Shown: piece by piece, positions 1 through 64,000 of the stretch
Position numbering within the stretch: position 1 is the stretch's first letter
Layout of the letters: the number at the start of each line of letters is the position of its first letter
NCBI GenBank assembly: GCA_025766275.1
Contig: JAFKAC010000052.1
Coordinates: forward strand, 342,843 to 406,842
Direction: 5' to 3'
DNA length: 64,000 bases
Source of the DNA: Lactarius indigo
Taxonomy: Eukaryota > Basidiomycota > Agaricomycetes > Russulales > Russulaceae
The notes under the pieces: model-generated
Told to the model about the DNA's origin: nothing
The model's input: the letters and a program-made list of their open reading frames with translations, nothing else
Databases searched by the model: none
Translations under genes and position numbers: made by a program

Positions 1-2899
1 AGCCCCCACTTGAAGAGGGACCCAATGGCGATGAGTCGGATATTGTTGACACATTGGATCAGGAAGGTGGCTTGGCTGGGATCATTGGCGACGAGCTCGG
101 AGAAGACTTCGAGTCTAAGTACGCTAAAATGGGTGCATCATACTTAGTCTATCTCTGAGCATTACTAAAACTCTCTGTCAGGTGAAAAGCTCAATGACTG
201 TGATCGCGCAATCTGTCGAGCGTTCGCTTTCAAGATTTCTACGCACACGACAGACGCTGCCTGGAAAAAAGCACGTTATGCGTTTCAAACTACACCTCCA
301 CTCCCTGGGCCATTCCAACTCCGTTCTCGTATTGCCTTCCTAGCAGATCTTAGTGCTCAAATATATGACTGCTGCCCCAATTCGTGTCTATGTTATACCG
401 GCCCTCACTCAAACGCAACATCTTGCACGTACTGTGGGCTTTCACGGTACCACGCTAATGGGACAGCTCGTAAGAAGTTCAGATACCTTCCTTTAATTCC
501 TCGACTTCGAGCATTTTGCGCAAGCACCGAAGTTGCGACAGCAATGCAATACCGATCTCAGTCCGAGGCCGAGTCAGTTTCAGGGGTGGTCAAGGACATC
601 TTCGACGGTGAGAACTACAAGACCCTCAAGTCGAAATACGTTCAGATTGACAAGGAGGTGTTTGGACACCGGTACTTTGACGACCACCGGGATATTGCGT
701 TGGGCCTGTCTACAGATGGCTTTGCGCCATTTAACAGGCAGAAGAGTACTGCCTGGCCTATCATTCTGTTCAACTATAACCTCCCTCCCGAGATACGGTT
801 TCACGTTGATCAGATACTCGCTCTCGGTGTCATTCCAGGCCCAAAGAAACCGCAAGATTTCGACTCGTTCTTGTGGCCATTTCTCCAGAAGCTTCTTTGT
901 CTTGCACGCGGAGTCCGTTCTTTCGATGCCCTCAAGAGTTGTTTCTTCACCCTACGCGCTCACTTGATCGTTGTATTTGGTGATATACCAGCAGTATCTA
1001 TGGTCATGCGGATGAAAGGGCACAACGGCATCTCTCCGTGCCGCATGTGCGAGATCCGAGGGTTGCATGCGCCAGATCAGCCAGGGACTACACACTATGT
1101 TCCCCTGGACCGTTCGTCTCATCCTGATGTCAGAAGTGACCAATCTGGTGATCGCGTGAAGAAATATGATCCTTACAATCTCCCTTTGCGCACACACGAC
1201 AGGCTGCTTGCTCAGGCTGCTGAGGTTGATGCCACTACAACGAATACTGCCGCCAACAGACTCTCAAAAGAGTATGGCATCAAAGGCACGCCTCTCCTCT
1301 CTTCAATCTGTTCTCTGTTCTTTCCTCTCTCATTTCCGTACGACTTCATGCATCTTATCTGGGAAAATACAATCAAGAACCTAGTACTCCACTGGACGCG
1401 TGACTTCAAAGGGCTCGATCAAGGAAACGAGTCCTACGAACTCTCGAAGGCCATCTGGGAAGGAATCGGTACGCTCACAGCGTCATCCGGCTCAACAGTC
1501 CCGTCAGCTTATGGATGTCGAGTCCCAAACATTGCAAGAGATCACAGCACATGTACGGCCGATATGTGGTCCTTTTGGACGCTTTATATTGGTCCCGTTC
1601 TGTTGTGGCGCCAGTTTGATAACGAGAAGTACTACAAGCACTTCACTCTCCTTGTGAAGCTGTTAAGTACCTGCCTCAAATTTGAGATAGCGCACGAAGA
1701 AATCAATTCCGTTCGGAATGGATTTATTGATTGGGTGAAAAAATACGAAAGGTACGCCTCACCAACTTGTGTCGTAGCTGCACTAACTCTACTGTTGACA
1801 GATTTTATTATCAACATGACACAGACCGTGTGTCTGCATGCCCGGTCACCATCCACGCGCTTCTTCACATAGCCAACAGTATTAAGACTTGTGGGCCAGT
1901 ATGGTGTTACTGGGCGTTCCCAATGGAACGCTATTGCAACCGTCTCAAACCAGCAATCAGAAACCGACGGTCCCCCTATGCTTCCATGGATCGATATGTC
2001 CTTGAAGATGCGCAACTCACACAGATCAAGGCTATTTATGGTTTGTCAGATGAACTTGCTCTACGGCCTCAACGGGGTGATCTGCCGAAGGGAGCATATA
2101 AGAGCCCTTACTGTGAGCGCTACAGCCCCCTCCCTTTCGCAATTCAGATCTGATTTTGCCCACTGAAGACCCGACCTGCGTACTCCTGCATCCTCACATG
2201 ATTGTCCAACAAGGTACAGGAAGTACGTCATTATCAACTGGGTTATCAAACTTGACCGCTGCTGCACTTTCAACGCGATTTGGACTTCACATCTCAACTA
2301 TTCAGAAGTATCTCCGGCAAGCAAAAATTGAGGAGTGGGGGAAAGTTCGGTGCGTAGACAGTGAGGCTGGGGATACAATCCATTCCTCGGGACTTATGAA
2401 GCTCTCTGCAGACCGACGGGACGCAACATTTGTGCGGGTAAGTCACATACCTTCAATTGATCTCCCACCACTCGTTACTGAAATGATTTAGTATGTGATG
2501 TTAGTGGATAAATTTGCGCATGCACATCGTCGCAAACCAGTGTTCAAACCACGGACCTTCTACGGTTCCCTCGAGCACCTGTACCTAATCCAATTTACTT
2601 GCTCTGATACTCAGGTGGATCCCCAAAAGCCCGTCATTCTTGCTGCGATTCGAAACTGCAAGACCAAAGACCCAGGACCAACCGATCTTGAGGGCCTCAA
2701 TATTCATCTCTACAATACAACAGGCAGCCTCGATCTCGTTGATGTCACAAGCATCCAGGCCCTAGTTGGCCATGTGGAGTATACGGTTGACGGCGGTGGG
2801 TGGGCTATTATTGACTGAAGCGGCAGTCTTGCCTGCGCCGAGTGGGATCCCCCAGTTGACGATGATGAGCTTGAAACATCGGGTTTACGTACCATTTGA
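1..2899 (+). pseudogene. Tnp2-type (CACTA/EnSpm) transposase relic, 5' end outside the window
   Basis: Reading with introns 133-181, 1752-1801 and 2438-2491 gives a transposase of the Tnp2 family, the DDE-type enzyme of CACTA elements common in mushroom genomes. Visible blocks include a zinc-finger-like CxxC region near 415-445 (CTYCG, RYHANG), the core with GLSTDGFAPF and FLWPFLQKLL near 700-900, CRMCEIRG near 1040, MHLIWEN near 1350, and MERYCN near 1925. The C-terminal region (FVR then YVMLVDKFAHAHRR) is separated by the last intron. Two lesions are seen: the frame shifts near 2150-2156 with no GT-AG intron to explain it, and a TGA at 2816-2818 interrupts the usual IID-R-SGSLA block, as expected from a CGA to TGA change. 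Reading continues in frame to a stop at 2897-2899. No terminal CACTA repeats were found in the window, so the element is partial or its ends are lost. Domain assignment is confident; inactivity is inferred. Confidence 0.85.
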
Positions 2900-3764
2900 G
2901 CAGATGACCATCCAACTGACGGTGACCCATGGCTAGTCTAACATAGGATAATTTTCATCCGCTGTTTCCAGTCATCCAGTCGTTGACATGTTTTAGAATG
3001 ACAATTTAACACAGTTTTATGACTCGTGATTTTCAGTAGGCGATAGAATTGTTTTATTGGGATGATAATCAACCCCAATACTTAGGATGAATCGAAAGCA
3101 ACTACAAACCTATCTACGCTAGGATGAATTCTGAATATCACGATCGTTTTGGATGAAAATCATCCAATTTAGTTTTCACAGTGTAATAAGTACATGCACT
3201 ATTCGTAAAAGGTCAGCACAATCCCAGAATCGACTCAGACACGGAAAGAAAACAATAGTTCACGAAGATATGTTGTCCTCTTGCGTGCGACTCATCCGCA
3301 TAGGTATGTATCAACACATTCCTTGCCGCGTCCGGCGTGCCACACAATTCCAGGGTCGATCAAGGGGCTGATGTACAGGGTCGATACAGGGTCAAAAACG
3401 GAAACAATGAATACAGTACAGTTATCTCGCACGTTGGTTCGATCAGACGACGTCCGAGCTCCAAGCTTGGCTTCTGGACTAGGTCATGTACCACTGTACT
3501 TTCGAGGGTGGCATAGGCTACTGCACTAAGTTTAGCTGTGAGTCATCTGGCATCCCCCATAGCACCGAGGTCGTACCTAGGTTACTGCGATATAAAGAGT
3601 TCCTCGATCTCTGAAACAAAGTCTGAAACATTACTTCCATAGCGAATCCCTGTGTTCGTTCTTGCGACGAGCGGAGGGTGATCCACTCCAGACGCCGAAG
3701 TCAGGGCCTCGACCGAGATCTCGTCAACGGCTCCGGTGTTTCGGACCGGACATTAACCGGACCC
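2900..3764. other. Intergenic region left of the MBOAT array
   Basis: There is no convincing coding exon here. The stretch is AT-richer than the genes on either side. It holds a TACAGTA motif at 3412-3418 and a TATAAAG near 3592, about 365 bases before the first MBOAT start codon. Unlike the spacers between the MBOAT copies, it lacks the conserved block seen at 6060-6275 and 8385-8590, so the repeat unit of the array begins to the right of it. Confidence 0.6.
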
Positions 3765-3957
3765 CCAACGAACCCAATAAACACCCAATCAACAAAGTCC
3801 TGCTTACACCCGATCCCCCACCCACTCTAGACACCGCACACTAGCAAGGCCTGTTCAACCGTCTGGCCTTGGCCGCTCAACACTACTAACTACAACATAA
3901 CTATTGCCACATCATCTTTCAGTCCTTTCCCAAGGAGGACCGACCTCGTCATCCCCA
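3765..3957 (+). promoter_or_regulatory. Conserved 5' leader/promoter block of MBOAT copy 1
   Basis: About 190 bases before the start codon are nearly the same before all three MBOAT copies. They include a pyrimidine-rich stretch with CCCCCACCCACTCTAGACACC and end in a CATCCCCAATG start context. Conservation of noncoding sequence across the copies points to a shared core promoter and 5' untranslated region, although recent duplication alone could also explain it. Confidence 0.5.
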
Positions 3958-5252
3958 ATGGATCAACTATACGCTTTCATACCCAGTATAGACCATCGTA
4001 AAGAACTTACGCCGGCTGACATCGCTCCCGTCATTCTATGCTACTATGCACACGCCGTAATGGCCATGCTCCCCGGCACTTTGTGGCTTCGCTTTGCTTT
4101 GCTCCCAGTCACCGAGTGGCTGGTGTGGAATTCGGCCGTAACACTTGATCTTGCCCAGTATTTGGCAAGCACATTCGGGCTTTCGAACGCCCTGCGTATC
4201 AGTTTTCTCAACTTTATGTTTGTGGTGAGTGTCTTCTGCTTGGGTCAGAATTGTATTCGTGTCTAATGACCGCGGATCAGCTTGCTCTGTGGGCCATAGG
4301 ACTCAGGTGTTTCGAGTGGACATTCATCATCGATAAACCTCTCAGGCGATACGAGTTGCCCTTGGATTTCGAAAAAAAGACCCGCAAGGAACGACCGCTG
4401 ACCATCGCCAACGTCCTCGTTGATGGGGTCGACCTCATGTTCAACTTCCGTGGCCTCGGCTGGGCCTGGTCATCCGAGCCTTTCTACGTAGATCCCAATC
4501 CCCCATTATCGATCCCCCACCAGTTTTTCAAGCTCCTGGTCAAGATCGCCTCGCTCGATGCCGCCCACTACGTTGCAACACTTATCATCCCGACCGCTTA
4601 TCGCCTCGAGGGTGACACCATCTTCGATTATACACTCGACCCACTCCCGCACTTCCTCCGTGTGCTGTCCATCTCGGTCTGTGGCCTGGTCCTCATCTAC
4701 TCCTCCGTCGACATCATGTACCAGTTCTGCGCGCTGACCGGGCAGATCGTGTTTGGGCAATCGTTGACCCAGTGGCCCCGCATCGCGAATCGCCCGTGGT
4801 TGGCCATGTCCGTGACCGAGTTCTGGGGCAAGCGCTGGCATCAATTCTTCCGGCATCTGTTCGTCGTGTTTGGTGCGCGGCCCGGCAAGAAGGTCGCGGG
4901 GTGGTACGGGTCCGTGATGGGCGCGTACATCATCTCTGCCAACATGCACATCGTGATGCTCTGGGGCCTTGGGCGTGGCACGGAATGGATCCACACGGGC
5001 GGGTTTTTCATCATGCTTGGGATCGCCACCATCGGCGAGCGCAAATGGAAAGAGTGGACGGGCAAGCCGGTGACGGGCTTCCTCGGGACGCTCTGGACGA
5101 CGCTCTGGCACCTGGCGTGGGGATCGGGGATGGTGGACGCGTTTGTGCGTCGTGGGATGGTCGCGAATGACTTTGTTCCGAAGCAGATGCGGATTGGGAA
5201 GTTCATCGTCGATAGCGTTCTGACGCTCGTGGCGAGGGTCAGGGCTGTTTAG
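3958..5252 (+). CDS. Wax-synthase-like membrane O-acyltransferase (MBOAT), copy 1
   Basis: Two exons, 3958-4224 and 4281-5252, encode 412 residues. The 56-base intron has GTGAGT and CAG borders and a CTAATG branch site; it is not a multiple of three, and reading through it stops at once, which shows it is removed. The protein is very hydrophobic, with several membrane spans. It carries the wax-synthase-domain signature FWGKRWHQFFRH followed by SANMH, whose histidine is the likely catalytic residue, and LWGLGRGTEW. Family members move an acyl or acetyl group from CoA onto an alcohol in the endoplasmic reticulum; in mushrooms many sit in terpenoid clusters, but no cyclase or P450 lies in this window. 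The substrate is unknown. It is the first of three head-to-tail copies and the only one whose intron breaks the frame. Confidence 0.85.
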
Positions 5253-5367
5253 AGACGCGACTAGATCTATCTTGGTACATCTTAACGTTCTACATTTTTC
5301 TTTGTTTACTAGTTCACGCTACAAATATGCTACCGCTACTCTGAACATGTTATGACACGTATTACAG

Positions 5368-5452
5368 TAGAACACGAAAAACTGATTGACTCGTGACCGC
5401 GAATCAGTCTGAACTGCGGATGCCGGGTCGTTCCGTGACAAACATACTGGAC
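5368..5452 (+). repeat. Short dispersed repeat with imperfect hairpin, copy 1
   Basis: An ~80-base motif starting ACACGAAAAACTGATTGAC and running to CCGGGTCGTTCCGTGACA occurs at 5368-5452, 7889-7960 and 11369-11447. It contains ACTGATT and AATCAGT as 7-base arms around a ~14-base loop. The first two copies follow MBOAT genes, but the third stands alone 1.3 kb beyond the array, so it is not just part of the MBOAT duplication. It could be a very small mobile element or the remains of a fourth unit. Confidence 0.6.
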
Positions 5453-5479
5453 TGATTACATGGGTGAGACTAGTGTTGC

Positions 5480-5840
5480 TGCAAGCCAATGCAGGCCAAT
5501 CCAAGTTGGTAACTTGGTTTCAACTTGCAAGTTCGGGGCTTCTATGCCATTGTTTCCGCAGCCAATGGAAACGATGGAAACAATGCAATTTTTGACTTCT
5601 CACGGTAAAACTTCTCACGGAAAACAAGACGGACATCATCACGTGCATTTGATAGTTATCAGGAAATTATTTAATTATTATTATTGATAGATATGTCCCG
5701 ATACGGGTTGAAGCGTATAGGAAAGTTTCTTCCGATGACTTGCAAGTTGCACTAGTGTGTAACCCGGCGATGCAAGTTACTTTAAGTTCCATAAATTCTG
5801 AGTCAAGTTCAAGTCACACCAGTCAACTTAAACTTGTGGT
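5480..5840 (+). repeat. CAAGTT/AACTTG-rich element, forward copy
   Basis: A ~360 bp noncoding element full of CAAGTT and AACTTG words and palindromic ACTTGCAAGT cores lies in spacer 1. The same sequence, diverged, is present in spacer 2 (about 8000-8379) as its reverse complement; shared words include AGATATGTCCC, CATCACGTGCAT, GAAAGTTTCTTCCGA and GCAGCCAATGGAAACGATG. No coding capacity is seen. Candidates are a MITE-like or other non-autonomous element, or a segment flipped by recombination. Confidence 0.65.
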
Positions 5841-6274
5841 ATCATTAGGTGAGACGACCGCGACCTTGACCACGACAGCAAGCACGACAGTCTTTGCCCA
5901 AAAGATCTCACGACTAGGACCGCTTTTACCGTGTCTCCGCCACTCAGATTTCAACTCCGCTCTTCATTCTCAATTACTTAAAAGACGAACTTCCGGCCGG
6001 TCCGAGCGGTCCGGGATATGAGAAGCGCGTTTGGAACACAACTTACATTTGATGATCCATATTATCTCTATGTTGGCTCCTGATGTTGTCTAACGTGGAC
6101 CTGGCCCTACACTGGGACCATCTGGTTATTCTTATGGCCACGAAATTTCTCCCACATTGGGGCTATGTGGGCAGAATATTACAATTCAACGATCGAAGCC
6201 ACATGGCCGCCATGAGGCCCTACAGCTTATTCAACCCGCGTGCAGTCGCGGTGTGGGGACGGGATTAAACTAGG

Positions 6275-6473
6275 CTAGTTCAACGAACCTAATAAACAGC
6301 CAATCAGCAAAGTCCTGCTTACATCCAATCCCCCACCAACTCTGGACACCGCACACCAGCGAAAAGCCTGTTCAACCGTCTGGCCAAGGCTACACAACAC
6401 TGCTGACTACAACATAACTATCCTCACATATCTTTCAATCCTTTCACGAGGAAAGCCGAAATCTCCATCCCCA
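6275..6473 (+). promoter_or_regulatory. Conserved 5' leader/promoter block of MBOAT copy 2
   Basis: This block matches the leader of copies 1 and 3. A further upstream block, 6060-6275, with words such as GGTTATTCTTATGGCCACGA and GCAGTCGCGGTGTGGGGACG, is shared only with copy 3 (8385-8590). Confidence 0.5.
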
Positions 6474-7766
6474 ATGGATCAACCACATGCATACATACCT
6501 AGCACAAACCATCGTAAAGAACTTACGCCGGCTGATATCGCTCCCGTCATTTTATGCTATTATGCACATGCCGTAATGGCCATGCTCCCTGGCACGTTTT
6601 GGCTCCGCATTGCTTTGCTCCCGGTCACAGAGTGGCTGGTGTGGAACTCGGCCGTAACACTTGATCTTGCCCAGTATTTTGCAAGCATCTTTGGGCTCCC
6701 GAATGCCCTGCGTATCAGTTTTGTCAACATTATATTCGTGGTGAGTGTCTTCCGCCCGTCGGGATTGTATTCGTGTCTAAAGACCGCTGATCAGCTTGCT
6801 CTGTGGGCCATAGGACTCAGGTGTTTCGAGTGGACATTCATCATCGATAAACCTCTCAGACGCTATGAGTTACCTTTGGATTTCGAGAAAAAGACACGCA
6901 AGGAACGACCGTTGACCGTCGCCAACATCCTCGTTGATGGAGCCGACCTCCTGTTCAATTTCCGTGGCCTCGGCTGGGCCTGGTCGTTCGAGCCTTTCTA
7001 CGTAGATCCCAACCCGCCATTGTCGATCCCCCACCAGTTTTTCAAACTCCTGGTCAAGATCGCCTCGCTCGATGCCGCCCACTACGTTGCAACGCTCATC
7101 ATTCCTACCGCTTACCGCCTCGAGGGCGACACCATCTTCGATCATACACTCGATCCACTCCCTCACTCCCTCCATGTGCTGTCCATCTCTATCTGCATAC
7201 AGGTCCTCATATACTCTTCCGTCGACATCATGTACCAGTTCTGCGCGCTGACGGGCCAGATCGTGTTCGGGCAATCGTTGACCCAGTGGCCCCGCATTGC
7301 GAATCGTCCGTGGTTGGCCATGTCCGTCACCGAGTTCTGGGGCAAGCGCTGGCACCAGTTTTTCCGGCATCTATTCGCCGTGTTTGGCGCATGGCCCGGC
7401 AAAATGGTCGCGGGGTGGTATGGCTCCGTGATGGGCGCGTACATCATCTCTGCCAACATGCACATCGTGATGCTCTGGGGCCTCGGGCGCGGCACGGAAT
7501 GGATATACACGGGCGGGTTTTTCATCATGCTTGGGATCGCCACCATCGGCGAGCGCAAATGGAAAGAGTGGACGGGCAAGCCGGTGACGGGCTTCTTTGG
7601 TACGCTCTGGACTGTGTTTTTGCACCTGGCGTTGGGATCGGGGATGGTGGACGCGTTTGTGCGTCGTGGGATGGTCGCGAATGACTTTGTTCCGAAGCAG
7701 ATGCGGATCGGGAAGTTCATCGTTGATAGCATTCTGACGATCGTGGGGAGGGTCAGGGCTGGTTAG
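6474..7766 (+). CDS. Wax-synthase-like membrane O-acyltransferase (MBOAT), copy 2
   Basis: Exons 6474-6740 and 6795-7766 match copy 1 base for base in exon length (267 and 972) and encode 412 residues. The intron is 54 bases, with GTGAGT, a CTAAAG branch region and CAG. Because 54 is a multiple of three and contains no stop, the unspliced message also stays open and would encode a 430-residue form. Splicing is still the better reading, because copy 1 cannot be translated without it. Family motifs FWGKRWHQFFRH and SANMHIVMLWGLG are intact and membrane spans are conserved. The role is as for copy 1: acyl transfer to an unknown alcohol in an internal membrane. Differences from copy 1 are scattered substitutions, so the copies have had time to diverge while remaining open. 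Confidence 0.85.
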   Translation: MDQPHAYIPSTNHRKELTPADIAPVILCYYAHAVMAMLPGTFWLRIALLPVTEWLVWNSAVTLDLAQYFASIFGLPNALRISFVNIIFVVSVFRPSGLYSCLKTADQLALWAIGLRCFEWTFIIDKPLRRYELPLDFEKKTRKERPLTVANILVDGADLLFNFRGLGWAWSFEPFYVDPNPPLSIPHQFFKLLVKIASLDAAHYVATLIIPTAYRLEGDTIFDHTLDPLPHSLHVLSISICIQVLIYSSVDIMYQFCALTGQIVFGQSLTQWPRIANRPWLAMSVTEFWGKRWHQFFRHLFAVFGAWPGKMVAGWYGSVMGAYIISANMHIVMLWGLGRGTEWIYTGGFFIMLGIATIGERKWKEWTGKPVTGFFGTLWTVFLHLALGSGMVDAFVRRGMVANDFVPKQMRIGKFIVDSILTIVGRVRAG

Positions 7767-8589
7767 AGACGCGACTACATACTACATCTATCTTGGTACA
7801 TCTTAACGTTCTACATCCTTCTTTGTTTACTAGTTCACGCTACAAGCACGCTACCGCTACTCTGAACATGTTATGACACGTATTACAGTAGAACACGAAA
7901 AACTGATTGACCTCGTGACCGCGAATCAGAACGGACCGGGTCGTTCCGTGGCAGACATACTGTAAGGACCGTTTACATGGGTGAGATATAGTGTTTTCGC
8001 AAGTTCAAGTCGACACTGGTATAGCCTGAACTTGACTTGGAAATTATGGAACTTGTAGGAACTTACACTGCCCAAGTTACACACCGGGTGCGACTTGCAA
8101 GCCGTCGGAAGAAACTTTCCCACACCGTTTTGGGACATATCTATCTTTAATAATAATTAGATACATGTCTGATAACTATCTATGCACGTGATGGTATTTG
8201 TCGTGTTTGCCGTGGGAAGTTTTATCGTTAGAAGTCACATTTGCATTGTTTGCATCGTTTCCATTGGCTGCGGTAACAGGGGCCTAGAAGCCCCGAACTT
8301 GCAAGTTACACCGGTGTCAGTTTGACGGCGCAAGTTGAAACCAAGTCACCAACTTGGATTGGCCTGGATTGGCCTGCGGTGACATTAATATGGGCTCCTG
8401 ATGCAGTCTAATGTGGACCTGACCCCTACACTGGGACTATCTGGTTATTCTTATGGCCACGAGCTTGCTCCAACATTGGAAATATGTGGGAAGAATATTC
8501 CATTGATCGGAGCCTCATGGCAGCCATGAACCCTTACAGCTGAGTCAACCATGCAGTCGCGGTGTGGGGACGGGGTTAAGCTGGGCCAG
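7767..8589. other. Spacer between MBOAT copies 2 and 3
   Basis: The spacer has the same 3' flank as copy 1, the short hairpin repeat at 7889-7960, the reversed CAAGTT-rich element at about 8000-8379, and the upstream block shared with copy 2 (8385-8590). TACAGTA/TACTGTA motifs lie at 7884 and 7958. No coding exon is evident. Confidence 0.6.
8000..8379 (-). repeat. CAAGTT/AACTTG-rich element, reversed copy
   Basis: This is the reverse complement of the element at 5480-5840, about 380 bases long, with many substitutions and short indels. The flanks on both sides (CATGGGTGAGA before, GGCTCCTGATG after) are in the same orientation in both spacers, so only the element itself is flipped. Confidence 0.65.
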
Positions 8590-8783
8590 TTCAACGAACC
8601 CAATAAAGCCCAACCAACATAGTCCTGCTCACACCCAATCCCCCACCCACTCTAGACACCACACACCAGCAAAAGGCCTATTCAACCGTCTGGCCTTGGC
8701 TACACAACACTGCTGACTACAACCTAACTATCCCCACATATCTTTCAGTCCTTTCACAACGAAGACCGATATCTCCATCCCCA
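8590..8783 (+). promoter_or_regulatory. Conserved 5' leader/promoter block of MBOAT copy 3
   Basis: This matches the leaders of copies 1 and 2 up to the CATCCCCAATG start context. Confidence 0.5.
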
Positions 8784-10076
8784 ATGAATCAACTATACGC
8801 ATACATACCTAGCACAAACCATCGTAAAGAACTTACGCCGGCTGACCTCGCCCCCATCATCTTTTGTTACTATGCACACGCCGTAATGGCCATGCTCCCT
8901 GGCACGTTTTGGCTCCGCATTGCTTTGCTCCCGGTCACAGAGTGGCTGGTGTGGAGCTCGGTCGTAACACTTGATATTTCCCAGTATTTTGCAAGCATCT
9001 TTGGGCTTTCGAACGCCCTGCGTATCAGTTTTCTCAACGTTATATTCGTGGTGAGTATCTTCCGCCTGTCGGGATTGTATTCGTGTCTAAAGTCCGCGGA
9101 TCAGCTTCTTCTGTGGGCCGTAGGACTCAGATGTTTCGAGTGGACATTCATCATCGATAAGCCTCTCAGGCGATACGAGTTGCCTTTGGATTTCGAGAGA
9201 AAGACACGCAAGGAACGACCGTTGACCGTCGCCAATATCCTCGTTGATGGAGCCGACCTCCTGTTCAACTTCCGCGGCCTCGGCTGGGCCTGGTCATCCG
9301 ACCCTTTCTACGTAGACCCTAACCCCCCATTGTCGATCCCCCACCAGTTTTTCAAACTCCTGGTCAAGGTCGCCTCGCTTGACGCTGCACACTACGTTGC
9401 GACGCTTATCATCCCGACCGCTTACCGCCTCGAGGGCGACACCATCTTCGATCATACACTCGATCTGCTCCCATACACCCTCCGTGTGCTGTCCATTTCG
9501 GTCTGCACCCAGCTCATCATCTACTCTTCCGTCGACATCATATACCTGTCCTGCGCGCTGACGGGCCAGATCGTGTTCGGGCAATCGTTGACCCAGTGGC
9601 CCCGCATCGCGAATCGCCCGTGGTTGGCCATGTCCGTGACCGAGTTCTGGGGCAAGCGCTGGCACCAGTTCTTCCGGCATACCTTCGTCGTGTTTGGCGC
9701 GCGGCCCGGCAAGAAGGTCGCGGGGTGGTACGGGTCCGTCATGGGCGCGTACATCATCTCTGCCAACATGCACGTCTTGATGCTCTGGGGCCTCGGGCGC
9801 GGCACGGAATGGATCCACGCGGGCGGGTTTTTCATCATGCTTGGGATCGCCACCATCGGCGAGCGCAAGTGGGAAGAGTGGACGGGCAAGCCGGTGACGG
9901 GCTTCTTTGGGACGCTCTGGACGGCGTTTTTGCACCTGGCGTGGGGCTCGGGGATGGTGGACGCGTTTGTGCGTCATGGGATGGTCGCGAACGACTATGT
10001 TCCGAAGCAGATGCGGATTGGGAAGTTCGTCATCGACAGCTTTTTGACGATCGTGGCGAGGGTCAGGGCTGGTTAG
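8784..10076 (+). CDS. Wax-synthase-like membrane O-acyltransferase (MBOAT), copy 3
   Basis: Exons 8784-9050 and 9105-10076 encode 412 residues and keep the exon lengths of the other copies. The 54-base intron is again stop-free and in frame, so retention would add 18 residues without truncating the protein. FWGKRWHQFFRH and SANMH are present. Some hydrophobic positions differ from copies 1 and 2, for instance in the span near residues 245-265, where IYSSVDIIYLSCAL replaces IYSSVDIMYQFCAL. Such changes could alter substrate choice, but that is only inference. Start-to-start spacing of the array is 2516 and 2310 bases. This copy is not followed by the CAAGTT-rich element. Confidence 0.85.
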   Translation: MNQLYAYIPSTNHRKELTPADLAPIIFCYYAHAVMAMLPGTFWLRIALLPVTEWLVWSSVVTLDISQYFASIFGLSNALRISFLNVIFVVSIFRLSGLYSCLKSADQLLLWAVGLRCFEWTFIIDKPLRRYELPLDFERKTRKERPLTVANILVDGADLLFNFRGLGWAWSSDPFYVDPNPPLSIPHQFFKLLVKVASLDAAHYVATLIIPTAYRLEGDTIFDHTLDLLPYTLRVLSISVCTQLIIYSSVDIIYLSCALTGQIVFGQSLTQWPRIANRPWLAMSVTEFWGKRWHQFFRHTFVVFGARPGKKVAGWYGSVMGAYIISANMHVLMLWGLGRGTEWIHAGGFFIMLGIATIGERKWEEWTGKPVTGFFGTLWTAFLHLAWGSGMVDAFVRHGMVANDYVPKQMRIGKFVIDSFLTIVARVRAG

Positions 10077-11791
10077 AGACGCGACTACATCTGTCTTGGT
10101 GCATCTTAACGTTCTAAACCCTTCATTGTTTACTAGTTCACGCTGCAAACACGCTATCCTGAACACGTTGTAACACGTATTCCTGTACTATATATTACTG
10201 TAAGAATTATGTATTCTCTGCGCACAACTGTGCGGACTGCAATTCTGCCACATCTGGGTCTGTGCTTTACAGTAAGCGGTAATTTACTTGTTCACACGAC
10301 CGTGCACATGAACATCGTTAGTCTTGCTGCATCATAAAATTCATTTTTCCGTTTGACTGTCGTCCTCTACTCATACTGAGCGGTTCTTCCAGGTGTCTAC
10401 CTGCTTCTCTCTGCACGCCCCCTCTTTTGGAGCGTTTTTAAATCGTCTGCGGGCCATTGACCTCGAAAGTTCTCTTCAGCTCGTGATGTTGCATATGGAA
10501 AGTTCATCCGGGTTGGCCAGCTGGCCCGCAAGGTATGATACGAGGAAGTCCCTAGGTTGAGAATCTTAAGAATACTCGCAACCCAGGTTGTCATTGTCGC
10601 TTCTTCCTATGTCCAGACAACTACCTGGGACTTGACCTGGGACTGCATTTTCTTCTGGCTGAACTATGCTTGAGGGTCCTCAGTCTCAAGGCGAGGTTAA
10701 AAGCATTTCTCCTCACTCAGCTCTTCTCACAAATGCTGTCGAGTACAGCCATCTGTTACTCGCAAGCTTTCATACACCTGCGCAAACACCATCGAGGCAC
10801 TAGTTGGTGGAGTATATAACATTGTTGCAGCCGTTCGTGATTGGCCCTCAAAACGTAAATACTGATACTGACGTCGACCAGGTTGTTTGTTTGGACACCA
10901 CAGTAAGTCACAGGCTGGTGACCCAGCCTGGCAGAGGGAGAACACCCAGAGTGCGAGCAAAGTGCCAATCGCAGTACGCACATGGATGTACCACATTCAA
11001 GTTTAGGGTGGCAGGGCGGGTGACGGGCGTGCCAACGATGCAGAAGGACGCAGGGATCGGGACGAAAGACACAGGGTCGAGTGGAGGCCGCCCTTCACCG
11101 TGACCCGTCAGCGCTTCTGCATCTACCCCGCATTCCAATGGGCGTTCTGTGGCAGCTCACGAGGGTGTTTTCCAGTCTCTCCCTCTCGAGCTTGTTTATC
11201 CCACTTTGCAACCCATTACATTGTATGGCATGTTATTTAATAGAGTAGGAAACAAAGCGCCGCAGGGGAAGCAAAACATATTTCCCAACCCCTATGCAAA
11301 GAGTACACTGCAGATGCAACAATCAAATTGCAGGAAGGGCCCCAAGGGGCCTCCCGCATTTCTAGTTCAGTAGAGTACGAAAAACTGACTGACTCACGAC
11401 TGCGAATCAGTCTGAACTACGGATACCGGGTCATTCCGTGACAGGTATAACCGTCGCCTTTTGGGGTTTGGTTGTGGGTTAGGGATAAATTACGTAATTT
11501 ATATATGACACCCTGTGTGACGCGTGACGCGTGACACAGTAGTGCAACCTTAGGACGACCATTTTCATTGCCGCGGGCTTGCCAATGGGGAAAACCAGTC
11601 TACTCGAAGCCTATTCCAAGTGTAAAGACTTACGGTATACTGTATAGTGTATCCAACCACGTCCAAAGCACTTTAGACGGGTCTTACCAGGACCGGCTTA
11701 TCCATTCGCTCTGCCGAGTGCGAACCGGCGAACAAATGTCGTGACCCTTCCAACTAGTGCCAGTGTTCTCACCGGCTTTCGTCCCACCACC
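10077..11791. other. Intergenic region right of the MBOAT array
   Basis: The first 80 bases match the 3' flank of the other MBOAT copies. Beyond them I see no supportable gene; open frames near 10804-11103 and 11149-11373 have no recognisable content. The region contains TACTGTA at 10196 and 11638, TACAGTA at 10268, and the third copy of the short hairpin repeat at 11369-11447. Confidence 0.5.
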
Positions 11792-12595
11792 ATGTCTTCT
11801 TCGCTAGCACCGTCTCAGACTCGCCCCTCGCCACGCTCCCTGCAGCTCCCGCGCGAGTTGTGGTGTGACATCACCGCCCGGATCTTGGGGGACTACCTCT
11901 ACGACCTCATCATCGGCACCGGTGACACGCGCCCCGACGGCGACCTCAACGAAGAAAACGAAGATTCACGAGCTCCCACGCCGACGCATACCGACGACAC
12001 GTGCCAGTCCTCAGTTCCGGACCGACCAGAATGGGACGCCCTCGCGACGCTCCTACACACCTCGTGCCTCGTGCGTTCCTGCACGCTCGACCACCTCGCC
12101 TTCCTCACCCGCCGCCCCGACACCGACGCCCTATTTCCAGCTTCACCACACACCTACGATGACTACCGGCCGCTCATCGCGCACCTCCGTGCGCTGCGCG
12201 ACGACGGCACCGACACGCTCGTCCTCGAGGAGTGGGACTACGCGCCCGGCGCGCGGTTCTTTGGTCTCCCGCGGTCGCTCGCGGCCCCTTGTGCGCGCTC
12301 GAAGCCGGAGCTGGAGTCGGAAGAGGACCAGGGACTGCCGCCCGTGCTGGTGCTCGCGCGCCTGCGCCATACCCTCGTGGCGTCGGACGCGTTCGCGCGG
12401 GAGGGCTGGGACTGGTTCCCGTATAACGCGCCGGAGGTGTACGATAGTGGGTGCACTGCGCTCCTCGTCGAAACGTACCGCGCCGTCCCTGCGTACGTGC
12501 GGTCTGCGTTGCTCAGGCGTGTGGTGGAGCGGATCGCCGCGCTGCAGGTGGCGCGCATCACACGTGCGTGTTTTTCTTTTCTTCGGAGTTTCTGA
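11792..12595 (+). CDS. Hypothetical protein, possible F-box-like N-terminus
   Basis: An uninterrupted frame encodes 267 residues from an ATG in a good context (CCACCACCATG). Strong G/C in third codon positions supports coding. Near residue 20 a segment LQLPRELWCDITARIL resembles the LP-E-L-I start of F-box domains, followed by an acidic Asp/Glu/Thr-rich linker and a C-terminal half with WDWFPYNAPEVY. The 3' end is uncertain. A GTGCGT at 12564 and a CAG ending at 12644 could remove an 81-base intron and replace the last residues with a charged helical tail ending near 12784; otherwise the frame stops at 12593-12595. I do not recognise a precise family. Proteins of this general build are common and lineage-specific in mushrooms. 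Confidence 0.55.
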   Translation: MSSSLAPSQTRPSPRSLQLPRELWCDITARILGDYLYDLIIGTGDTRPDGDLNEENEDSRAPTPTHTDDTCQSSVPDRPEWDALATLLHTSCLVRSCTLDHLAFLTRRPDTDALFPASPHTYDDYRPLIAHLRALRDDGTDTLVLEEWDYAPGARFFGLPRSLAAPCARSKPELESEEDQGLPPVLVLARLRHTLVASDAFAREGWDWFPYNAPEVYDSGCTALLVETYRAVPAYVRSALLRRVVERIAALQVARITRACFSFLRSF

Positions 12596-12784
12596 AACGA
12601 AGTTATTTATTTGATTTTTTATTTTTTGGTTTTGGGATTGTCAGGGGCAATCGAGAAAACCAGGAACAAGATTGAAATGACCCAATCGCGGCTTGGCGCC
12701 AAACATCAAGGTGATATCGCACACCCGGCAGTACGTTGCAGCCTAATTACTCGTGATGGATGTTTATATGCGCCACTTTTATAG

Positions 12785-13600
12785 ACCAGAACGTCAAGTG
12801 ATGACCTTTTGGTTTCTGTGAAACGCGTGTTGGCTACGGAGCTGAACATTACCTTGTAGATTCTAGCATGCCATCACGGTTTCCGGCCCGGCATAATCTC
12901 TCTCGACGTTCTCCCTTTCTCGACACTTCTTTCCTATGTTATGCCGTGATAATCTCTAGTGACCGTCAATTGTCTTCGATTCAAGTCGCTTATAGTAATA
13001 CGACGCTATATAGTCATACCTGGGGCCCCAGATTCCCCTAGTTTAACTTGTGGACATTCCTCTATTCAATTTCAGAATAGTTCTCAAAGGGGTATCGAAG
13101 TAGGAACGGAAACCTACCGCATAAAACGGCGCTGCTTTCTCGGCAATTACTCTCGTCGTACGGTCAGCAAAGTCCCACTCGACTGGCCAGTGGAGCGGTG
13201 CATCAGTCAAGTATGTTCCATCTGATGGTAACCAAAGACGTGACCTACGGATTCCCGAACTAATTCCTACAGTATGCGCACCGTGTCAGTGAATCGCAAG
13301 CCATTCAATGAAGGGCACGCACGATACTGGTGCAAAAGGCAGTCAGGAGTGGTGCTAAGGGAGAAGATGTCCTGGATCGTAGTAGTATCCCGGGAGGCAG
13401 CTTCGTCCGTGCATGATGCATGAGGTTTCAACAGACCGCGCGACTAGGGATTGCTACCGATCCTGCTTACCCAACGAGAACCAACATGAATCTGCGCAGG
13501 TTACTCGACATCATCACTATATCACCCGAGAGAAGCAAGGAATCGCGCACGTATCCTTAGCTATCGACCGTAGGTCAGTATATCGCGGCGGACTGGGCAG
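12785..13600. other. No gene recognised
   Basis: Only short scattered open frames are present. A TACAGTA motif lies at 13268-13274. Confidence 0.5.
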
Positions 13601-13619
13601 GTCTGGAATCGTCTACGTA

Positions 13620-14893
13620 CGTCACCGCTTTCCTCCGCGGACAGAATCTGAACCTGGGAGAAACCGGGTGAGCGAAACACTCCGTATGTTTCCGGTCTGG
13701 TCACCAGATCTCACCTCAAACGCAGTGGCTTGGAGGGCGGCGCGATTGAACGCGTCTAGCGCCAGTTGATTCTCGGTTTCGTTGTTCTCCAAGGAGCCCA
13801 GCGCTGTTTTGACGAGCTCGGTCACCTCGGTCTGCGAGAGTCAGTTGTAGACTAAGAAACGAACGACACGGTGAACAAGCGCGCTCACCTCCCATCCTTC
13901 GGACCTGAGGATGCGGATTACGACCTAGTGCAGAATCGCTGTCGAAGCGCATACTTATTTGGATCAGATCGAAGGGACGTACGTCGGCGAGCGTCCCATG
14001 TGCCGAAACGGATTCTATGTCCGCTATTGCCCCGTCAGCCATCTATTAATAGGAAGAAGTGAGAGGTCGGCCGTGGTCAGGTGGTCAGATGGTCTTACGT
14101 CGATCCCTAGAGCGGAAAGTTTGTCCCTGTGATCAAGTCAGGTCAAAACAGCTTGGCCGGCGACGAGGAGCGAACGGACGTGTAAGTGCGGAGCCTATGA
14201 GAACGTGATCAGCGACACCCGAGCGATTCGAGAATACAAGAGGCGCACCACTGTTCCCTGCTACCTGGCTTGGCCTCGTCCGTGCTCAATTGAGCGAGCA
14301 TGATGCGCCGCTGTGCGGTTTCCTATTATATATATCAAAAAACGGTCAAGCTCGGCCTCATAACTTCCTACCACTATATCGCCGAAGTAAGATTGCGAAC
14401 TCCCCTTGATCGTCATGGTCAGGCGTACGGGGGGTAAAGAAGGCAAGCACTCGACGCACCCGGATGACCTGGACGCATCGTACGTTCACCGCATAACTAT
14501 CCAAAGCCGTGGACCTGCTGCCGACGGTCATAGTCAAGGACGGGGGAGGGAGAAAGGACAGTCCCAAGTGGTGGTGGTGGTAGTGAAAGTCGGCGCAAAG
14601 CGCACCCCGCGCCTTCATCCTCGCGTTTTGTTCGCTTCGTTGGAGTAAAGGCGGAGTTGGCTGACAGCTGTGTGGAGTAATGCCATCAGGTATCTATACA
14701 ACAAAAGGTGGGGGTTCTTCTCCATCTTGGGGATCATGTACGCGTTTAATGGAAGCGCGCGGTGGTACTTACTCAAGATGGCTGCATCGGCGGGCGTTTT
14801 ATTGCCGACAGCGACCCATGCGGCGATGTCTTGGTTATCAGCGCGGGTAGCAGGCCCAGGAAGACATTTATGGGGTAGGCCTTGGTATCGCAC
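13620..14893 (-). CDS. Possible intron-rich hypothetical gene (exon pieces only)
   Basis: Several stretches on the minus strand look like small exons with sound borders. The best is 13831-13715 (39 codons), flanked by CTCGCAG and GTGAGA and containing TEVTELVKTALGSLE and DAFNRAALQATAFE; its even polar/hydrophobic spacing suggests helices. The next piece downstream, VQILSAEESGD, lies between TCCCAG and GTACGT. Upstream, 14042-13983 (MADGAIADIESVSAHG and on) ends at GTACGT and is preceded by a 56-base GTAAGA...TAG intron and a piece reading DKLSALGID. Farther up, 14870-14780 reads LPGPATRADNQDIAAWVAVG and ends at GTAAGT. I could not join all pieces in one frame and recognise no family. This may be a real gene of many short exons, or a decayed one. 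Confidence 0.3.
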
Positions 14894-14899
14894 GCTGAG

Positions 14900-16431
14900 T
14901 GCTGAATGAATATGTTACGGCGAGTCGTAACTTTTAATCAATATTCTGATCGTAGATAGAACGCTGCGTGCCAGTGTGCGCGATGACATTATAATCTCGA
15001 TCTGTTAATCGCTGAGTGGTGCACCAGAACAAATGAGCGAATAGCTTGAAGAAATGTCGACCAAAAATAGTATAGTATAGCTCATATCGCGATCCGGTAG
15101 ACGAGTTCCTTATCTTGCGCAACAGCTCGAGCTACAGTAGCCGCCAGTGGTTGTTTCACTTGATATCGTAACGTTGATGGGTCCTGTGGTCCCAAAGCAG
15201 GAAAACTCCGGGTCTAACTTGGGATGGAGAGAAATCACGTGCACTACGTGACCGTTGACCACAACCATGACAGAGTCAGGAAAAGGAATTATCAGGACCA
15301 ACGTGAGGGCGATCGATACGGAATGCTGTCGTAGCAAGCAGAAAATCCGGTTCTATAACCATGTTTGAGGCCACATGCGGGCAATCCCAGGTATTTTCCC
15401 CATTTATTCGCGTACTGGTGAACCCGTGGTCACGGTGGAAGGCGCAGCATCTCAGGCACAAAGAACGGCAAGTAAGTCGGTGATGACAGCGAACCGAGTG
15501 TTTGAGGACTCTAATCGGAGCTTAATGCGGACACTGTACGTTTTACTGTAAGTCCTTGTTCCGTCACCAAGTCGGTGCATGTCTGCATGATCGCGTCTTG
15601 CCGGTACAGTGCAGCGCGTCTGCAGCGGCATTTTGCGGGAAACCACGCGCACGTTTATAACTGCTCTATCTAGGCGCCCAATCACCCATGTCGGCCTCTG
15701 GGCTGGTCTCCAGCATGTACTCGTGTACTCGTATCACCGAGACAGAATACATCCAGGTCGACTGTCTCACATAAGGAGCGTCCGTAATCAGAACAGAAGT
15801 GCTCTCAGAGATAACGGCATGACGGTACTGACCGTGTGTGGGTTACAGTAAAACTCCCGAGGGACTCGGCGATTGCTACCGCGCCACGCGTGTCGGTTTT
15901 TTTTTTTTTTTTTTTCATCTCTTCTCCATTTACTCAAGCTCAAGCCCAAGAGTCAGTGTTCCATTCGCATGGGCCAGCGTGGTACATTAAATGTCCACCA
16001 GCATCTCATGAGTGGTGACATTGCCCTAGGCGACCATAACCCGTAGCCCACAACCTCCTCCTGGTGTTGCAAAGGGGGAGTTGCGTTGGCAGTGAGTTCG
16101 TTGAGTGTATTGCGGTTCATTCAGGCTTTCGGACACGGACACGGTACAGTTCTCAATTCCCACGCTGCGACCCTACATAAGACCCCTGCCGGAAGGGCAG
16201 ATGTGCAAATGTTTCGAATGATTTCCTGTTTATCATATCGCATCTGTATGTTCTAGCCACCTCCCCGCCACCCTCGTGTGTCTCGCCCGCTCTAATTGAT
16301 GCGATTCCAGCCCTGTTGACAGAGTATTTGGGGACTGACGGCCCCGCGGGATATCCACGTGTGTGATACAGAAACTTGCACGACTTCAATCAATAACCTT
16401 TGTCCCCCCAGCTGGAACCCCGGCGCCCGCC
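14900..16431. other. No gene recognised; T19 tract
   Basis: No supportable exon was found. The region holds a run of 19 T at 15897-15915 and three TACAGTA/TACTGTA motifs (15133, 15544, 15844). The last 100 bases lead into the F-box gene at 16432. Confidence 0.5.
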
Positions 16432-18130
16432 ATGTCACCGCAACTCCTGGACCTCTCCACCGAACTTGTCATCCACATCCTCTCCTACTTATCCGTGCGC
16501 GACGTCGGCGCGTGCGCCCAGGCCTCGCGGAGGCTCCGCAGCATCGTCTCGGGCTCTCAGTATCTCCAGTACCTGGTGCGGACGCAGATTGCCGGCGTGC
16601 AAGATCCCTTTCTCCCTGGCCTCTCGATCCACGAGCGCATCGCCGTCCTGGAGAGATGGGAACGCGCCTGGCACGGTCTGGATCTCCGTCAGCCTGCCCT
16701 GCAGTGCGTCGTTCCCAGAGACATTACGGTCGGCGCCATTGGCTATGAGATACACGGCGGGTACTTGATCGCTACTCGCCGGTTCCCCGTGGACGATCGC
16801 TCGATGGGATATAGCTATATTGACCTACACGACGCAGTCCAGCGCGGTTGCGCGTCGTGGAATAGCGTCGATCTCCCTCAATCACAGTTCGTGTTTGCGT
16901 ATTGTTTCGACGTCGAAGAGTACAACCTGGCGGTGATACTAGTTTTGTGCAGCGGTCCCTCTTATTCCGTACCCGTGTAGCTGACATTCTTTCGATTTGA
17001 ACAGCAACCCGGAAGATGACCCCGAACCCCATGGATCGCTTCGATTAATGGACTTCAGGAAGGGCACAAATCACCCTCTCGCTGCCGTGCCGACGGTCCA
17101 GCTGCAGTCCGAAGGGAAGCGAATGAATGTTTATGATACATACGATGTACACATGGAAGCAGCGGGCGACTACGTCGTTGTGATGATCACCCAGGCTAGG
17201 ACTCTCCCCGACTTTATATATGTGGTTGGGTGGAAAACGGGAAATGTATCACTTGTAAGCGCATGACGAGGTCCGGGGTCTCACATGCGTTGCTAGCGCG
17301 CTGATATTCCTTTCCTAGGTTCTGACTGCTCCAGACCTCACATATGCATCCCCGTTTGCTCTTATCGACGCTGAATTGCTCGCGCTTGTCAACCTGCAAA
17401 CAAATACCCTAGATGTCCATCGCCTCGTGGGCGGTAAAAAATTGCTCAGAGTCCGACAACTATGCCTACCTATCCCCCGAGCGGGCGTCCACCCACTTTC
17501 TGCATCGTTTCGTCTATCGCAAGCATGTCTCACGACGTCCTCCTCCTCGCGCTCGCGCTCTCGATGTCTCCCCTTTCGTCCTTCCCCAGACGCCTGTCTG
17601 GTCGGACTGACCGCGCAAATGGCGACCCAAAACGGCACCATGACGTCCTATTGGCTCACGATGCGGCGTGATTACCTCTCTTCCGATCCTTCTAGCGGAT
17701 GCGGGCCGACGTCGTGGGAAACATGGAGCACACGGATGGCATGCTGCGTCGAAATGGAGCGTCCATTGATTGCGCCTATTCCCGCCGGAGCTCGCTGGCT
17801 CGTGTACTCACAGCCGCTCGTCGTTCGTCAGTTTGGCCTATCGCGTGCGGATCGAAGGGCACATTCTAGCGAAGACGCCCGCGGTGTTGGTGTTCGCGAA
17901 GCGCTTCAAGATGTACTTGCCTCGCAGCTGCCGTGTTGCGATATCATCAGTGTGGGAGAGAGTAAATATCAGTCGATCTCGGCTGATTACGAGTGGGTAG
18001 TTGGGATGAACGAAGAGGTGCGCCACTGCGCCACCGCGTGCCTATGCGTTGAAAACCTCTCATGTAAACAACGCAGAGTGACGAATTTTCCCGGAGGATA
18101 CACCGGATCGATATCCATCACATCATTTAG
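16432..18130 (+). CDS. F-box protein, paralog A
   Basis: Four exons, 16432-16946, 17005-17254, 17319-18017 and 18077-18130, encode 505 residues. The N-terminus (LLDLSTELVIHILSYLSVRD, residues 4-23) is an F-box, which normally binds Skp1 in an SCF ubiquitin ligase. The rest is a ~450-residue substrate-side region that may form a propeller-like fold. Exon 2 (SLRLMDFRKG) and exon 3 (TYASPFALIDAELLALVNL; CLPFRPSPDA; WETWSTR) align with paralogs B (38-40 kb) and C (45-47 kb). The third intron is 59 bases, and the last exon is only 54 bases (SDEFSRRIHRIDIHHII), the same length as in paralog B. A longer frame through 18299 exists if the last intron is retained, but paralogs support splicing. The target is unknown. 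Confidence 0.75.
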
Positions 18131-19565
18131 TTTCGGGCCGCCATTTTTTATTACATGGTTCCATCGCGAAGAATTTTTTTTAAGTTATTCGCTCCGTTTC
18201 TCTCGAACGTGGAGCCTGACGCCGGCAGAACGATATGGAGGCCACGCAGACGTGATTGTGCCCAGTACAAGGTTTGCTCCCGGCGCCACCTCCAAATGAA
18301 CAACTCCGGCGTTCTCCGAGGATGTGTCAAAGTTGAACCCATTGACGCCGTCTCTATCATCGTCCTCGGCATTTTCCACAGCGTCGGGGCCATCCCGAAT
18401 TATGCTTGTAGACGAGACTGCGTTCGCTGACGTCTTTCATCGGGGCGTTCAGGTACTCTCCAGGAGAAAAAAGGCACTATGGCCATGTGGGGCGATGTGA
18501 CCAGGAAGGGCGGCTCGTGTGCTCAGCCGGCGCTCACTGGCAAGCGTAAACAGCGCTCCACCCGGGGCGCCACCGCCACAGATTCGTGATAAGTTACCAC
18601 AGAATGTGCGGCAACGGGCCACGAGGGCCACACGTACGTACAGTACCACCGGGGTCAGGCGGAGGGCGACGGAAGGAAATACAGCGCTAGCGCATCCGCT
18701 CTCCACTGTACGTTTCGGCGATTTTACGTGATCCAAGGAGTGTTACCAATCAGTCAGATAAAGTAGCAGGAAATGTTTGGATCGGGAAGAACAGCTTCTT
18801 GAGTCGCAGCCACAGGGCATTAGGCACCTGTGCGACCCCGGTTAGCATTAAAATACCGATGTACTTAGGCTTCCCTGGGCAGTGACCGTATGTAGGACTT
18901 TTGGATGATGTGAAGATGCTGTTAAAGTGTAGGCATGAGGTGCTTTGTGGGCGCACACGAGCGGTGGTGCCAGGTAGAAAACATACAACCTCGCGTAAGC
19001 GTGGCGTCTCCAGTATCCCCTTTGCTATCGCGGGTGCCTCTCTCTCAGTGCGATTTTCTGTGTAATCAGTATCACCTGCTTCGCTCTGGCACCGAATCTG
19101 AGCCCAGTCCAGGGAAGTGCAATCATTCACCGTCTTAGTGGGCTCCATCATGACCAATCCAGCGCTCAGAGGTGTAGCATGGAAGGGGGTTGTACCCAGA
19201 GTGCCAGTGGAAAAAGGCTGTGTTTATCGATTCGGTCCAGGGGTCACGATCGTGCCACTCTTAGGCCTAAGGGCGCGTTAATCGATTGATCATATAATAG
19301 TGCCAAGACGTAACTGAGATGGGTCTGGTTGCTACGCCGTTCGGCCCGAGCAAGGGGCGATCGTTTCCTGTACTTTGAACCCTCATCTCGATTCCCACCA
19401 GACTGTGTGGTTTTTACAATTGTTTCTAATGGCCCTCCTTCCCAACCGACCCAAAGGAGAACAATGGAGCAGAGTAGTTAGTATCCCTCGTGCTATGCGA
19501 AAAATTGTTTCTCGCTAGGGATTCTATCAGTGGGGAAGTTCTCGAGCAGGCGGAAACGAAGATGC
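18131..19565. other. Intergenic; one unexplained minus-strand frame
   Basis: The only frame of note is 18750-19151 on the minus strand (ATG at 19151, 133 residues), whose C-terminal part is hydrophobic and basic (KPKYIGILMLTGVAQV). Without introns or a known family I treat it as doubtful. TACAGTA lies at 18639-18645. Confidence 0.4.
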
Positions 19566-22339
19566 TCACGTGAAGAGCCAAAGGTTTATGGGATTATTGT
19601 ACGTCTGTGCCGTGTATGGGAAGCGGACTATCATCAAGGTGTCATCAGGATGCATCACGTTCGAACTGAGCTGGGAACATACATTGTGGTAGCTGAGAGA
19701 CATAGGCGATCGGGAAGCTCTCGTTGAGGAAGCTATACGCTACATCCTCGCTCGGTTTCACAGGTTCAATAGAGACTCTTAATTCACTCACCGGTCCTCC
19801 AATTGAGGCGCATGTTTCCATTAACCAACCTGTGCAATCGTAGTTAGGTTAGCCAAACGTCTTCCACAGAGCACATCCCGTACAGGTCTGGGGGTGCTAA
19901 AGGATCCTATTTGAGGTGGTGGATGAGCTGAGCGAAATATGGGACAAGAAACTTTTCTCCTTTACATTTTTGAGGTCAGCGGTCTTGATTTCGCTGTTAA
20001 AGTTAGCCCATTCGAGCACCTGCATTCCTGCCATTCCTACGAATACGACGGTGAGCACCCAGGCTCCCATTCGCGGCGTACTATCGCAGGAAGGTGGCGT
20101 ACCCTTAAACTCGATTGGCTGGGACTGGTCGCCGCCGAAAACGACTATCTTTGTCTGGTGGCGTTCATACATGGCAGTCGTGAACTGGGCGCAGGTCGAT
20201 GCACAATTACCGTTACCGACTGGAAACGATCAGCTTGGCAGACTTCATGGGGAAAACATCCTGACCGATGACTACTTTTCTAGGAGACCGAACTTAGGTT
20301 GGCAAGGTCGAAAGAAGCGAGTGTGTGTCAGCACTCACTCGAGGTCAAAAGGAGGGGTGGAAGGCATTTCCACGTTCGGGGTTGGGCACAGGTCCTAGTC
20401 AACGAGCTGAGTGAAGTTATGGTGGATAGAACCTGGTCCTACCGAGAAGCGCTGAGAGGTAAAACTCTTGGCACTATTAATGACAAAAGGAAGCGAAGGG
20501 TTATTGTAATTATGGGCCACGGGCATCCTTGTGTCGTTCAAGAACAGCCCTGTAACAGTGGTCAAACAGACCCTCACTCCATAAAATGGATGGCCAAGTC
20601 AACCTACAATTGTCGGACGCATAGATGCTGGTCGATCCGGTGATTCCTAGTTTCACCGTTTCTTCCACTATTTTTTGGGCGAGTGGATTGGCGCGGGAAG
20701 TCGACTGGTACGCACTAAAGAACTTGATCAGGGACGCACTCGCATTTCGTATCCGGTGAACGTACGGGGATCCAGCCCCAGTGCCAGTGAGGAACTGATA
20801 AAGGAACATTCCCAGACAGACAAATCCACCTTGGGCCACTAGCGTCAGACTTTCCAGTATTTGACCCCGGAGGCGAACGAACCCCCGTTATTGGTCACGT
20901 CGATCAAGAGATTTGTGACCCCAGAGGCTTGAAACTGCTGGACCGCAGCCTCAACATCAAGTGAGAACTTGGAAAAGTTTCCACTAAAAGAGCCAATAAA
21001 CATCTTACACACAGAATTGTCAGGTGGGGAACACAAAAGGTTGCAGGAATACGAACGACGCCTGTCTTATTGTTGGGCAGGATGAACGACTTGATGACGC
21101 CATCGCTTCCACCGGCCGCTGTCAGAGCCGACCCTAGGGTGTTCGGAAGTTTGATTCTCGTCTTGTGATGGACGAGATCTACGCGCGCTGCATGGGCATG
21201 ACTGCCCTGGCCCAGGGAAGCGCCGCTAGAACCTGACCCTAAGCTTCTATCTCTCCCGTTCGTATTATTGTTCGCGGCGCAGTTGTTAGCCCAGCTGAAC
21301 AAAAAAGAGAGAGGAATAGAAAGACATTGCCCTTATCAATTCTCTGGCGAAACGAATAAGAACAGACATACTAGGATCGCCCATCTTCAAACGAGTTGCC
21401 AACAAAAGCCGCGGCAAATGGAACCTCAACGGTCTCGGAGGAATTTGAATTTACGGGAATAATCGAGAACGTCAGACTTGTCTGTGTCAGGAAGCTCGAC
21501 GAGGCGAGGTCGCCAAGACGTTGAGAGAAACTCGTATCGCTAATCCGGTAGCTGCTGACGACACTGTTCACTCTGACGCCGTGGCTAAGGTAGTTTCCGG
21601 AGACGGTTCTCGCAATGTAGTCAATGTAGACAGAGGCAGGAAGTTCGTTGATAGTGAGGACTCTAGCTCCAGCAAGACGCTGCCAGTCAAAATTCTTGGC
21701 CGAAAAAAAGTCAGCAAAGTCGGGCCCGAGATTGTTGAGGAGTTCAACAGAATCTGGGGCCATGAAAATATCATCGCCCAGAAGAACAACGGGAGCGGGC
21801 AGAATGTTCTGGTAGGTATTGTAGCATTGCGGGTACCAGCCTTGTGGTGGAATAGCGTCACAAGAATAGCCCAGAGGTGAGACCAAATCAATGACATACG
21901 TGTGTGCCCATCATTAAGCTGGGTAGTGAAGTCCCACAGGTCTCGATTGAAGTCATAGTCGGTCTTAAATCGTAGTACTGTTCATCGACTGGGTATCAAT
22001 GTCAGATGACGTGCTTACCTCGTATTGCGTAGAGTTTATCCGTGCGATCTCTGCGCGTATGTCCGTTGTCGATTCCTCGAACGGAGGGGGAGAGTTCAGG
22101 TAGAAATCCTCGAAGGTGTAGAAATCAAACACGCGCGAGACAACGGACAAGACATTCTGTCTGAGTGTCTCATTGAACGGAAATGACTTCTGGCAGGCTA
22201 TCGCGTCTGCGGGGTCGACATACGGAATCCCTGCGATCTTGGCGCAAGGGTCTGCAGCTGAAGCGGCGGTAACAAGAAGTCCCTGACCAGAAATTACGGC
22301 GAGCAAAAGTCTAGCACGGGCGAAAGGAGTGAAAAGCAT
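19566..22339 (-). CDS. Secreted CPAF-like S41 family peptidase
   Basis: Sixteen exons join in one frame to give 642 residues: 22339-22019, 21963-21900, 21840-21372, 21294-21057, 21003-20883, 20829-20766, 20714-20608, 20549-20443, 20394-20339, 20279-20266, 20219-20103, 20036-19966, 19906-19884, 19829-19792, 19739-19683, 19627-19566. Introns are 46-77 bases; exon 10 has only 14. A hydrophobic N-terminus ending near AASAADPC is a signal peptide. The domain order matches fungal CPAF-type serine proteases: DYDFNRDLWDF then LNDGHTRW with the likely catalytic His; a PDZ-like region; TGVMFIGSF; LIDVTNNGGGFVCLG; SDNWLFLND; NGNCASTC with the nucleophile Ser; MYERHQTKIVVFGG; LVNGNMRLNWRT. Many NxS/T sites fit an extracellular glycoprotein. 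No lesion is seen. The physiological substrate is unknown. The stop at 19566 is supported by the family-like ending FRFPYTAQTYNNP. Confidence 0.9.
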
Positions 22340-25087
22340 GCCAGCGAAATTCCCGCCAGGAGACTGCTGACACGGAAAGTTGGAAAATGTGATGAAACCA
22401 ATACCTCACTTTGTTAAGTGAGTTTTAAGTCATAACGATAGCAGCCTAATGAGCAAGCCTGAGACCGGGTCGCCCTGGCCGAGGTACGCACCACCGCGCA
22501 CCGAGGATTGGAAGCCGCGGGACCATACAAGTCATCTGCAATCACGTAGATACTGTAATTTGGGCAATTTCCTGGCATAACGACCGAATATATGGGGCGG
22601 GCCTACGATCGAAAAACGAACACGAACTGAACACTGGCCCTTGCACAGTTGCACAGGCCAAGACATTGGCAGACTTGAATATTCGTCGAGCCGGGCCACT
22701 TGTTGCCACGTTACAGTGGGTGACTTCCCATAAGCCTACCTCAACGACAAGGATCCTAGACGACTGCCGGTGGTGTTTACAGTAAGAAGCCTCCCTGCAC
22801 CACGTCCGAGTCGGAGTACAAAAGTTATGCCAAATTAGGGTAAAATACTCGGACAGCCAAGCAACAATAATATATGGACTCCGAGTCTTGCTCCAAATCT
22901 TAGGCCCTCGGGTTTCAGCCTTGCGCTGGCCATGAAAGTATGGTGGTACACGGGTCGACTTTACATTGTTCTCCTACACTGCTGGGTCATTGTCTCATGT
23001 CGGTTATCCCAGAAACCGCCCTACAACAGATATTTGCAAGGATATTTGCGCTCATTCCGACGTCTGACTCCCGTTACATTGAACTTTGGTCTTCGCGTCC
23101 TCCTCCGCACCCTCCGTTCCATTCCACCTGCTGCGATTCAACAGCCCGAGGGCCAATAGTTTCAATGCCTGAATGACCTTATCAGACTTCATCCACTTCT
23201 CGGAGGGAAGGCGGTGGGGTTTTTTGTACTAGAATGGATGGGCTTAAGCTTGCTGTCTTCGTTCTATCCCCCCGAGGTGTACGATACTTCCCTGCGCACT
23301 GGCCAATCACTTATGATGTCTGGGGGAAATAATTGCTGCTGTCATCAATCACCCTGGGAGCTGGCACAATGCTCGTGTTGTTCAACCAATTTACGGCCTA
23401 TTACTGCCAGGGAGCACCTTAGCGTTACAATCCCTTCCCTGGTGCTTGTTCACGCTGCGTCCTGTCTGGGCCTACCAGCCGGGATATAAATGGGTCCAAA
23501 TTTTTTTCTAAAAAAGTAGCGAGCCATCATATGTTCTGGAGCGCTAGTGACCTTATGATTCTCTGCATAAAGTTGCGATTTTCCCAGATATCCCGTCCTG
23601 TACTACTTGGCTACGTCCGCCAGCAACTCCACCGGTACAAACTATCCACCATACTTAGTACGTCACGAAAAGCGGAGTGGAGCAGCTCGGATACGGTACG
23701 GTGCTGCCAAATTAGTTGTCTTACCGTACGGTGGAGTAGTCGCAGTGGCAGATGTTGATCTGCCCCAGCGGATCTTGCGGCGGCATTCAAGGTGACATTG
23801 CTTAATAAAGTGGCACGCATCCTTCTATTCTAACTTGTAGTGTAGAACAGGGATGCAAATTTTGAGGTCGTTCGACTTCAAGCTTATGATACTGTCGCAT
23901 GTAGTGACCTGCGGACGTAGAGTTGCAAATTGTCATATCGCACTACATCGTATCAAATTTTGGCGAACAGACTGCCTGGGATTGTTTTTATCATATTGTT
24001 TTTGGTAGAAACGACAATTGTGCTTTGGGATACATCTCTTTTGAACTTCTATGGTCTGGTTGCTATCAATTTATTAGCGTGTGGCCATCAAGAAAAACCT
24101 ACTTTGATAGTTTGAGGTAATTTTCGCATTGAGCAAGAATTATTGACACCATGATGTCAACTAGCGTTCGCTAGCCTTAATTGTTATTGATTATCACGAT
24201 TATCACGGGAGGTTTTTCCTGATGTGAGAAGATTCTGACCTTGATTTCCATGCACGTTTCAACTGGGTCCGAGTGCAGTTCAAAACATCATCAGACCGGC
24301 GCGTAGACATGTCGCCAGGGGAGGAGAGTGGAAGAGGTCGTCCGGTCATCCTTTGAAAGAGAAACACAGGAGAGCGCAGGCGACCAAGGAACTGTAAATT
24401 GTGAGATAAGACGATCACGTGGTCACGTCGGGCCATCGCTGTGGGGCCGGGATATGGCCGCGGACTCCGAGTCAAAGCGAGAGAGCACCCGCTACGTCCA
24501 TGGTGCTGGTGCCTCAGCATCGACCTCAGCGCCTCAGCGCAAGTAGCGATAAATAAACCTTTGTATGAACCTTCAACTGACCAGGTGTTGCAGCTGCGTG
24601 GTCGACGTGGGGCTGCATTCAGTTGAATGCCCGAGCTGTGCCCGAGTGCGAGATGATCGATGCAAGCGTACCTTAAATATTACAGTACGTGCTTTCTCGC
24701 ACCACTGGCAGGCACTCAGTCTTTGTCAGAACCACGTCCCCGGTGTGGCTCATTGACATAGCGAAGCTGACCAACTGACCAATGATGGCTCTGTGGGGCG
24801 GGGCTATACAGTAATTCGGCTCCCCAGTTGTCAGTTGGTTTTTGAAATTTCTCCTCGGAACATTGAAGACGAAATCAGGTCAGGAACAACTGCGTGGCTC
24901 GACAAAAGCGGTACTACAGTACCAGTGGGAGAATGAGTGCAGTTGAAGGTCGATCTAGCGCTTCCTCGCTTGCCATCTGAATCACGAATTGAAACTGTCC
25001 TATAGTTTGACAATATCGCCCAGCTGCGATAACGTTTGGACATGATATGCATGATACCTATACCTTGCTCTGATCGCGATTCCCGTT
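22340..25087. other. Long intergenic region, AT-rich in its middle
   Basis: No gene could be supported over 2.7 kb. Five TACAGTA/TACTGTA motifs occur at 22551, 22778, 24681, 24807 and 24915. At 24142-24174 two small inverted repeats lie side by side (TTGACACCATGATGTCAA and CTAGCGTTCGCTAG). The stretch 23850-24230 is AT-rich. Short frames near 22940, 23530 and 24328 show no family features. Confidence 0.45.
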
Positions 25088-27822
25088 TCACCTACGGTTG
25101 CGGCTTTGCCCTACTCCTCCTGCCTGGCCTGTCGCAGAAGCGCGCTTCATTTCCTCTTCGTCCAGGCCAGCCTCTGCCAGGATTTTCTCGACCTCCTCTA
25201 AAATGGGCTTATAAGTCCCGTAACGCTCCTCCGCAAGCGAGAAGCCATCGCGCCGCAAAAGCTTCCCCCTATTGTCACTGCTTTCGCGCGCTTTCTGTGC
25301 CCAGTATTCCCCTGTATGTATCACAGTTTGTCATAAGTGAAACGTCTTGCTATTCGACAGGCGACGCAAAGAAAAAAAGACTCACGAGAACGTGCGTAGA
25401 AAACGGCAAGTGTCTCTCCCGGAAGGGGCGTACTAATAATATCCTCCTCAGAGCGTTTGGTGTCCTTTGATACCCCCATGAAGGCAGTCGCTTGATCACG
25501 CAGGGAAACCTCCTGTTTCACGGTGGAAGTTGATTAGAGGAGAAGATGACGCATATCTCGTCTCTTGCACAGAACCTACCGGCTCTTCAGCGATTTCACC
25601 ACCTGCGTCGTTTATTTCCGGTGCTTCCCCGTCTCCTAACAACATCTCTTCATCGTCTCCGCCTTGGTCTTCGTCTTCGCCTTCATCTGAGTCTTCGTCA
25701 CTGCTATCTCCACCGTCGTCATTATCTTCGCTACTACTGCTCTCGTCGTCACCCTCTGGGATGATTATATCGCTCTTTTTCAGGCAAACATAGCGATCCA
25801 TTTTGTCAAGAGCGAGGGCATAGAAATCATCGAGTGTGTATTCGCGAGAGCCACGTTCGAAGATGCCGCCGTAGCTGGTCATGGGGACGGTCTCAGATTA
25901 ACGAAATACGGAGATATGGGGACGTACATGTAAAGCGTATTGCGCAATATGGCAAGCATCGCATTATACCGCGGCATTGGTGTGGAGAGGAGCGGATCTC
26001 CGGGATCTGATTCTAACTCCGGCTCGAGGACAGCCGCTCTCTCTGCCTCGCCTTCGTCGTCATCGCGCGGGACCTCCTTCTTTTTCTTGCCGCCCCTTTT
26101 CTTTGGCGCTTTGAGCATCATCGACACCCATTTTCCATTTCCCGCGAACTGGTACCCATTCCTTTCGCGGCCAAGTGGGATTATGGGGATAAAGACTAGA
26201 AAGACCAACTTACAAATCATTCCAAAAGACGCTCTTCAGTGTTTCTTCATCTGAATCCTCGTCAGTCACGCCTCCAAATAGCACGCCCATCCCTTTCGCA
26301 GCCCAGAGCGCCATGGTTGACCCAGATCGTAGCGCGGGCGCATACGCTGTCGAGGGGCGCTTTCGGCGTTCCCACTTCGCAACCAAAGGTTCAAATTTCG
26401 TTTTCCCGGTGGCACCTTCGGGAGCGGATGCAAGCGATAGGCTGCCCGCGATGGAATGCGATCAGCTATGACTAGGTATTCAGGGTCAAAATGACGTTGA
26501 ACTGACCGGAGGAGCCAGGTGTCATCGAGCATAATACCGACGGGGCGCTTTCCCTTCATATATTCCTTGCAATATCCCCCTGCTCCGTGGTATCAGCGCG
26601 ATGTCCTAGGCCAGGAGTGCCGTACGCACCATGAAGAATAATACCTTCCGGTGTGGAGAGAAATGAGAAGCCGCTTCTGGGGCTGGCGTAATTTCGGTGA
26701 ATAGTCAAAGTTTGCCCAGCCTATCGTATCAAACAGTAGCTTACGATGGGCGGCGCTCATTGGGGTCCTTAAATTCTATTTGTTGCCACTTATACTCCTG
26801 TGTATCGAATACCCATAGATCGTTCATATATCGTGCTGACATAACAACAATCTGTTCAGAGCCCAACGCAGACCCCTGTGATGGTACTCACTGGCGATTC
26901 CCGGATCGTAAAACCCACCAAACAGAACAATATAGTGCTTCCACAACGCCATTCTTGATAGTCGCTCGATAAGAAAGGGAGATTGAACCACAGTATGAGA
27001 AAGCGAACCGGTGTCCAGAGCGTGCCGATGGGCGAACTTTGGTTTCGATACGATCCCATGACCTCGTTGTGATATCGAAGCACCAAAAGTCACGGTAATG
27101 GTGGAAGGTGTTCTGATATAATGATGAAAATTCACCCCCTAGAATCTGATGAGGTCTGATATATCCAGTGACCGCGTGGACGTTGGCACACCGAAAAGGA
27201 AGAGCTTGCCTCCTCCCGCAGCAGAAGGAACGACAGCATGGGCGGAACGTGGACCCGGACATGTTGGGGAGACAAACTTTCGCCACTCATCCTGAGGAAA
27301 TTGACATCCGAGTCCAACACACAGCGTTAAAATGTGCTACACTGCTGCGCCATGACGCACCTTCTCAGGGGTGTATCGGAATACATCACTGTAAAAATAC
27401 TGGGTGGCATCATCAGACCACGAAGTGAAACGTTAGGAGATAGCACACCGCTTTCCCATCTTGGCTGAAAAATTCTCCTCCAATGCACCACAGATGGTCA
27501 CCAGAAGGACATGGCGTGAGGGTCGCGTTCGCTCTCCGGCTTGGTGGACCTTCGACAAGTTCCTCAGTTACAGCATGAGATTCCTCCCACTCTCGGCGGA
27601 TCTACTAGAAAGGTCTCTGTTAGCTGAACTAGGAAGGGTGGATACAGCATGCTCTAATACATTCTCGAGGATCGCCTCAAGGTCCTGATCATCGTCAAAG
27701 TCGTCTTTCGCTTTTCCTTGTTTCTTCTTCTCCTTGCGTTCGGTTTTCTGTGCAGCCCTGGATTTCTTGGCAGCCTTGGCAGCCGCTTTTGTTGTCTGAG
27801 CATTCGATTTTTTCTTTCCCAT
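25088..27822 (-). CDS. KEL3-like: Kelch-repeat protein of the KEL3/KLHDC4 family with DUF4110 tail
   Basis: Fourteen exons join without a frame break into 656 residues: 27822-27661, 27601-27449, 27399-27361, 27291-27192, 27138-27009, 26953-26892, 26835-26745, 26682-26630, 26579-26507, 26441-26214, 26161-25928, 25874-25580, 25512-25386, 25311-25088. The start MGKKKSNAQ opens a lysine/alanine-rich tail, followed by IRREWEESHAVTEELVEGPP. Kelch blades follow, with paired Gly-Gly (CIGGEFF; LFGGEFSSLYQNTFHHYRDF; IVLFGGFYDPG; VLFGGVTDED; YGGIFERGSREYTLDDFYAL). After a very acidic Asp/Glu/Ser linker the C-terminus (LRDQATAFMG to GFSLAEERYG) is the DUF4110 domain. This architecture matches budding-yeast Kel3 and animal KLHDC4, a conserved, poorly understood cytosolic protein, probably a scaffold. 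Introns are 49-74 bases. It looks intact and is probably a conserved single-copy gene. Confidence 0.92.
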
Positions 27823-29958
27823 GAAGATCAGCCCCGCTGCAATAGCAAAGATGACAGTCAAGTAGCAGGGCTCTAGTAGGACCCCGTCGCCATAGCGGGC
27901 CGGAGGCGGAGTCAGGGGCCGCCGTGGGAGTTTCGAAAATCTGTGATCCTTGAGTGATCCTGTACAGTAATTGGCCTCGTTTCTCACTAATTTTTAATCA
28001 GGGTCATTGAAGCCGGGAAAACGTAAAATGCGCTTCCATTATATGTGAAACCATATCCCGTGCTCGACCAAGGAGTTTTTTTTTTTTACTACCTGTCTGC
28101 GGTTTTTCAGAAGACGACAGACTTCCTCGGGCTCTCGCGCACCGACTTTGTGGTGTCATTGTTCCATAATCTATATGACGACCTCAGGTCTCAGGCAAAC
28201 TCCGGGCGCGGTCTGATAGCCCCGAACAGACAACCTTTACGAGTAACAGGAGAGCCTTATCACTGGCTTATCGAAACGACCAGAAGCTCACGTCGGTGTC
28301 TGAGTGGTGCAAGAACTCAGAGATAACTCCAAGGCACGCATGGACATTGCTTGGAAGGAGAATCATTCCAAAGGAAGGGCCCAGTAAAGCGCTCGCTTAG
28401 TTCTGTGTCACGGGGGGGGGCGCGCTTTGGCGAATTTCTCCGGAGGAAAACATGCGAGCGTGACGCTGGTGCTCGCGCGGCTTGTACGTACAATGAACCG
28501 TGGTACCCCTCGAGGCTGCGCTGCAGCTGCGCAACCTACGTGCCCGGGGTCGCGAACGTTGCCATGCAACCCGAAGCACGAGGTGCTTGTGTTCGTGAAG
28601 TGCTGGGGCCATTGTCGACAAAGTTGATGGCGACTTCAATCTTGCCAAGTCTTGCGTGAACAGTCCCCCTCGAGATCCACGGTTCTTTCCGCATCTCCCA
28701 CTGTCTCTTAGCCTTCGTCCCTCCGGTTACTGTGACTTTCAGCGCTCGGGTCATGGCATAGCCGAGTGTGTGTGCTAGTAGTGGGATTCACCCCACGGTG
28801 AGGTGTGAATCGTCCCATCGTGATTGTGACTGTGACACCTACTTTGGACCCATTTAGCCCCCACTCTGCTCCCTGCTACGCCGTATCCCTAGCTCTAGCA
28901 TTGTCCACATTTCAGCTATCCATCCGAATGTGATTGACTACCAGGTCTATCACGAAAAACAACTGTTCCAGGCCCCATCTTCGTGCTACAGCAATCTTAT
29001 TGGGGCCGTTTCGGTTCCGGTGCTGGCGTGATAACTCTGTGGACTTCCTCGACTGTAAGGAGCTGTCCCTTGCGTTGATCTGTCTGAGCCACGGGAAGGC
29101 CGACGCTCGCTTGCTTCTGTTCTTGTTTAGCGCACGCAGTGTACATTCTGTCTCCTTGTTGCAAACGAGTCCTAATCGAGCGATGTTCCCTCAAATAGAT
29201 CACTGCCCTGTACGAGTCTCGACTACGCAGTAGTTCTCTGTATCTCCTGTCGTATAGGGCTATCGAAGCGCCGAGAAGTAAGGGGTCGGTGGGTTCGCGA
29301 TTCGCATAACACACTTATATGGTATGTTCTCCCTGCCAAACTGACTTTTTTAAGACACACATTATATTCCGGTGCATGTATCTAGGACAAAAGCCGATCG
29401 CCCGCCGGGGCCGTGTAAATAGTAGATGGGTAAACCCGAATAGTATGTAATAGACGCTCGGGCTGTGTAGCCCATCGTGGCCGGGAAGGTTGGTCGGCGA
29501 CACTTGGTCGTTCTGGGAGAACTCGCCACGATAGGCCAAATCTAGGAAACGGAGAGGCGATCCTTTGACAGAGTTGGGGAGGCCGGGGGAGAGGCACCCT
29601 AACTCAGGTATATTAATAGCAACCAATAGCAACAGTGGGTCTCGGCAAGGTCTCAGTCTCGAGGTGTCGTTCAGCGCCCGTACTATACCCCCCTAATCGC
29701 TCAAGGATCGCGTGGGTATATCTGGTAAATACATGACCACACCACGTCAAATCATCAGAGACAATCGTAGCTCGTACAGTACACTCAAGTTCAAGGTCAT
29801 CGCAGCGGCCGCCGACAATCGTTTCCTGTCATCACGGGGTTGCGGGCCGCTGACAAATATCAGGTGTGTGCTTCCTTCACGATGTACCGCTTTACTGATA
29901 TTGGTTCTCGACCAAGAAGCCAGCGCAGGGTATTCAGGCTCCCAACCAGACCGCTAGG
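27823..29958. other. Intergenic region; no supportable gene
   Basis: The largest frames are short and lack introns or motifs. One small frame on the minus strand, 28536-28754 (72 residues from ATG, MTRALKVTVTGGTKAK and on), has a coding-like composition in its first 50 residues and could be a small gene or its first exon. TACAGTA motifs lie at 27963, 141 bases upstream of the kelch gene start, and at 29775. Confidence 0.4.
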
Positions 29959-30905
29959 TTAATTCGGTTTCAAAGAGGGCATGCGTGATTCGGAGGGTAT
30001 TCCGACGTACTGCTCTTCGTAATAAACGATCATGCGCGCCAAAGCGTCGCAGCCGTAAGCATCCCTCAGACGCCCAGAATGCACTTGACGCTGTACGGCA
30101 GTGTCGCGGTCGACACGGTCGACGGTGATAGGCATACGGGCGCTTTCGGATAGCCACTGGGAAACGTCCCTGTATGATGCCATGTCCCCGACAAGCTCAT
30201 ATCGCGTTCGGGCGTGTGCGGACGGGCGAGCACGTAATATTGCGGCGGCAACCGCCGCGAAGTCTGCGAGGTCCAGAAATCCGTGCGTGACCAGTGGAGA
30301 AAACGGGACTTGAAGATAGCCACACTGCAGAGCATTTTTGACGGCAATGTTCTGCATTAGGTGAGCGGGCTGGTGGGAGTCCGTGTGTCAACCGGCTTCC
30401 GGCTTCACAACTGAGCGAGTACTTGCCTGGAGTATAGTGTAGTTCAGGCCAGATTCGAAGATGTATTCTTCTACCCTGGGACGAGCACAGCGTTAGTAAT
30501 AAAAAACGGAGGTCACAATTGGATTACCCACTCTAGCTTGGAGCGGTGGTGAGGGAGCCGAGATATATATGGGTGGAGTACGCTGCAGTAGACCAACTTC
30601 TCGATGTCCATTGCACATGCCGCATCAACGACATTCTTGCCCATCTGAGCTTCGTTCGCGAGGACAGGCCCGTTGTAGAGCACCACACGGGCTCCGTTCA
30701 GGGCGTTACGGAGGGAAAGCGGATCAAGGAGATCCGCGACTGCGGTGGATACGTTTGGGCGGTTCACGAACACTTCCTGAAGACGCATCCTCGAAGTATT
30801 CGTATGTGCTACAAGGCGGATAGATGGAGGGCGAGGAAACGAAAGTAGCGCATTGATAACGAAGGTATTAGTGCGAGAGGTTGCTGGGAGGATCACAATA
30901 GTCAT
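29959..30905 (-). CDS. NmrA-like NAD(P)-binding family protein
   Basis: Three exons (30905-30532, 30475-30427, 30369-29959) encode 277 residues of the atypical short-chain dehydrogenase/NmrA family. Members are redox sensors or regulators that bind NADP, or isoflavone-reductase-like enzymes. Typical blocks are RLVAHTNTSRM near residue 30, VVLYNGPVLANEAQMGKNVV, KLVYCSVLHPY, ESGLNYTILQ joined to PAHLMQNIAVKNALQ, and FLDLADFAAVAAAIL. The second intron (30426-30370, 57 bases) starts with GCAAGT, so it is a GC-AG intron; joining at that point restores the family's LQPxHxMQN motif exactly. The usual glycine-rich GATGxxG nucleotide loop is replaced by PATSRTN, so cofactor binding may be weak or lost. 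Length is usual for the family. Confidence 0.85.
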
Positions 30906-33900
30906 GGATTGCCACGAATAGACATCTAATCTTGCTGAACGGAGCGCACTTTATAAGGCGGCCTGGTGGGAGTCGCAGAGGACTCGGACTGTGACAAAAG
31001 AAGTAGAGATAGACGGCGCCAGGGGGCGACGAGTTCCTTCTGGGATCCCACAAACTCTGACAAAGCGAAAGCGCGCCAGTGTCCGGAAATGCCGATATCA
31101 ACATCTACAGAAGTCAACAGGATTTCCAGCTGTGGAGGGAAGTGCGGCGCTAAGGATTCGTCTGCCGTTCGGCCGTGTACCAGGTTATGTGGGTGGCATT
31201 CGCACGCCCTAGTGGCATTCATACCCAATGTAAAAACGTGTCAACATAATGCTGTCGTGAATCACTGTTGGTCAATTGTGGAATAACCCCATCAAATGAG
31301 CCTCGGCGATAGGTGATCAGACAGACTTATTGCCGGTTGAAACTCCAGATAGGGCGCCTAATAGAATACTTTGGGCTCCTCTGGAAAATGGGGAGATCAA
31401 GCCCTTCTGAAGAGAAACTGAAAGGTCACAGGATACAGTTGCAATCAGTTCGACCAGTGACAAGGCAACAGCCCATTAGACCTCGCGAGACCGTAAACCA
31501 TATGAGGATTCCCGTGGCTGTCAACACTTTTGGCATTCAACATCCTTTCAGAGGGCGGTAACTGGACCGAGCGCGCATTTGGGAAATTTCCTAAGTCCAC
31601 AAGGAAGTGATACAGCGGACGCAACGGGAGAACCAGGTTTCAATCTTCCAAGCCCCACGTCTTCGCATCACAGAAGCGCCCTATCGGATCAGCAGCAGAA
31701 GTTTTAGTCAACCGGTCCTTTAGCTAGGCCGTCTCGCATTGGTAGGATAGACCTTATCGACCTGAGTACAATAGGTGGCCCACCAAGCTTTATTCAAGTT
31801 TCCGGGACCCAAGGAAAAGGTAGTAAAAGGGTGAAGTATCATCACAATCCCATGGTACCAAGAAGCGGGTGGAAAGTCCGTGTGGCAGGCGTGGACACCT
31901 TACGTCGCCTAACTCCGAGTCCCGTGATGTAGTGGAACGGCAACCACCGAAGCACCCCCTGCCCGCCGGCTGGCTGGCTATATCTTACAAGTGCCTGCCA
32001 TCCACGTCGCAGCCGTTTAAGGCTTCTCACTTGCTAGTAGAGGGAATTAATAGGCCATTCACTAGGCATACCTTGCTTTCTGATCGCCTCGATTTCGAAG
32101 GCGCGTTTAATTTGGATGGTAACGACGCCTCTAAGGATGCCTCGTTTGATACGTGAGGTTGTCAATTTTGGGCCGAACTATGCTTAAAGCGTAGGGAAAA
32201 CTATCAGTTTCTGTACTACAATTCAATTGTCTGGCGTGCGAACAGCATGGCCCTCCCGCTTGGCCATCCTTGGTTGTGAACTCATTCTTGGGATCTTCTG
32301 ACCGCTATGTCCAGATAGACCCATGCCATATACAGGAGAAACTCTCACGAACCGCCTGTCCCACATGCAGATTCTGGACTAGTTATGGCCGTCTCCATCA
32401 CCGTCTTGAGGCTACCCGATTAGAAGTGAAGCGTGCAGAGTAAGTGGAGCCACCTACTCTGATCAGAACGCCTTCAATAAACTCTTCGTCTGCCAGAATT
32501 GCATAATGAGGCTCCCCCACTCGATGCTCGCAGGTGATCAGAGATAGAAGAGCAACACTGACGTAACTCAGAGAGCGGCCGTAGGACATACACCACCTGT
32601 CGTCGCTTGCCTCCTGGTATCGTGGCGCAAATCGGGCGAGCTGGGGCAAAATCGAGGATGCTCTAATAGTCTATGATCAGGTGAGTGCCTTCTATCTCCA
32701 GAGACGTGTAAGCGGACTTCTTCCCCAACCACCACACGCCCATTCCACTCCCGAAGAGGCATAAACGGATAGTAGGACTATTGAGGAGTGTTCCGATCGA
32801 AATGAGCGACCCACTTGTATCCACCCTGTCATGATCATTAGGTTGATATTCGACAATCAGCGACTTGGTCAGCGAGGCTAAGCCGCTACGGAGCGCTCTG
32901 GATGAAGCCAAAAAGGGATAGTTGGATGTTGCCGCAGCTTAGAAAGGCCAATGCGTAAGAGGCCTACATTCGGATTTTTAAAAAATAAAGAGGTCGACCG
33001 GGCCGGACTGCAAGGGTGGAGGCGGCGGCGATCCTGCATTCCGAGCTAGGGAGAAGACCAGGAGAGTGGACAAGGGTCAAAGGTGGAAATTCGATTTCCC
33101 GTTGCACTGAAAATCTGAAAACCTCCGCGATGGACTCGTACAAGTTGACAAAGGCAGGGATACCGTCGGTAAAAAGATTTGGCTAGCTCGGTGATAATTT
33201 GCGCCACATCTCCACATAGACCTCAATGCGTTGGATTCACGTAATCGATGCTGCGTGTAAACTCTGGTCTTAGGAGGGTGAAGTTTTTGCAGTTCCAAGG
33301 AGGGTAACAGGGTATGTTCATAGTCAGAGCCCCATCGCGAAGGGTAAAGACATCCCAAAACACGTAACCCCACGCTCCCAGTGAGGCTATGAGTGTCTAA
33401 GACCTGGCCCAACTCGAAGGCGTTCTGGCTGTGCTCGTAGTGATGCAGCGCGCCTGGTTTCTCCGGCATCGAGCTCTTGTCCATAACCTGGACATGAGGG
33501 AAAGGTCATATGCCGCGTTGTTCTATTTTCTACACCCATTGGTTTATGTGTTACCAGGATCATAGAATTTTAACCGTAAGCACGTGGAGAATAAGTTAGT
33601 ACGATAAGAACATGAATGTGTTATAATTACGTTGGGGTAATGATCACGGAGCGCCATTTGTGAATAAGCGCACTACAATATCCCCAGCGAGCATGCCGGT
33701 GAGTCATTCAAGTACAGTAAGTTAGAGCCGCGTTGCACGTCACCGGTCCGGACAAGGAAGCTTGGAGAATAAGGTCGTCGCCGTGTGATCAAGGAAAGAA
33801 TCACCATCGAGGCCTCAATGGGAGTTTACAGTTGCCATTCCCTCAGCATCCTTGGCGCGACTTGGGAGCGGATACCAGCAAGGCCTACGCCTCCTCTCCG

Positions 33901-34619
33901 TAGTCAAGGAGAAAAGTAGACCTTATGTACATGGAGAAGAGATACCAGTGATACCAGTGCGTGACAATCGGGAAACCGGAGCGTTCAAGCATCAGAGATG
34001 TTAACTGCAAGCGAGAGACCATCACCGAAGCTTTCTCCCGAACTACAAGAGCTTGAAACAATCCTATCTCGGGTCAGCCTTGGGCTCGGTTATCGGCGGC
34101 GAACCCTAGTACGGCCCGAGCACCTCCTTGAGAAACATCCTTTTCCGTCACGGACTTACTGTAGGTTTTAAGTAGATGTGATGGGCTCCCCTCACGGCAC
34201 TGTCTACAATACATGGTCCGACCTGGCTTGGCCTGAGGCGACTGTGGCTTTCTCAACAAGACAAGGCAAGCCTGACCACCTGGGCCTACTTTTTTATGTG
34301 TTGACAGGCTCCAGTTTAACAGATGTAGGCGCAAGGACAGGTATGTAAGCTTTGGCCGAGCGGTAACGATTTTGGTGTATTGGAAGCTAATCGGAGTCAA
34401 CCATCGCCTCTTCGTCTTCATCTTCAAGTTCAACAAGTAGCGCGTCCCCAAGCAAACTCCCCAATATCCGACTCTCCAGTCATTTTCCTGCCAACTCGCA
34501 CTTTCTCGCGCTGGGCTACGCTTTGGCAGACTTGGAATCGGATCTTGATGCATGTCTAAGGCAGGATTTCTCTATTTTCAGAATAGAGAAGAACTTCTCT
34601 GGACCCCGAGTCTCAGCAG
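30906..34619. other. Long region without a supported gene
   Basis: This holds 3.7 kb with no recognisable gene. Two minus-strand frames from true ATG codons are long enough to mention: 33077-33484 (135 residues) and 34074-34553 (159 residues). Neither shows a known motif, and both may be chance. TACAGTA/TACTGTA lie at 33713 and 34157. The region may hold old, unrecognisable insertions. Confidence 0.4.
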
Positions 34620-36715
34620 GGCTCAATGCCGCTCTTTTTCTACGTTCCCCAGCGCGCCACATTCGTGCACACCATTGGCGACTCAAGCGCGACGCATTCC
34701 CAAAAGGCGATTAAGTTTCCGAAGTTTTGCGACGCGCGGAGGCGTGCGCGATCCCTGGCGTGTGGGCCACAGCTGTAGGGTTGGACAGACTCACTTTTTG
34801 CGTCCCCCGAGCGTGCTGCACCCGCGTGCGGTCCTAGCTACTCTGGTGCGACACGTCCCCGAACATAGTGGACACCTATGCAGGGATTCGCACCGCGCGG
34901 ATGCCTGCGCAAGCTGTTGCGACGCTTCGCATGTTCCCGTACCCGAGATACACCCGGGTGAGATCTCAACGGAACGACCCCCAGGCTCCGCGTCGTGTTC
35001 AATATCCAACGTCCAACAATATTCTTCTCTCGCGCACGCACTCACATGTATCACTGCTCCGATGCGGATATGGTATACACTTGTCTGAGGAGCAGGTCGC
35101 TGAGTTTGTAATGCCATACCTAAACACGCTTGAGCTCGTGGATTCCTGGCTCAAACACCACGGAATACCCTCAACACACTGATGCACAAGGGCGTGTCCG
35201 TGACCCGAGTCAACGCTCTGCTTGAGGCGTTATACCAGCTCTACCACAGACATGTCGAGGTGTGAGACCGGTCGGCTATTCTCTTCCCGGTGCTGCTCTG
35301 CACTGGTACGCACTGACAGTGGCCCCGACGACGTCTTTTATCTCCTCGCGCACTCAGGGGAAGATACCGCGCAATCACTCTGGCAGAGTAGCAGTAGTGC
35401 GTCTCGGGAGAACGCGCGATGAAGCTGTCAAGTCGCGTCGTAATACCTCACGTCATCGTCCCTGCGCTTGGATGTACGTATACACCCGCTGCGACGGACC
35501 GGAATGTGCTCGGGACTGCGGGATCCGGATATTCAGGGGGTTCTTCCGAGCGTGGCGGACCTGGCGGAGTTCATGTGCAAAATACCGCTTCGTTGAGGCG
35601 GACGCGGCAGGCGCGACCTTCATCGTCGTGCAAGTCAACGGTGGGAGGTACGACCCCAGCCATTCCATCGCCGAGGCGAACTTGAACATCCAGATCGCTG
35701 GGCCATGGCGCATCCTTCTACAGTTCCGGCCCTGGGCCGGATGGCGCAGACGATTCCATTCATCTCCCAGTTCTCAAACGCGATCAGCACGTCATACGGC
35801 TACGACGGAACATCGTTCGAACGAATACGCAACCAATGTGTGCGGCTAGTTCATAAAAAGCTCGGTGTGCGTGTTATCAGCACCGTCCTCTTCGGGAGTA
35901 GTAACAACGACGTCTGCAGGGGCTGCGTGACTGACGACGGCACCGCTCGGCTCATTCCTACATTTCCCGCAACCTGTACATTTGGTTTTTTTTTTCTCGG
36001 ATTTAGAAAGTAGTACATAAGTGCGGGTCCAGGACGCTCACCACATTCGCAGGTCCCTGGATCATAGTCGGCAGTGGGACGACAAACTTCGATCCGGAAG
36101 TCGCAGCGAGTCTCTCCGGCCGGCGGCAGCGGATGTGCGCCCGAGCTACCAGGACCGGGCTGTGTCCACCTTCCTCCAGGATTTCGGCATCCAGCATCAA
36201 GGCCTTTACGACTGTGTTGACATCCATGACTTGATATAACCATTCGTATTTTGTACCTGGTGCAGCGCTACTAGCCGCGACATCCACCGAAATCGCCACT
36301 TGAGGCTCAGGCTATCAATTTCTGGATCCTCCTCAACGGCGACGAGTGCTGCGCGAGGGGCTCGACACCTGTGTGTTCCCATCCTCCCTCCTATCTGGGT
36401 CGCGCTTCTTGAACAGCCGACCGCCAATATCTTTTGGCAGGTATGACCTCGCTGATGACTACCGGCTTCCGAAAGGCGGGTTCCACTCGGCTACCTCAAC
36501 CCCTGGCTGTATGCGAATGGCTTCGTAGCTCTCGACGGCATCACTAGTGACTCGAATCCAGGTTGCAACACCGATGGGTTCTCCGCCGTCGCTGGATGGG
36601 ATCCTGTGAATGGCACTGAATGCGACCAGACTTGCTGCATCTTCGCCTTCGACGCCGAACTCCGGAAGTCACTGGTCTCCGGATGCACTGACGAAGGTAT
36701 TTGATGATTGAGTAG
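34620..36715 (+). pseudogene. Sedolisin (S53, tripeptidyl-peptidase-like) pseudogene
   Basis: Blocks of an S53 protease appear in the right order but in all three frames. The prodomain pieces are KRDAFPKG near 34690, HLSEEQVAEF with TLELVDSWLKHHGIPS near 35085-35170, and VGYSLPGAALHWYALTVAPT near 35265-35325. The mature-enzyme pieces are AATDRNVLGTAG near 35490, FIVVQVNGGRYDPSHS near 35620, ISTSYGYDG near 35780, IPTFPATC near 35960, RPSYQDRAVSTFLQDFGIQ near 36140, DDYRLPKG near 36455, and LNPWLYANGFVALDG to NTDGFSAVAGWDPV near 36500-36600. The usual GTSCSSP serine block is not preserved. Many stops and frameshifts between blocks mean no splice model can rescue it. An intact gene would be secreted and act at acidic pH. 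Decay seems moderate, as block identity is still high. Confidence 0.85.
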
Positions 36716-38160
36716 TAGAACTTACATTTTCCAAATTTAACAAACCAACTTTTCGCAAGCGATGGTGCCACTGGCAGACGTAAAGGCCAAGACTTATACA
36801 CACACGAGATACCAGATCGACACTCTAATCCAGGGAGAAAAGAAGGAAACTACCCGCCGGTTTCGAGGCCAACTCATGCTTTCTAGAATACTAGTGGCAA
36901 GCGCAGGAGCGCCCGAGGCTTGGCCCGAGGGACAGTACTCGTCCTTGGAGCTATCATAGCAAGGTGCGTACTTTGCATTGCACTAGACATCAATGGAGGG
37001 CCCGATTTCTTTGCTTCCAGTTGGGCAGTGTTTACGATTTTGGTCAATTATGACCGAGAACAATATCGTTTTTCTCATGGAGACAGAACGTCCGACATCA
37101 GTTCCACGTGACTGTATGTACGCATCTTGATATCAGTCCGTTCATACATAACTATCAATGGACTTGGTATCCCAGATTAGGCTGTACAAGAAATCAGCCC
37201 GAGGTGCTCCGCCTTCATGATCTAGTGGTAGCCACTGTTGCGTTCGCACTCATATACAAGGGGACTCGATCCATATCATTTCAATCAAGATGGCCATTCT
37301 GCCTCTAAATCTCACTAGATCTCACTCTTCATGTGATCTCTGAATGCCTCTATGCAAGCTCTCTGCCCCTCTAAACTCTCAATGAACACCTTTTCCATTC
37401 CCGACTTGCCTCGCATCTGGTGTCTTCCCTCGCGTTTGTCTACTACGTCTTTCCGGGGTTCGGTCTCTTGGTTGATGTTCGCGATCTCATAGCACTTATC
37501 CATGATTCACATTAGTGTCCTGGTAACGATCCGTCGCGCCTCATCTGTGGCGCTATCTAGACCACACGCATCATTTTATGCCAGAGTTACTGATGGAGTG
37601 TGGCGTTCCGTTGGCCAGATCATTTGATGCCTCGACCAACGGAACGAGGGTCTGTGTAAAGATATTGTCAAGGTGCGGTTTGGTGGTGGAAACATCGAGA
37701 TCAGTTTACGTTGAAGCCGCGATGCCACCGATCTCAGGATGATGAGAGAAGGCCAACATTGATTGGGGGGTGTGGAGGGGGGCACTGACCGACTGACTAG
37801 AAGCTGACATCATTCTTATCTGGACCCGTGTCGTCATTGTGTTGGAAAAACTTAATCTAAGTTCTGCATCATCTCGTCGCGAATAACCAGGGCTTTCGAA
37901 GCGCAAGAATGTCTATGAGTTAGATAACGACGTGTCTCAGGGGAACAGATTACGGGTCAATGTTGGAGACGATGATGATTGGGGACGCTTCTCTCAAACT
38001 CCAGACTTCCCCTGAGCCCTGAGCCCAGGCGAAAATCGTGTCAAGATCTGGGCTGCCCAGAACCTCAACGCTCCGACTCGGACCAAGTATTCGTATTCCC
38101 ACACGCCTATATAGGCGCCCAAAGTGGAGGGGAGTAAACGGTCAGCTGCCCAATTATTAA
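36716..38160. other. No gene recognised
   Basis: Short frames only. A tRNA-like pattern near 37200-37275 was examined and rejected. Confidence 0.5.
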
Positions 38161-39937
38161 TCAGAGCGTCCATACATCAAAGACCACATCCATCGTGAGG
38201 CCGTCATCATTATACTGGGCGCTCCGTTCGTCAGCACAAAAAGTGAAATTTCCAGTTGTGTGAGCAGGCAGGCAGTGCTCACCTTGTACCGAAACGCGAC
38301 GACACGCTCGTCGTCCGCCAGCACGCCGTCATAGACGTCCCCGAATTGGTTCATGGGGAAAGTATGGCAAAACGGGAGCGAGGACGACACGTCCCGCTCG
38401 AAAGCCCGGTGCAGCCGGGACGTCCGTAGCGTGCACGATGGGATTCGGCAGCCCGGGACTACTACCCATGGTGGTGGTAGTGGCACCACCTGCGCGCTTC
38501 CAGGCAAGCGCGCCTTGCACGCGAGCCGCGTTGAAATCGAACACCTGCAGACACTGGTTGATCCAGCGCGTGCCGGAGATCGAGCAGCCTCCGGTCCAGC
38601 TCGAGCATGCGGGCGCTTGGCAGCCGAGTGTGAACAAGCGGAAAGAAGACGTGTCCCAGACGCCTGAGAGTAGCTTGGCGCGGGGGATGATCGCTCTGAA
38701 GGAGCGTTGGTCGCGTGGGCGGGCAGGGTCGACCGCGTAAGAGAATGTGAGAGCGACGACGGACGACTCGAGGCGGCTCTGGAACGGAAGACGGGACGCG
38801 CGGTCGGATTTCGGCGATGTGATGCAAGGGTAGTCACCGCTCCAGTGCGCGTCCAATAATCGACAGTTGTGCGTCGTGACAAAGGGGAGGTTGAACCTTC
38901 TGAAGGGCCTCAGGTAAATCTCGCCGTCGCTCGCGACGAGAATCTTGCGGGTCTCGATAGCATTATCGAGAAGATTGACGTGGGCGACTGTTTCGTGGTC
39001 GATAAAACAGAATGATGGGGCGTAGGTACCCGCGGGGCCGCTCAGGACCTGGTGGGTGGCTGATTGGCCCTCACATAAATGCGCAGATAAATGAACGTGC
39101 TCGCTCACGTTGTGTCCGCTCCCGGCCCTCCAGTCGACAAGCGTGAACGAATCCAAGTCACCAGGCGACTCTCCACACGCCATGACGGCAACAAAGTCGC
39201 CTGCGATCTTCAAGTCGACCTTCTTCCGCGAAAACGGCCCATCCGAGACTATATGCCCAAGATCGGGTATATGACCTCCAGGGCCCTCATCATCAAACGG
39301 CAAAAGGTCTAACAAGAGCTCATTCTGCCCGTCGATTTCCCTCCTGGTGAGCGCTGAAGAGTCAGTCCACAAGAACACTGAGTCCCGAGAGAACGGACAC
39401 GCACACGTGCAGCATCGCGACCAGGTTCTGCGCGACCGAAACGTCGAGCGCAACCACGTCCTCCTCAAACTGCGTCTCCGCCCACTCGTCGTCGTCGTCG
39501 TCGTCGCCGCCGGATTCGACGGGGCGGTCCCGCAGCAGGTCGATCGTGGCGTACCCCGCCAGCTCCTCGTCTGCATGCTCGTCCTTGAAGCACGCGGCGA
39601 CGAGGAAGCCGTCGCGCAGCATGCACGTAGTCTTCATGTGCGGCCGCTTGCGCAGCACGACGCTACCGCCAGAGGGCACCATCACGTCCAGGCGACTCCA
39701 TGCCGCTTCCCATCGGCGCAACGTGGCGAAGCGGTCTGGGACGGTGAGGCCAGGCGGGAATCGGTCTGAGACGCCGGCGCGATGCGCGTAGGCCACGTAC
39801 TGCAGTAGCGGCGTGTCGGACACTAGGGCATGTAGTCGGCGGCAGGCGCAAGAGCAGGCCATTAGGTCCTGAAAAGGCAAGCGGAATAGGACATCGACGA
39901 GGATCTCCGCGGGGAGGGAGAGGAATCTGAATGACAT
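38161..39937 (-). CDS. F-box protein, paralog B, with a frame break in exon 2
   Basis: The exons are 39937-39405, 39343-38283 and 38214-38161. The N-terminus FLSLPAEILVDVLFRLPFQD is an F-box of SCF ligase type. The next blocks (TYAPSFCFIDHETVAHVNL; LQVFDFNAARVQGA) align with paralogs A and C. An acidic run of Asp lies near residue 145. The last intron (GTGAGC to CCCAG, 68 bases) leads to a 54-base final exon reading YNDDGLTMDVVFDVWTL, the same length as in paralog A. Between about 38440 and 38400 the frame must move by one base to join FDFNAAR... upstream to ERDVSSSLPFC downstream, the latter matching EDVTSGLPYC of paralog C. Either a one-base insertion has disabled this copy, or an unusually short 40-base intron (GTGCAC to TCGAG) is removed. 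Substrate unknown. Confidence 0.65.
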
Positions 39938-42696
39938 GAGGACGGGGGCGCCTGGCGTGGTCCTTTAAGTATATGTTGCTAGTGGTACGTTGAGTAGGAG
40001 AAGTTTTTTTTAAATGCGAACATTAGCCACGCGTATTATAAGACTCGCATAGACTTGACCCACCAGGAGAAAGTTCCCAAATCGGAATAACGAAGTACGT
40101 CTCCTCCGCCTTGTTACAGTATCGGGTATCCAGTAAATCCTTGTACATCATGGGTCCCAACAACAAAAGCCGGAACAAACATTGCGAACCTTGTAGAGGG
40201 CCCAGTGTACTGCCAGGGCCTCTTGGCATTCCTATTGCACCTGTCGTGAGCGTTGGTATCAGGATACGACTTCAAGGTTGCTAGTATGACGATTCTGAGC
40301 CTCGGACCCTTGCTCGGACTGGGACGTCGCCCACGTGACTCGACATAAGTGCAGACGCCGCGGATACGGTTCGAATCTTGGGTTGATGTATACAAAAGAA
40401 ACTACGGTAGTAGTTGCATAAATTGAGGGAAGTACATAGGGTTCTGTATCGCAAGGCACACAAAAAAAATGTAAAACAAATAAAGATTTCAGTAGAGTAC
40501 CGTCTCTCGAAAAATGCAAGCAACACTGGACAGAGAGACAAAGAAAGCATTGGCCTTAGATCTCAGCGATCTCCAGCGATCTCAAGAGGATAAGAATATA
40601 GTGGGCCATCGAGACCAGTAAAAGTACCTGCACAGAGAAGATGGGCCAGCAACGGAGAAACGGGGGCCATTACCCTATAGTCCAGAAGGAAGCAACAATC
40701 AGAGGTTTGGAATTGCACAGGCCACGACCACGTACCAAAGTGAATCCCAGTAAAGTCAGGGAGATATCGTACCCGGACCCATGCAGAATCAGTTCTTGCC
40801 TCCCTCCCTCCACTGGGCCGGGGAGGTACGACATGCGAGCCGCGCGGAAGGTGCACAAGCGACAAGGAACTACCGGCCCGCCACGGCCCGCGTATATGAC
40901 CGCAACATACATAGCCAAAAGGGTGGCAGCAAGGTGGCCAAACTTTGAAGACGCCGCAAAGCAAGCAAGCACCGCAGCAGCCCGCATCTGCGATCAATGA
41001 CGCCAGCTGCTAGCCACGCCTAATGATACGCTGATTTGATCTGATCCGCGATGCACAGCAGCAGCAGCAGCAGCAGCAAGGTGCCGTCATGAGGATACCG
41101 ACCGCCCAACACGGCGCTACTGCGGCGTCAGGCGGCGGCCTACAAGTGTGCATGTGTGTGTGCAGCGCCGCTGCCACGGGCAAGGGCAACTACTGTACTG
41201 AAACTGATAGATGCGCAAGGTGGCGCTACTGCGGGCGAGGAGGGGCACCGTGACCAGTACTGGCACTAGTTGGGTACGTCGATGGTCACCCAAGTCGCCG
41301 CAGGGGGTGGCCCCCGCACCTCTGTAACCCGAGATTAATGCGCCCCCCCGTACTGTTGTTGTTCATCGCTTGCAGTACCGAGGAAACTCCCTAAGGTTAC
41401 ATCGGTTCGTCAGCCGGCCCAAGTGGCGGGGGGCCATGGGCATGATAACTACGGGTACCACAACGTTGGTAGAGCGCAGCGTAAGTTGCCGCACTGCTTT
41501 GTCGGACTCATATTCGGAGCCGGCTCGCCCGTTCACATTTAATTTTCCCGTTTGATTGTTATTCCATCTGTTCATAGCCGGTCAGGCGCCACGCCACGTC
41601 TACAGTAATACCGTAGGTATCATAATCAGATAGATACGTCAGTCAGCTGTTTTGAAACACAATAGACTGTGATGTTGGCCGTTGGTGAGATGGTGGCAGT
41701 GGCGCAAGTGGGCTTCTGGAGAACTCTCACGTCATTGTGTTTTGTAAGGTTAACCCCGCTAGCGTCGGCCGAATTTGGAACATCTTGCGAGAACGTGCAT
41801 TGCGGCGCCCCGATTCGGGATGGATGGCCCTCGGCGCCAGTCAAGTCCACCGGGCGCGAAACACCTGATTTGCATCTGGCTTAATCACAAGACCGTAGCG
41901 AAGCAGGGGGGGGGCGGATCAAAGACCGATGACGGCGCCAATGGTGGGGATGCTCGATTGGAGCGAATTCAGGCAAGTTGAAAGGGGGTGCATGCAGGCA
42001 GGAGCTTCAAGATGCAGTTTATGGTAGCAACGGGCATGCCGGACCGGTAGTCATTCTCGGGGGGAAATGGTTCCGCGGTGGTTGTGTGGCGCCCCCTGAA
42101 ATCAGATCAGCCAGATCATCAATTTGCTTCCGAGTTGCGAAGGGAACAAGGATAAAGAGTCGGGTGGTGTCATTACTGCATGTACCTAAAAAAAAAATAT
42201 AATAAAAATTATGCGTATGGGGTCATCAACAACTCGTGGAGAAAGGTCAGGGGGAGTGTCCTTTGGCTCTACTCGGGCATGGTACAACGTCACGGGAACA
42301 TTTTTGGAACCTCATCGGGTAAAGGAGCGGAATGGGGGGTCTGTGGGAAGAATCCAATGGTCTATGTATGCACGAGGGGAGAACGAATCAAAATAGGAAA
42401 AAGGTTCGTATGGTGAACAGGTGATGATGAATGGAAGAGGCAGCTGGAAGCATGTCCGGAATGAAAATCCAATCAACTCGGCTCAGCGAAACTGTGGCGC
42501 CGGCGCGTGTAAAAATGCGGAGCTGGGACCTCACTCAAAAGCTGCTGCGCCTGGGATACCTCCTCGCAGGTGCAAACTTAGACTTTGGCGAAGCACCAGA
42601 GGAAGAGCCCCAAGGCCCAAAGCTTGTAAATAAGCGCTTCAGTAGCGGCTGCGCCCGTTTGTTCTGCGTGACCTGCCAAAAAAAAAAAACAAGGGG
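39938..42696. other. Intergenic region with a CAG microsatellite
   Basis: No supportable gene. The region holds seven CAG units at 41056-41076, a GC-rich stretch at 41050-41340, a small tandem duplication of CAGCGATCTC near 40564-40582, and three TACAGTA/TACTGTA motifs (40115, 41191, 41601). Confidence 0.5.
41056..41078. repeat. (CAG)7 microsatellite
   Basis: Seven uninterrupted CAG units sit in noncoding, GC-rich sequence. No frame containing a matching Gln or Ser run is otherwise gene-like. Confidence 0.9.
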
Positions 42697-43401
42697 TCAG
42701 CCACGGGATCCACTACGCTTATTCTGGAAAAAAGGACAAAAAAAAAGGATACCCACGGGGGATTGCATACGAAGGTGCTGGCCATGGGGCCCTCCACCGG
42801 TCATGGGTTGTACGATGACGAAACTAGGACCCCCACGCGGCGCCTCGTACGTATGGTAGACCACGTTTTGAGACTGCGGTGGGAGCGTTCGCGAGCGGCG
42901 CGGTGCCTGGTGTGGGTAGGAAGTTGGCTGGGGCACGGGGATGGGGGCGGGTGGTGGGGGTGGTGGGGGCTGGTTCATCGCGTATGAGTATGTGCGCGAG
43001 TGCAGGTGCGGTGGTGGGGGAGGCGGGGCTGGGGCCGAGTGCGAATGCACGGCCTGTGGCCGCGAGCCTGTCTGGGAGTATGACCGCGGCCGAGGAGGGT
43101 CCTGGTAGTGCTGGTGACGGGTGCGCGAGTGAGTACGGGAGAGTGAGTTGGAGCGCGAGTGGGTGTTAGAGTGGGTGTGTTGTGGGGTGGGGTACTGCTG
43201 GGGGTACTGCTGGGGGTAGGTGGGGCGAGAGTGGCGGTGGTGTTGGTGCTGGTGCGGGTACGGGTAGTGATCATATGGCTGGCGAGAGGATGGGCTCGGG
43301 GTCTGCATGCTCTGTGAAACGGAATCGATCCAGTTCGAGATGCGGGTCTGAGTGGCCATATAGCGCTCATAGGCCTCAGGGGAGTAGTCGTACTCGGTCA
43401 T
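42697..43401 (-). CDS. Low-complexity His/Pro/Gln/Ser-rich hypothetical protein
   Basis: An open frame of 234 residues begins at the ATG at 43401 (MTEYDYSPEAYERYMATQTR). I chose it over the upstream in-frame ATG at 43488 because the acidic-aromatic start with an amphipathic helix (RISNWIDSVSQ) looks like a real N-terminus. The body is disordered: a YPQQYPQQYP duplication, His-rich runs, HSRSNS-type Arg/Ser/His stretches, and Pro runs of six or seven. The last conserved-looking part is YHTYEAPRGGPSFVIVQP, a short folded tail that recurs in small basidiomycete proteins of this kind. The 3' end is unsure because a GTGGGT...TTCCAG pair could remove about 35 bases just before the stop. Function is unknown; such proteins are often condensate-prone or RNA-linked, but nothing here shows that. 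Confidence 0.55.
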   Translation of the reverse strand: MTEYDYSPEAYERYMATQTRISNWIDSVSQSMQTPSPSSRQPYDHYPYPHQHQHHRHSRPTYPQQYPQQYPTPQHTHSNTHSRSNSLSRTHSRTRHQHYQDPPRPRSYSQTGSRPQAVHSHSAPAPPPPPPHLHSRTYSYAMNQPPPPPPPAPIPVPQPTSYPHQAPRRSRTLPPQSQNVVYHTYEAPRGGPSFVIVQPMTGGGPHGQHLRMQSPVGILFFCPFFQNKRSGSRG

Positions 43402-44927
43402 GGTTGAGTGGATTAGCGGAAGGGCGGATAGTTGCGAGAGGACGGGTGTGTTTATATAAGGGGTTTGGTGGGAGAGGCAAGACAACAAAAAAAAACATTA
43501 CGTTACCTTTCCTACACTGACACACCAATAAGCCTCAGACTCTTGATCCATTAACTCCACCGCCAACTCCTTTGCTCGCCTCGTTTGGTCGCACTCAGCT
43601 TTCTGCTTCCCTCACACTCTCCCTCGCTTTCATTTCCGGCTCATTGCTTACTCTGTAACATGGACCCCCCCTCGTTGCAGCTCCACTTGCTGTACAGGAG
43701 ATCCACCCAATCTGTCCCCTTCTTTCAGGAGATATCCTCAGCATCCCATTGCGATCTGACATCTCAATCGACCTGGCCGAGGCATCTGATTCAGCACCGA
43801 TAGGGCCCTTGTCTAGGCCATCGCCAGCATCAATCCCTCACTTGGAGTTCCTTCCCACTAAATACAAGTTCGCGGATCCCAGATCGGTAGCGGTGGCGCG
43901 GGTGAACGATACCGAGGGAGATTCCAGAAGCTTAAATTGCTACCTTTAATTCACCGCGCCAGCGTGATGTAGCGATACGGCGATATGGGGGAGGGATCTT
44001 CTGCGGTATGTATGTGTATACTACCGAGAATGTACAGTGCACCGACCTACCTTTGTTGGACTGTTCGCAGCCGCAGATAACATTAATACACTTGTAACTT
44101 GACTTGGTTTCCCAGTGCCTACGTACTTACAGTCATGTTCCGTCCGAGTCAGCGCCGGGATATTTGGGTTCCTAGCTAAGTAAATCCGATCGATCAACCG
44201 CAGAAAGTACTTCACGGTGTGCCGACTGGGAAAACATTTGGCACAGGCACGTATACACGCACACTACACCGGGCGATGCGACCGATCTCCTCCACTGTGG
44301 GAGCAGCTGGAAAAGGCTCACAGTTCATCACAGCCCACCGCGGCCCAGGGTTACCATTCCTAGACACAGCCTTCCCAACGGCTTGAGTATGCCGATACCA
44401 TATAAGAACGCACTTCCATCCTGCATGGTGTTAGCGTGTCGCTCTCTCGCATCCCCCCCAGGATAATTAAGGCCGCATGTAAGGTGGTGCGCGCGTACAC
44501 GCCCCCTGTGCGTGTCGTAGCTTCGAGACGCGACCGTGACCCGAGCCCGTGGAGCACTGCGAAAGAGAGCTAGACAGGGCGGATCCTCCGGGAAATGCAG
44601 AGAGGGAAAGGAGGCCGCGCAGCCATGCTTACGTCCCCAAATATTGTACATAGGGGTCTAGGAAGAAGACGTACCGCAAAGATCTACGTATGTCTGTGGA
44701 TTGGTGTTTGACACTGCCCAAGGACCAGGGACAACCAAGAATAATTGCATGGGGCTACAGTTTATACGGATTAGCAGCGCAGAATATAAGGAGGTAAACG
44801 AGACAAGGGAATAGTCAATGCTTCTGTCTATGCCCTAGCCCTGTTCTGAGCCGAGTAACTGTATTTTTCCCACGGTCTCCTCGAGGGTCGTTAGCTACGT
44901 TCTACTATTTGGGCGTTACAGTAATCA
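43402..44927. other. Intergenic; possible short plus-strand gene at 43660
   Basis: A frame from ATG 43660 opens away from the low-complexity gene, and nearby (43749-43949) another frame has a coding-like composition (PHLEFLPTKYKFADPRSVAV). I could not join them with a convincing intron. TACAGTA lies at 44917-44923, four bases beyond the stop codon of F-box paralog C. Confidence 0.35.
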
Positions 44928-46815
44928 TCACTCCACAACGACCAATTCGATGCTGGATGGTCCTCCGCCCTACATCAAAAAAAAAACATTACGATGAGTG
45001 ATACAATACAGGCAAAAAGATCACCCACCACCGGCTCACATACGAACCCGAGCAGGTGCTCGCCATCTGTTAGGATTTGGCGGCACGGCCTGAAAGTGTG
45101 TTCCTGTGTCGCCGCCGTCTCGCAGTACGGGAGCCCGGAGGTAACGTCCTCGGCGAAATATGCGTTCGCAAGCACCGACTTGCTATGTACTGCCACAGCG
45201 CTGGTGCCAAGTACCGCCCGAATTGCATCATGACGGTCGCCGTCGGCCGAAGGACCGTTCCCCTCGGCTATCTCCGAGTGGGCGCGCTTAGCGCGGAACG
45301 CGTTAAAATCACGCACGAGGAGCGTGCTCGGCTCTGACGCCCCCGACCGTCGCCCATCCGCGATCAACCACACCCAGCGCTGTCCCGCACACTTGACCTT
45401 TCCCCACCCAAACTCCTCCTGGAACACGTACGCCGCGCGCGAGCCCCACTCGCCCCACGGCACCACCACACCCTCCGCCGCCCCCGTCGCCGCGAGCAGC
45501 AATAGCGCCTTGCGGGACAGCGCGATGGACCATCGGAGCGCGCGGTAGCCTTCCATGGTCGTGACTAACATCGTGAGACGCATCACGCCCTGCGCCGTAT
45601 CGTTCGCAAACGGGAGACGGTGGTAGGCGCCCCCGCCCGCCCGGTCACGTCCGCGTTTGCAGGTGCCGAGGCCGGTACCGTCGGCGTCGAAGCGCATCGG
45701 AAGATGGCGCAGGCCGCTGCGGAGCGCTGGGAGCGCGAGGTGGCAGAGCGGCGTCAGCGTCGGATCGGTGTCGTCGGCGCAGGGTACGCGGCAGAGGACG
45801 AGCATGTCCGGCTGGGACTGCAGCACCGCAATGATATCGGGCGCGACGACTGCGAAGCTCTGGCCGTACGGCGTCGAGTCTGTGCCATCCCCACCGTTTG
45901 TCTTTATCTGCCCATTTTTTTGGTGTTATCAGCACGACGGGTGCGCTTTTTCGTTTTGACTCTGTGGCCACTCACGCGAACGGTGCGTCCGGTCCTCCAT
46001 TCTGTGAGGTACCACTGGCAGAACGCGACGTCGTGCGCGTTCCAAGCTTGGTTCGTGCTCATTTGGACGAGGATGGCATCGCCGTCTCTGATGAACTCGG
46101 CTTGCACCTGTAGCCCGGTATCGAAGACGTCCAGCGTCATGATGGGTATCGTGGAGTTCGCGGCGAGCGGGTGCGCCGCGCCCGTGCGGAAGTCCAGTAG
46201 GCGCAGATGGGCCATGGTCTCTCCAAGCGAGCGGCTTTCGCACGTCGCACGTCAACACAAGGCGCCAAACAACGAGGCAGGGCTTTTTACTTACTCGGGA
46301 TGCGAGATGACCACAGTCAACTCATGCTCCACAGCAAAGACGACCGCAAGCAGCGACCCGCGCGACGGAAAGTCGACCCTCGTCCACCCGTGCTCGTCGT
46401 CGCCGTCGTCCTGAGGGGCAGGCGGCGCGCCAAAAATCGGGCGGTAGTAGTATCCCGGCGTGCGTGATTTGTCGACGCCGATCAGGAAGCCGTCGCAGAT
46501 CGCGTAATGCGTCACCTCGCCTCCGCCTCCTGGACCGCGCAAGTCGCGCACGAGCGTGTGCACGCTTAGGCGTTCCCACGCGCGCTCCCATCGCCGTAGA
46601 GCGTCGAGGCGGCTGTCGACGGGCGCGATGAGCGAGGGCACGTCCACGACGCAGGAGTTTGCGCGCGATATCATGTATTGCAGGAGTGGCGAGCCGTCGA
46701 TCAGGCCTGAGAGCCTCTTGCAGGTTTGTCGGCATGCGCGTAGGTCGCAGGGGGGCAGGCAGGACACGATCTCGAAGAGGAGCTCGACGCAGAGTTTCTG
46801 TAGGAGTAAGCACAT
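44928..46815 (-). CDS. F-box protein, paralog C
   Basis: Four exons, 46815-46295, 46234-45976, 45907-45029 and 44969-44928, give 566 residues with no lesion. The N-terminus KLCVELLFEIVSCLPPCDLR is an F-box. Exon 2 (HLRLLDFRTG; CQWYLTEWRTG) and exon 3 (YGQSFAVVAPDIIAVLQ; YHRLPFANDTAQGVM; WGEWGSRAAYVF; LLVRDFNAFRAKR; EDVTSGLPYCE) align with paralogs A and B. The final exon is short (GGGPSSIELVVVE), like the 54-base last exons of A and B. Introns are 60, 68 and 59 bases. Exon 1 joins exon 2 with the reading HPDRSLGE, matching NPEDDPEP at the same junction in A, which fixes the acceptor. The expected role is as substrate receptor of an SCF ubiquitin ligase; the target is unknown. GC-rich third positions suggest active use. 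Confidence 0.78.
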
Positions 46816-49092
46816 ACTTTAACGTAGGTGTGCCGTATCCAAATGAACAGGAAGAAAAGTAGGGGGAGAAAGGTCTTATACGGTCTGCACGGCATCTCGT
46901 CGGAGGTACCTTTGGACATTTGTTATACACACAGACACACACGCTGTACGTAGCGAGAATTGCGGGAACCGCGCAGAGTGGACGTGCTGTATCTGTCGAG
47001 AACTATTGAGTTTGGTGACACCAAACTGACCACGAGTTCGACACGTGCCCTCAAGATAAGGCCATTCGAGCGCGGTTTACCAATGCCAAGTTCAAGTTTG
47101 CAGCACTGCGAGGAGGGCAGTATAGTGGGGTTTTGAAAGGATTTCTCGGAATGTATATCGGTCCCAGTTACAACAAACATGGGTATATTGTTCCTATAGT
47201 TCCGACTTCCGAACAAGGTGCTGAGTCCATGTGGGCAGGACTGCGGAGTGCACGTGGAGTAAAAAAACTTGAGACGCCGTCATTCAAGTTATATGAAGCA
47301 CCAGATCGTGTTTGGAAGCCCTGATCATGAACCAATTGTTTGAGGGGATTGGTGACGGCTAGGGATACGTAAGGGACTCCAAAGGGAGAAGCGCTTGGGT
47401 GCTTCGTCTCGTCTCCAACTCCAAGAGTCTATGAAAGTTGCTTTGACACAGCTCAGCACCACGACAAAGGCGATTAGTTCCAAAAAGGTCCCTCGACACG
47501 CGACAAGGATAGTTGGGGGCAGACGTAAAGGTTATTATGTGTGTTTTACTCAAACACATTGCCTTGTTCCAGAAATCACTACCGTAGCCTAGTTCTAAGC
47601 GAAGATAACGATAAGTAGCACTTCGTGAGACGTGCTACGTAGGGTATTTGGTCCTGAGTCACACATAAATGGATCCAAAAATAAACTGCCACTCGTCGTC
47701 CTATCATCCGCGGCCCTGAGGTCACAGTGATATCCTAATGGAATTGTGCCACTTCATCCACGCGATCGAGGAGAGAGATCACAAATGCAGTAAGAGGGTT
47801 GTGTAACTGATAAGTAGCTTAGGTCATGAGGAGAAGTCGAGAATACAGAAACTCACCAGGAGCGCCGTATTGTGCTTCGAATATTGAATGGACGAACCAG
47901 CTACCGTATGTCTCGCGTCTCGCGTCGAGAAGCTAGTGAGATAGAATTGAGCATGACGCGTGGGATATTTGGTCCCCGTATGTGGTATGACCCGGAGATT
48001 CGAGAACCGGGTTCTCATGCAAGCTCTCATGATACTACCAGTGCTAATCCGACCGAGGCGTAGTTTCTGGACCGTAGCCGGTGGTTCTAGCACACCCCAA
48101 CTTCCCGCTTCCCTACCGTGATTTTTCTACTAGTACAGTAACAGATACATCAGGCCGCTCATGCGATTCTGAGTTCAGCTAAAAAATTCACGATTACACC
48201 AGAACATCGACTTTTTGAATGGATGGGCCAGACTCCAAACCCGGTTTTCCAGTGGTCCCTGTTTCCGTTAAAGGATTTGGCTTCGGGTCTTTCGGCTGAT
48301 GACCGCGTGTGTACCGAGGGCTTTCGTTGACTCATCATTCGTCTAAGTCATCCGAGTTTGGAGAAATTGGCCTTTAATTGGCGCATAACACCGGTATCGG
48401 GTTATGTCTACGGTGCACACCTGCTTTGGATCTGTCCATTTGCGATGGCGGTACTGTACAGCACGCGCAGCACAACGTATAAGCTTACAAAGTAATACAA
48501 ACAACCTGTACACATCATGATCGAACCAAATATGGAAGGTTCTGAGATTCGCTGTCATGGTTAAGCCATCTTGGAATTCCACCCACAAAAGTCGGCGGTT
48601 TGGAAAACTGTCGGGCCCGGTGGGGGCGAAACAAACTTGAAGATGGAAATATACACATATAATACGGGTTCCGGGATACTGGTGCCACTAGAGGACCGCT
48701 AGCGGTGCTAGCATGGCGAGGGCAATATCCTTTGCATAGCCCGAGGGTGCCTCAGTCGACTTAGTGCTCTCTGATCGGATGTACATGCATGACATGACAT
48801 GCAAAGTTAATCTCTTGTTGTATTTGGTGCCGTACGGTATTTTTCCGTAAGTGCCTTCCTCAGCATCAGTTTCAAGTTCTAATCCTTTCAAGGTGTTGTC
48901 TCTGTAACAGGTGACATTACTTTGGTTCTCTGTCTCCATTGATGGTTATGCCTCCCGTAGCTCCCGCAGATTGACCATCCTGGGTATGGCTTGTTTCGAA
49001 AAATGAAGTGGGTCGGGGTAGCGCCTCAGACGCTCTTCGAGGTTTTTAAACCCTTCGGACATCCTCTCTGCCTCTCACAACATTCCTCCGTC
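46816..49092. other. No gene recognised
   Basis: Only short frames are present. Two motifs, TACAGTA at 48134 and TACTGTA at 48452. The composition becomes AT-richer, marking the left edge of the repeat-rich 49-64 kb block. Confidence 0.45.
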
Positions 49093-49974
49093 ATGTCCTC
49101 ACAAATGCACCCATCTTCTTCCCCCAACTTCTCTCAGCGTAACTCTGGGAGCGGTGGATTGCCCCCTCTTCCCCATATCAGGGACAGGCGATTGCAGACG
49201 CAGATTTTCACGCATCGCAGTTTGGCCAGGAGGCCCAAGCGTTCCTTTGAGGATTCGCCCGACGACCCGAGCCCCGACAACGAACAGTGGGTCTATTGAT
49301 ATTCTCTCTGCGAAAGACGACACTCACCTTGATTCCGCGGAAGATTGGTACACATTGGGGATCCAGTGTTTAGCCTTGTGGTGACCGACTTGATTAGAGA
49401 CCTATTCCCAAATCTAAGCGTCGGCCCTTCTTCCGTTCGTTTGATTGGCCTCTTATTCGCCGCCCTTGGTCCCTGAATATGACCCTTTAGAAAGTGAGGG
49501 ATCGCCTGAAACAAACCGCCACGCTTGCTAGAGTGTACGACGCTTCCTTGATCGCGCCCCCACCGCCCACTGACGCTTCCCTTTCTAGCGCGGTCTTGTA
49601 CCGTTTGCACGATCACCTCCTAGTCCAAGCTGCTCAAGCCAACGAAGTCAAGGCGTCACAGAACGCACAAGGTTAGTCACCATTCACGACGTAAGACCCA
49701 CATGCCTGTTTCTGACTTGCCGTTTTTTTTCCAAAGCTGAGGTATTCAAGGTACCGTATCGCTGTCGTTCCTTGATATAGAAGTACAGAATAACACTAGT
49801 CCACAGGCTTATGTCGGAGGACTCTACAGAGAACAGGGCATGGGTCCCGTCAACGACTGGCTCCGCTCGCTTTTCCAGCTGTACGTCCTAGACGCGTACG
49901 AGAACATACGGAGGGAACATCTTCTGCCGCCTGTGCAGACTCCACATGCGCCGACGCTTCGGTCCGTATCGTAA
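49093..49974 (+). CDS. RNase III-like protein R1, predicted catalytically inactive
   Basis: Six exons (49093-49286, 49344-49434, 49491-49534, 49589-49671, 49737-49750, 49807-49974) give 197 residues with introns of 54-65 bases. The frame is open to a TAA at 49972. After a Ser-rich start, IRDRRLQTQIFTHRSL and the split signature DNEQ/LVHIGD identify an RNase III domain. VGPSSKVRDRLKQTATLARV, HDHLLVQAA and AEVFK/AYVGGLYREQG follow in family order. No dsRNA-binding domain is present. In active enzymes the signature is NExLEFLGD and the second site D-x-x-E. Here the second Glu of the signature is Val, the Asp of DxxE is Glu, and the final Glu is Lys. The protein therefore probably binds RNA or a partner without cutting; dead RNase III folds are known in mitochondrial ribosomes (mL44, mL57). 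Exon 5 has 14 bases. Confidence 0.75.
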
Positions 49975-51699
49975 CACGGCCCAAACCGAAATAGCCACTG
50001 GGCAAAGAATAACGTGTAAGCACCACGCTCCCGTACCTATCATCTCAATTATACGTCCACAATCTGAATCTAAATGTCCAGATATACGAGCTCGGGAATG
50101 TGTTGGACACTGCTGATCAGCTGCGGAGTTGGGGAAGCGTCATCAGATGAGGAAACTGAACCCCAACTATTTGTTGTGTACGATTACCTGCTAGATTGTG
50201 TGGTCGTTGTCCGATACAATGACTACTAAATTGCGAAATTATATCGATTTTGTCAAGTCGTGCAATTCGCGGTATTGGTTTCTGTGCACTCGCTTCCGGC
50301 GCAAGGGCGCGCACGAATAGCCACGTCCATCTGCGTCTTCCTCGGAGGCGATGTCAGGTCTGTGATCCGTTGCAGCAGCGGTAGCAGTTGCTGCAAACCG
50401 CTATATAGAGCCACCGGGATGGCGAGGTCGCCAAGTGTTGGCGTCCCTTCTGCGATTAAAGTCCGAGGTGGCGAGAATGCTCCAGGTGAATCGCGTGTTT
50501 CTCTCAGAAATTTTCAAGAGCAAGTTGCGGGAGGGGAAATCAGGCACACGTAGGAGCAGCTTCGGGACCCGTGTAAGCGCTCCGCGTTGCGAGGGACAGG
50601 GAAAGGACCATTCCATTGGCCAGTTCGGGGCGCCACAGACGACTTCACCCATGCAAACAGAAAAGGCGACAGGGGATGTCCCCAAAGCGTCTGCATTATG
50701 ATGTCGACTAAGTTGGGGAACAGGGATTAATTCGGTACCGTGCGGAAGTCCAAATTCGACGAAGGGGCATGTGTCCTAGTTGGGAGGTGCTTTATCCTGA
50801 AAAGTACAGTACGTCTCCATTGGCTTAAAGAAATCAGTCTCAAACAAGTCGGCATTAAGTCTCGCTGTCGAATGTGACAGCAGGGCAATATAAGCCACTA
50901 GTTTATAGTTTTAATGACAGGTGCTCACCAAGTGCACGGAAGTGCTACCACCCTAATACTACCCTTCGACTTGCGGTTTCTAGAGTGGGCGAGGTCAGGA
51001 AAAACATAAAGGAGAATACTGCCACTAACCAAGTTCCGGTGTGTCAGAGATTCAGAGAAACATATCTTGAGTGAAAGGTCGCTATGGGCTATGGGGCATC
51101 GTGTCCATGTGTTGGGTCCACTCAAGTTGGGGTTGATGAATAAGCCGAGGAATCTGCGCTTTCCCTTTCTTTGGTAGTTGCTGCCAACTTGCTGGTTGCA
51201 TGCTAAACTTCAAGTTGGAGCTACTAGTAAGCTGCTAGGAGTTCGATTAACAAAACGTCGGCGGCCTCGAATACCAGCACGAGGTTAAAAAATCCTGATT
51301 GGTCGGGCAGTAGCGTCCCACTTTCGGTCTCACTGATAGCTGCTGATGGGAGTGACTGCCAGAAAGTGTACCAGTCATATCATAGATCGTTGACCTCGCT
51401 TACGCTATCAAAGAGCCCTGATTGGCTGAGAGTCACGTTTGAAATTTGAAATTTCAAAACTGGTGACATCGGACATCGCATCATTGGACGACAGACGTCG
51501 CTTGAGACGTCGAAAATAATTATGTCGAATGCACATCATATTGATCATGATATGCAACGTTGGCACTATTTTCATGAGTGAGTTATTCGGCTCAAATGTT
51601 CACTAACGTCAGTACGAACCCATCTGGGTTTATCCCTGATTGTGGACACCACGTCTGCATTGGTGCAAATCAAGGCTGAACCAAGCTTGGTCTATACAA
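49975..51699. other. Intergenic region with clustered small palindromes
   Basis: No gene recognised. Near 51438-51458 a 9-base inverted repeat (TTTGAAATT, loop TGA, AATTTCAAA) is followed within 110 bases by two GACGTC sites and a palindrome-like ATATTGATCATGATAT. TACAGTA lies at 50805. Confidence 0.45.
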
Positions 51700-52982
51700 C
51701 AAGCCCTACCGTATTTCGAGTTCAAACTCGAATTGGGTTGAGCCAGATGGCAGTTTGACGCCTTGGTTTGACGTATTGACTTTGACTTTGACGGTCTTGC
51801 TGATAGACGCATAACCAAGCGCATAATGCCATCTTAGGATAAATAAGGACCCTAGGTCTTGGACAATGGTGCAATAAAGTATTGGATGAAGTCGGCCAAT
51901 ATCTTCCTTCTAGAGCCTGAGAGAAGAGGGAGGTATGTGAGAAAGCCATGACACTTGCCCAAAACTTATTTGTCGCATTTGATTGAATTTGATCAACCGA
52001 ACTTTATTCAAATTTGTTATATTGGTTCGGTTCTCACGGCAATTTTGGGCCGAACCTGCTCGGTCAAGTTCAAAATTTTGTTGTAGTCATGCTCTTGTCA
52101 GCGACTTCGTGTTTATCCGTCTCAAAGCAACATTATACCAAATCTTTTCAAACCAATGTCTAGGTCATGGGGGCACACAACCGAACCGTACCATTTCTAA
52201 GTCACCATGCGCAGCACATCAACACGTATGGTGACGAAATATGGAAGGTATGTCAGCGCGCGACTTTATCATATCAATCGAAAGGAACATCTTGATGAGG
52301 TCACGATCACCTGTCAACGCTGTCAACACCGGACCCATGTTCTAAGGCCGGAGAGCTCAAACCACTGCGAGCTAGTAAGCCCTTACTCATCCTAAGCTCC
52401 TTTCGGAATCTGGAACTAAAGGGATATGGAGTGTACTGGAGTGGTTGACAATCAACGCGATTGGCCGGTTTAGTTCCCCCGGCCCACGTGGGGATTTGTA
52501 GCCAATGAAAATCATTGCCACGGCGGGGCAAATGTGGACAGGGCAGAACGAACGACTCGGCGGAAATGGTCTAATGACCTCACCGGTTACTCGGGGACTC
52601 ATTAGGTCGAGAAAGTCAGACGCCGTAAACTCACAACGCCCGCACTCAGTTCAGTCATTGTGCTCTTCATCCCTCTCTATATCCTCGCAGGTCTGGCAGC
52701 GATTTGGTGACCTCCAATTCGTGTCCGACAATTACCGCCAATACCGGTGACTTGTAAATCCTTTGGGGTCCTCTTCCACGCCGTCACGACCTAACCAGGC
52801 GTGTAGGATTTTGATAGATGAGGTGCCCCTTCTTTCCGAGGATTTCTGGTAGCACTGTAGCTATTTGTGAGTTGATCTAACCATGACGTGTTCCAGAAGC
52901 TTGAAACGCTTGAAACGCATGGCACGGGGCTTCCCCCCTGCCGCATCGTTGTGCTCCTATTCTCATTCTCTACCACCTTGTC
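51700..52982 (+). repeat. Segmental duplication, copy 1 (upstream of R2)
   Basis: This segment and 57850-59173 are diverged copies in the same orientation. Shared words include AACTCGAATTGGGTTGAGCC (near 51726 and 57871), CACCTGTCAA, AAGGCCGGA, CTAAGCTCCTTTCGGAAT or its close variant, ACCGGTGACTTGTAA, and TTCCAGAAGCT just before the RNase III-like genes. The stretch contains no convincing gene and probably carries the promoters of R2 and R3. Confidence 0.65.
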
Positions 52983-54250
52983 ATGTCATTGTCAAACGAA
53001 GAGCTTACCCGTCCCAGTTCCTCCCCCACTCACCTCACTGTAACCAAAATGCTCCCCCTCCTTCCAAGAATATGGTCGACTCAGCGTTTGAAGCAAATAT
53101 TCACCCACAGCAGCATGAGCGCGAGACCCCGGAGTGGGTTCGAGTTCGAGGCGCCTCACGCTGATCCAATGTACGATAACGAAGGGCAGGTCCTCCTCCC
53201 CCCTCCGTCGTCAGTCGACTAACTTCTCTGGAAGATTGGCGCACATCGGAGATGGAGTACTCAGTCTGGCGGTTACCGATCTTATTCAAGGCCGTTATCC
53301 ACGCTTGCACGTCGGTCCAACGTCGGTTCGTTGAAGTGTCGCCGTTCGCATCGTCTTCATTTCCTTATCGTGGGCTGTTCAGAAAATGCGGGACCGCATC
53401 AAGTGTGGTGGGACACTCGCAAGAATGTAATATGTCTCCTTCCTAATGTCAATTGAGCAGTGCTGACACGTGTGCTTCCAGCACCGTACAGTATGGGCTT
53501 CATGAAAGGCTGAGGGGTGAAAATCCTCGTCTTAAGAATGAGCAGAGAGTGCAAGGTATGGCCACCATGCATTTCGTGCCCTCTCTCGTCGTCCTTAATT
53601 TGTCTTCCTGTATAAAGTGAATGTCTTCAAGGTACTTCTCTTCTGCGCTTTTATGATCTGTAAATATTTTTTGAAATCGATTACAGGCCTACGTGGGTGG
53701 ACTGTTCAAGGAACAAGGCATCGATGTCGTCAAGAAGTGGCTGAACCAGCTGTTTGAACCCCTCGTCGATGCTGCATACTGGGCTGAGCGCCAGCACTAT
53801 CTGGAGCACGCAGTACCAGCGACACCCTCTCCCACACCTTCCCCGCCCCCTCCGCCTCAACGGATAGCACCTGTTCCGAGCCTTCCGGGACGGGCTGCGG
53901 AGGGCCTGAAGCAAGCTGAGGTCAAGGGGCAAGGGAGATCGGAGGCAACGAAAGCCAGAAATAGACCTACGCAACGTCAAAGCCTCGCAGCAGCGGGAAC
54001 CTCTCTGGGAGCGATAGATAGGCCTGGCGGTCAACACACGCAGCGAGGAATAGGCTCACGAGATGGCAGAAGAAGGGACGCAGGTGAGTACGACGGGACA
54101 TCGTCGTGGTGGTCCCCGCGGTGGGTGAGCGCAGCCCGAATATCACGACCTGACGCTCTCTGGTCGTATTATCAGAACCCGACTCTTCGTACACCGGTCG
54201 ACATTCTGGTGCGTTGCCTCGACGACGCTCGCCGTCAACTGCAGAGATGA
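52983..54250 (+). pseudogene. RNase III-like pseudogene R2 with long C-terminal frame
   Basis: Exon-like pieces match R1 and R3: 52983-~53199, 53235-53325, 53383-53426, 53482-53556, 53618-53631 and 53687-54250. Motifs are IFTHSSM, LAHIGDGVLSLAVTDLI, KMRDRIKCGG, YGLHERLRG, VNVFK and AYVGGLFKEQG. Two lesions are visible. The first exon ends at GGGCAG/GTCCTC in a phase that does not fit exon 2, unlike R1 and R3. Exon 4 is 75 bases rather than 74 because of an extra A in a run of five, which puts a TAA a few codons on. The last exon stays open for 187 codons with a Pro-rich, then Arg/Gln-rich tail that R1 and R3 lack. As in the others, the catalytic Glu is Lys, and here the paired Asp is Asn. Confidence 0.65.
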
Positions 54251-56698
54251 CCGAGAGGGGTGCGAGGAAGCGGTTGAGGTCGAGGTAGGGCGATATTAGG
54301 TTGGTTGTCAGTGCTGCATCTGCCCCTTTCATCTGATCTGGATCCTCACCGGCTTAAACGCAGGAATCGCTGCGAAATTTGCTGCGAAAGTCCTCGGACT
54401 ACGAAGGGACGCACGAAGGAGGGAAAGATGCCGAGAGTGGAGGGGGTATGTACCACGTCCGATTTCACCTACTATTTATACAAATAGGAAAAACAAAGAG
54501 AGAGAGACCAAGCCCAGGTGGTACTCAACTTGGGGGTTGGGGGCGTCCTTGTATTTGATATGCTTCATCCCTTTCTAGGACTTGCTTCTCCGAGTACTAC
54601 AACACCACGATATTGCCAGGCGCTGGTGTGCAGCTCCCACTAGGATATATTAATGACGTTGTTCCGACCCTGACAGCATCCGTATTCATTTCCCTTATCG
54701 TGTGGGACCGTAACTCAGATTCTTCTTAAGTTAGCTCCGAGTCTTGTGTGAATGAGAAATTAGAAGAATGTGAGGCAAAACGCCACTGGATAAAAAAAAT
54801 GCAGAAGTAACTTACACAGGAACTTAACTTACAGCACATTCAAGTTGGTGAGAGAGGCCGCGTGCTACTGTTTCCCGAACACTGCCCCGCGGCAGCCGAT
54901 GTTAGTTGGTTGTGGGTGTATTGTTTGGTGTATCGACGAAGGCAAGTGATTGTGATTTGACGTAATGTTGATATCATATACGTTGATACTCCGAGGCGTG
55001 TTGATCTACCACTGTCCCGATCTATCAACTGTAATAACACCGTGATATCATAGATGGTACGGTTTTTTTTTTCTCTGGGGTCAAACGATACCCAGGATTT
55101 TCATTCACAAGTGGCATGTTAGCACCCACGGCATCGTCCGGGGGACGAATCATTGGACAGTAGCTTGGCACCTGGTGATATGGCAATCAAGGTCACGGCA
55201 GTAGCAATGCAGGCCATGGTGTTTATTTTCCACATCTTCACACGACACGGCTGGGGGTGTTGGAGCGGAGAGAAGGTATGTAATCCCAGTAGTGTCACAT
55301 CGAAGGGACATGGGACCAGTGTGCTGCTGGACATAGTTTCTCACTCGAAGTTGGGAGTAATCCGTGGGTCATTGTTCTGCTCCGAGGCTCTGAGAGCATC
55401 ACCAATTTGAATGCGACCCCGTTTCGGGTCTACCAGGCTTCATGCTAAACAACCCCAGTCCCGATGCAGGTTTAAGCGGTACTAGTACCGGCTTGTGTTG
55501 GAAGCCCCTCGGCTCACACTAAATCACATCGCTGCCACGCATCTGTCTCCTCTTGACTTGCCCTTATATCACTTTGGTGAGATCCCCTTCTACACGTGCA
55601 CAGGGTAATTGCTCCGCACCTTAACGCTCAGTTTGACTGATTTTTGTGATACCATCAAGATCTCTGATGCTCGTGCAGTCACCCCACTTCCTTGCTTGGC
55701 TGCCGTTGATGTTGCAGTCTCTACGTGTCTTTATTTTTTCTTTTGCACGGCACTATTTCATGTGCGGTAAACTCTATGGCGGCATACTATTGGGGATCTG
55801 GGGGCAAACGAACGAGCCGATCTATCGTCCTGATAATAAAAATATACACAAGTTTGTACAGATGCGGACTTTACGCCGATTGGTAAGCCACGTTGATATT
55901 GCGATATCTGTTTATTGTACACGCCAAGGTGGCTAGATATATCACACGGCTCAAATCAAGTGCGCAAGATATAATACGATGGCCTGATCAAAAGTTACGG
56001 AGTAGAAACGTCGAGGTTCCGGCTTCGCAGCAATCGACCTGGTCGCATGTTGACACAGTCACGTACAACTGCGTCGTCGACTGTGACTCAGAGAAGATCG
56101 ACCATGCTCCCTCTTGCTAGTGTCCCACTGGTATGAGGGAATGAACCCTCGATTCGAGTTGAATGGGAGCGATACAATGTAATGGTTATGTAATGTAATC
56201 TGGGTAATCGTCAAAAGAAGCCGTCTCGTCGCTATCCGAAGCCCTATTTGTGTCTTCTGCATGATTCGATCATCCGCCGCATATTGCTCGACAACCGAAC
56301 CGACGTTGGCCAAAGCTGCGAGGCATTTCCGGATACCTTGCCTTCCTTAAAATCTGCTGAGGGCTTGATTTTCCATGGATACCTCTCCCAGGATGTTTAC
56401 CTTCTAGTCTCTTCGTGGTGACACAGCAGATGGTACAGACTCAGTTGACAAGAAACACTGTGGCTCCGCAGTTGCGAACGTGGGCCCACCCAAGATTTGG
56501 ACCTGGCATTGGATGTCAACGTTGTCATCCTCCCCAACGGGGTATGTGATATTGGAGTACGCCCCGTGTTTCCTTGACGCACAAGCCCGCGATGTCGGAA
56601 TGTCAAGCACGCAAGGTACGTGTCATTTGCCATGCAACACTCACCACGTCGGTGGTACCGCACTGCACGCTGTTGCCCTTCGATGCAGGATCAAAGAA
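54251..56698. other. Intergenic region of the RNase III-like block
   Basis: The first ~200 bases match the 3' flank of R3 (60235-60430). No gene was recognised in the rest. Confidence 0.45.
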
Positions 56699-56832
56699 AA
56701 GCCCTTGTACATGAAGGTCTCTATCGAGAGTCGGGAATGAACCCATCAGCGAACATTCCGCTCGACTTCCCAGTTCCACATGTATGGCACATACGAGAAC
56801 ATACGCAACGGACATCTTCTGCCGCCCGTGTA
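56699..56832 (+). pseudogene. Fragment of an R1-like RNase III last exon
   Basis: About 130 bases align with exon 6 of R1 (49807-49935). GTCTCTATCGAGAGTCGGG corresponds to the R1 stretch around LYREQG, and ACGAGAACATACGC with CATCTTCTGCCGCC corresponds to YENIRREHLLPP. The frame ends in TAA right after HLLPPV. The earlier exons are not recognisable upstream, so this is a relic. Confidence 0.6.
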
Positions 56833-57204
56833 ACCTCTCCTCCATCGATCGCATCGAACAAGCGCGTAGGATAGGTCATACATGGATGCCACGTCCACTG
56901 GCACTCGTGGTGTATTGGAATGTCTGCGGTAGTAGCAGCGATACCCTGCGACCAGCCATTGGGGATTGCTGCGGAGGCCACACCTTTGAACTATTGACCA
57001 AGGTTTGCCACGATCTGGAGGTTCTCTTACCACCAGACTCCTCGAAACCTAACCTGTTGGTTTTAGCAACAGACCACCAGTGGGAGCTTGGAAGGGCCAA
57101 ACAGGCGCTAGCATGAACGGCTCCGGGACGTGCGCGCGTGCTTGACGTCGCAAGGGATTGGATGAGGTAATGTTATGATATTCTCGTTATCTCGCTCGGA
57201 AGCG
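56833..57204. other. Short region with one gene-like frame
   Basis: A plus-strand frame ending at 57116 finishes with a coding-like segment (LLTKVCHDLEVLLPPDSSKP). It has no recognisable family and may be a fragment. Confidence 0.3.
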
Positions 57205-57717
57205 CTATACAAGAGTTCTCCTACACGCACTCACTGGGAGAAGAGAAGGAAGATGGCCCCAAAATACCTGCATGCCGACCACAGAAGGAAGGACGATGAT
57301 CTTGCGCCCCAAGGATAGGCAGGCGTCGAACGGGTGTCCATAGTTTGGGACGCGTCTCTTCCAAAAATGTGACCTTTTTGATTTTCCGAGACTAGTCCTG
57401 AATGAGATGACATCGAAGCCTACTGTCAAACATATTTGAGGGTAATCAGCCATAGGCTTATAGCCTCCATAACAGCGGGCACTGGGATTTACAGAGCACA
57501 TTAGGCCAGGCAAATGGGTATGAGAAAGACAGAAGAGATCACCCATATCGCCAAATTCTCTGGGGAGATATCCATGAGTGAAAATATTCTGTCCATCCAC
57601 GCATTCAAGTGGGCCAGCAACATTGACAATACAGTCGGGCTGACCCAACGACGACAATAATTCACTCGGCTCGAGTGTCGACAGCTTCGATGATTGCGAG
57701 ACACGTATGGGCGCCAT
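57205..57717 (-). CDS. Hypothetical protein
   Basis: A 170-residue open frame starts at the ATG at 57717 (MAPIRVSQSSKL). Its composition looks coding (DCIVNVAGPLECVDGQN; FCLSHTHLPGLMCSVNP; GGYKPMADYPQICLTVGFDV), with several Cys. There is no recognised family, signal peptide or membrane span. It lies just left of the segmental duplication copy at 57850. It could be an exon of a longer gene or a chance frame. Confidence 0.3.
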   Translation of the reverse strand: MAPIRVSQSSKLSTLEPSELLSSLGQPDCIVNVAGPLECVDGQNIFTHGYLPREFGDMGDLFCLSHTHLPGLMCSVNPSARCYGGYKPMADYPQICLTVGFDVISFRTSLGKSKRSHFWKRRVPNYGHPFDACLSLGRKIIVLPSVVGMQVFWGHLPSLLPVSACRRTLV

Positions 57718-57849
57718 TTCCTCGCTTGGCCAAATTATTCGGCTTGGACGTTCAATCAAGCATCAATATCATCCTATCAGAGCTATCTCCATTATGCAGA
57801 TGCTCCATCTTCAAACAGAGAAACGCACATGGCCCCACAAGTGGCCCCA

Positions 57850-59173
57850 CAGTATTGTATTTCGAATTTAAACTCGAATTGGGTTGAGCCGGGTGGCGGT
57901 TCGATTTGCTACCAATGAGCGATCCGCCCACAACCGTGGTCCTCTGGGAAGCGCCACCCGCCACCTCACCCTGAGTTTATCCTATGCCACAGTAATAAAC
58001 GGGTCTAGGCCTTGGGAAATGGAATAACCAATAACTTCCTTCTAAGTTATACCCCAACGTACCCATAACATCACTTAATATAACCTGTCATAAAGTAGTC
58101 CGGTCGATCGACGTCGTTCTTTTTTTGACGTTTCTTTTGATACTGACGGGAAGTCCGGTCCGGTACTCGTAAGTGTACCAACTTCTTTACCGCCCACTAG
58201 TTCTGTCAGTGACGTGTTCTTGTCAGTGCTATAGCACTACTTCGTCCTGTTGTGTCAATCTCAGAGTGACGTTCTACAAAGTCCTCTTGTAAAGCTGGAT
58301 CGGTCCTGAACGTGCGTACCCATGACTGTACTATTTTGAAGGTACTACACGAATAGTGCGTCCGAGTCGTCGGTGTCAGGTATGGAGCCTGGACATGGAA
58401 GATGTCAAAACTTGAAGTACGTCAAGTAACTTACGCACAATTCCACAATATCGTTAATTGTTGATCGATAGAAGTCAACCTTCTGAAGACGCTGCGAACA
58501 CCTGTCAATACTAAAGGCCGGACGGTTCGAATCACTGCTCGCTAAGTTCTCCCGTCCTAGGCTCCTTTCGGAATATGGGCCCACATCATTATGCTGTATG
58601 CGGAAGCGTACCGGACTAAGTACCGGACGAGGTGTTATAATAATGACTGATTCGGTTATTCAGTTGGGATCTCACGTGAAAGCGTATAGGCCAATACAGT
58701 AACAGGATCGCCTCCCCAAAACAGCGGCTGGGCCAAAAACCTGAAGGAGGAACTCAGAGCGTGTAATTGTATGTCCGCACTGGCGGCCTGATGAAAACGT
58801 GAAGCAATGCAGAGGCCATGAAGTCGTAGATCCGAGATTCATTATGCCTGCAGGCACTTAGATCACTGGCTGTTAGCCGGCCCTCTTGATATCCTCGGGA
58901 CAAATGTCTAACAACTTATACTATAGTACCGGTGACTTGTAAGTCATTTTGGCACCCTCTTCCATGCTGTCAATTAATCGACGGTGTGACTATGCCTTAG
59001 ATAGGTGAAAATGGGCCTTGCTGCTGTCGAAGATATCTGATGGTCGGTAGCTATTTATTAGTAAGTGGATCTAACCCTGGTCGGGCGTTTTCCAGAAGCT
59101 CTGGACGCAAGAGAGTGTCCTTTATTCCGTGTCCCTTTATTGCGCCGCCCCTACCCTCACTCACCACTTTTCC
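57850..59173 (+). repeat. Segmental duplication, copy 2 (upstream of R3)
   Basis: This is the partner of 51700-52982. Copies differ by many substitutions and indels, so the duplication is not recent. Confidence 0.65.
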
Positions 59174-60077
59174 ATGCCACCACTATCCACGGCAGAGCAC
59201 TCCCCTACTCCTTCTTCCTCCTCTATCCACCCAGTTGTTGTAACTAACACACTACCGCTCCTTCCGAAAATACAGTCAGTACAAATTCAGGAGCGAATAT
59301 TCACCCACAGTAGTCTAACCGCGAGGCGCCGGGGTGAGTTCGAAGCGCCTCGAGATAATCCAAGCCGCGATAATGAAGAGTGTGTTTGCCGTTCCGCTTC
59401 TTTCATCAATCCGATCGATTGAATTACCTGTGAGATTGGCACACATCGGGGACCAGGTAGTTAGCCTGGCTGTTACGGATCTCATCCAAGGCCACTATCC
59501 TCGTTTGCGTGTTGGTCCCACCTCCGTCCGTCGCCACATCATCCTTTCCATTGTCTCTATGTTCTCACCACTGACGAGCCAGAAATTGCGAGATCGCATC
59601 AAGTGTGGTGACGCCCTCGCGGCAATGTATGTGTTTATCTTTTGGCCAGTTAAGCAGTACTAACGTATCTGTGTTCCAAGTGCCGTGCAGTATGGTCTTC
59701 ATGAAAGTCTAAGAATCCAAGCTCCCAATCTCAAAGCTTCTCAGAGCGTGCAAGGTATGGCCACTGTGCATATCGTTGCCTCTTACATAACGCTTAACCT
59801 CTCGTCCTATCCAAAGTGGATGTGTTCAAGGTACCTGCCTTCTCGAGGTTTTCGATACCATGTGGGGATCTTCTGAAGACTAGTACAGGCATACGTAGGT
59901 GGGCTATTCAGGGAACAGGGCATGGATGTCGTCAAGCAATGGCTCGATCCGCTCTTTGGACCCCTCTTAGACGTTGCGTACCAGGATGAGCGCCGGGACC
60001 ACCTCGTAGCCGGGCCTGTTTCACCAGAAACTACCTCTCGCACGCCTAACAGTGGGCGCAAAACGGCGAAGAGCTAG
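59174..60077 (+). CDS. RNase III-like protein R3, predicted catalytically inactive
   Basis: Six exons (59174-59379, 59435-59525, 59583-59626, 59681-59754, 59817-59830, 59889-60077) encode 205 residues with no lesion. Exons 2, 3 and 5 have exactly the lengths seen in R1 (91, 44, 14). The ATG at 59174 is the first in frame. Motifs in order are IFTHSSLTARR, the signature DNEE/LAHIGDQVVSLAVTDLI, VGPTSKLRDRIKCGDALAA, YGLHESLR, VDVFK/AYVGGLFREQGMDVV and a short basic tail ending RKTAKS. The second Glu of NExLEFLGD is Ala and the last Glu of DxxE is Lys; the first Asp of that pair is kept. It is a single RNase III domain without a dsRNA-binding domain. Intact splice signals and frame, despite an altered active site, suggest a selected non-catalytic role. 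It could instead be a recent copy not yet broken. Confidence 0.72.
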
Positions 60078-61002
60078 CCTGAAAGACGGTGGAGAAGCAG
60101 GTAAGACATTGTCATAATGATACTCCTGTATACGCATGGTGCGGATATTTCGACCTGACACTTTGTCTTGCTACTACTAGATGCACCCGACTCTGGGTCT
60201 ACGAATAGGCCCGCTAGCGTATCGCCTCGACGACGCTCGCCGGAGACTGCGGGTTGACTGAGAGGGGCAAGAAGAAGCGGCGTCGGTCGAGATAGGGTGG
60301 AAGGGGTGCGATGTCAAATATGACAGTACCGGATCTGCACCTTCAAGTTCCGTCTTAGTGACCGGGTTTAAACGCAGGAGGAGCGAGGAGAAGGACTCGA
60401 AAGTAGCGAAGAGACACACGAAGAATGGAAAGGCGATGGAGAATAAAAGAATTGTAGTTTAGTTCAGTCTGTAATCATATAAATAAGGAACCCATTCGCT
60501 GGTGTGCTTGCTTTCAGGGTTGACTTGATTAGCACCACCCCCTGACACTGCGTGTATTGTTTCAGGGTCGGACTAGTTGTTCACGGGGGCTTTTACGAAC
60601 GCGCACTGCCTTCGGTTCTTCTGCTAGCAGCACCTGCGTCCTCGTGGTATGATCGCTGGTGCTTGAGCTCTTGCGGCGCCGCCCAGTTGGACACTGCCCC
60701 CAGTATACTTGAATTGGCATCGCGGGACGCACATCGCTGCGGAACTTGTAAATATGGTCCATAGCGCGATAAATCTTCGCAAATGAATTGAAGAAACGTG
60801 GAAACCTGCACATCCATGGTTCGGTCGCTATCGTGTCAATACTCTGGCACGGTCTGCATGGAGTACAATGTCGCTGGGGTCACACACCTGTACACACTTT
60901 GGTGCACAGGTTCCAAATGCTCTAGCGAGGCCCTGCGGTTGCAGTCGTACACCGTGCGGGCTTCTGAGGTACGCGCGTTTATGGTACCGCCGCTATGAAC
61001 TT
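59988..61002 (+). repeat. Direct duplication, copy 1 (R3 3' end plus downstream kilobase)
   Basis: From the last exon of R3 (GAGCGCCGGGACCACCTCGT) through about 1 kb downstream, the sequence recurs at 62928-64000. Shared landmarks are GCAAAACGGCGAAGAGCTAG, CGTCGCCTCGACGACGCTCGCC or near variants, GTTGACTTGATT, GTTCACGGGGGCTTTTACGA, CACTGCCCCCAGTA and GTGGGCTTCTGAGGTACG. Copies are diverged with small indels. Inside, a minus-strand frame at 60562-60760 (MDHIYKFRSDVRPAMP) has a coding-like look but no family. Confidence 0.75.
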
Positions 61003-62927
61003 CGGCGGGAAAGTCGTCTTTGCTGGCTAGTTTCCTAGGGTGTACGAAACGACAAGTATGGTTACGAAGGTTGGTGCCCTACGACGCTTCGCACTCAGCG
61101 CTGCTTACTTTGGCGGAGAAAGCGAGCGCATGTAATAAGACGAGCAACGCGACGTGGTTCCGTGACATAGGCGTGGCGCGGAGGGAATGCGCAGCACCTT
61201 GGTCCGTGGGGAACGCGCCGAATCGAGCCCGGGGTTCCCCTGGCGCGAGGCTTATATAATGTTCATCTCCGTGACAGGCGGCGGATGCGATACGAGCCAG
61301 AGGAAGGTAGACGGGAGGAGATCGGACCCTGGACAGAGATTAAACGAGGTGATTGTGTTTGAGGCGGTGAAGAAGACGTTTAAGAGGGAGCCAGCGAAAG
61401 AGGAGCAGTAAGAAGGACGTCAGTGGCACGTCACGGTATGCGATGCTCGGGACAATGGGAACATGCAATGAAACCCAGTAGCATGATAGATGAGATCGAG
61501 TAGGCAGCCCTGCCACATCCTGTCGAACCGCTGTAGTAAGTACTTCAACTATCTCAACTCGCGAGGCAATGTCCTAGGCTTCTAGCGAGGTCAGAGTAGA
61601 CTCCTCGGTCTCCGCGCTCGAAAGTTCTGGAAACAAGCCGAGCAGTGCAAGAAGCAGCGCGGCGCACATAGATGCCAGAGTCGCGGTGGTGCGAGCCCTG
61701 GTGACTCTGAACAGCCGGAACTGTGGGACCATGACCGTGAGCTTCGTGTTGCCATCTAGCAAAATGAAACTCATGATGGTCATCTACAGTACTAGCAATC
61801 GCTTCGCTGTCCACTGGTACCGAATATACCTCCCGAAACGGCCGACGTTTCTGAGGACTCGAAGCACCACTTAACCGGGATTACTGTGCCTTGACTTGGC
61901 CACTACTAGTAGTACCGGACTGTAAAACCTTGTTTGGAATTGTTGTTAGTCACGGTATTGTTATTTTTGTTCACTTTGATCCTTGCTTCGACCTTTTGAC
62001 ACACAATGTGCACTGGCAGTCCGTGATGCAAAATCGTAATCTTATCTCGCACTGTATGTTTCCAAAATTTCTCGGGTGGCACATTGATATCCCCGAAATG
62101 TGCCATGCTTAGTGCCATCACTGCTATGCTCATTTTCAAATGCGCTATCACTCGCTCGATTTCTCCTTTGAAGCCCATCCAGATACACTATCGGATAAGA
62201 GTAGGTTTATCTCCTTCCAAGGTTTATCTCCTTCCAATCACTGCTAGATTTTGTCTTCCACCAAGGGACGCGGCTGAAGTGATCAACATCTTCATACAAG
62301 CGCGCATCGCAAAGTCGAGGCCGTAAGCCAGATTAAATGAAGGTACCCCGAGCTTCTCAATAATGTATGGTCTGCATCCGGCGCGGGGAAAACGTGCCTA
62401 CCTACATCTCACCAACTGCTAGCAGCCAGCCACCAGGACAAGCCGTATACCAGAAAGCCCAGAGGAGCCAATTCGTACAGGCAGCCTGACGGGGGCAGGA
62501 CCGATATCTTTGTTTAGCTGCTCAGAACCGACGCCTTGCAAATCGGCATCAAGGAGGCAATGGGTTTGGCGCCACGAGGCAGAACTTCAAAGCGGGAGAA
62601 TAAGAAAACGTGGGCCGTGTGAGGATGACGATGGACGAGGTAAGTTACCGCACAGCCGTGCAACCCGAGTCAGAGGTAGCGAATCGTTCATATGCGTGGG
62701 AAGTAGCAGGTGAGGACGAAGAGCGGGAGCAAGCGGGGCAATCCATTTGCGATAAGAGATATATAATAGGCTTTGGTGCGGCGCAAAGCGAACAAACGTT
62801 TGATGGAATGTGGTAGTGTGGCGACTTAGGTAACGCGATTCCATATGCACAACCGCTACTTCTTCATATATATATGGACGTGTCGTTCTGAAATCAGATG
62901 GTGCACACAAAGGCAAGGCAAAAGAAG
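61003..62927. other. Spacer between the two direct-duplication copies
   Basis: No gene recognised. A minus-strand frame at 61574-61783 ends in a hydrophobic stretch (ASMCAALLLALLGLFPEL) and could be a membrane-protein exon, but has no partner exons. A 17-base unit GGTTTATCTCCTTCCAA is repeated head to tail at 62204-62237. TACAGTA lies at 61785. Confidence 0.4.
62204..62237. repeat. Perfect 17-base tandem duplication
   Basis: GGTTTATCTCCTTCCAA occurs twice in a row. This is typical of replication slippage or of a small duplication left at a break. Confidence 0.9.
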
Positions 62928-64000
62928 GCTGAGCGCCGAGACAACCTCGTGGCCGGGCCTACTGCATCGGCAACTACCCCCCACAAGCCTAACAACGAGC
63001 GCAAACGGCGAAGAGCTAGCTTGTAAGATGGTGGAAGTGGAGATGCAGGTAAGACATCGTCACAATGACGCGCGCATGTGCGCATGGTGCGAATGTTTCT
63101 ACCTGACGCTTTGTCTCGCTAGTACTAGATGCACCCGGGCCGACTCTGGGTCCACTGATAGGCCTACTAGTGCGTCGCCTCGACGACACTCGCCGGCAAC
63201 TGCGGGGTTGGCCGAGAGGGGCACGAGGAAACGACGTCGGTCGGGATAGGCTGGCGGGGTCTGATACCAAAGATATGGCAGTACCTCGTCTGCACCTTCA
63301 GGACCCGTCCTAGTCTGAACACCCTCACCGCGACTTGATTTAAATGCAGGAGCAAGGGGAAGGATCCGAAAGTAAAGAAGAGACACACGCAGAACGAAGA
63401 GGTGATGAGGACAAATAGAATCGTAGCTTAATTCTGTCTGTGATTATATAAATATCAAAAAAAAAGAAAAACTCTGGTCGCCAGTATACTCACTAGTACT
63501 TTCGGGGTTGACTTGATTGGCACCTGTCCTCCTGACACGGCGTGTGCATTGTTGCAGGGTTCGTACTACAGCAGTTGTTCACGGAGGCTTTTACGAAGGT
63601 GCACTTCCTTTGGTTCTTCCACTAGCTCAGCAGCATCTGCGCCTCAGTGATACGATCGCTAGTGCTTGAGTTTTTGCGGCGGCGTCGATTGCGAGTTGGG
63701 CACTGCCCCCAGTAGACTTGAATTGGCGTTGCGACGCACCTCGTTTCTGTACTTGTGAAAGCGGTCTATGGCGCGAGAAATGCATTGTCAGAACGTGAAA
63801 GCCTGCACATTCATGGTTCGCTCGCCATCGAGTCAATGCTCTGGCACAGTCTGCATGTAGTACGCTGCCGTTGTGATCACATTGCAACACCTGTGCATGT
63901 TTGCACACAAGTTCAAAACACTCTAGAAAGGCCCTGAAATTGTGGTCGTACACTATGTGGGCTTCTGAGGTACGTGCGTTGATAGTACTGTCGCCAGAAC
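62928..64000 (+). pseudogene. R4: 3' fragment of an R3-like gene plus downstream flank
   Basis: The homology with R3 begins abruptly inside the last exon (GCTGAGCGCCGAGACAACCTCGTG) and runs through the stop-codon region GCGAAGAGCTAG near 63006-63017 and the downstream kilobase to the window end. No upstream RNase III exons are found at 62300-62900, so the unit was copied without its 5' part or lost it. The copy may continue beyond the window. Confidence 0.7.

What the first reader, a model, noticed from the sequence alone, without database searches (positions are those of the whole stretch)
49093..64000. Block of single-domain RNase III-like genes that keep the fold but lose the active site
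Two intact genes (R1, R3), one pseudogene (R2) and two 3' fragments (56.7 kb, 62.9 kb) share a six-exon plan. Seen directly: in all three readable copies the signature Glu (NExLEFLGD) is Val or Ala and the last Glu of the second metal site (DxxE) is Lys. In characterised RNase III enzymes (for example the Aquifex enzyme: E40, D44, D107, E110) these residues hold the catalytic metal. The same two losses in every copy while splice sites and frames survive in R1 and R3 suggest a family selected for binding rather than cutting. One speculative role is a decoy or regulator of RNA silencing; another is a ribosome-associated factor like mL44 or mL57.
Basis: partly seen in the sequence, partly recalled or inferred. 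Interest (0 to 1): 0.85.

Follow-up and report, generated by a model that had tools for sequence, protein, structure and literature searches.

The report
Mushroom RNase III genes that cannot cut
Milk-cap and brittlegill mushrooms carry extra copies of an RNA-cutting enzyme whose cutting site is lost, including a change that in a bacterial enzyme leaves RNA binding but stops cutting, so these genes probably regulate RNA rather than cut it.

Summary
The window is the end of a contig of the mushroom Lactarius indigo. The active-site losses are real. R1, R2 and R3 are all intact through the RNase III domain (R2 is not a pseudogene). They belong to a family seen in 20 named Russulaceae species. In 41 family rows the metal ligand E40 is kept in 0, E110 is Lys in 40 and Gln in 1, and D44 is kept in 38. 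The same genome holds an RNase III with a complete site plus dsRBD sequence; it shares the five intron positions, including a 14-nt micro-exon that codes D107 and E110. The copies lack the dsRBD, form one clade (100/98), and were already two lineages before Lactarius and Russula split. They are constrained (allelic dN/dS 0.08-0.23 over the domain regions). Some transcript-sized environmental contigs carry uninterrupted spliced-looking copies. By tree, sequence matches and gene structure they are not mitoribosomal mL44. E110K is the E. coli rnc70 (E117K) change, which binds dsRNA without cutting. Best reading: non-cutting RNase III regulators that bind dsRNA and/or pair with active RNase III. 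The biochemical role is inferred, not shown.

The parts
49093..49974 (+). R1: short-type RNase III-like gene, 197 aa, exons 49093-49286, 49344-49434, 49491-49534, 49589-49671, 49737-49750, 49807-49974; E40->V, D44 kept, D107->E, E110->K; no long tail, no dsRBD
   Evidence: copy on C244 differs at 2 of 197 residues
49737..49750 (+). R1 14-nt micro-exon holding the positions of D107 and E110 (here E and K)
   Evidence: a 14-nt exon at the same place in the intact-site gene on C1
52983..54250 (+). R2: long-type gene, exons 52983-53185, 53235-53325, 53383-53426, 53482-53555, 53618-53631, 53687 onward; GC-AG first intron; E40->A, D44 kept, D107->N, E110->K; annotated tail ends RKRLRSR. The end given is the stop of the open frame; the annotated model (P0017) splices further in the tail
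   Evidence: the C244 copy is open through the same frame
59174..60077 (+). R3: long-type gene, exons 59174-59379, 59435-59525, 59583-59626, 59681-59754, 59817-59830, 59889-60077; E40->A, D44 and D107 kept, E110->K; window copy ends early in the tail by a frame difference absent from two other assembled copies
   Evidence: public annotation P0001
59817..59830 (+). R3 14-nt micro-exon with D107 kept and E110->K
56757..56837 (+). R1-like 3' fragment (78% over 73 bases; 73% over 81 bases)
62926..63597 (+). R3-like 3' fragment: tail exons plus 3' flank, 82% over 611 aligned bases

Best explanation
R1-R3 are members of a Russulaceae family of RNase III pseudoenzymes that are paralogues of the RNase III-plus-dsRBD gene of these fungi. 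SHOWN from sequence: same intron positions as the intact-site gene in this genome, no dsRBD, loss of E40, E110 replaced by Lys, D44 mostly kept, purifying selection on the domain, presence in 20 named species of four genera, an early split into a short form (R1 type) and a long form with a mostly basic tail (R2/R3 type). INFERRED: they fold and dimerise as RNase III domains, cannot hold the catalytic metals, and act by occupying dsRNA and/or pairing with the active RNase III, in the way the E. coli rnc70 (E117K) protein binds without cutting and is dominant over wild type. The long forms may work in the nucleus, judged only from Arg/Lys-rich tail motifs. When the duplication happened is unresolved beyond 'before Lactarius and Russula split'.
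Against: No biochemistry, and no RNA data for L. indigo itself. rnc70 keeps its dsRBD while these proteins lack one, so dsRNA affinity may be low. E40 is lost as well as E110, so the rnc70 parallel is partial. The family evolves faster than the intact-site gene: Lactarius-Russula identity 68% (R1 type) and 58.5-58.9% (R3 type, three pairs) against 86-91%. The R2 tail has allelic dN/dS 0.956 and whole R2 0.476. 8 of 34 long-type rows have no Arg/Lys cluster in the tail, one being the frame-shifted window R3. The dimer interface was not examined. The Pfam mL44 model matches 25 of 31 members weakly.
Confidence: 0.6

Rival explanations
1. Non-catalytic heterodimer partner: each R protein pairs with the active RNase III (C1 gene) and turns a two-strand cutter into a one-strand nicker or restricts its substrates, as the trypanosome KREPB6-8 proteins are held to do with KREN1-3.
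For: An active-site-complete paralogue is in the same genome; 34 domain columns hold the same residue at 90% or more in both groups; precedent in PMC9508840 (passages).
Against: No test of dimerisation was possible and no partner is shown. Copy number differs between loci and species in the lists seen.
Confidence: 0.3
2. Mitoribosomal proteins of the mL44/mL57 kind.
Against: R1 (26.8) and R2 (18.5) are under the PF22935 cut-off, and PF00636 and PF14622 score higher in all three. No mitoribosomal chain at E<=1 for R3, P0061 or the family profile. The genome's mL44 is another gene, on C270 (matches solved mL44 chains at E 7.5e-5), and it lies outside the branch of the R family plus intact-site RNase III (96/85; its own branch is very long, 5.41). 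Intron positions are those of the intact-site RNase III.
Confidence: 0.03
3. Decaying duplicates without function, kept by chance and recent duplication.
For: Two 3' fragments in the block; fast evolution; unconstrained R2 tail; many fragment or truncated models in the lists.
Against: dN/dS well under 1 over the domain at three loci and their alleles; the same Lys in 40 of 41 rows across four genera; the six-exon plan with a 14-nt micro-exon kept in three genes and their alleles; spliced-looking environmental copies.
Confidence: 0.07

Closest known systems
Agaricomycete RNase III with dsRBD (Rnt1/Dcr1-like by PDB matches; L. indigo gene on C1; P0153, P0157, P0165 in Russulaceae)
   Same: RNase III domain, 49-52% identity over 151-154 columns, same intron positions in L. 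indigo
   Different: That gene keeps E40, D44, D107, E110 and a dsRBD; the R genes lost E40, E110 and the dsRBD
E. coli rnc70 (E117K) and Aquifex E110K (PDB 1rc7)
   Same: Same Glu-to-Lys change at the second metal site; rnc70 binds dsRNA without cutting (PMC8708148, PMC3621894, passages)
   Different: Laboratory mutants of a dsRBD enzyme whose other site residues are intact; here fixed in a natural family without dsRBD and without E40
KREPB6-8 and other non-catalytic RNase III proteins of trypanosome editosomes
   Same: Paralogues of an active RNase III that lack key catalytic residues (PMC9508840, passages)
   Different: Zinc finger and RAM present there, none seen here; mitochondrial; no partner shown here
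mL44 / mL57 mitoribosomal proteins
   Same: RNase III fold; inactivity recalled
   Different: Sequence matches, tree and intron plan point to Rnt1-type RNase III
Maize RNC1
   Same: Catalytically inactive RNase III domains in a named plant protein (PMC8708148 passage)
   Different: Two domains, chloroplast

Membership tests
RNase III enzyme (nuclease domain + dsRBD) | RNase III domain | tested here: met
RNase III enzyme (nuclease domain + dsRBD) | Four acidic metal-site residues E40, D44, D107, E110 | tested here: not met
   E40 0 of 41, E110 0 of 41 family rows
RNase III enzyme (nuclease domain + dsRBD) | C-terminal dsRBD | tested here: not met
   no PF00035 in R1, R2, R3 at E<=1 or in 31 family members at E<=0.1
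mL44 mitoribosomal protein | PF22935 over cut-off as best family | tested here: not met
   R3 28.2 bits (cut-off 27), R1 26.8, R2 18.5; PF00636 and PF14622 score higher in all three
mL44 mitoribosomal protein | groups with mL44 rather than with RNase III | tested here: not met
   C270 mL44 lies outside R family + intact RNase III, 96/85 (one mL44 row with a long branch); PDB matches
rnc70-like bind-but-not-cut protein (analogy) | Glu110/117 to Lys | tested here: met
   40 of 41 rows
rnc70-like bind-but-not-cut protein (analogy) | dsRNA binding without cleavage | not testable with these tools
   needs purified protein
KREPB-like non-catalytic partner (analogy) | stable dimer with a catalytic RNase III | not testable with these tools
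   only single chains can be modelled here
KREPB-like non-catalytic partner (analogy) | catalytic paralogue encoded in the same genome | tested here: met
   complete site on C1; activity itself not tested

The most novel reading that the evidence does not exclude
One lineage of ectomycorrhizal mushrooms has fixed, in nature, the laboratory 'bind but do not cut' RNase III change and expanded it into a gene cluster of two ancient types, a short domain-only form and a nuclear long form. These act as dominant regulators of dsRNA processing (own RNase III, Dicers, or mycoviral dsRNA), a regulator class that my searches did not find described in fungi.
Probability: 0.3. Interest if true: 0.78.

Novelty: new variant of a known kind. 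Interest (0 to 1): 0.62.

Why it matters
Inactive RNase III relatives are known in kinetoplastid editosomes, mitoribosomes and chloroplasts. A constrained and clustered set across a fungal family, paralogous to an Rnt1-like gene in the same genome, gives a tractable case: one of the two fixed losses is a residue change with a known biochemical effect in bacteria. It makes testable whether cells evolve competitive inhibitors of their own dsRNA processing.

Tried and rejected
mL44 origin: rejected on tree, PDB matches and intron positions, although a Pfam mL44 model matches most members weakly. R2 as pseudogene: rejected. Other acidic residues taking over the metal site: two columns became more acidic in the family (R3 position 103, D in 39 of 41 against A or S; position 84, D in 40 of 41 against mixed). 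Neighbouring genes as a clue: 20 of the 52 open frames of 140 aa or more were scanned; they gave a Tnp2 transposase, three MBOAT_2 genes and an F-box gene, nothing from RNA silencing. No Rfam match in 40-64 kb. Placement of the family next to two Hymenochaetales rows: 97/83, but only 68/83 once the right columns were removed and open, so it is not used; equally the trees do not show the Russulaceae intact-site gene as its sister. meant to remove four site columns but removed a neighbour of E40 by an index slip; one search repeats it correctly and gives the same family support. Literature: 0 papers in the held library have both 'Russula' and 'RNase III', and 0 both 'Lactarius' and 'ribonuclease III', as whole words. 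Broader searches listed nothing on this family (20 of 82 rows seen; 47: 20 of 944; 59: 12 of 1510; 60: 19 of 19). No listed row held the word E110K, so for Aquifex E110K only the PDB title was seen.

Full report
WHAT IT IS. The window is G000:C240:342843-406842, the last 64 kb of a 406,842-base contig. Database proteins on a contig of that length name the species Lactarius indigo. The assembly holds the block three times: C240, a near-identical second contig C153, and C244 at about 96-97% identity. There is also an R3 paralogue at about 85% on C227 with a counterpart on C283.

GENES. R1 (197 aa) and R3 (205 aa as written) splice over five introns of 54-65 bases with GT-AG ends. R2 splices the same way with a 49-base GC-AG first intron. 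That GC donor is the same in the three assembled copies, and public annotation has R2 as a 311-aa protein, so R2 is not a pseudogene. The R3 tail frame in C240 differs from C153 and C244 near window 60.06 kb; an assembly slip is likely but unproven.

ACTIVE SITE. Aquifex numbering is recalled and anchored on the signature motif. Family rows (41): E37 40, E40 0 (A 22, G 8, V 6, I 2, S 1, T 1, W 1), D44 38, D107 19 (N 11, E 7, Q 2, H 1, A 1), E110 0 (K 40, Q 1 in P0063). Intact-site rows (33): 33, 33, 33, 31, 31. The two intact-group exceptions at E110 are P0136 and P0160; the P0160 model lacks the micro-exon residues and P0136 was not examined further. The 41 rows leave out P0001 (same as R3) and other near-identical, truncated, mis-spliced or fragment models. 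In the wider count, several fragments without the micro-exon show Q at this column because they read into AYVGG by another route, P0024 shows I, and P0039 and others have a gap. Between the groups three columns are fixed differently at 90% or more: T->S, V->K and E110->K. Median net charge of the domain is +2 (family) against -1 (intact), with overlapping ranges.

RELATION TO THE ACTIVE ENZYME. L. indigo has an intact-site RNase III on C1 (nuclease part about 2155528-2156455) with dsRBD-like sequence downstream. Its internal exons are 91, 44, 83 and 14 bases; R1 has 91, 44, 83, 14 and R3 91, 44, 74, 14. The 14-base exon codes the residues that include D107 and E110. I found one such gene in this genome; the search scores only the best candidates. 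Similar full-length proteins are widespread in Agaricomycetes (250 matches, best 120 listed, 7994 candidates scored), among them Russula earlei, R. emetica and L. psammicola. In a tree of 80 rows and 151 columns without the four site columns, 41 family rows form one clade (100/98), split into R1 type (7 rows, 100/99) and long type (34 rows, 100/94). R1 type holds L. indigo R1 and R. earlei P0061, so the two types precede the Lactarius-Russula split. Which branch of the intact-site gene gave rise to the family is not resolved (68-70% bootstrap). In a smaller tree with the C270 mL44 and another divergent gene added, family support is 96/70 and mL44 stays outside (96/85).

SPREAD AND LINKAGE. Named species with members: eleven Lactarius, one Multifurca, one Lactifluus, seven Russula, one of them 'aff.'. 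This suggests that the cluster is old.

SELECTION. Nei-Gojobori dN/dS: R1 alleles 0.157 (4 synonymous, 2 non-synonymous, 197 codons), R2 domain 0.229 (5, 4), R2 tail 0.956 (5, 13), whole R2 0.476 (12, 18), R3 first 198 codons 0.080 (8, 2), C227/C283 0.230 (4, 3), R3 against C227 0.316, R3 against R2 0.156 with dS 1.15 near saturation. Pooled R1, R2 domain and R3: Fisher p 3e-6. The domain is constrained, but less than the intact-site gene: Lactarius-Russula identity 68% (R1 type) and 58.5-58.9% (R3 type) against 86-91%.

TRANSCRIPTION. No RNA-seq was available. By my count 37 family rows come only from environmental sets. I tested 14 that cover much of the domain on contigs of about 1-2.2 kb. 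Twelve of 14 contain both the first exon junction and the micro-exon junction (P0021 as VLKAYVGA, read by eye because the pattern missed it); P0040 and P0042 start later. P0043-P0051 (nine fragments) lack both, and 14 further fragments were not tested. The 14 were chosen for coverage, so this shows that such copies exist, not how common they are. Uninterrupted frames over six exons on short contigs look like cDNA; intronless copies are the alternative. P0058 is 90% identical to R1.

TAIL. Of 34 long-type rows, 26 have at least one Arg/Lys cluster after the domain, and several end in RKRxR. No localisation tool was run; nuclear targeting is a guess.

HOW IT WORKS. Two metal ligands are gone and a Lys sits in place of one, so two-metal cleavage should fail (inference from the RNase III mechanism). 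The E. coli E117K protein keeps dsRNA binding, does not cut and is dominant over wild type for lambda N mRNA (PMC8708148, passages and table row). It shifts reovirus dsRNA in gels without cutting (PMC3621894, passages). Trypanosome editosomes show a second route, non-catalytic partners of active RNase III (PMC9508840, passages). I commit to 'non-cutting RNase III that occupies dsRNA and/or the active enzyme' at 0.6, with the heterodimer version as leading rival at 0.3; the two overlap. Loss of the dsRBD weakens the dsRNA-only version.

NOVELTY. The kind (RNase III pseudoenzyme) is known. This domain-only, Lys110-fixed fungal family was not found in the held library under the searches.

Noticed in passing
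L038 (G000:C215:2546500-2549000) and L039 (C171:40000-42600); P0079-P0082: A second, separate pseudo-RNase III lineage: L. indigo has on C215 and C171 a gene grouping (100/99) with proteins of Amanita, Termitomyces and Tricholoma that have lost all four site residues (L. indigo: A, E, H, H) and in three of four of those proteins keep an annotated dsRBD. So inactive RNase III relatives arose at least twice in these mushrooms, or once very early.
   Followed up: partly
L029, C1 about 2156.6 kb: The dsRBD part of the intact-site RNase III changes frame once in this assembly; the L. psammicola orthologue P0157 has a dsRBD match. Assembly slip or real change not tested.
   Followed up: no
G000:C267, C271, C112, C1:2838879-2840375: Other RNase III domains of the genome, in pairs; they look like Dicers (recalled motif, not tested).
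   Followed up: no
window 4149-10076: Three neighbouring MBOAT_2 acyltransferase-like open frames.
   Followed up: no
window 169-1872: Tnp2-type transposase open frame.
   Followed up: no
window 60905-60993 and 63906-63994: Flank repeats (79%) suggest that the 62.9-kb fragment belongs to a duplication of about 3 kb that includes the R3 3' end and flank.
   Followed up: partly
G000:C153 (52 kb): Near-identical inverted copy of the block with scattered single-base differences, which looks like an assembly duplicate of the C240 end.
   Followed up: partly
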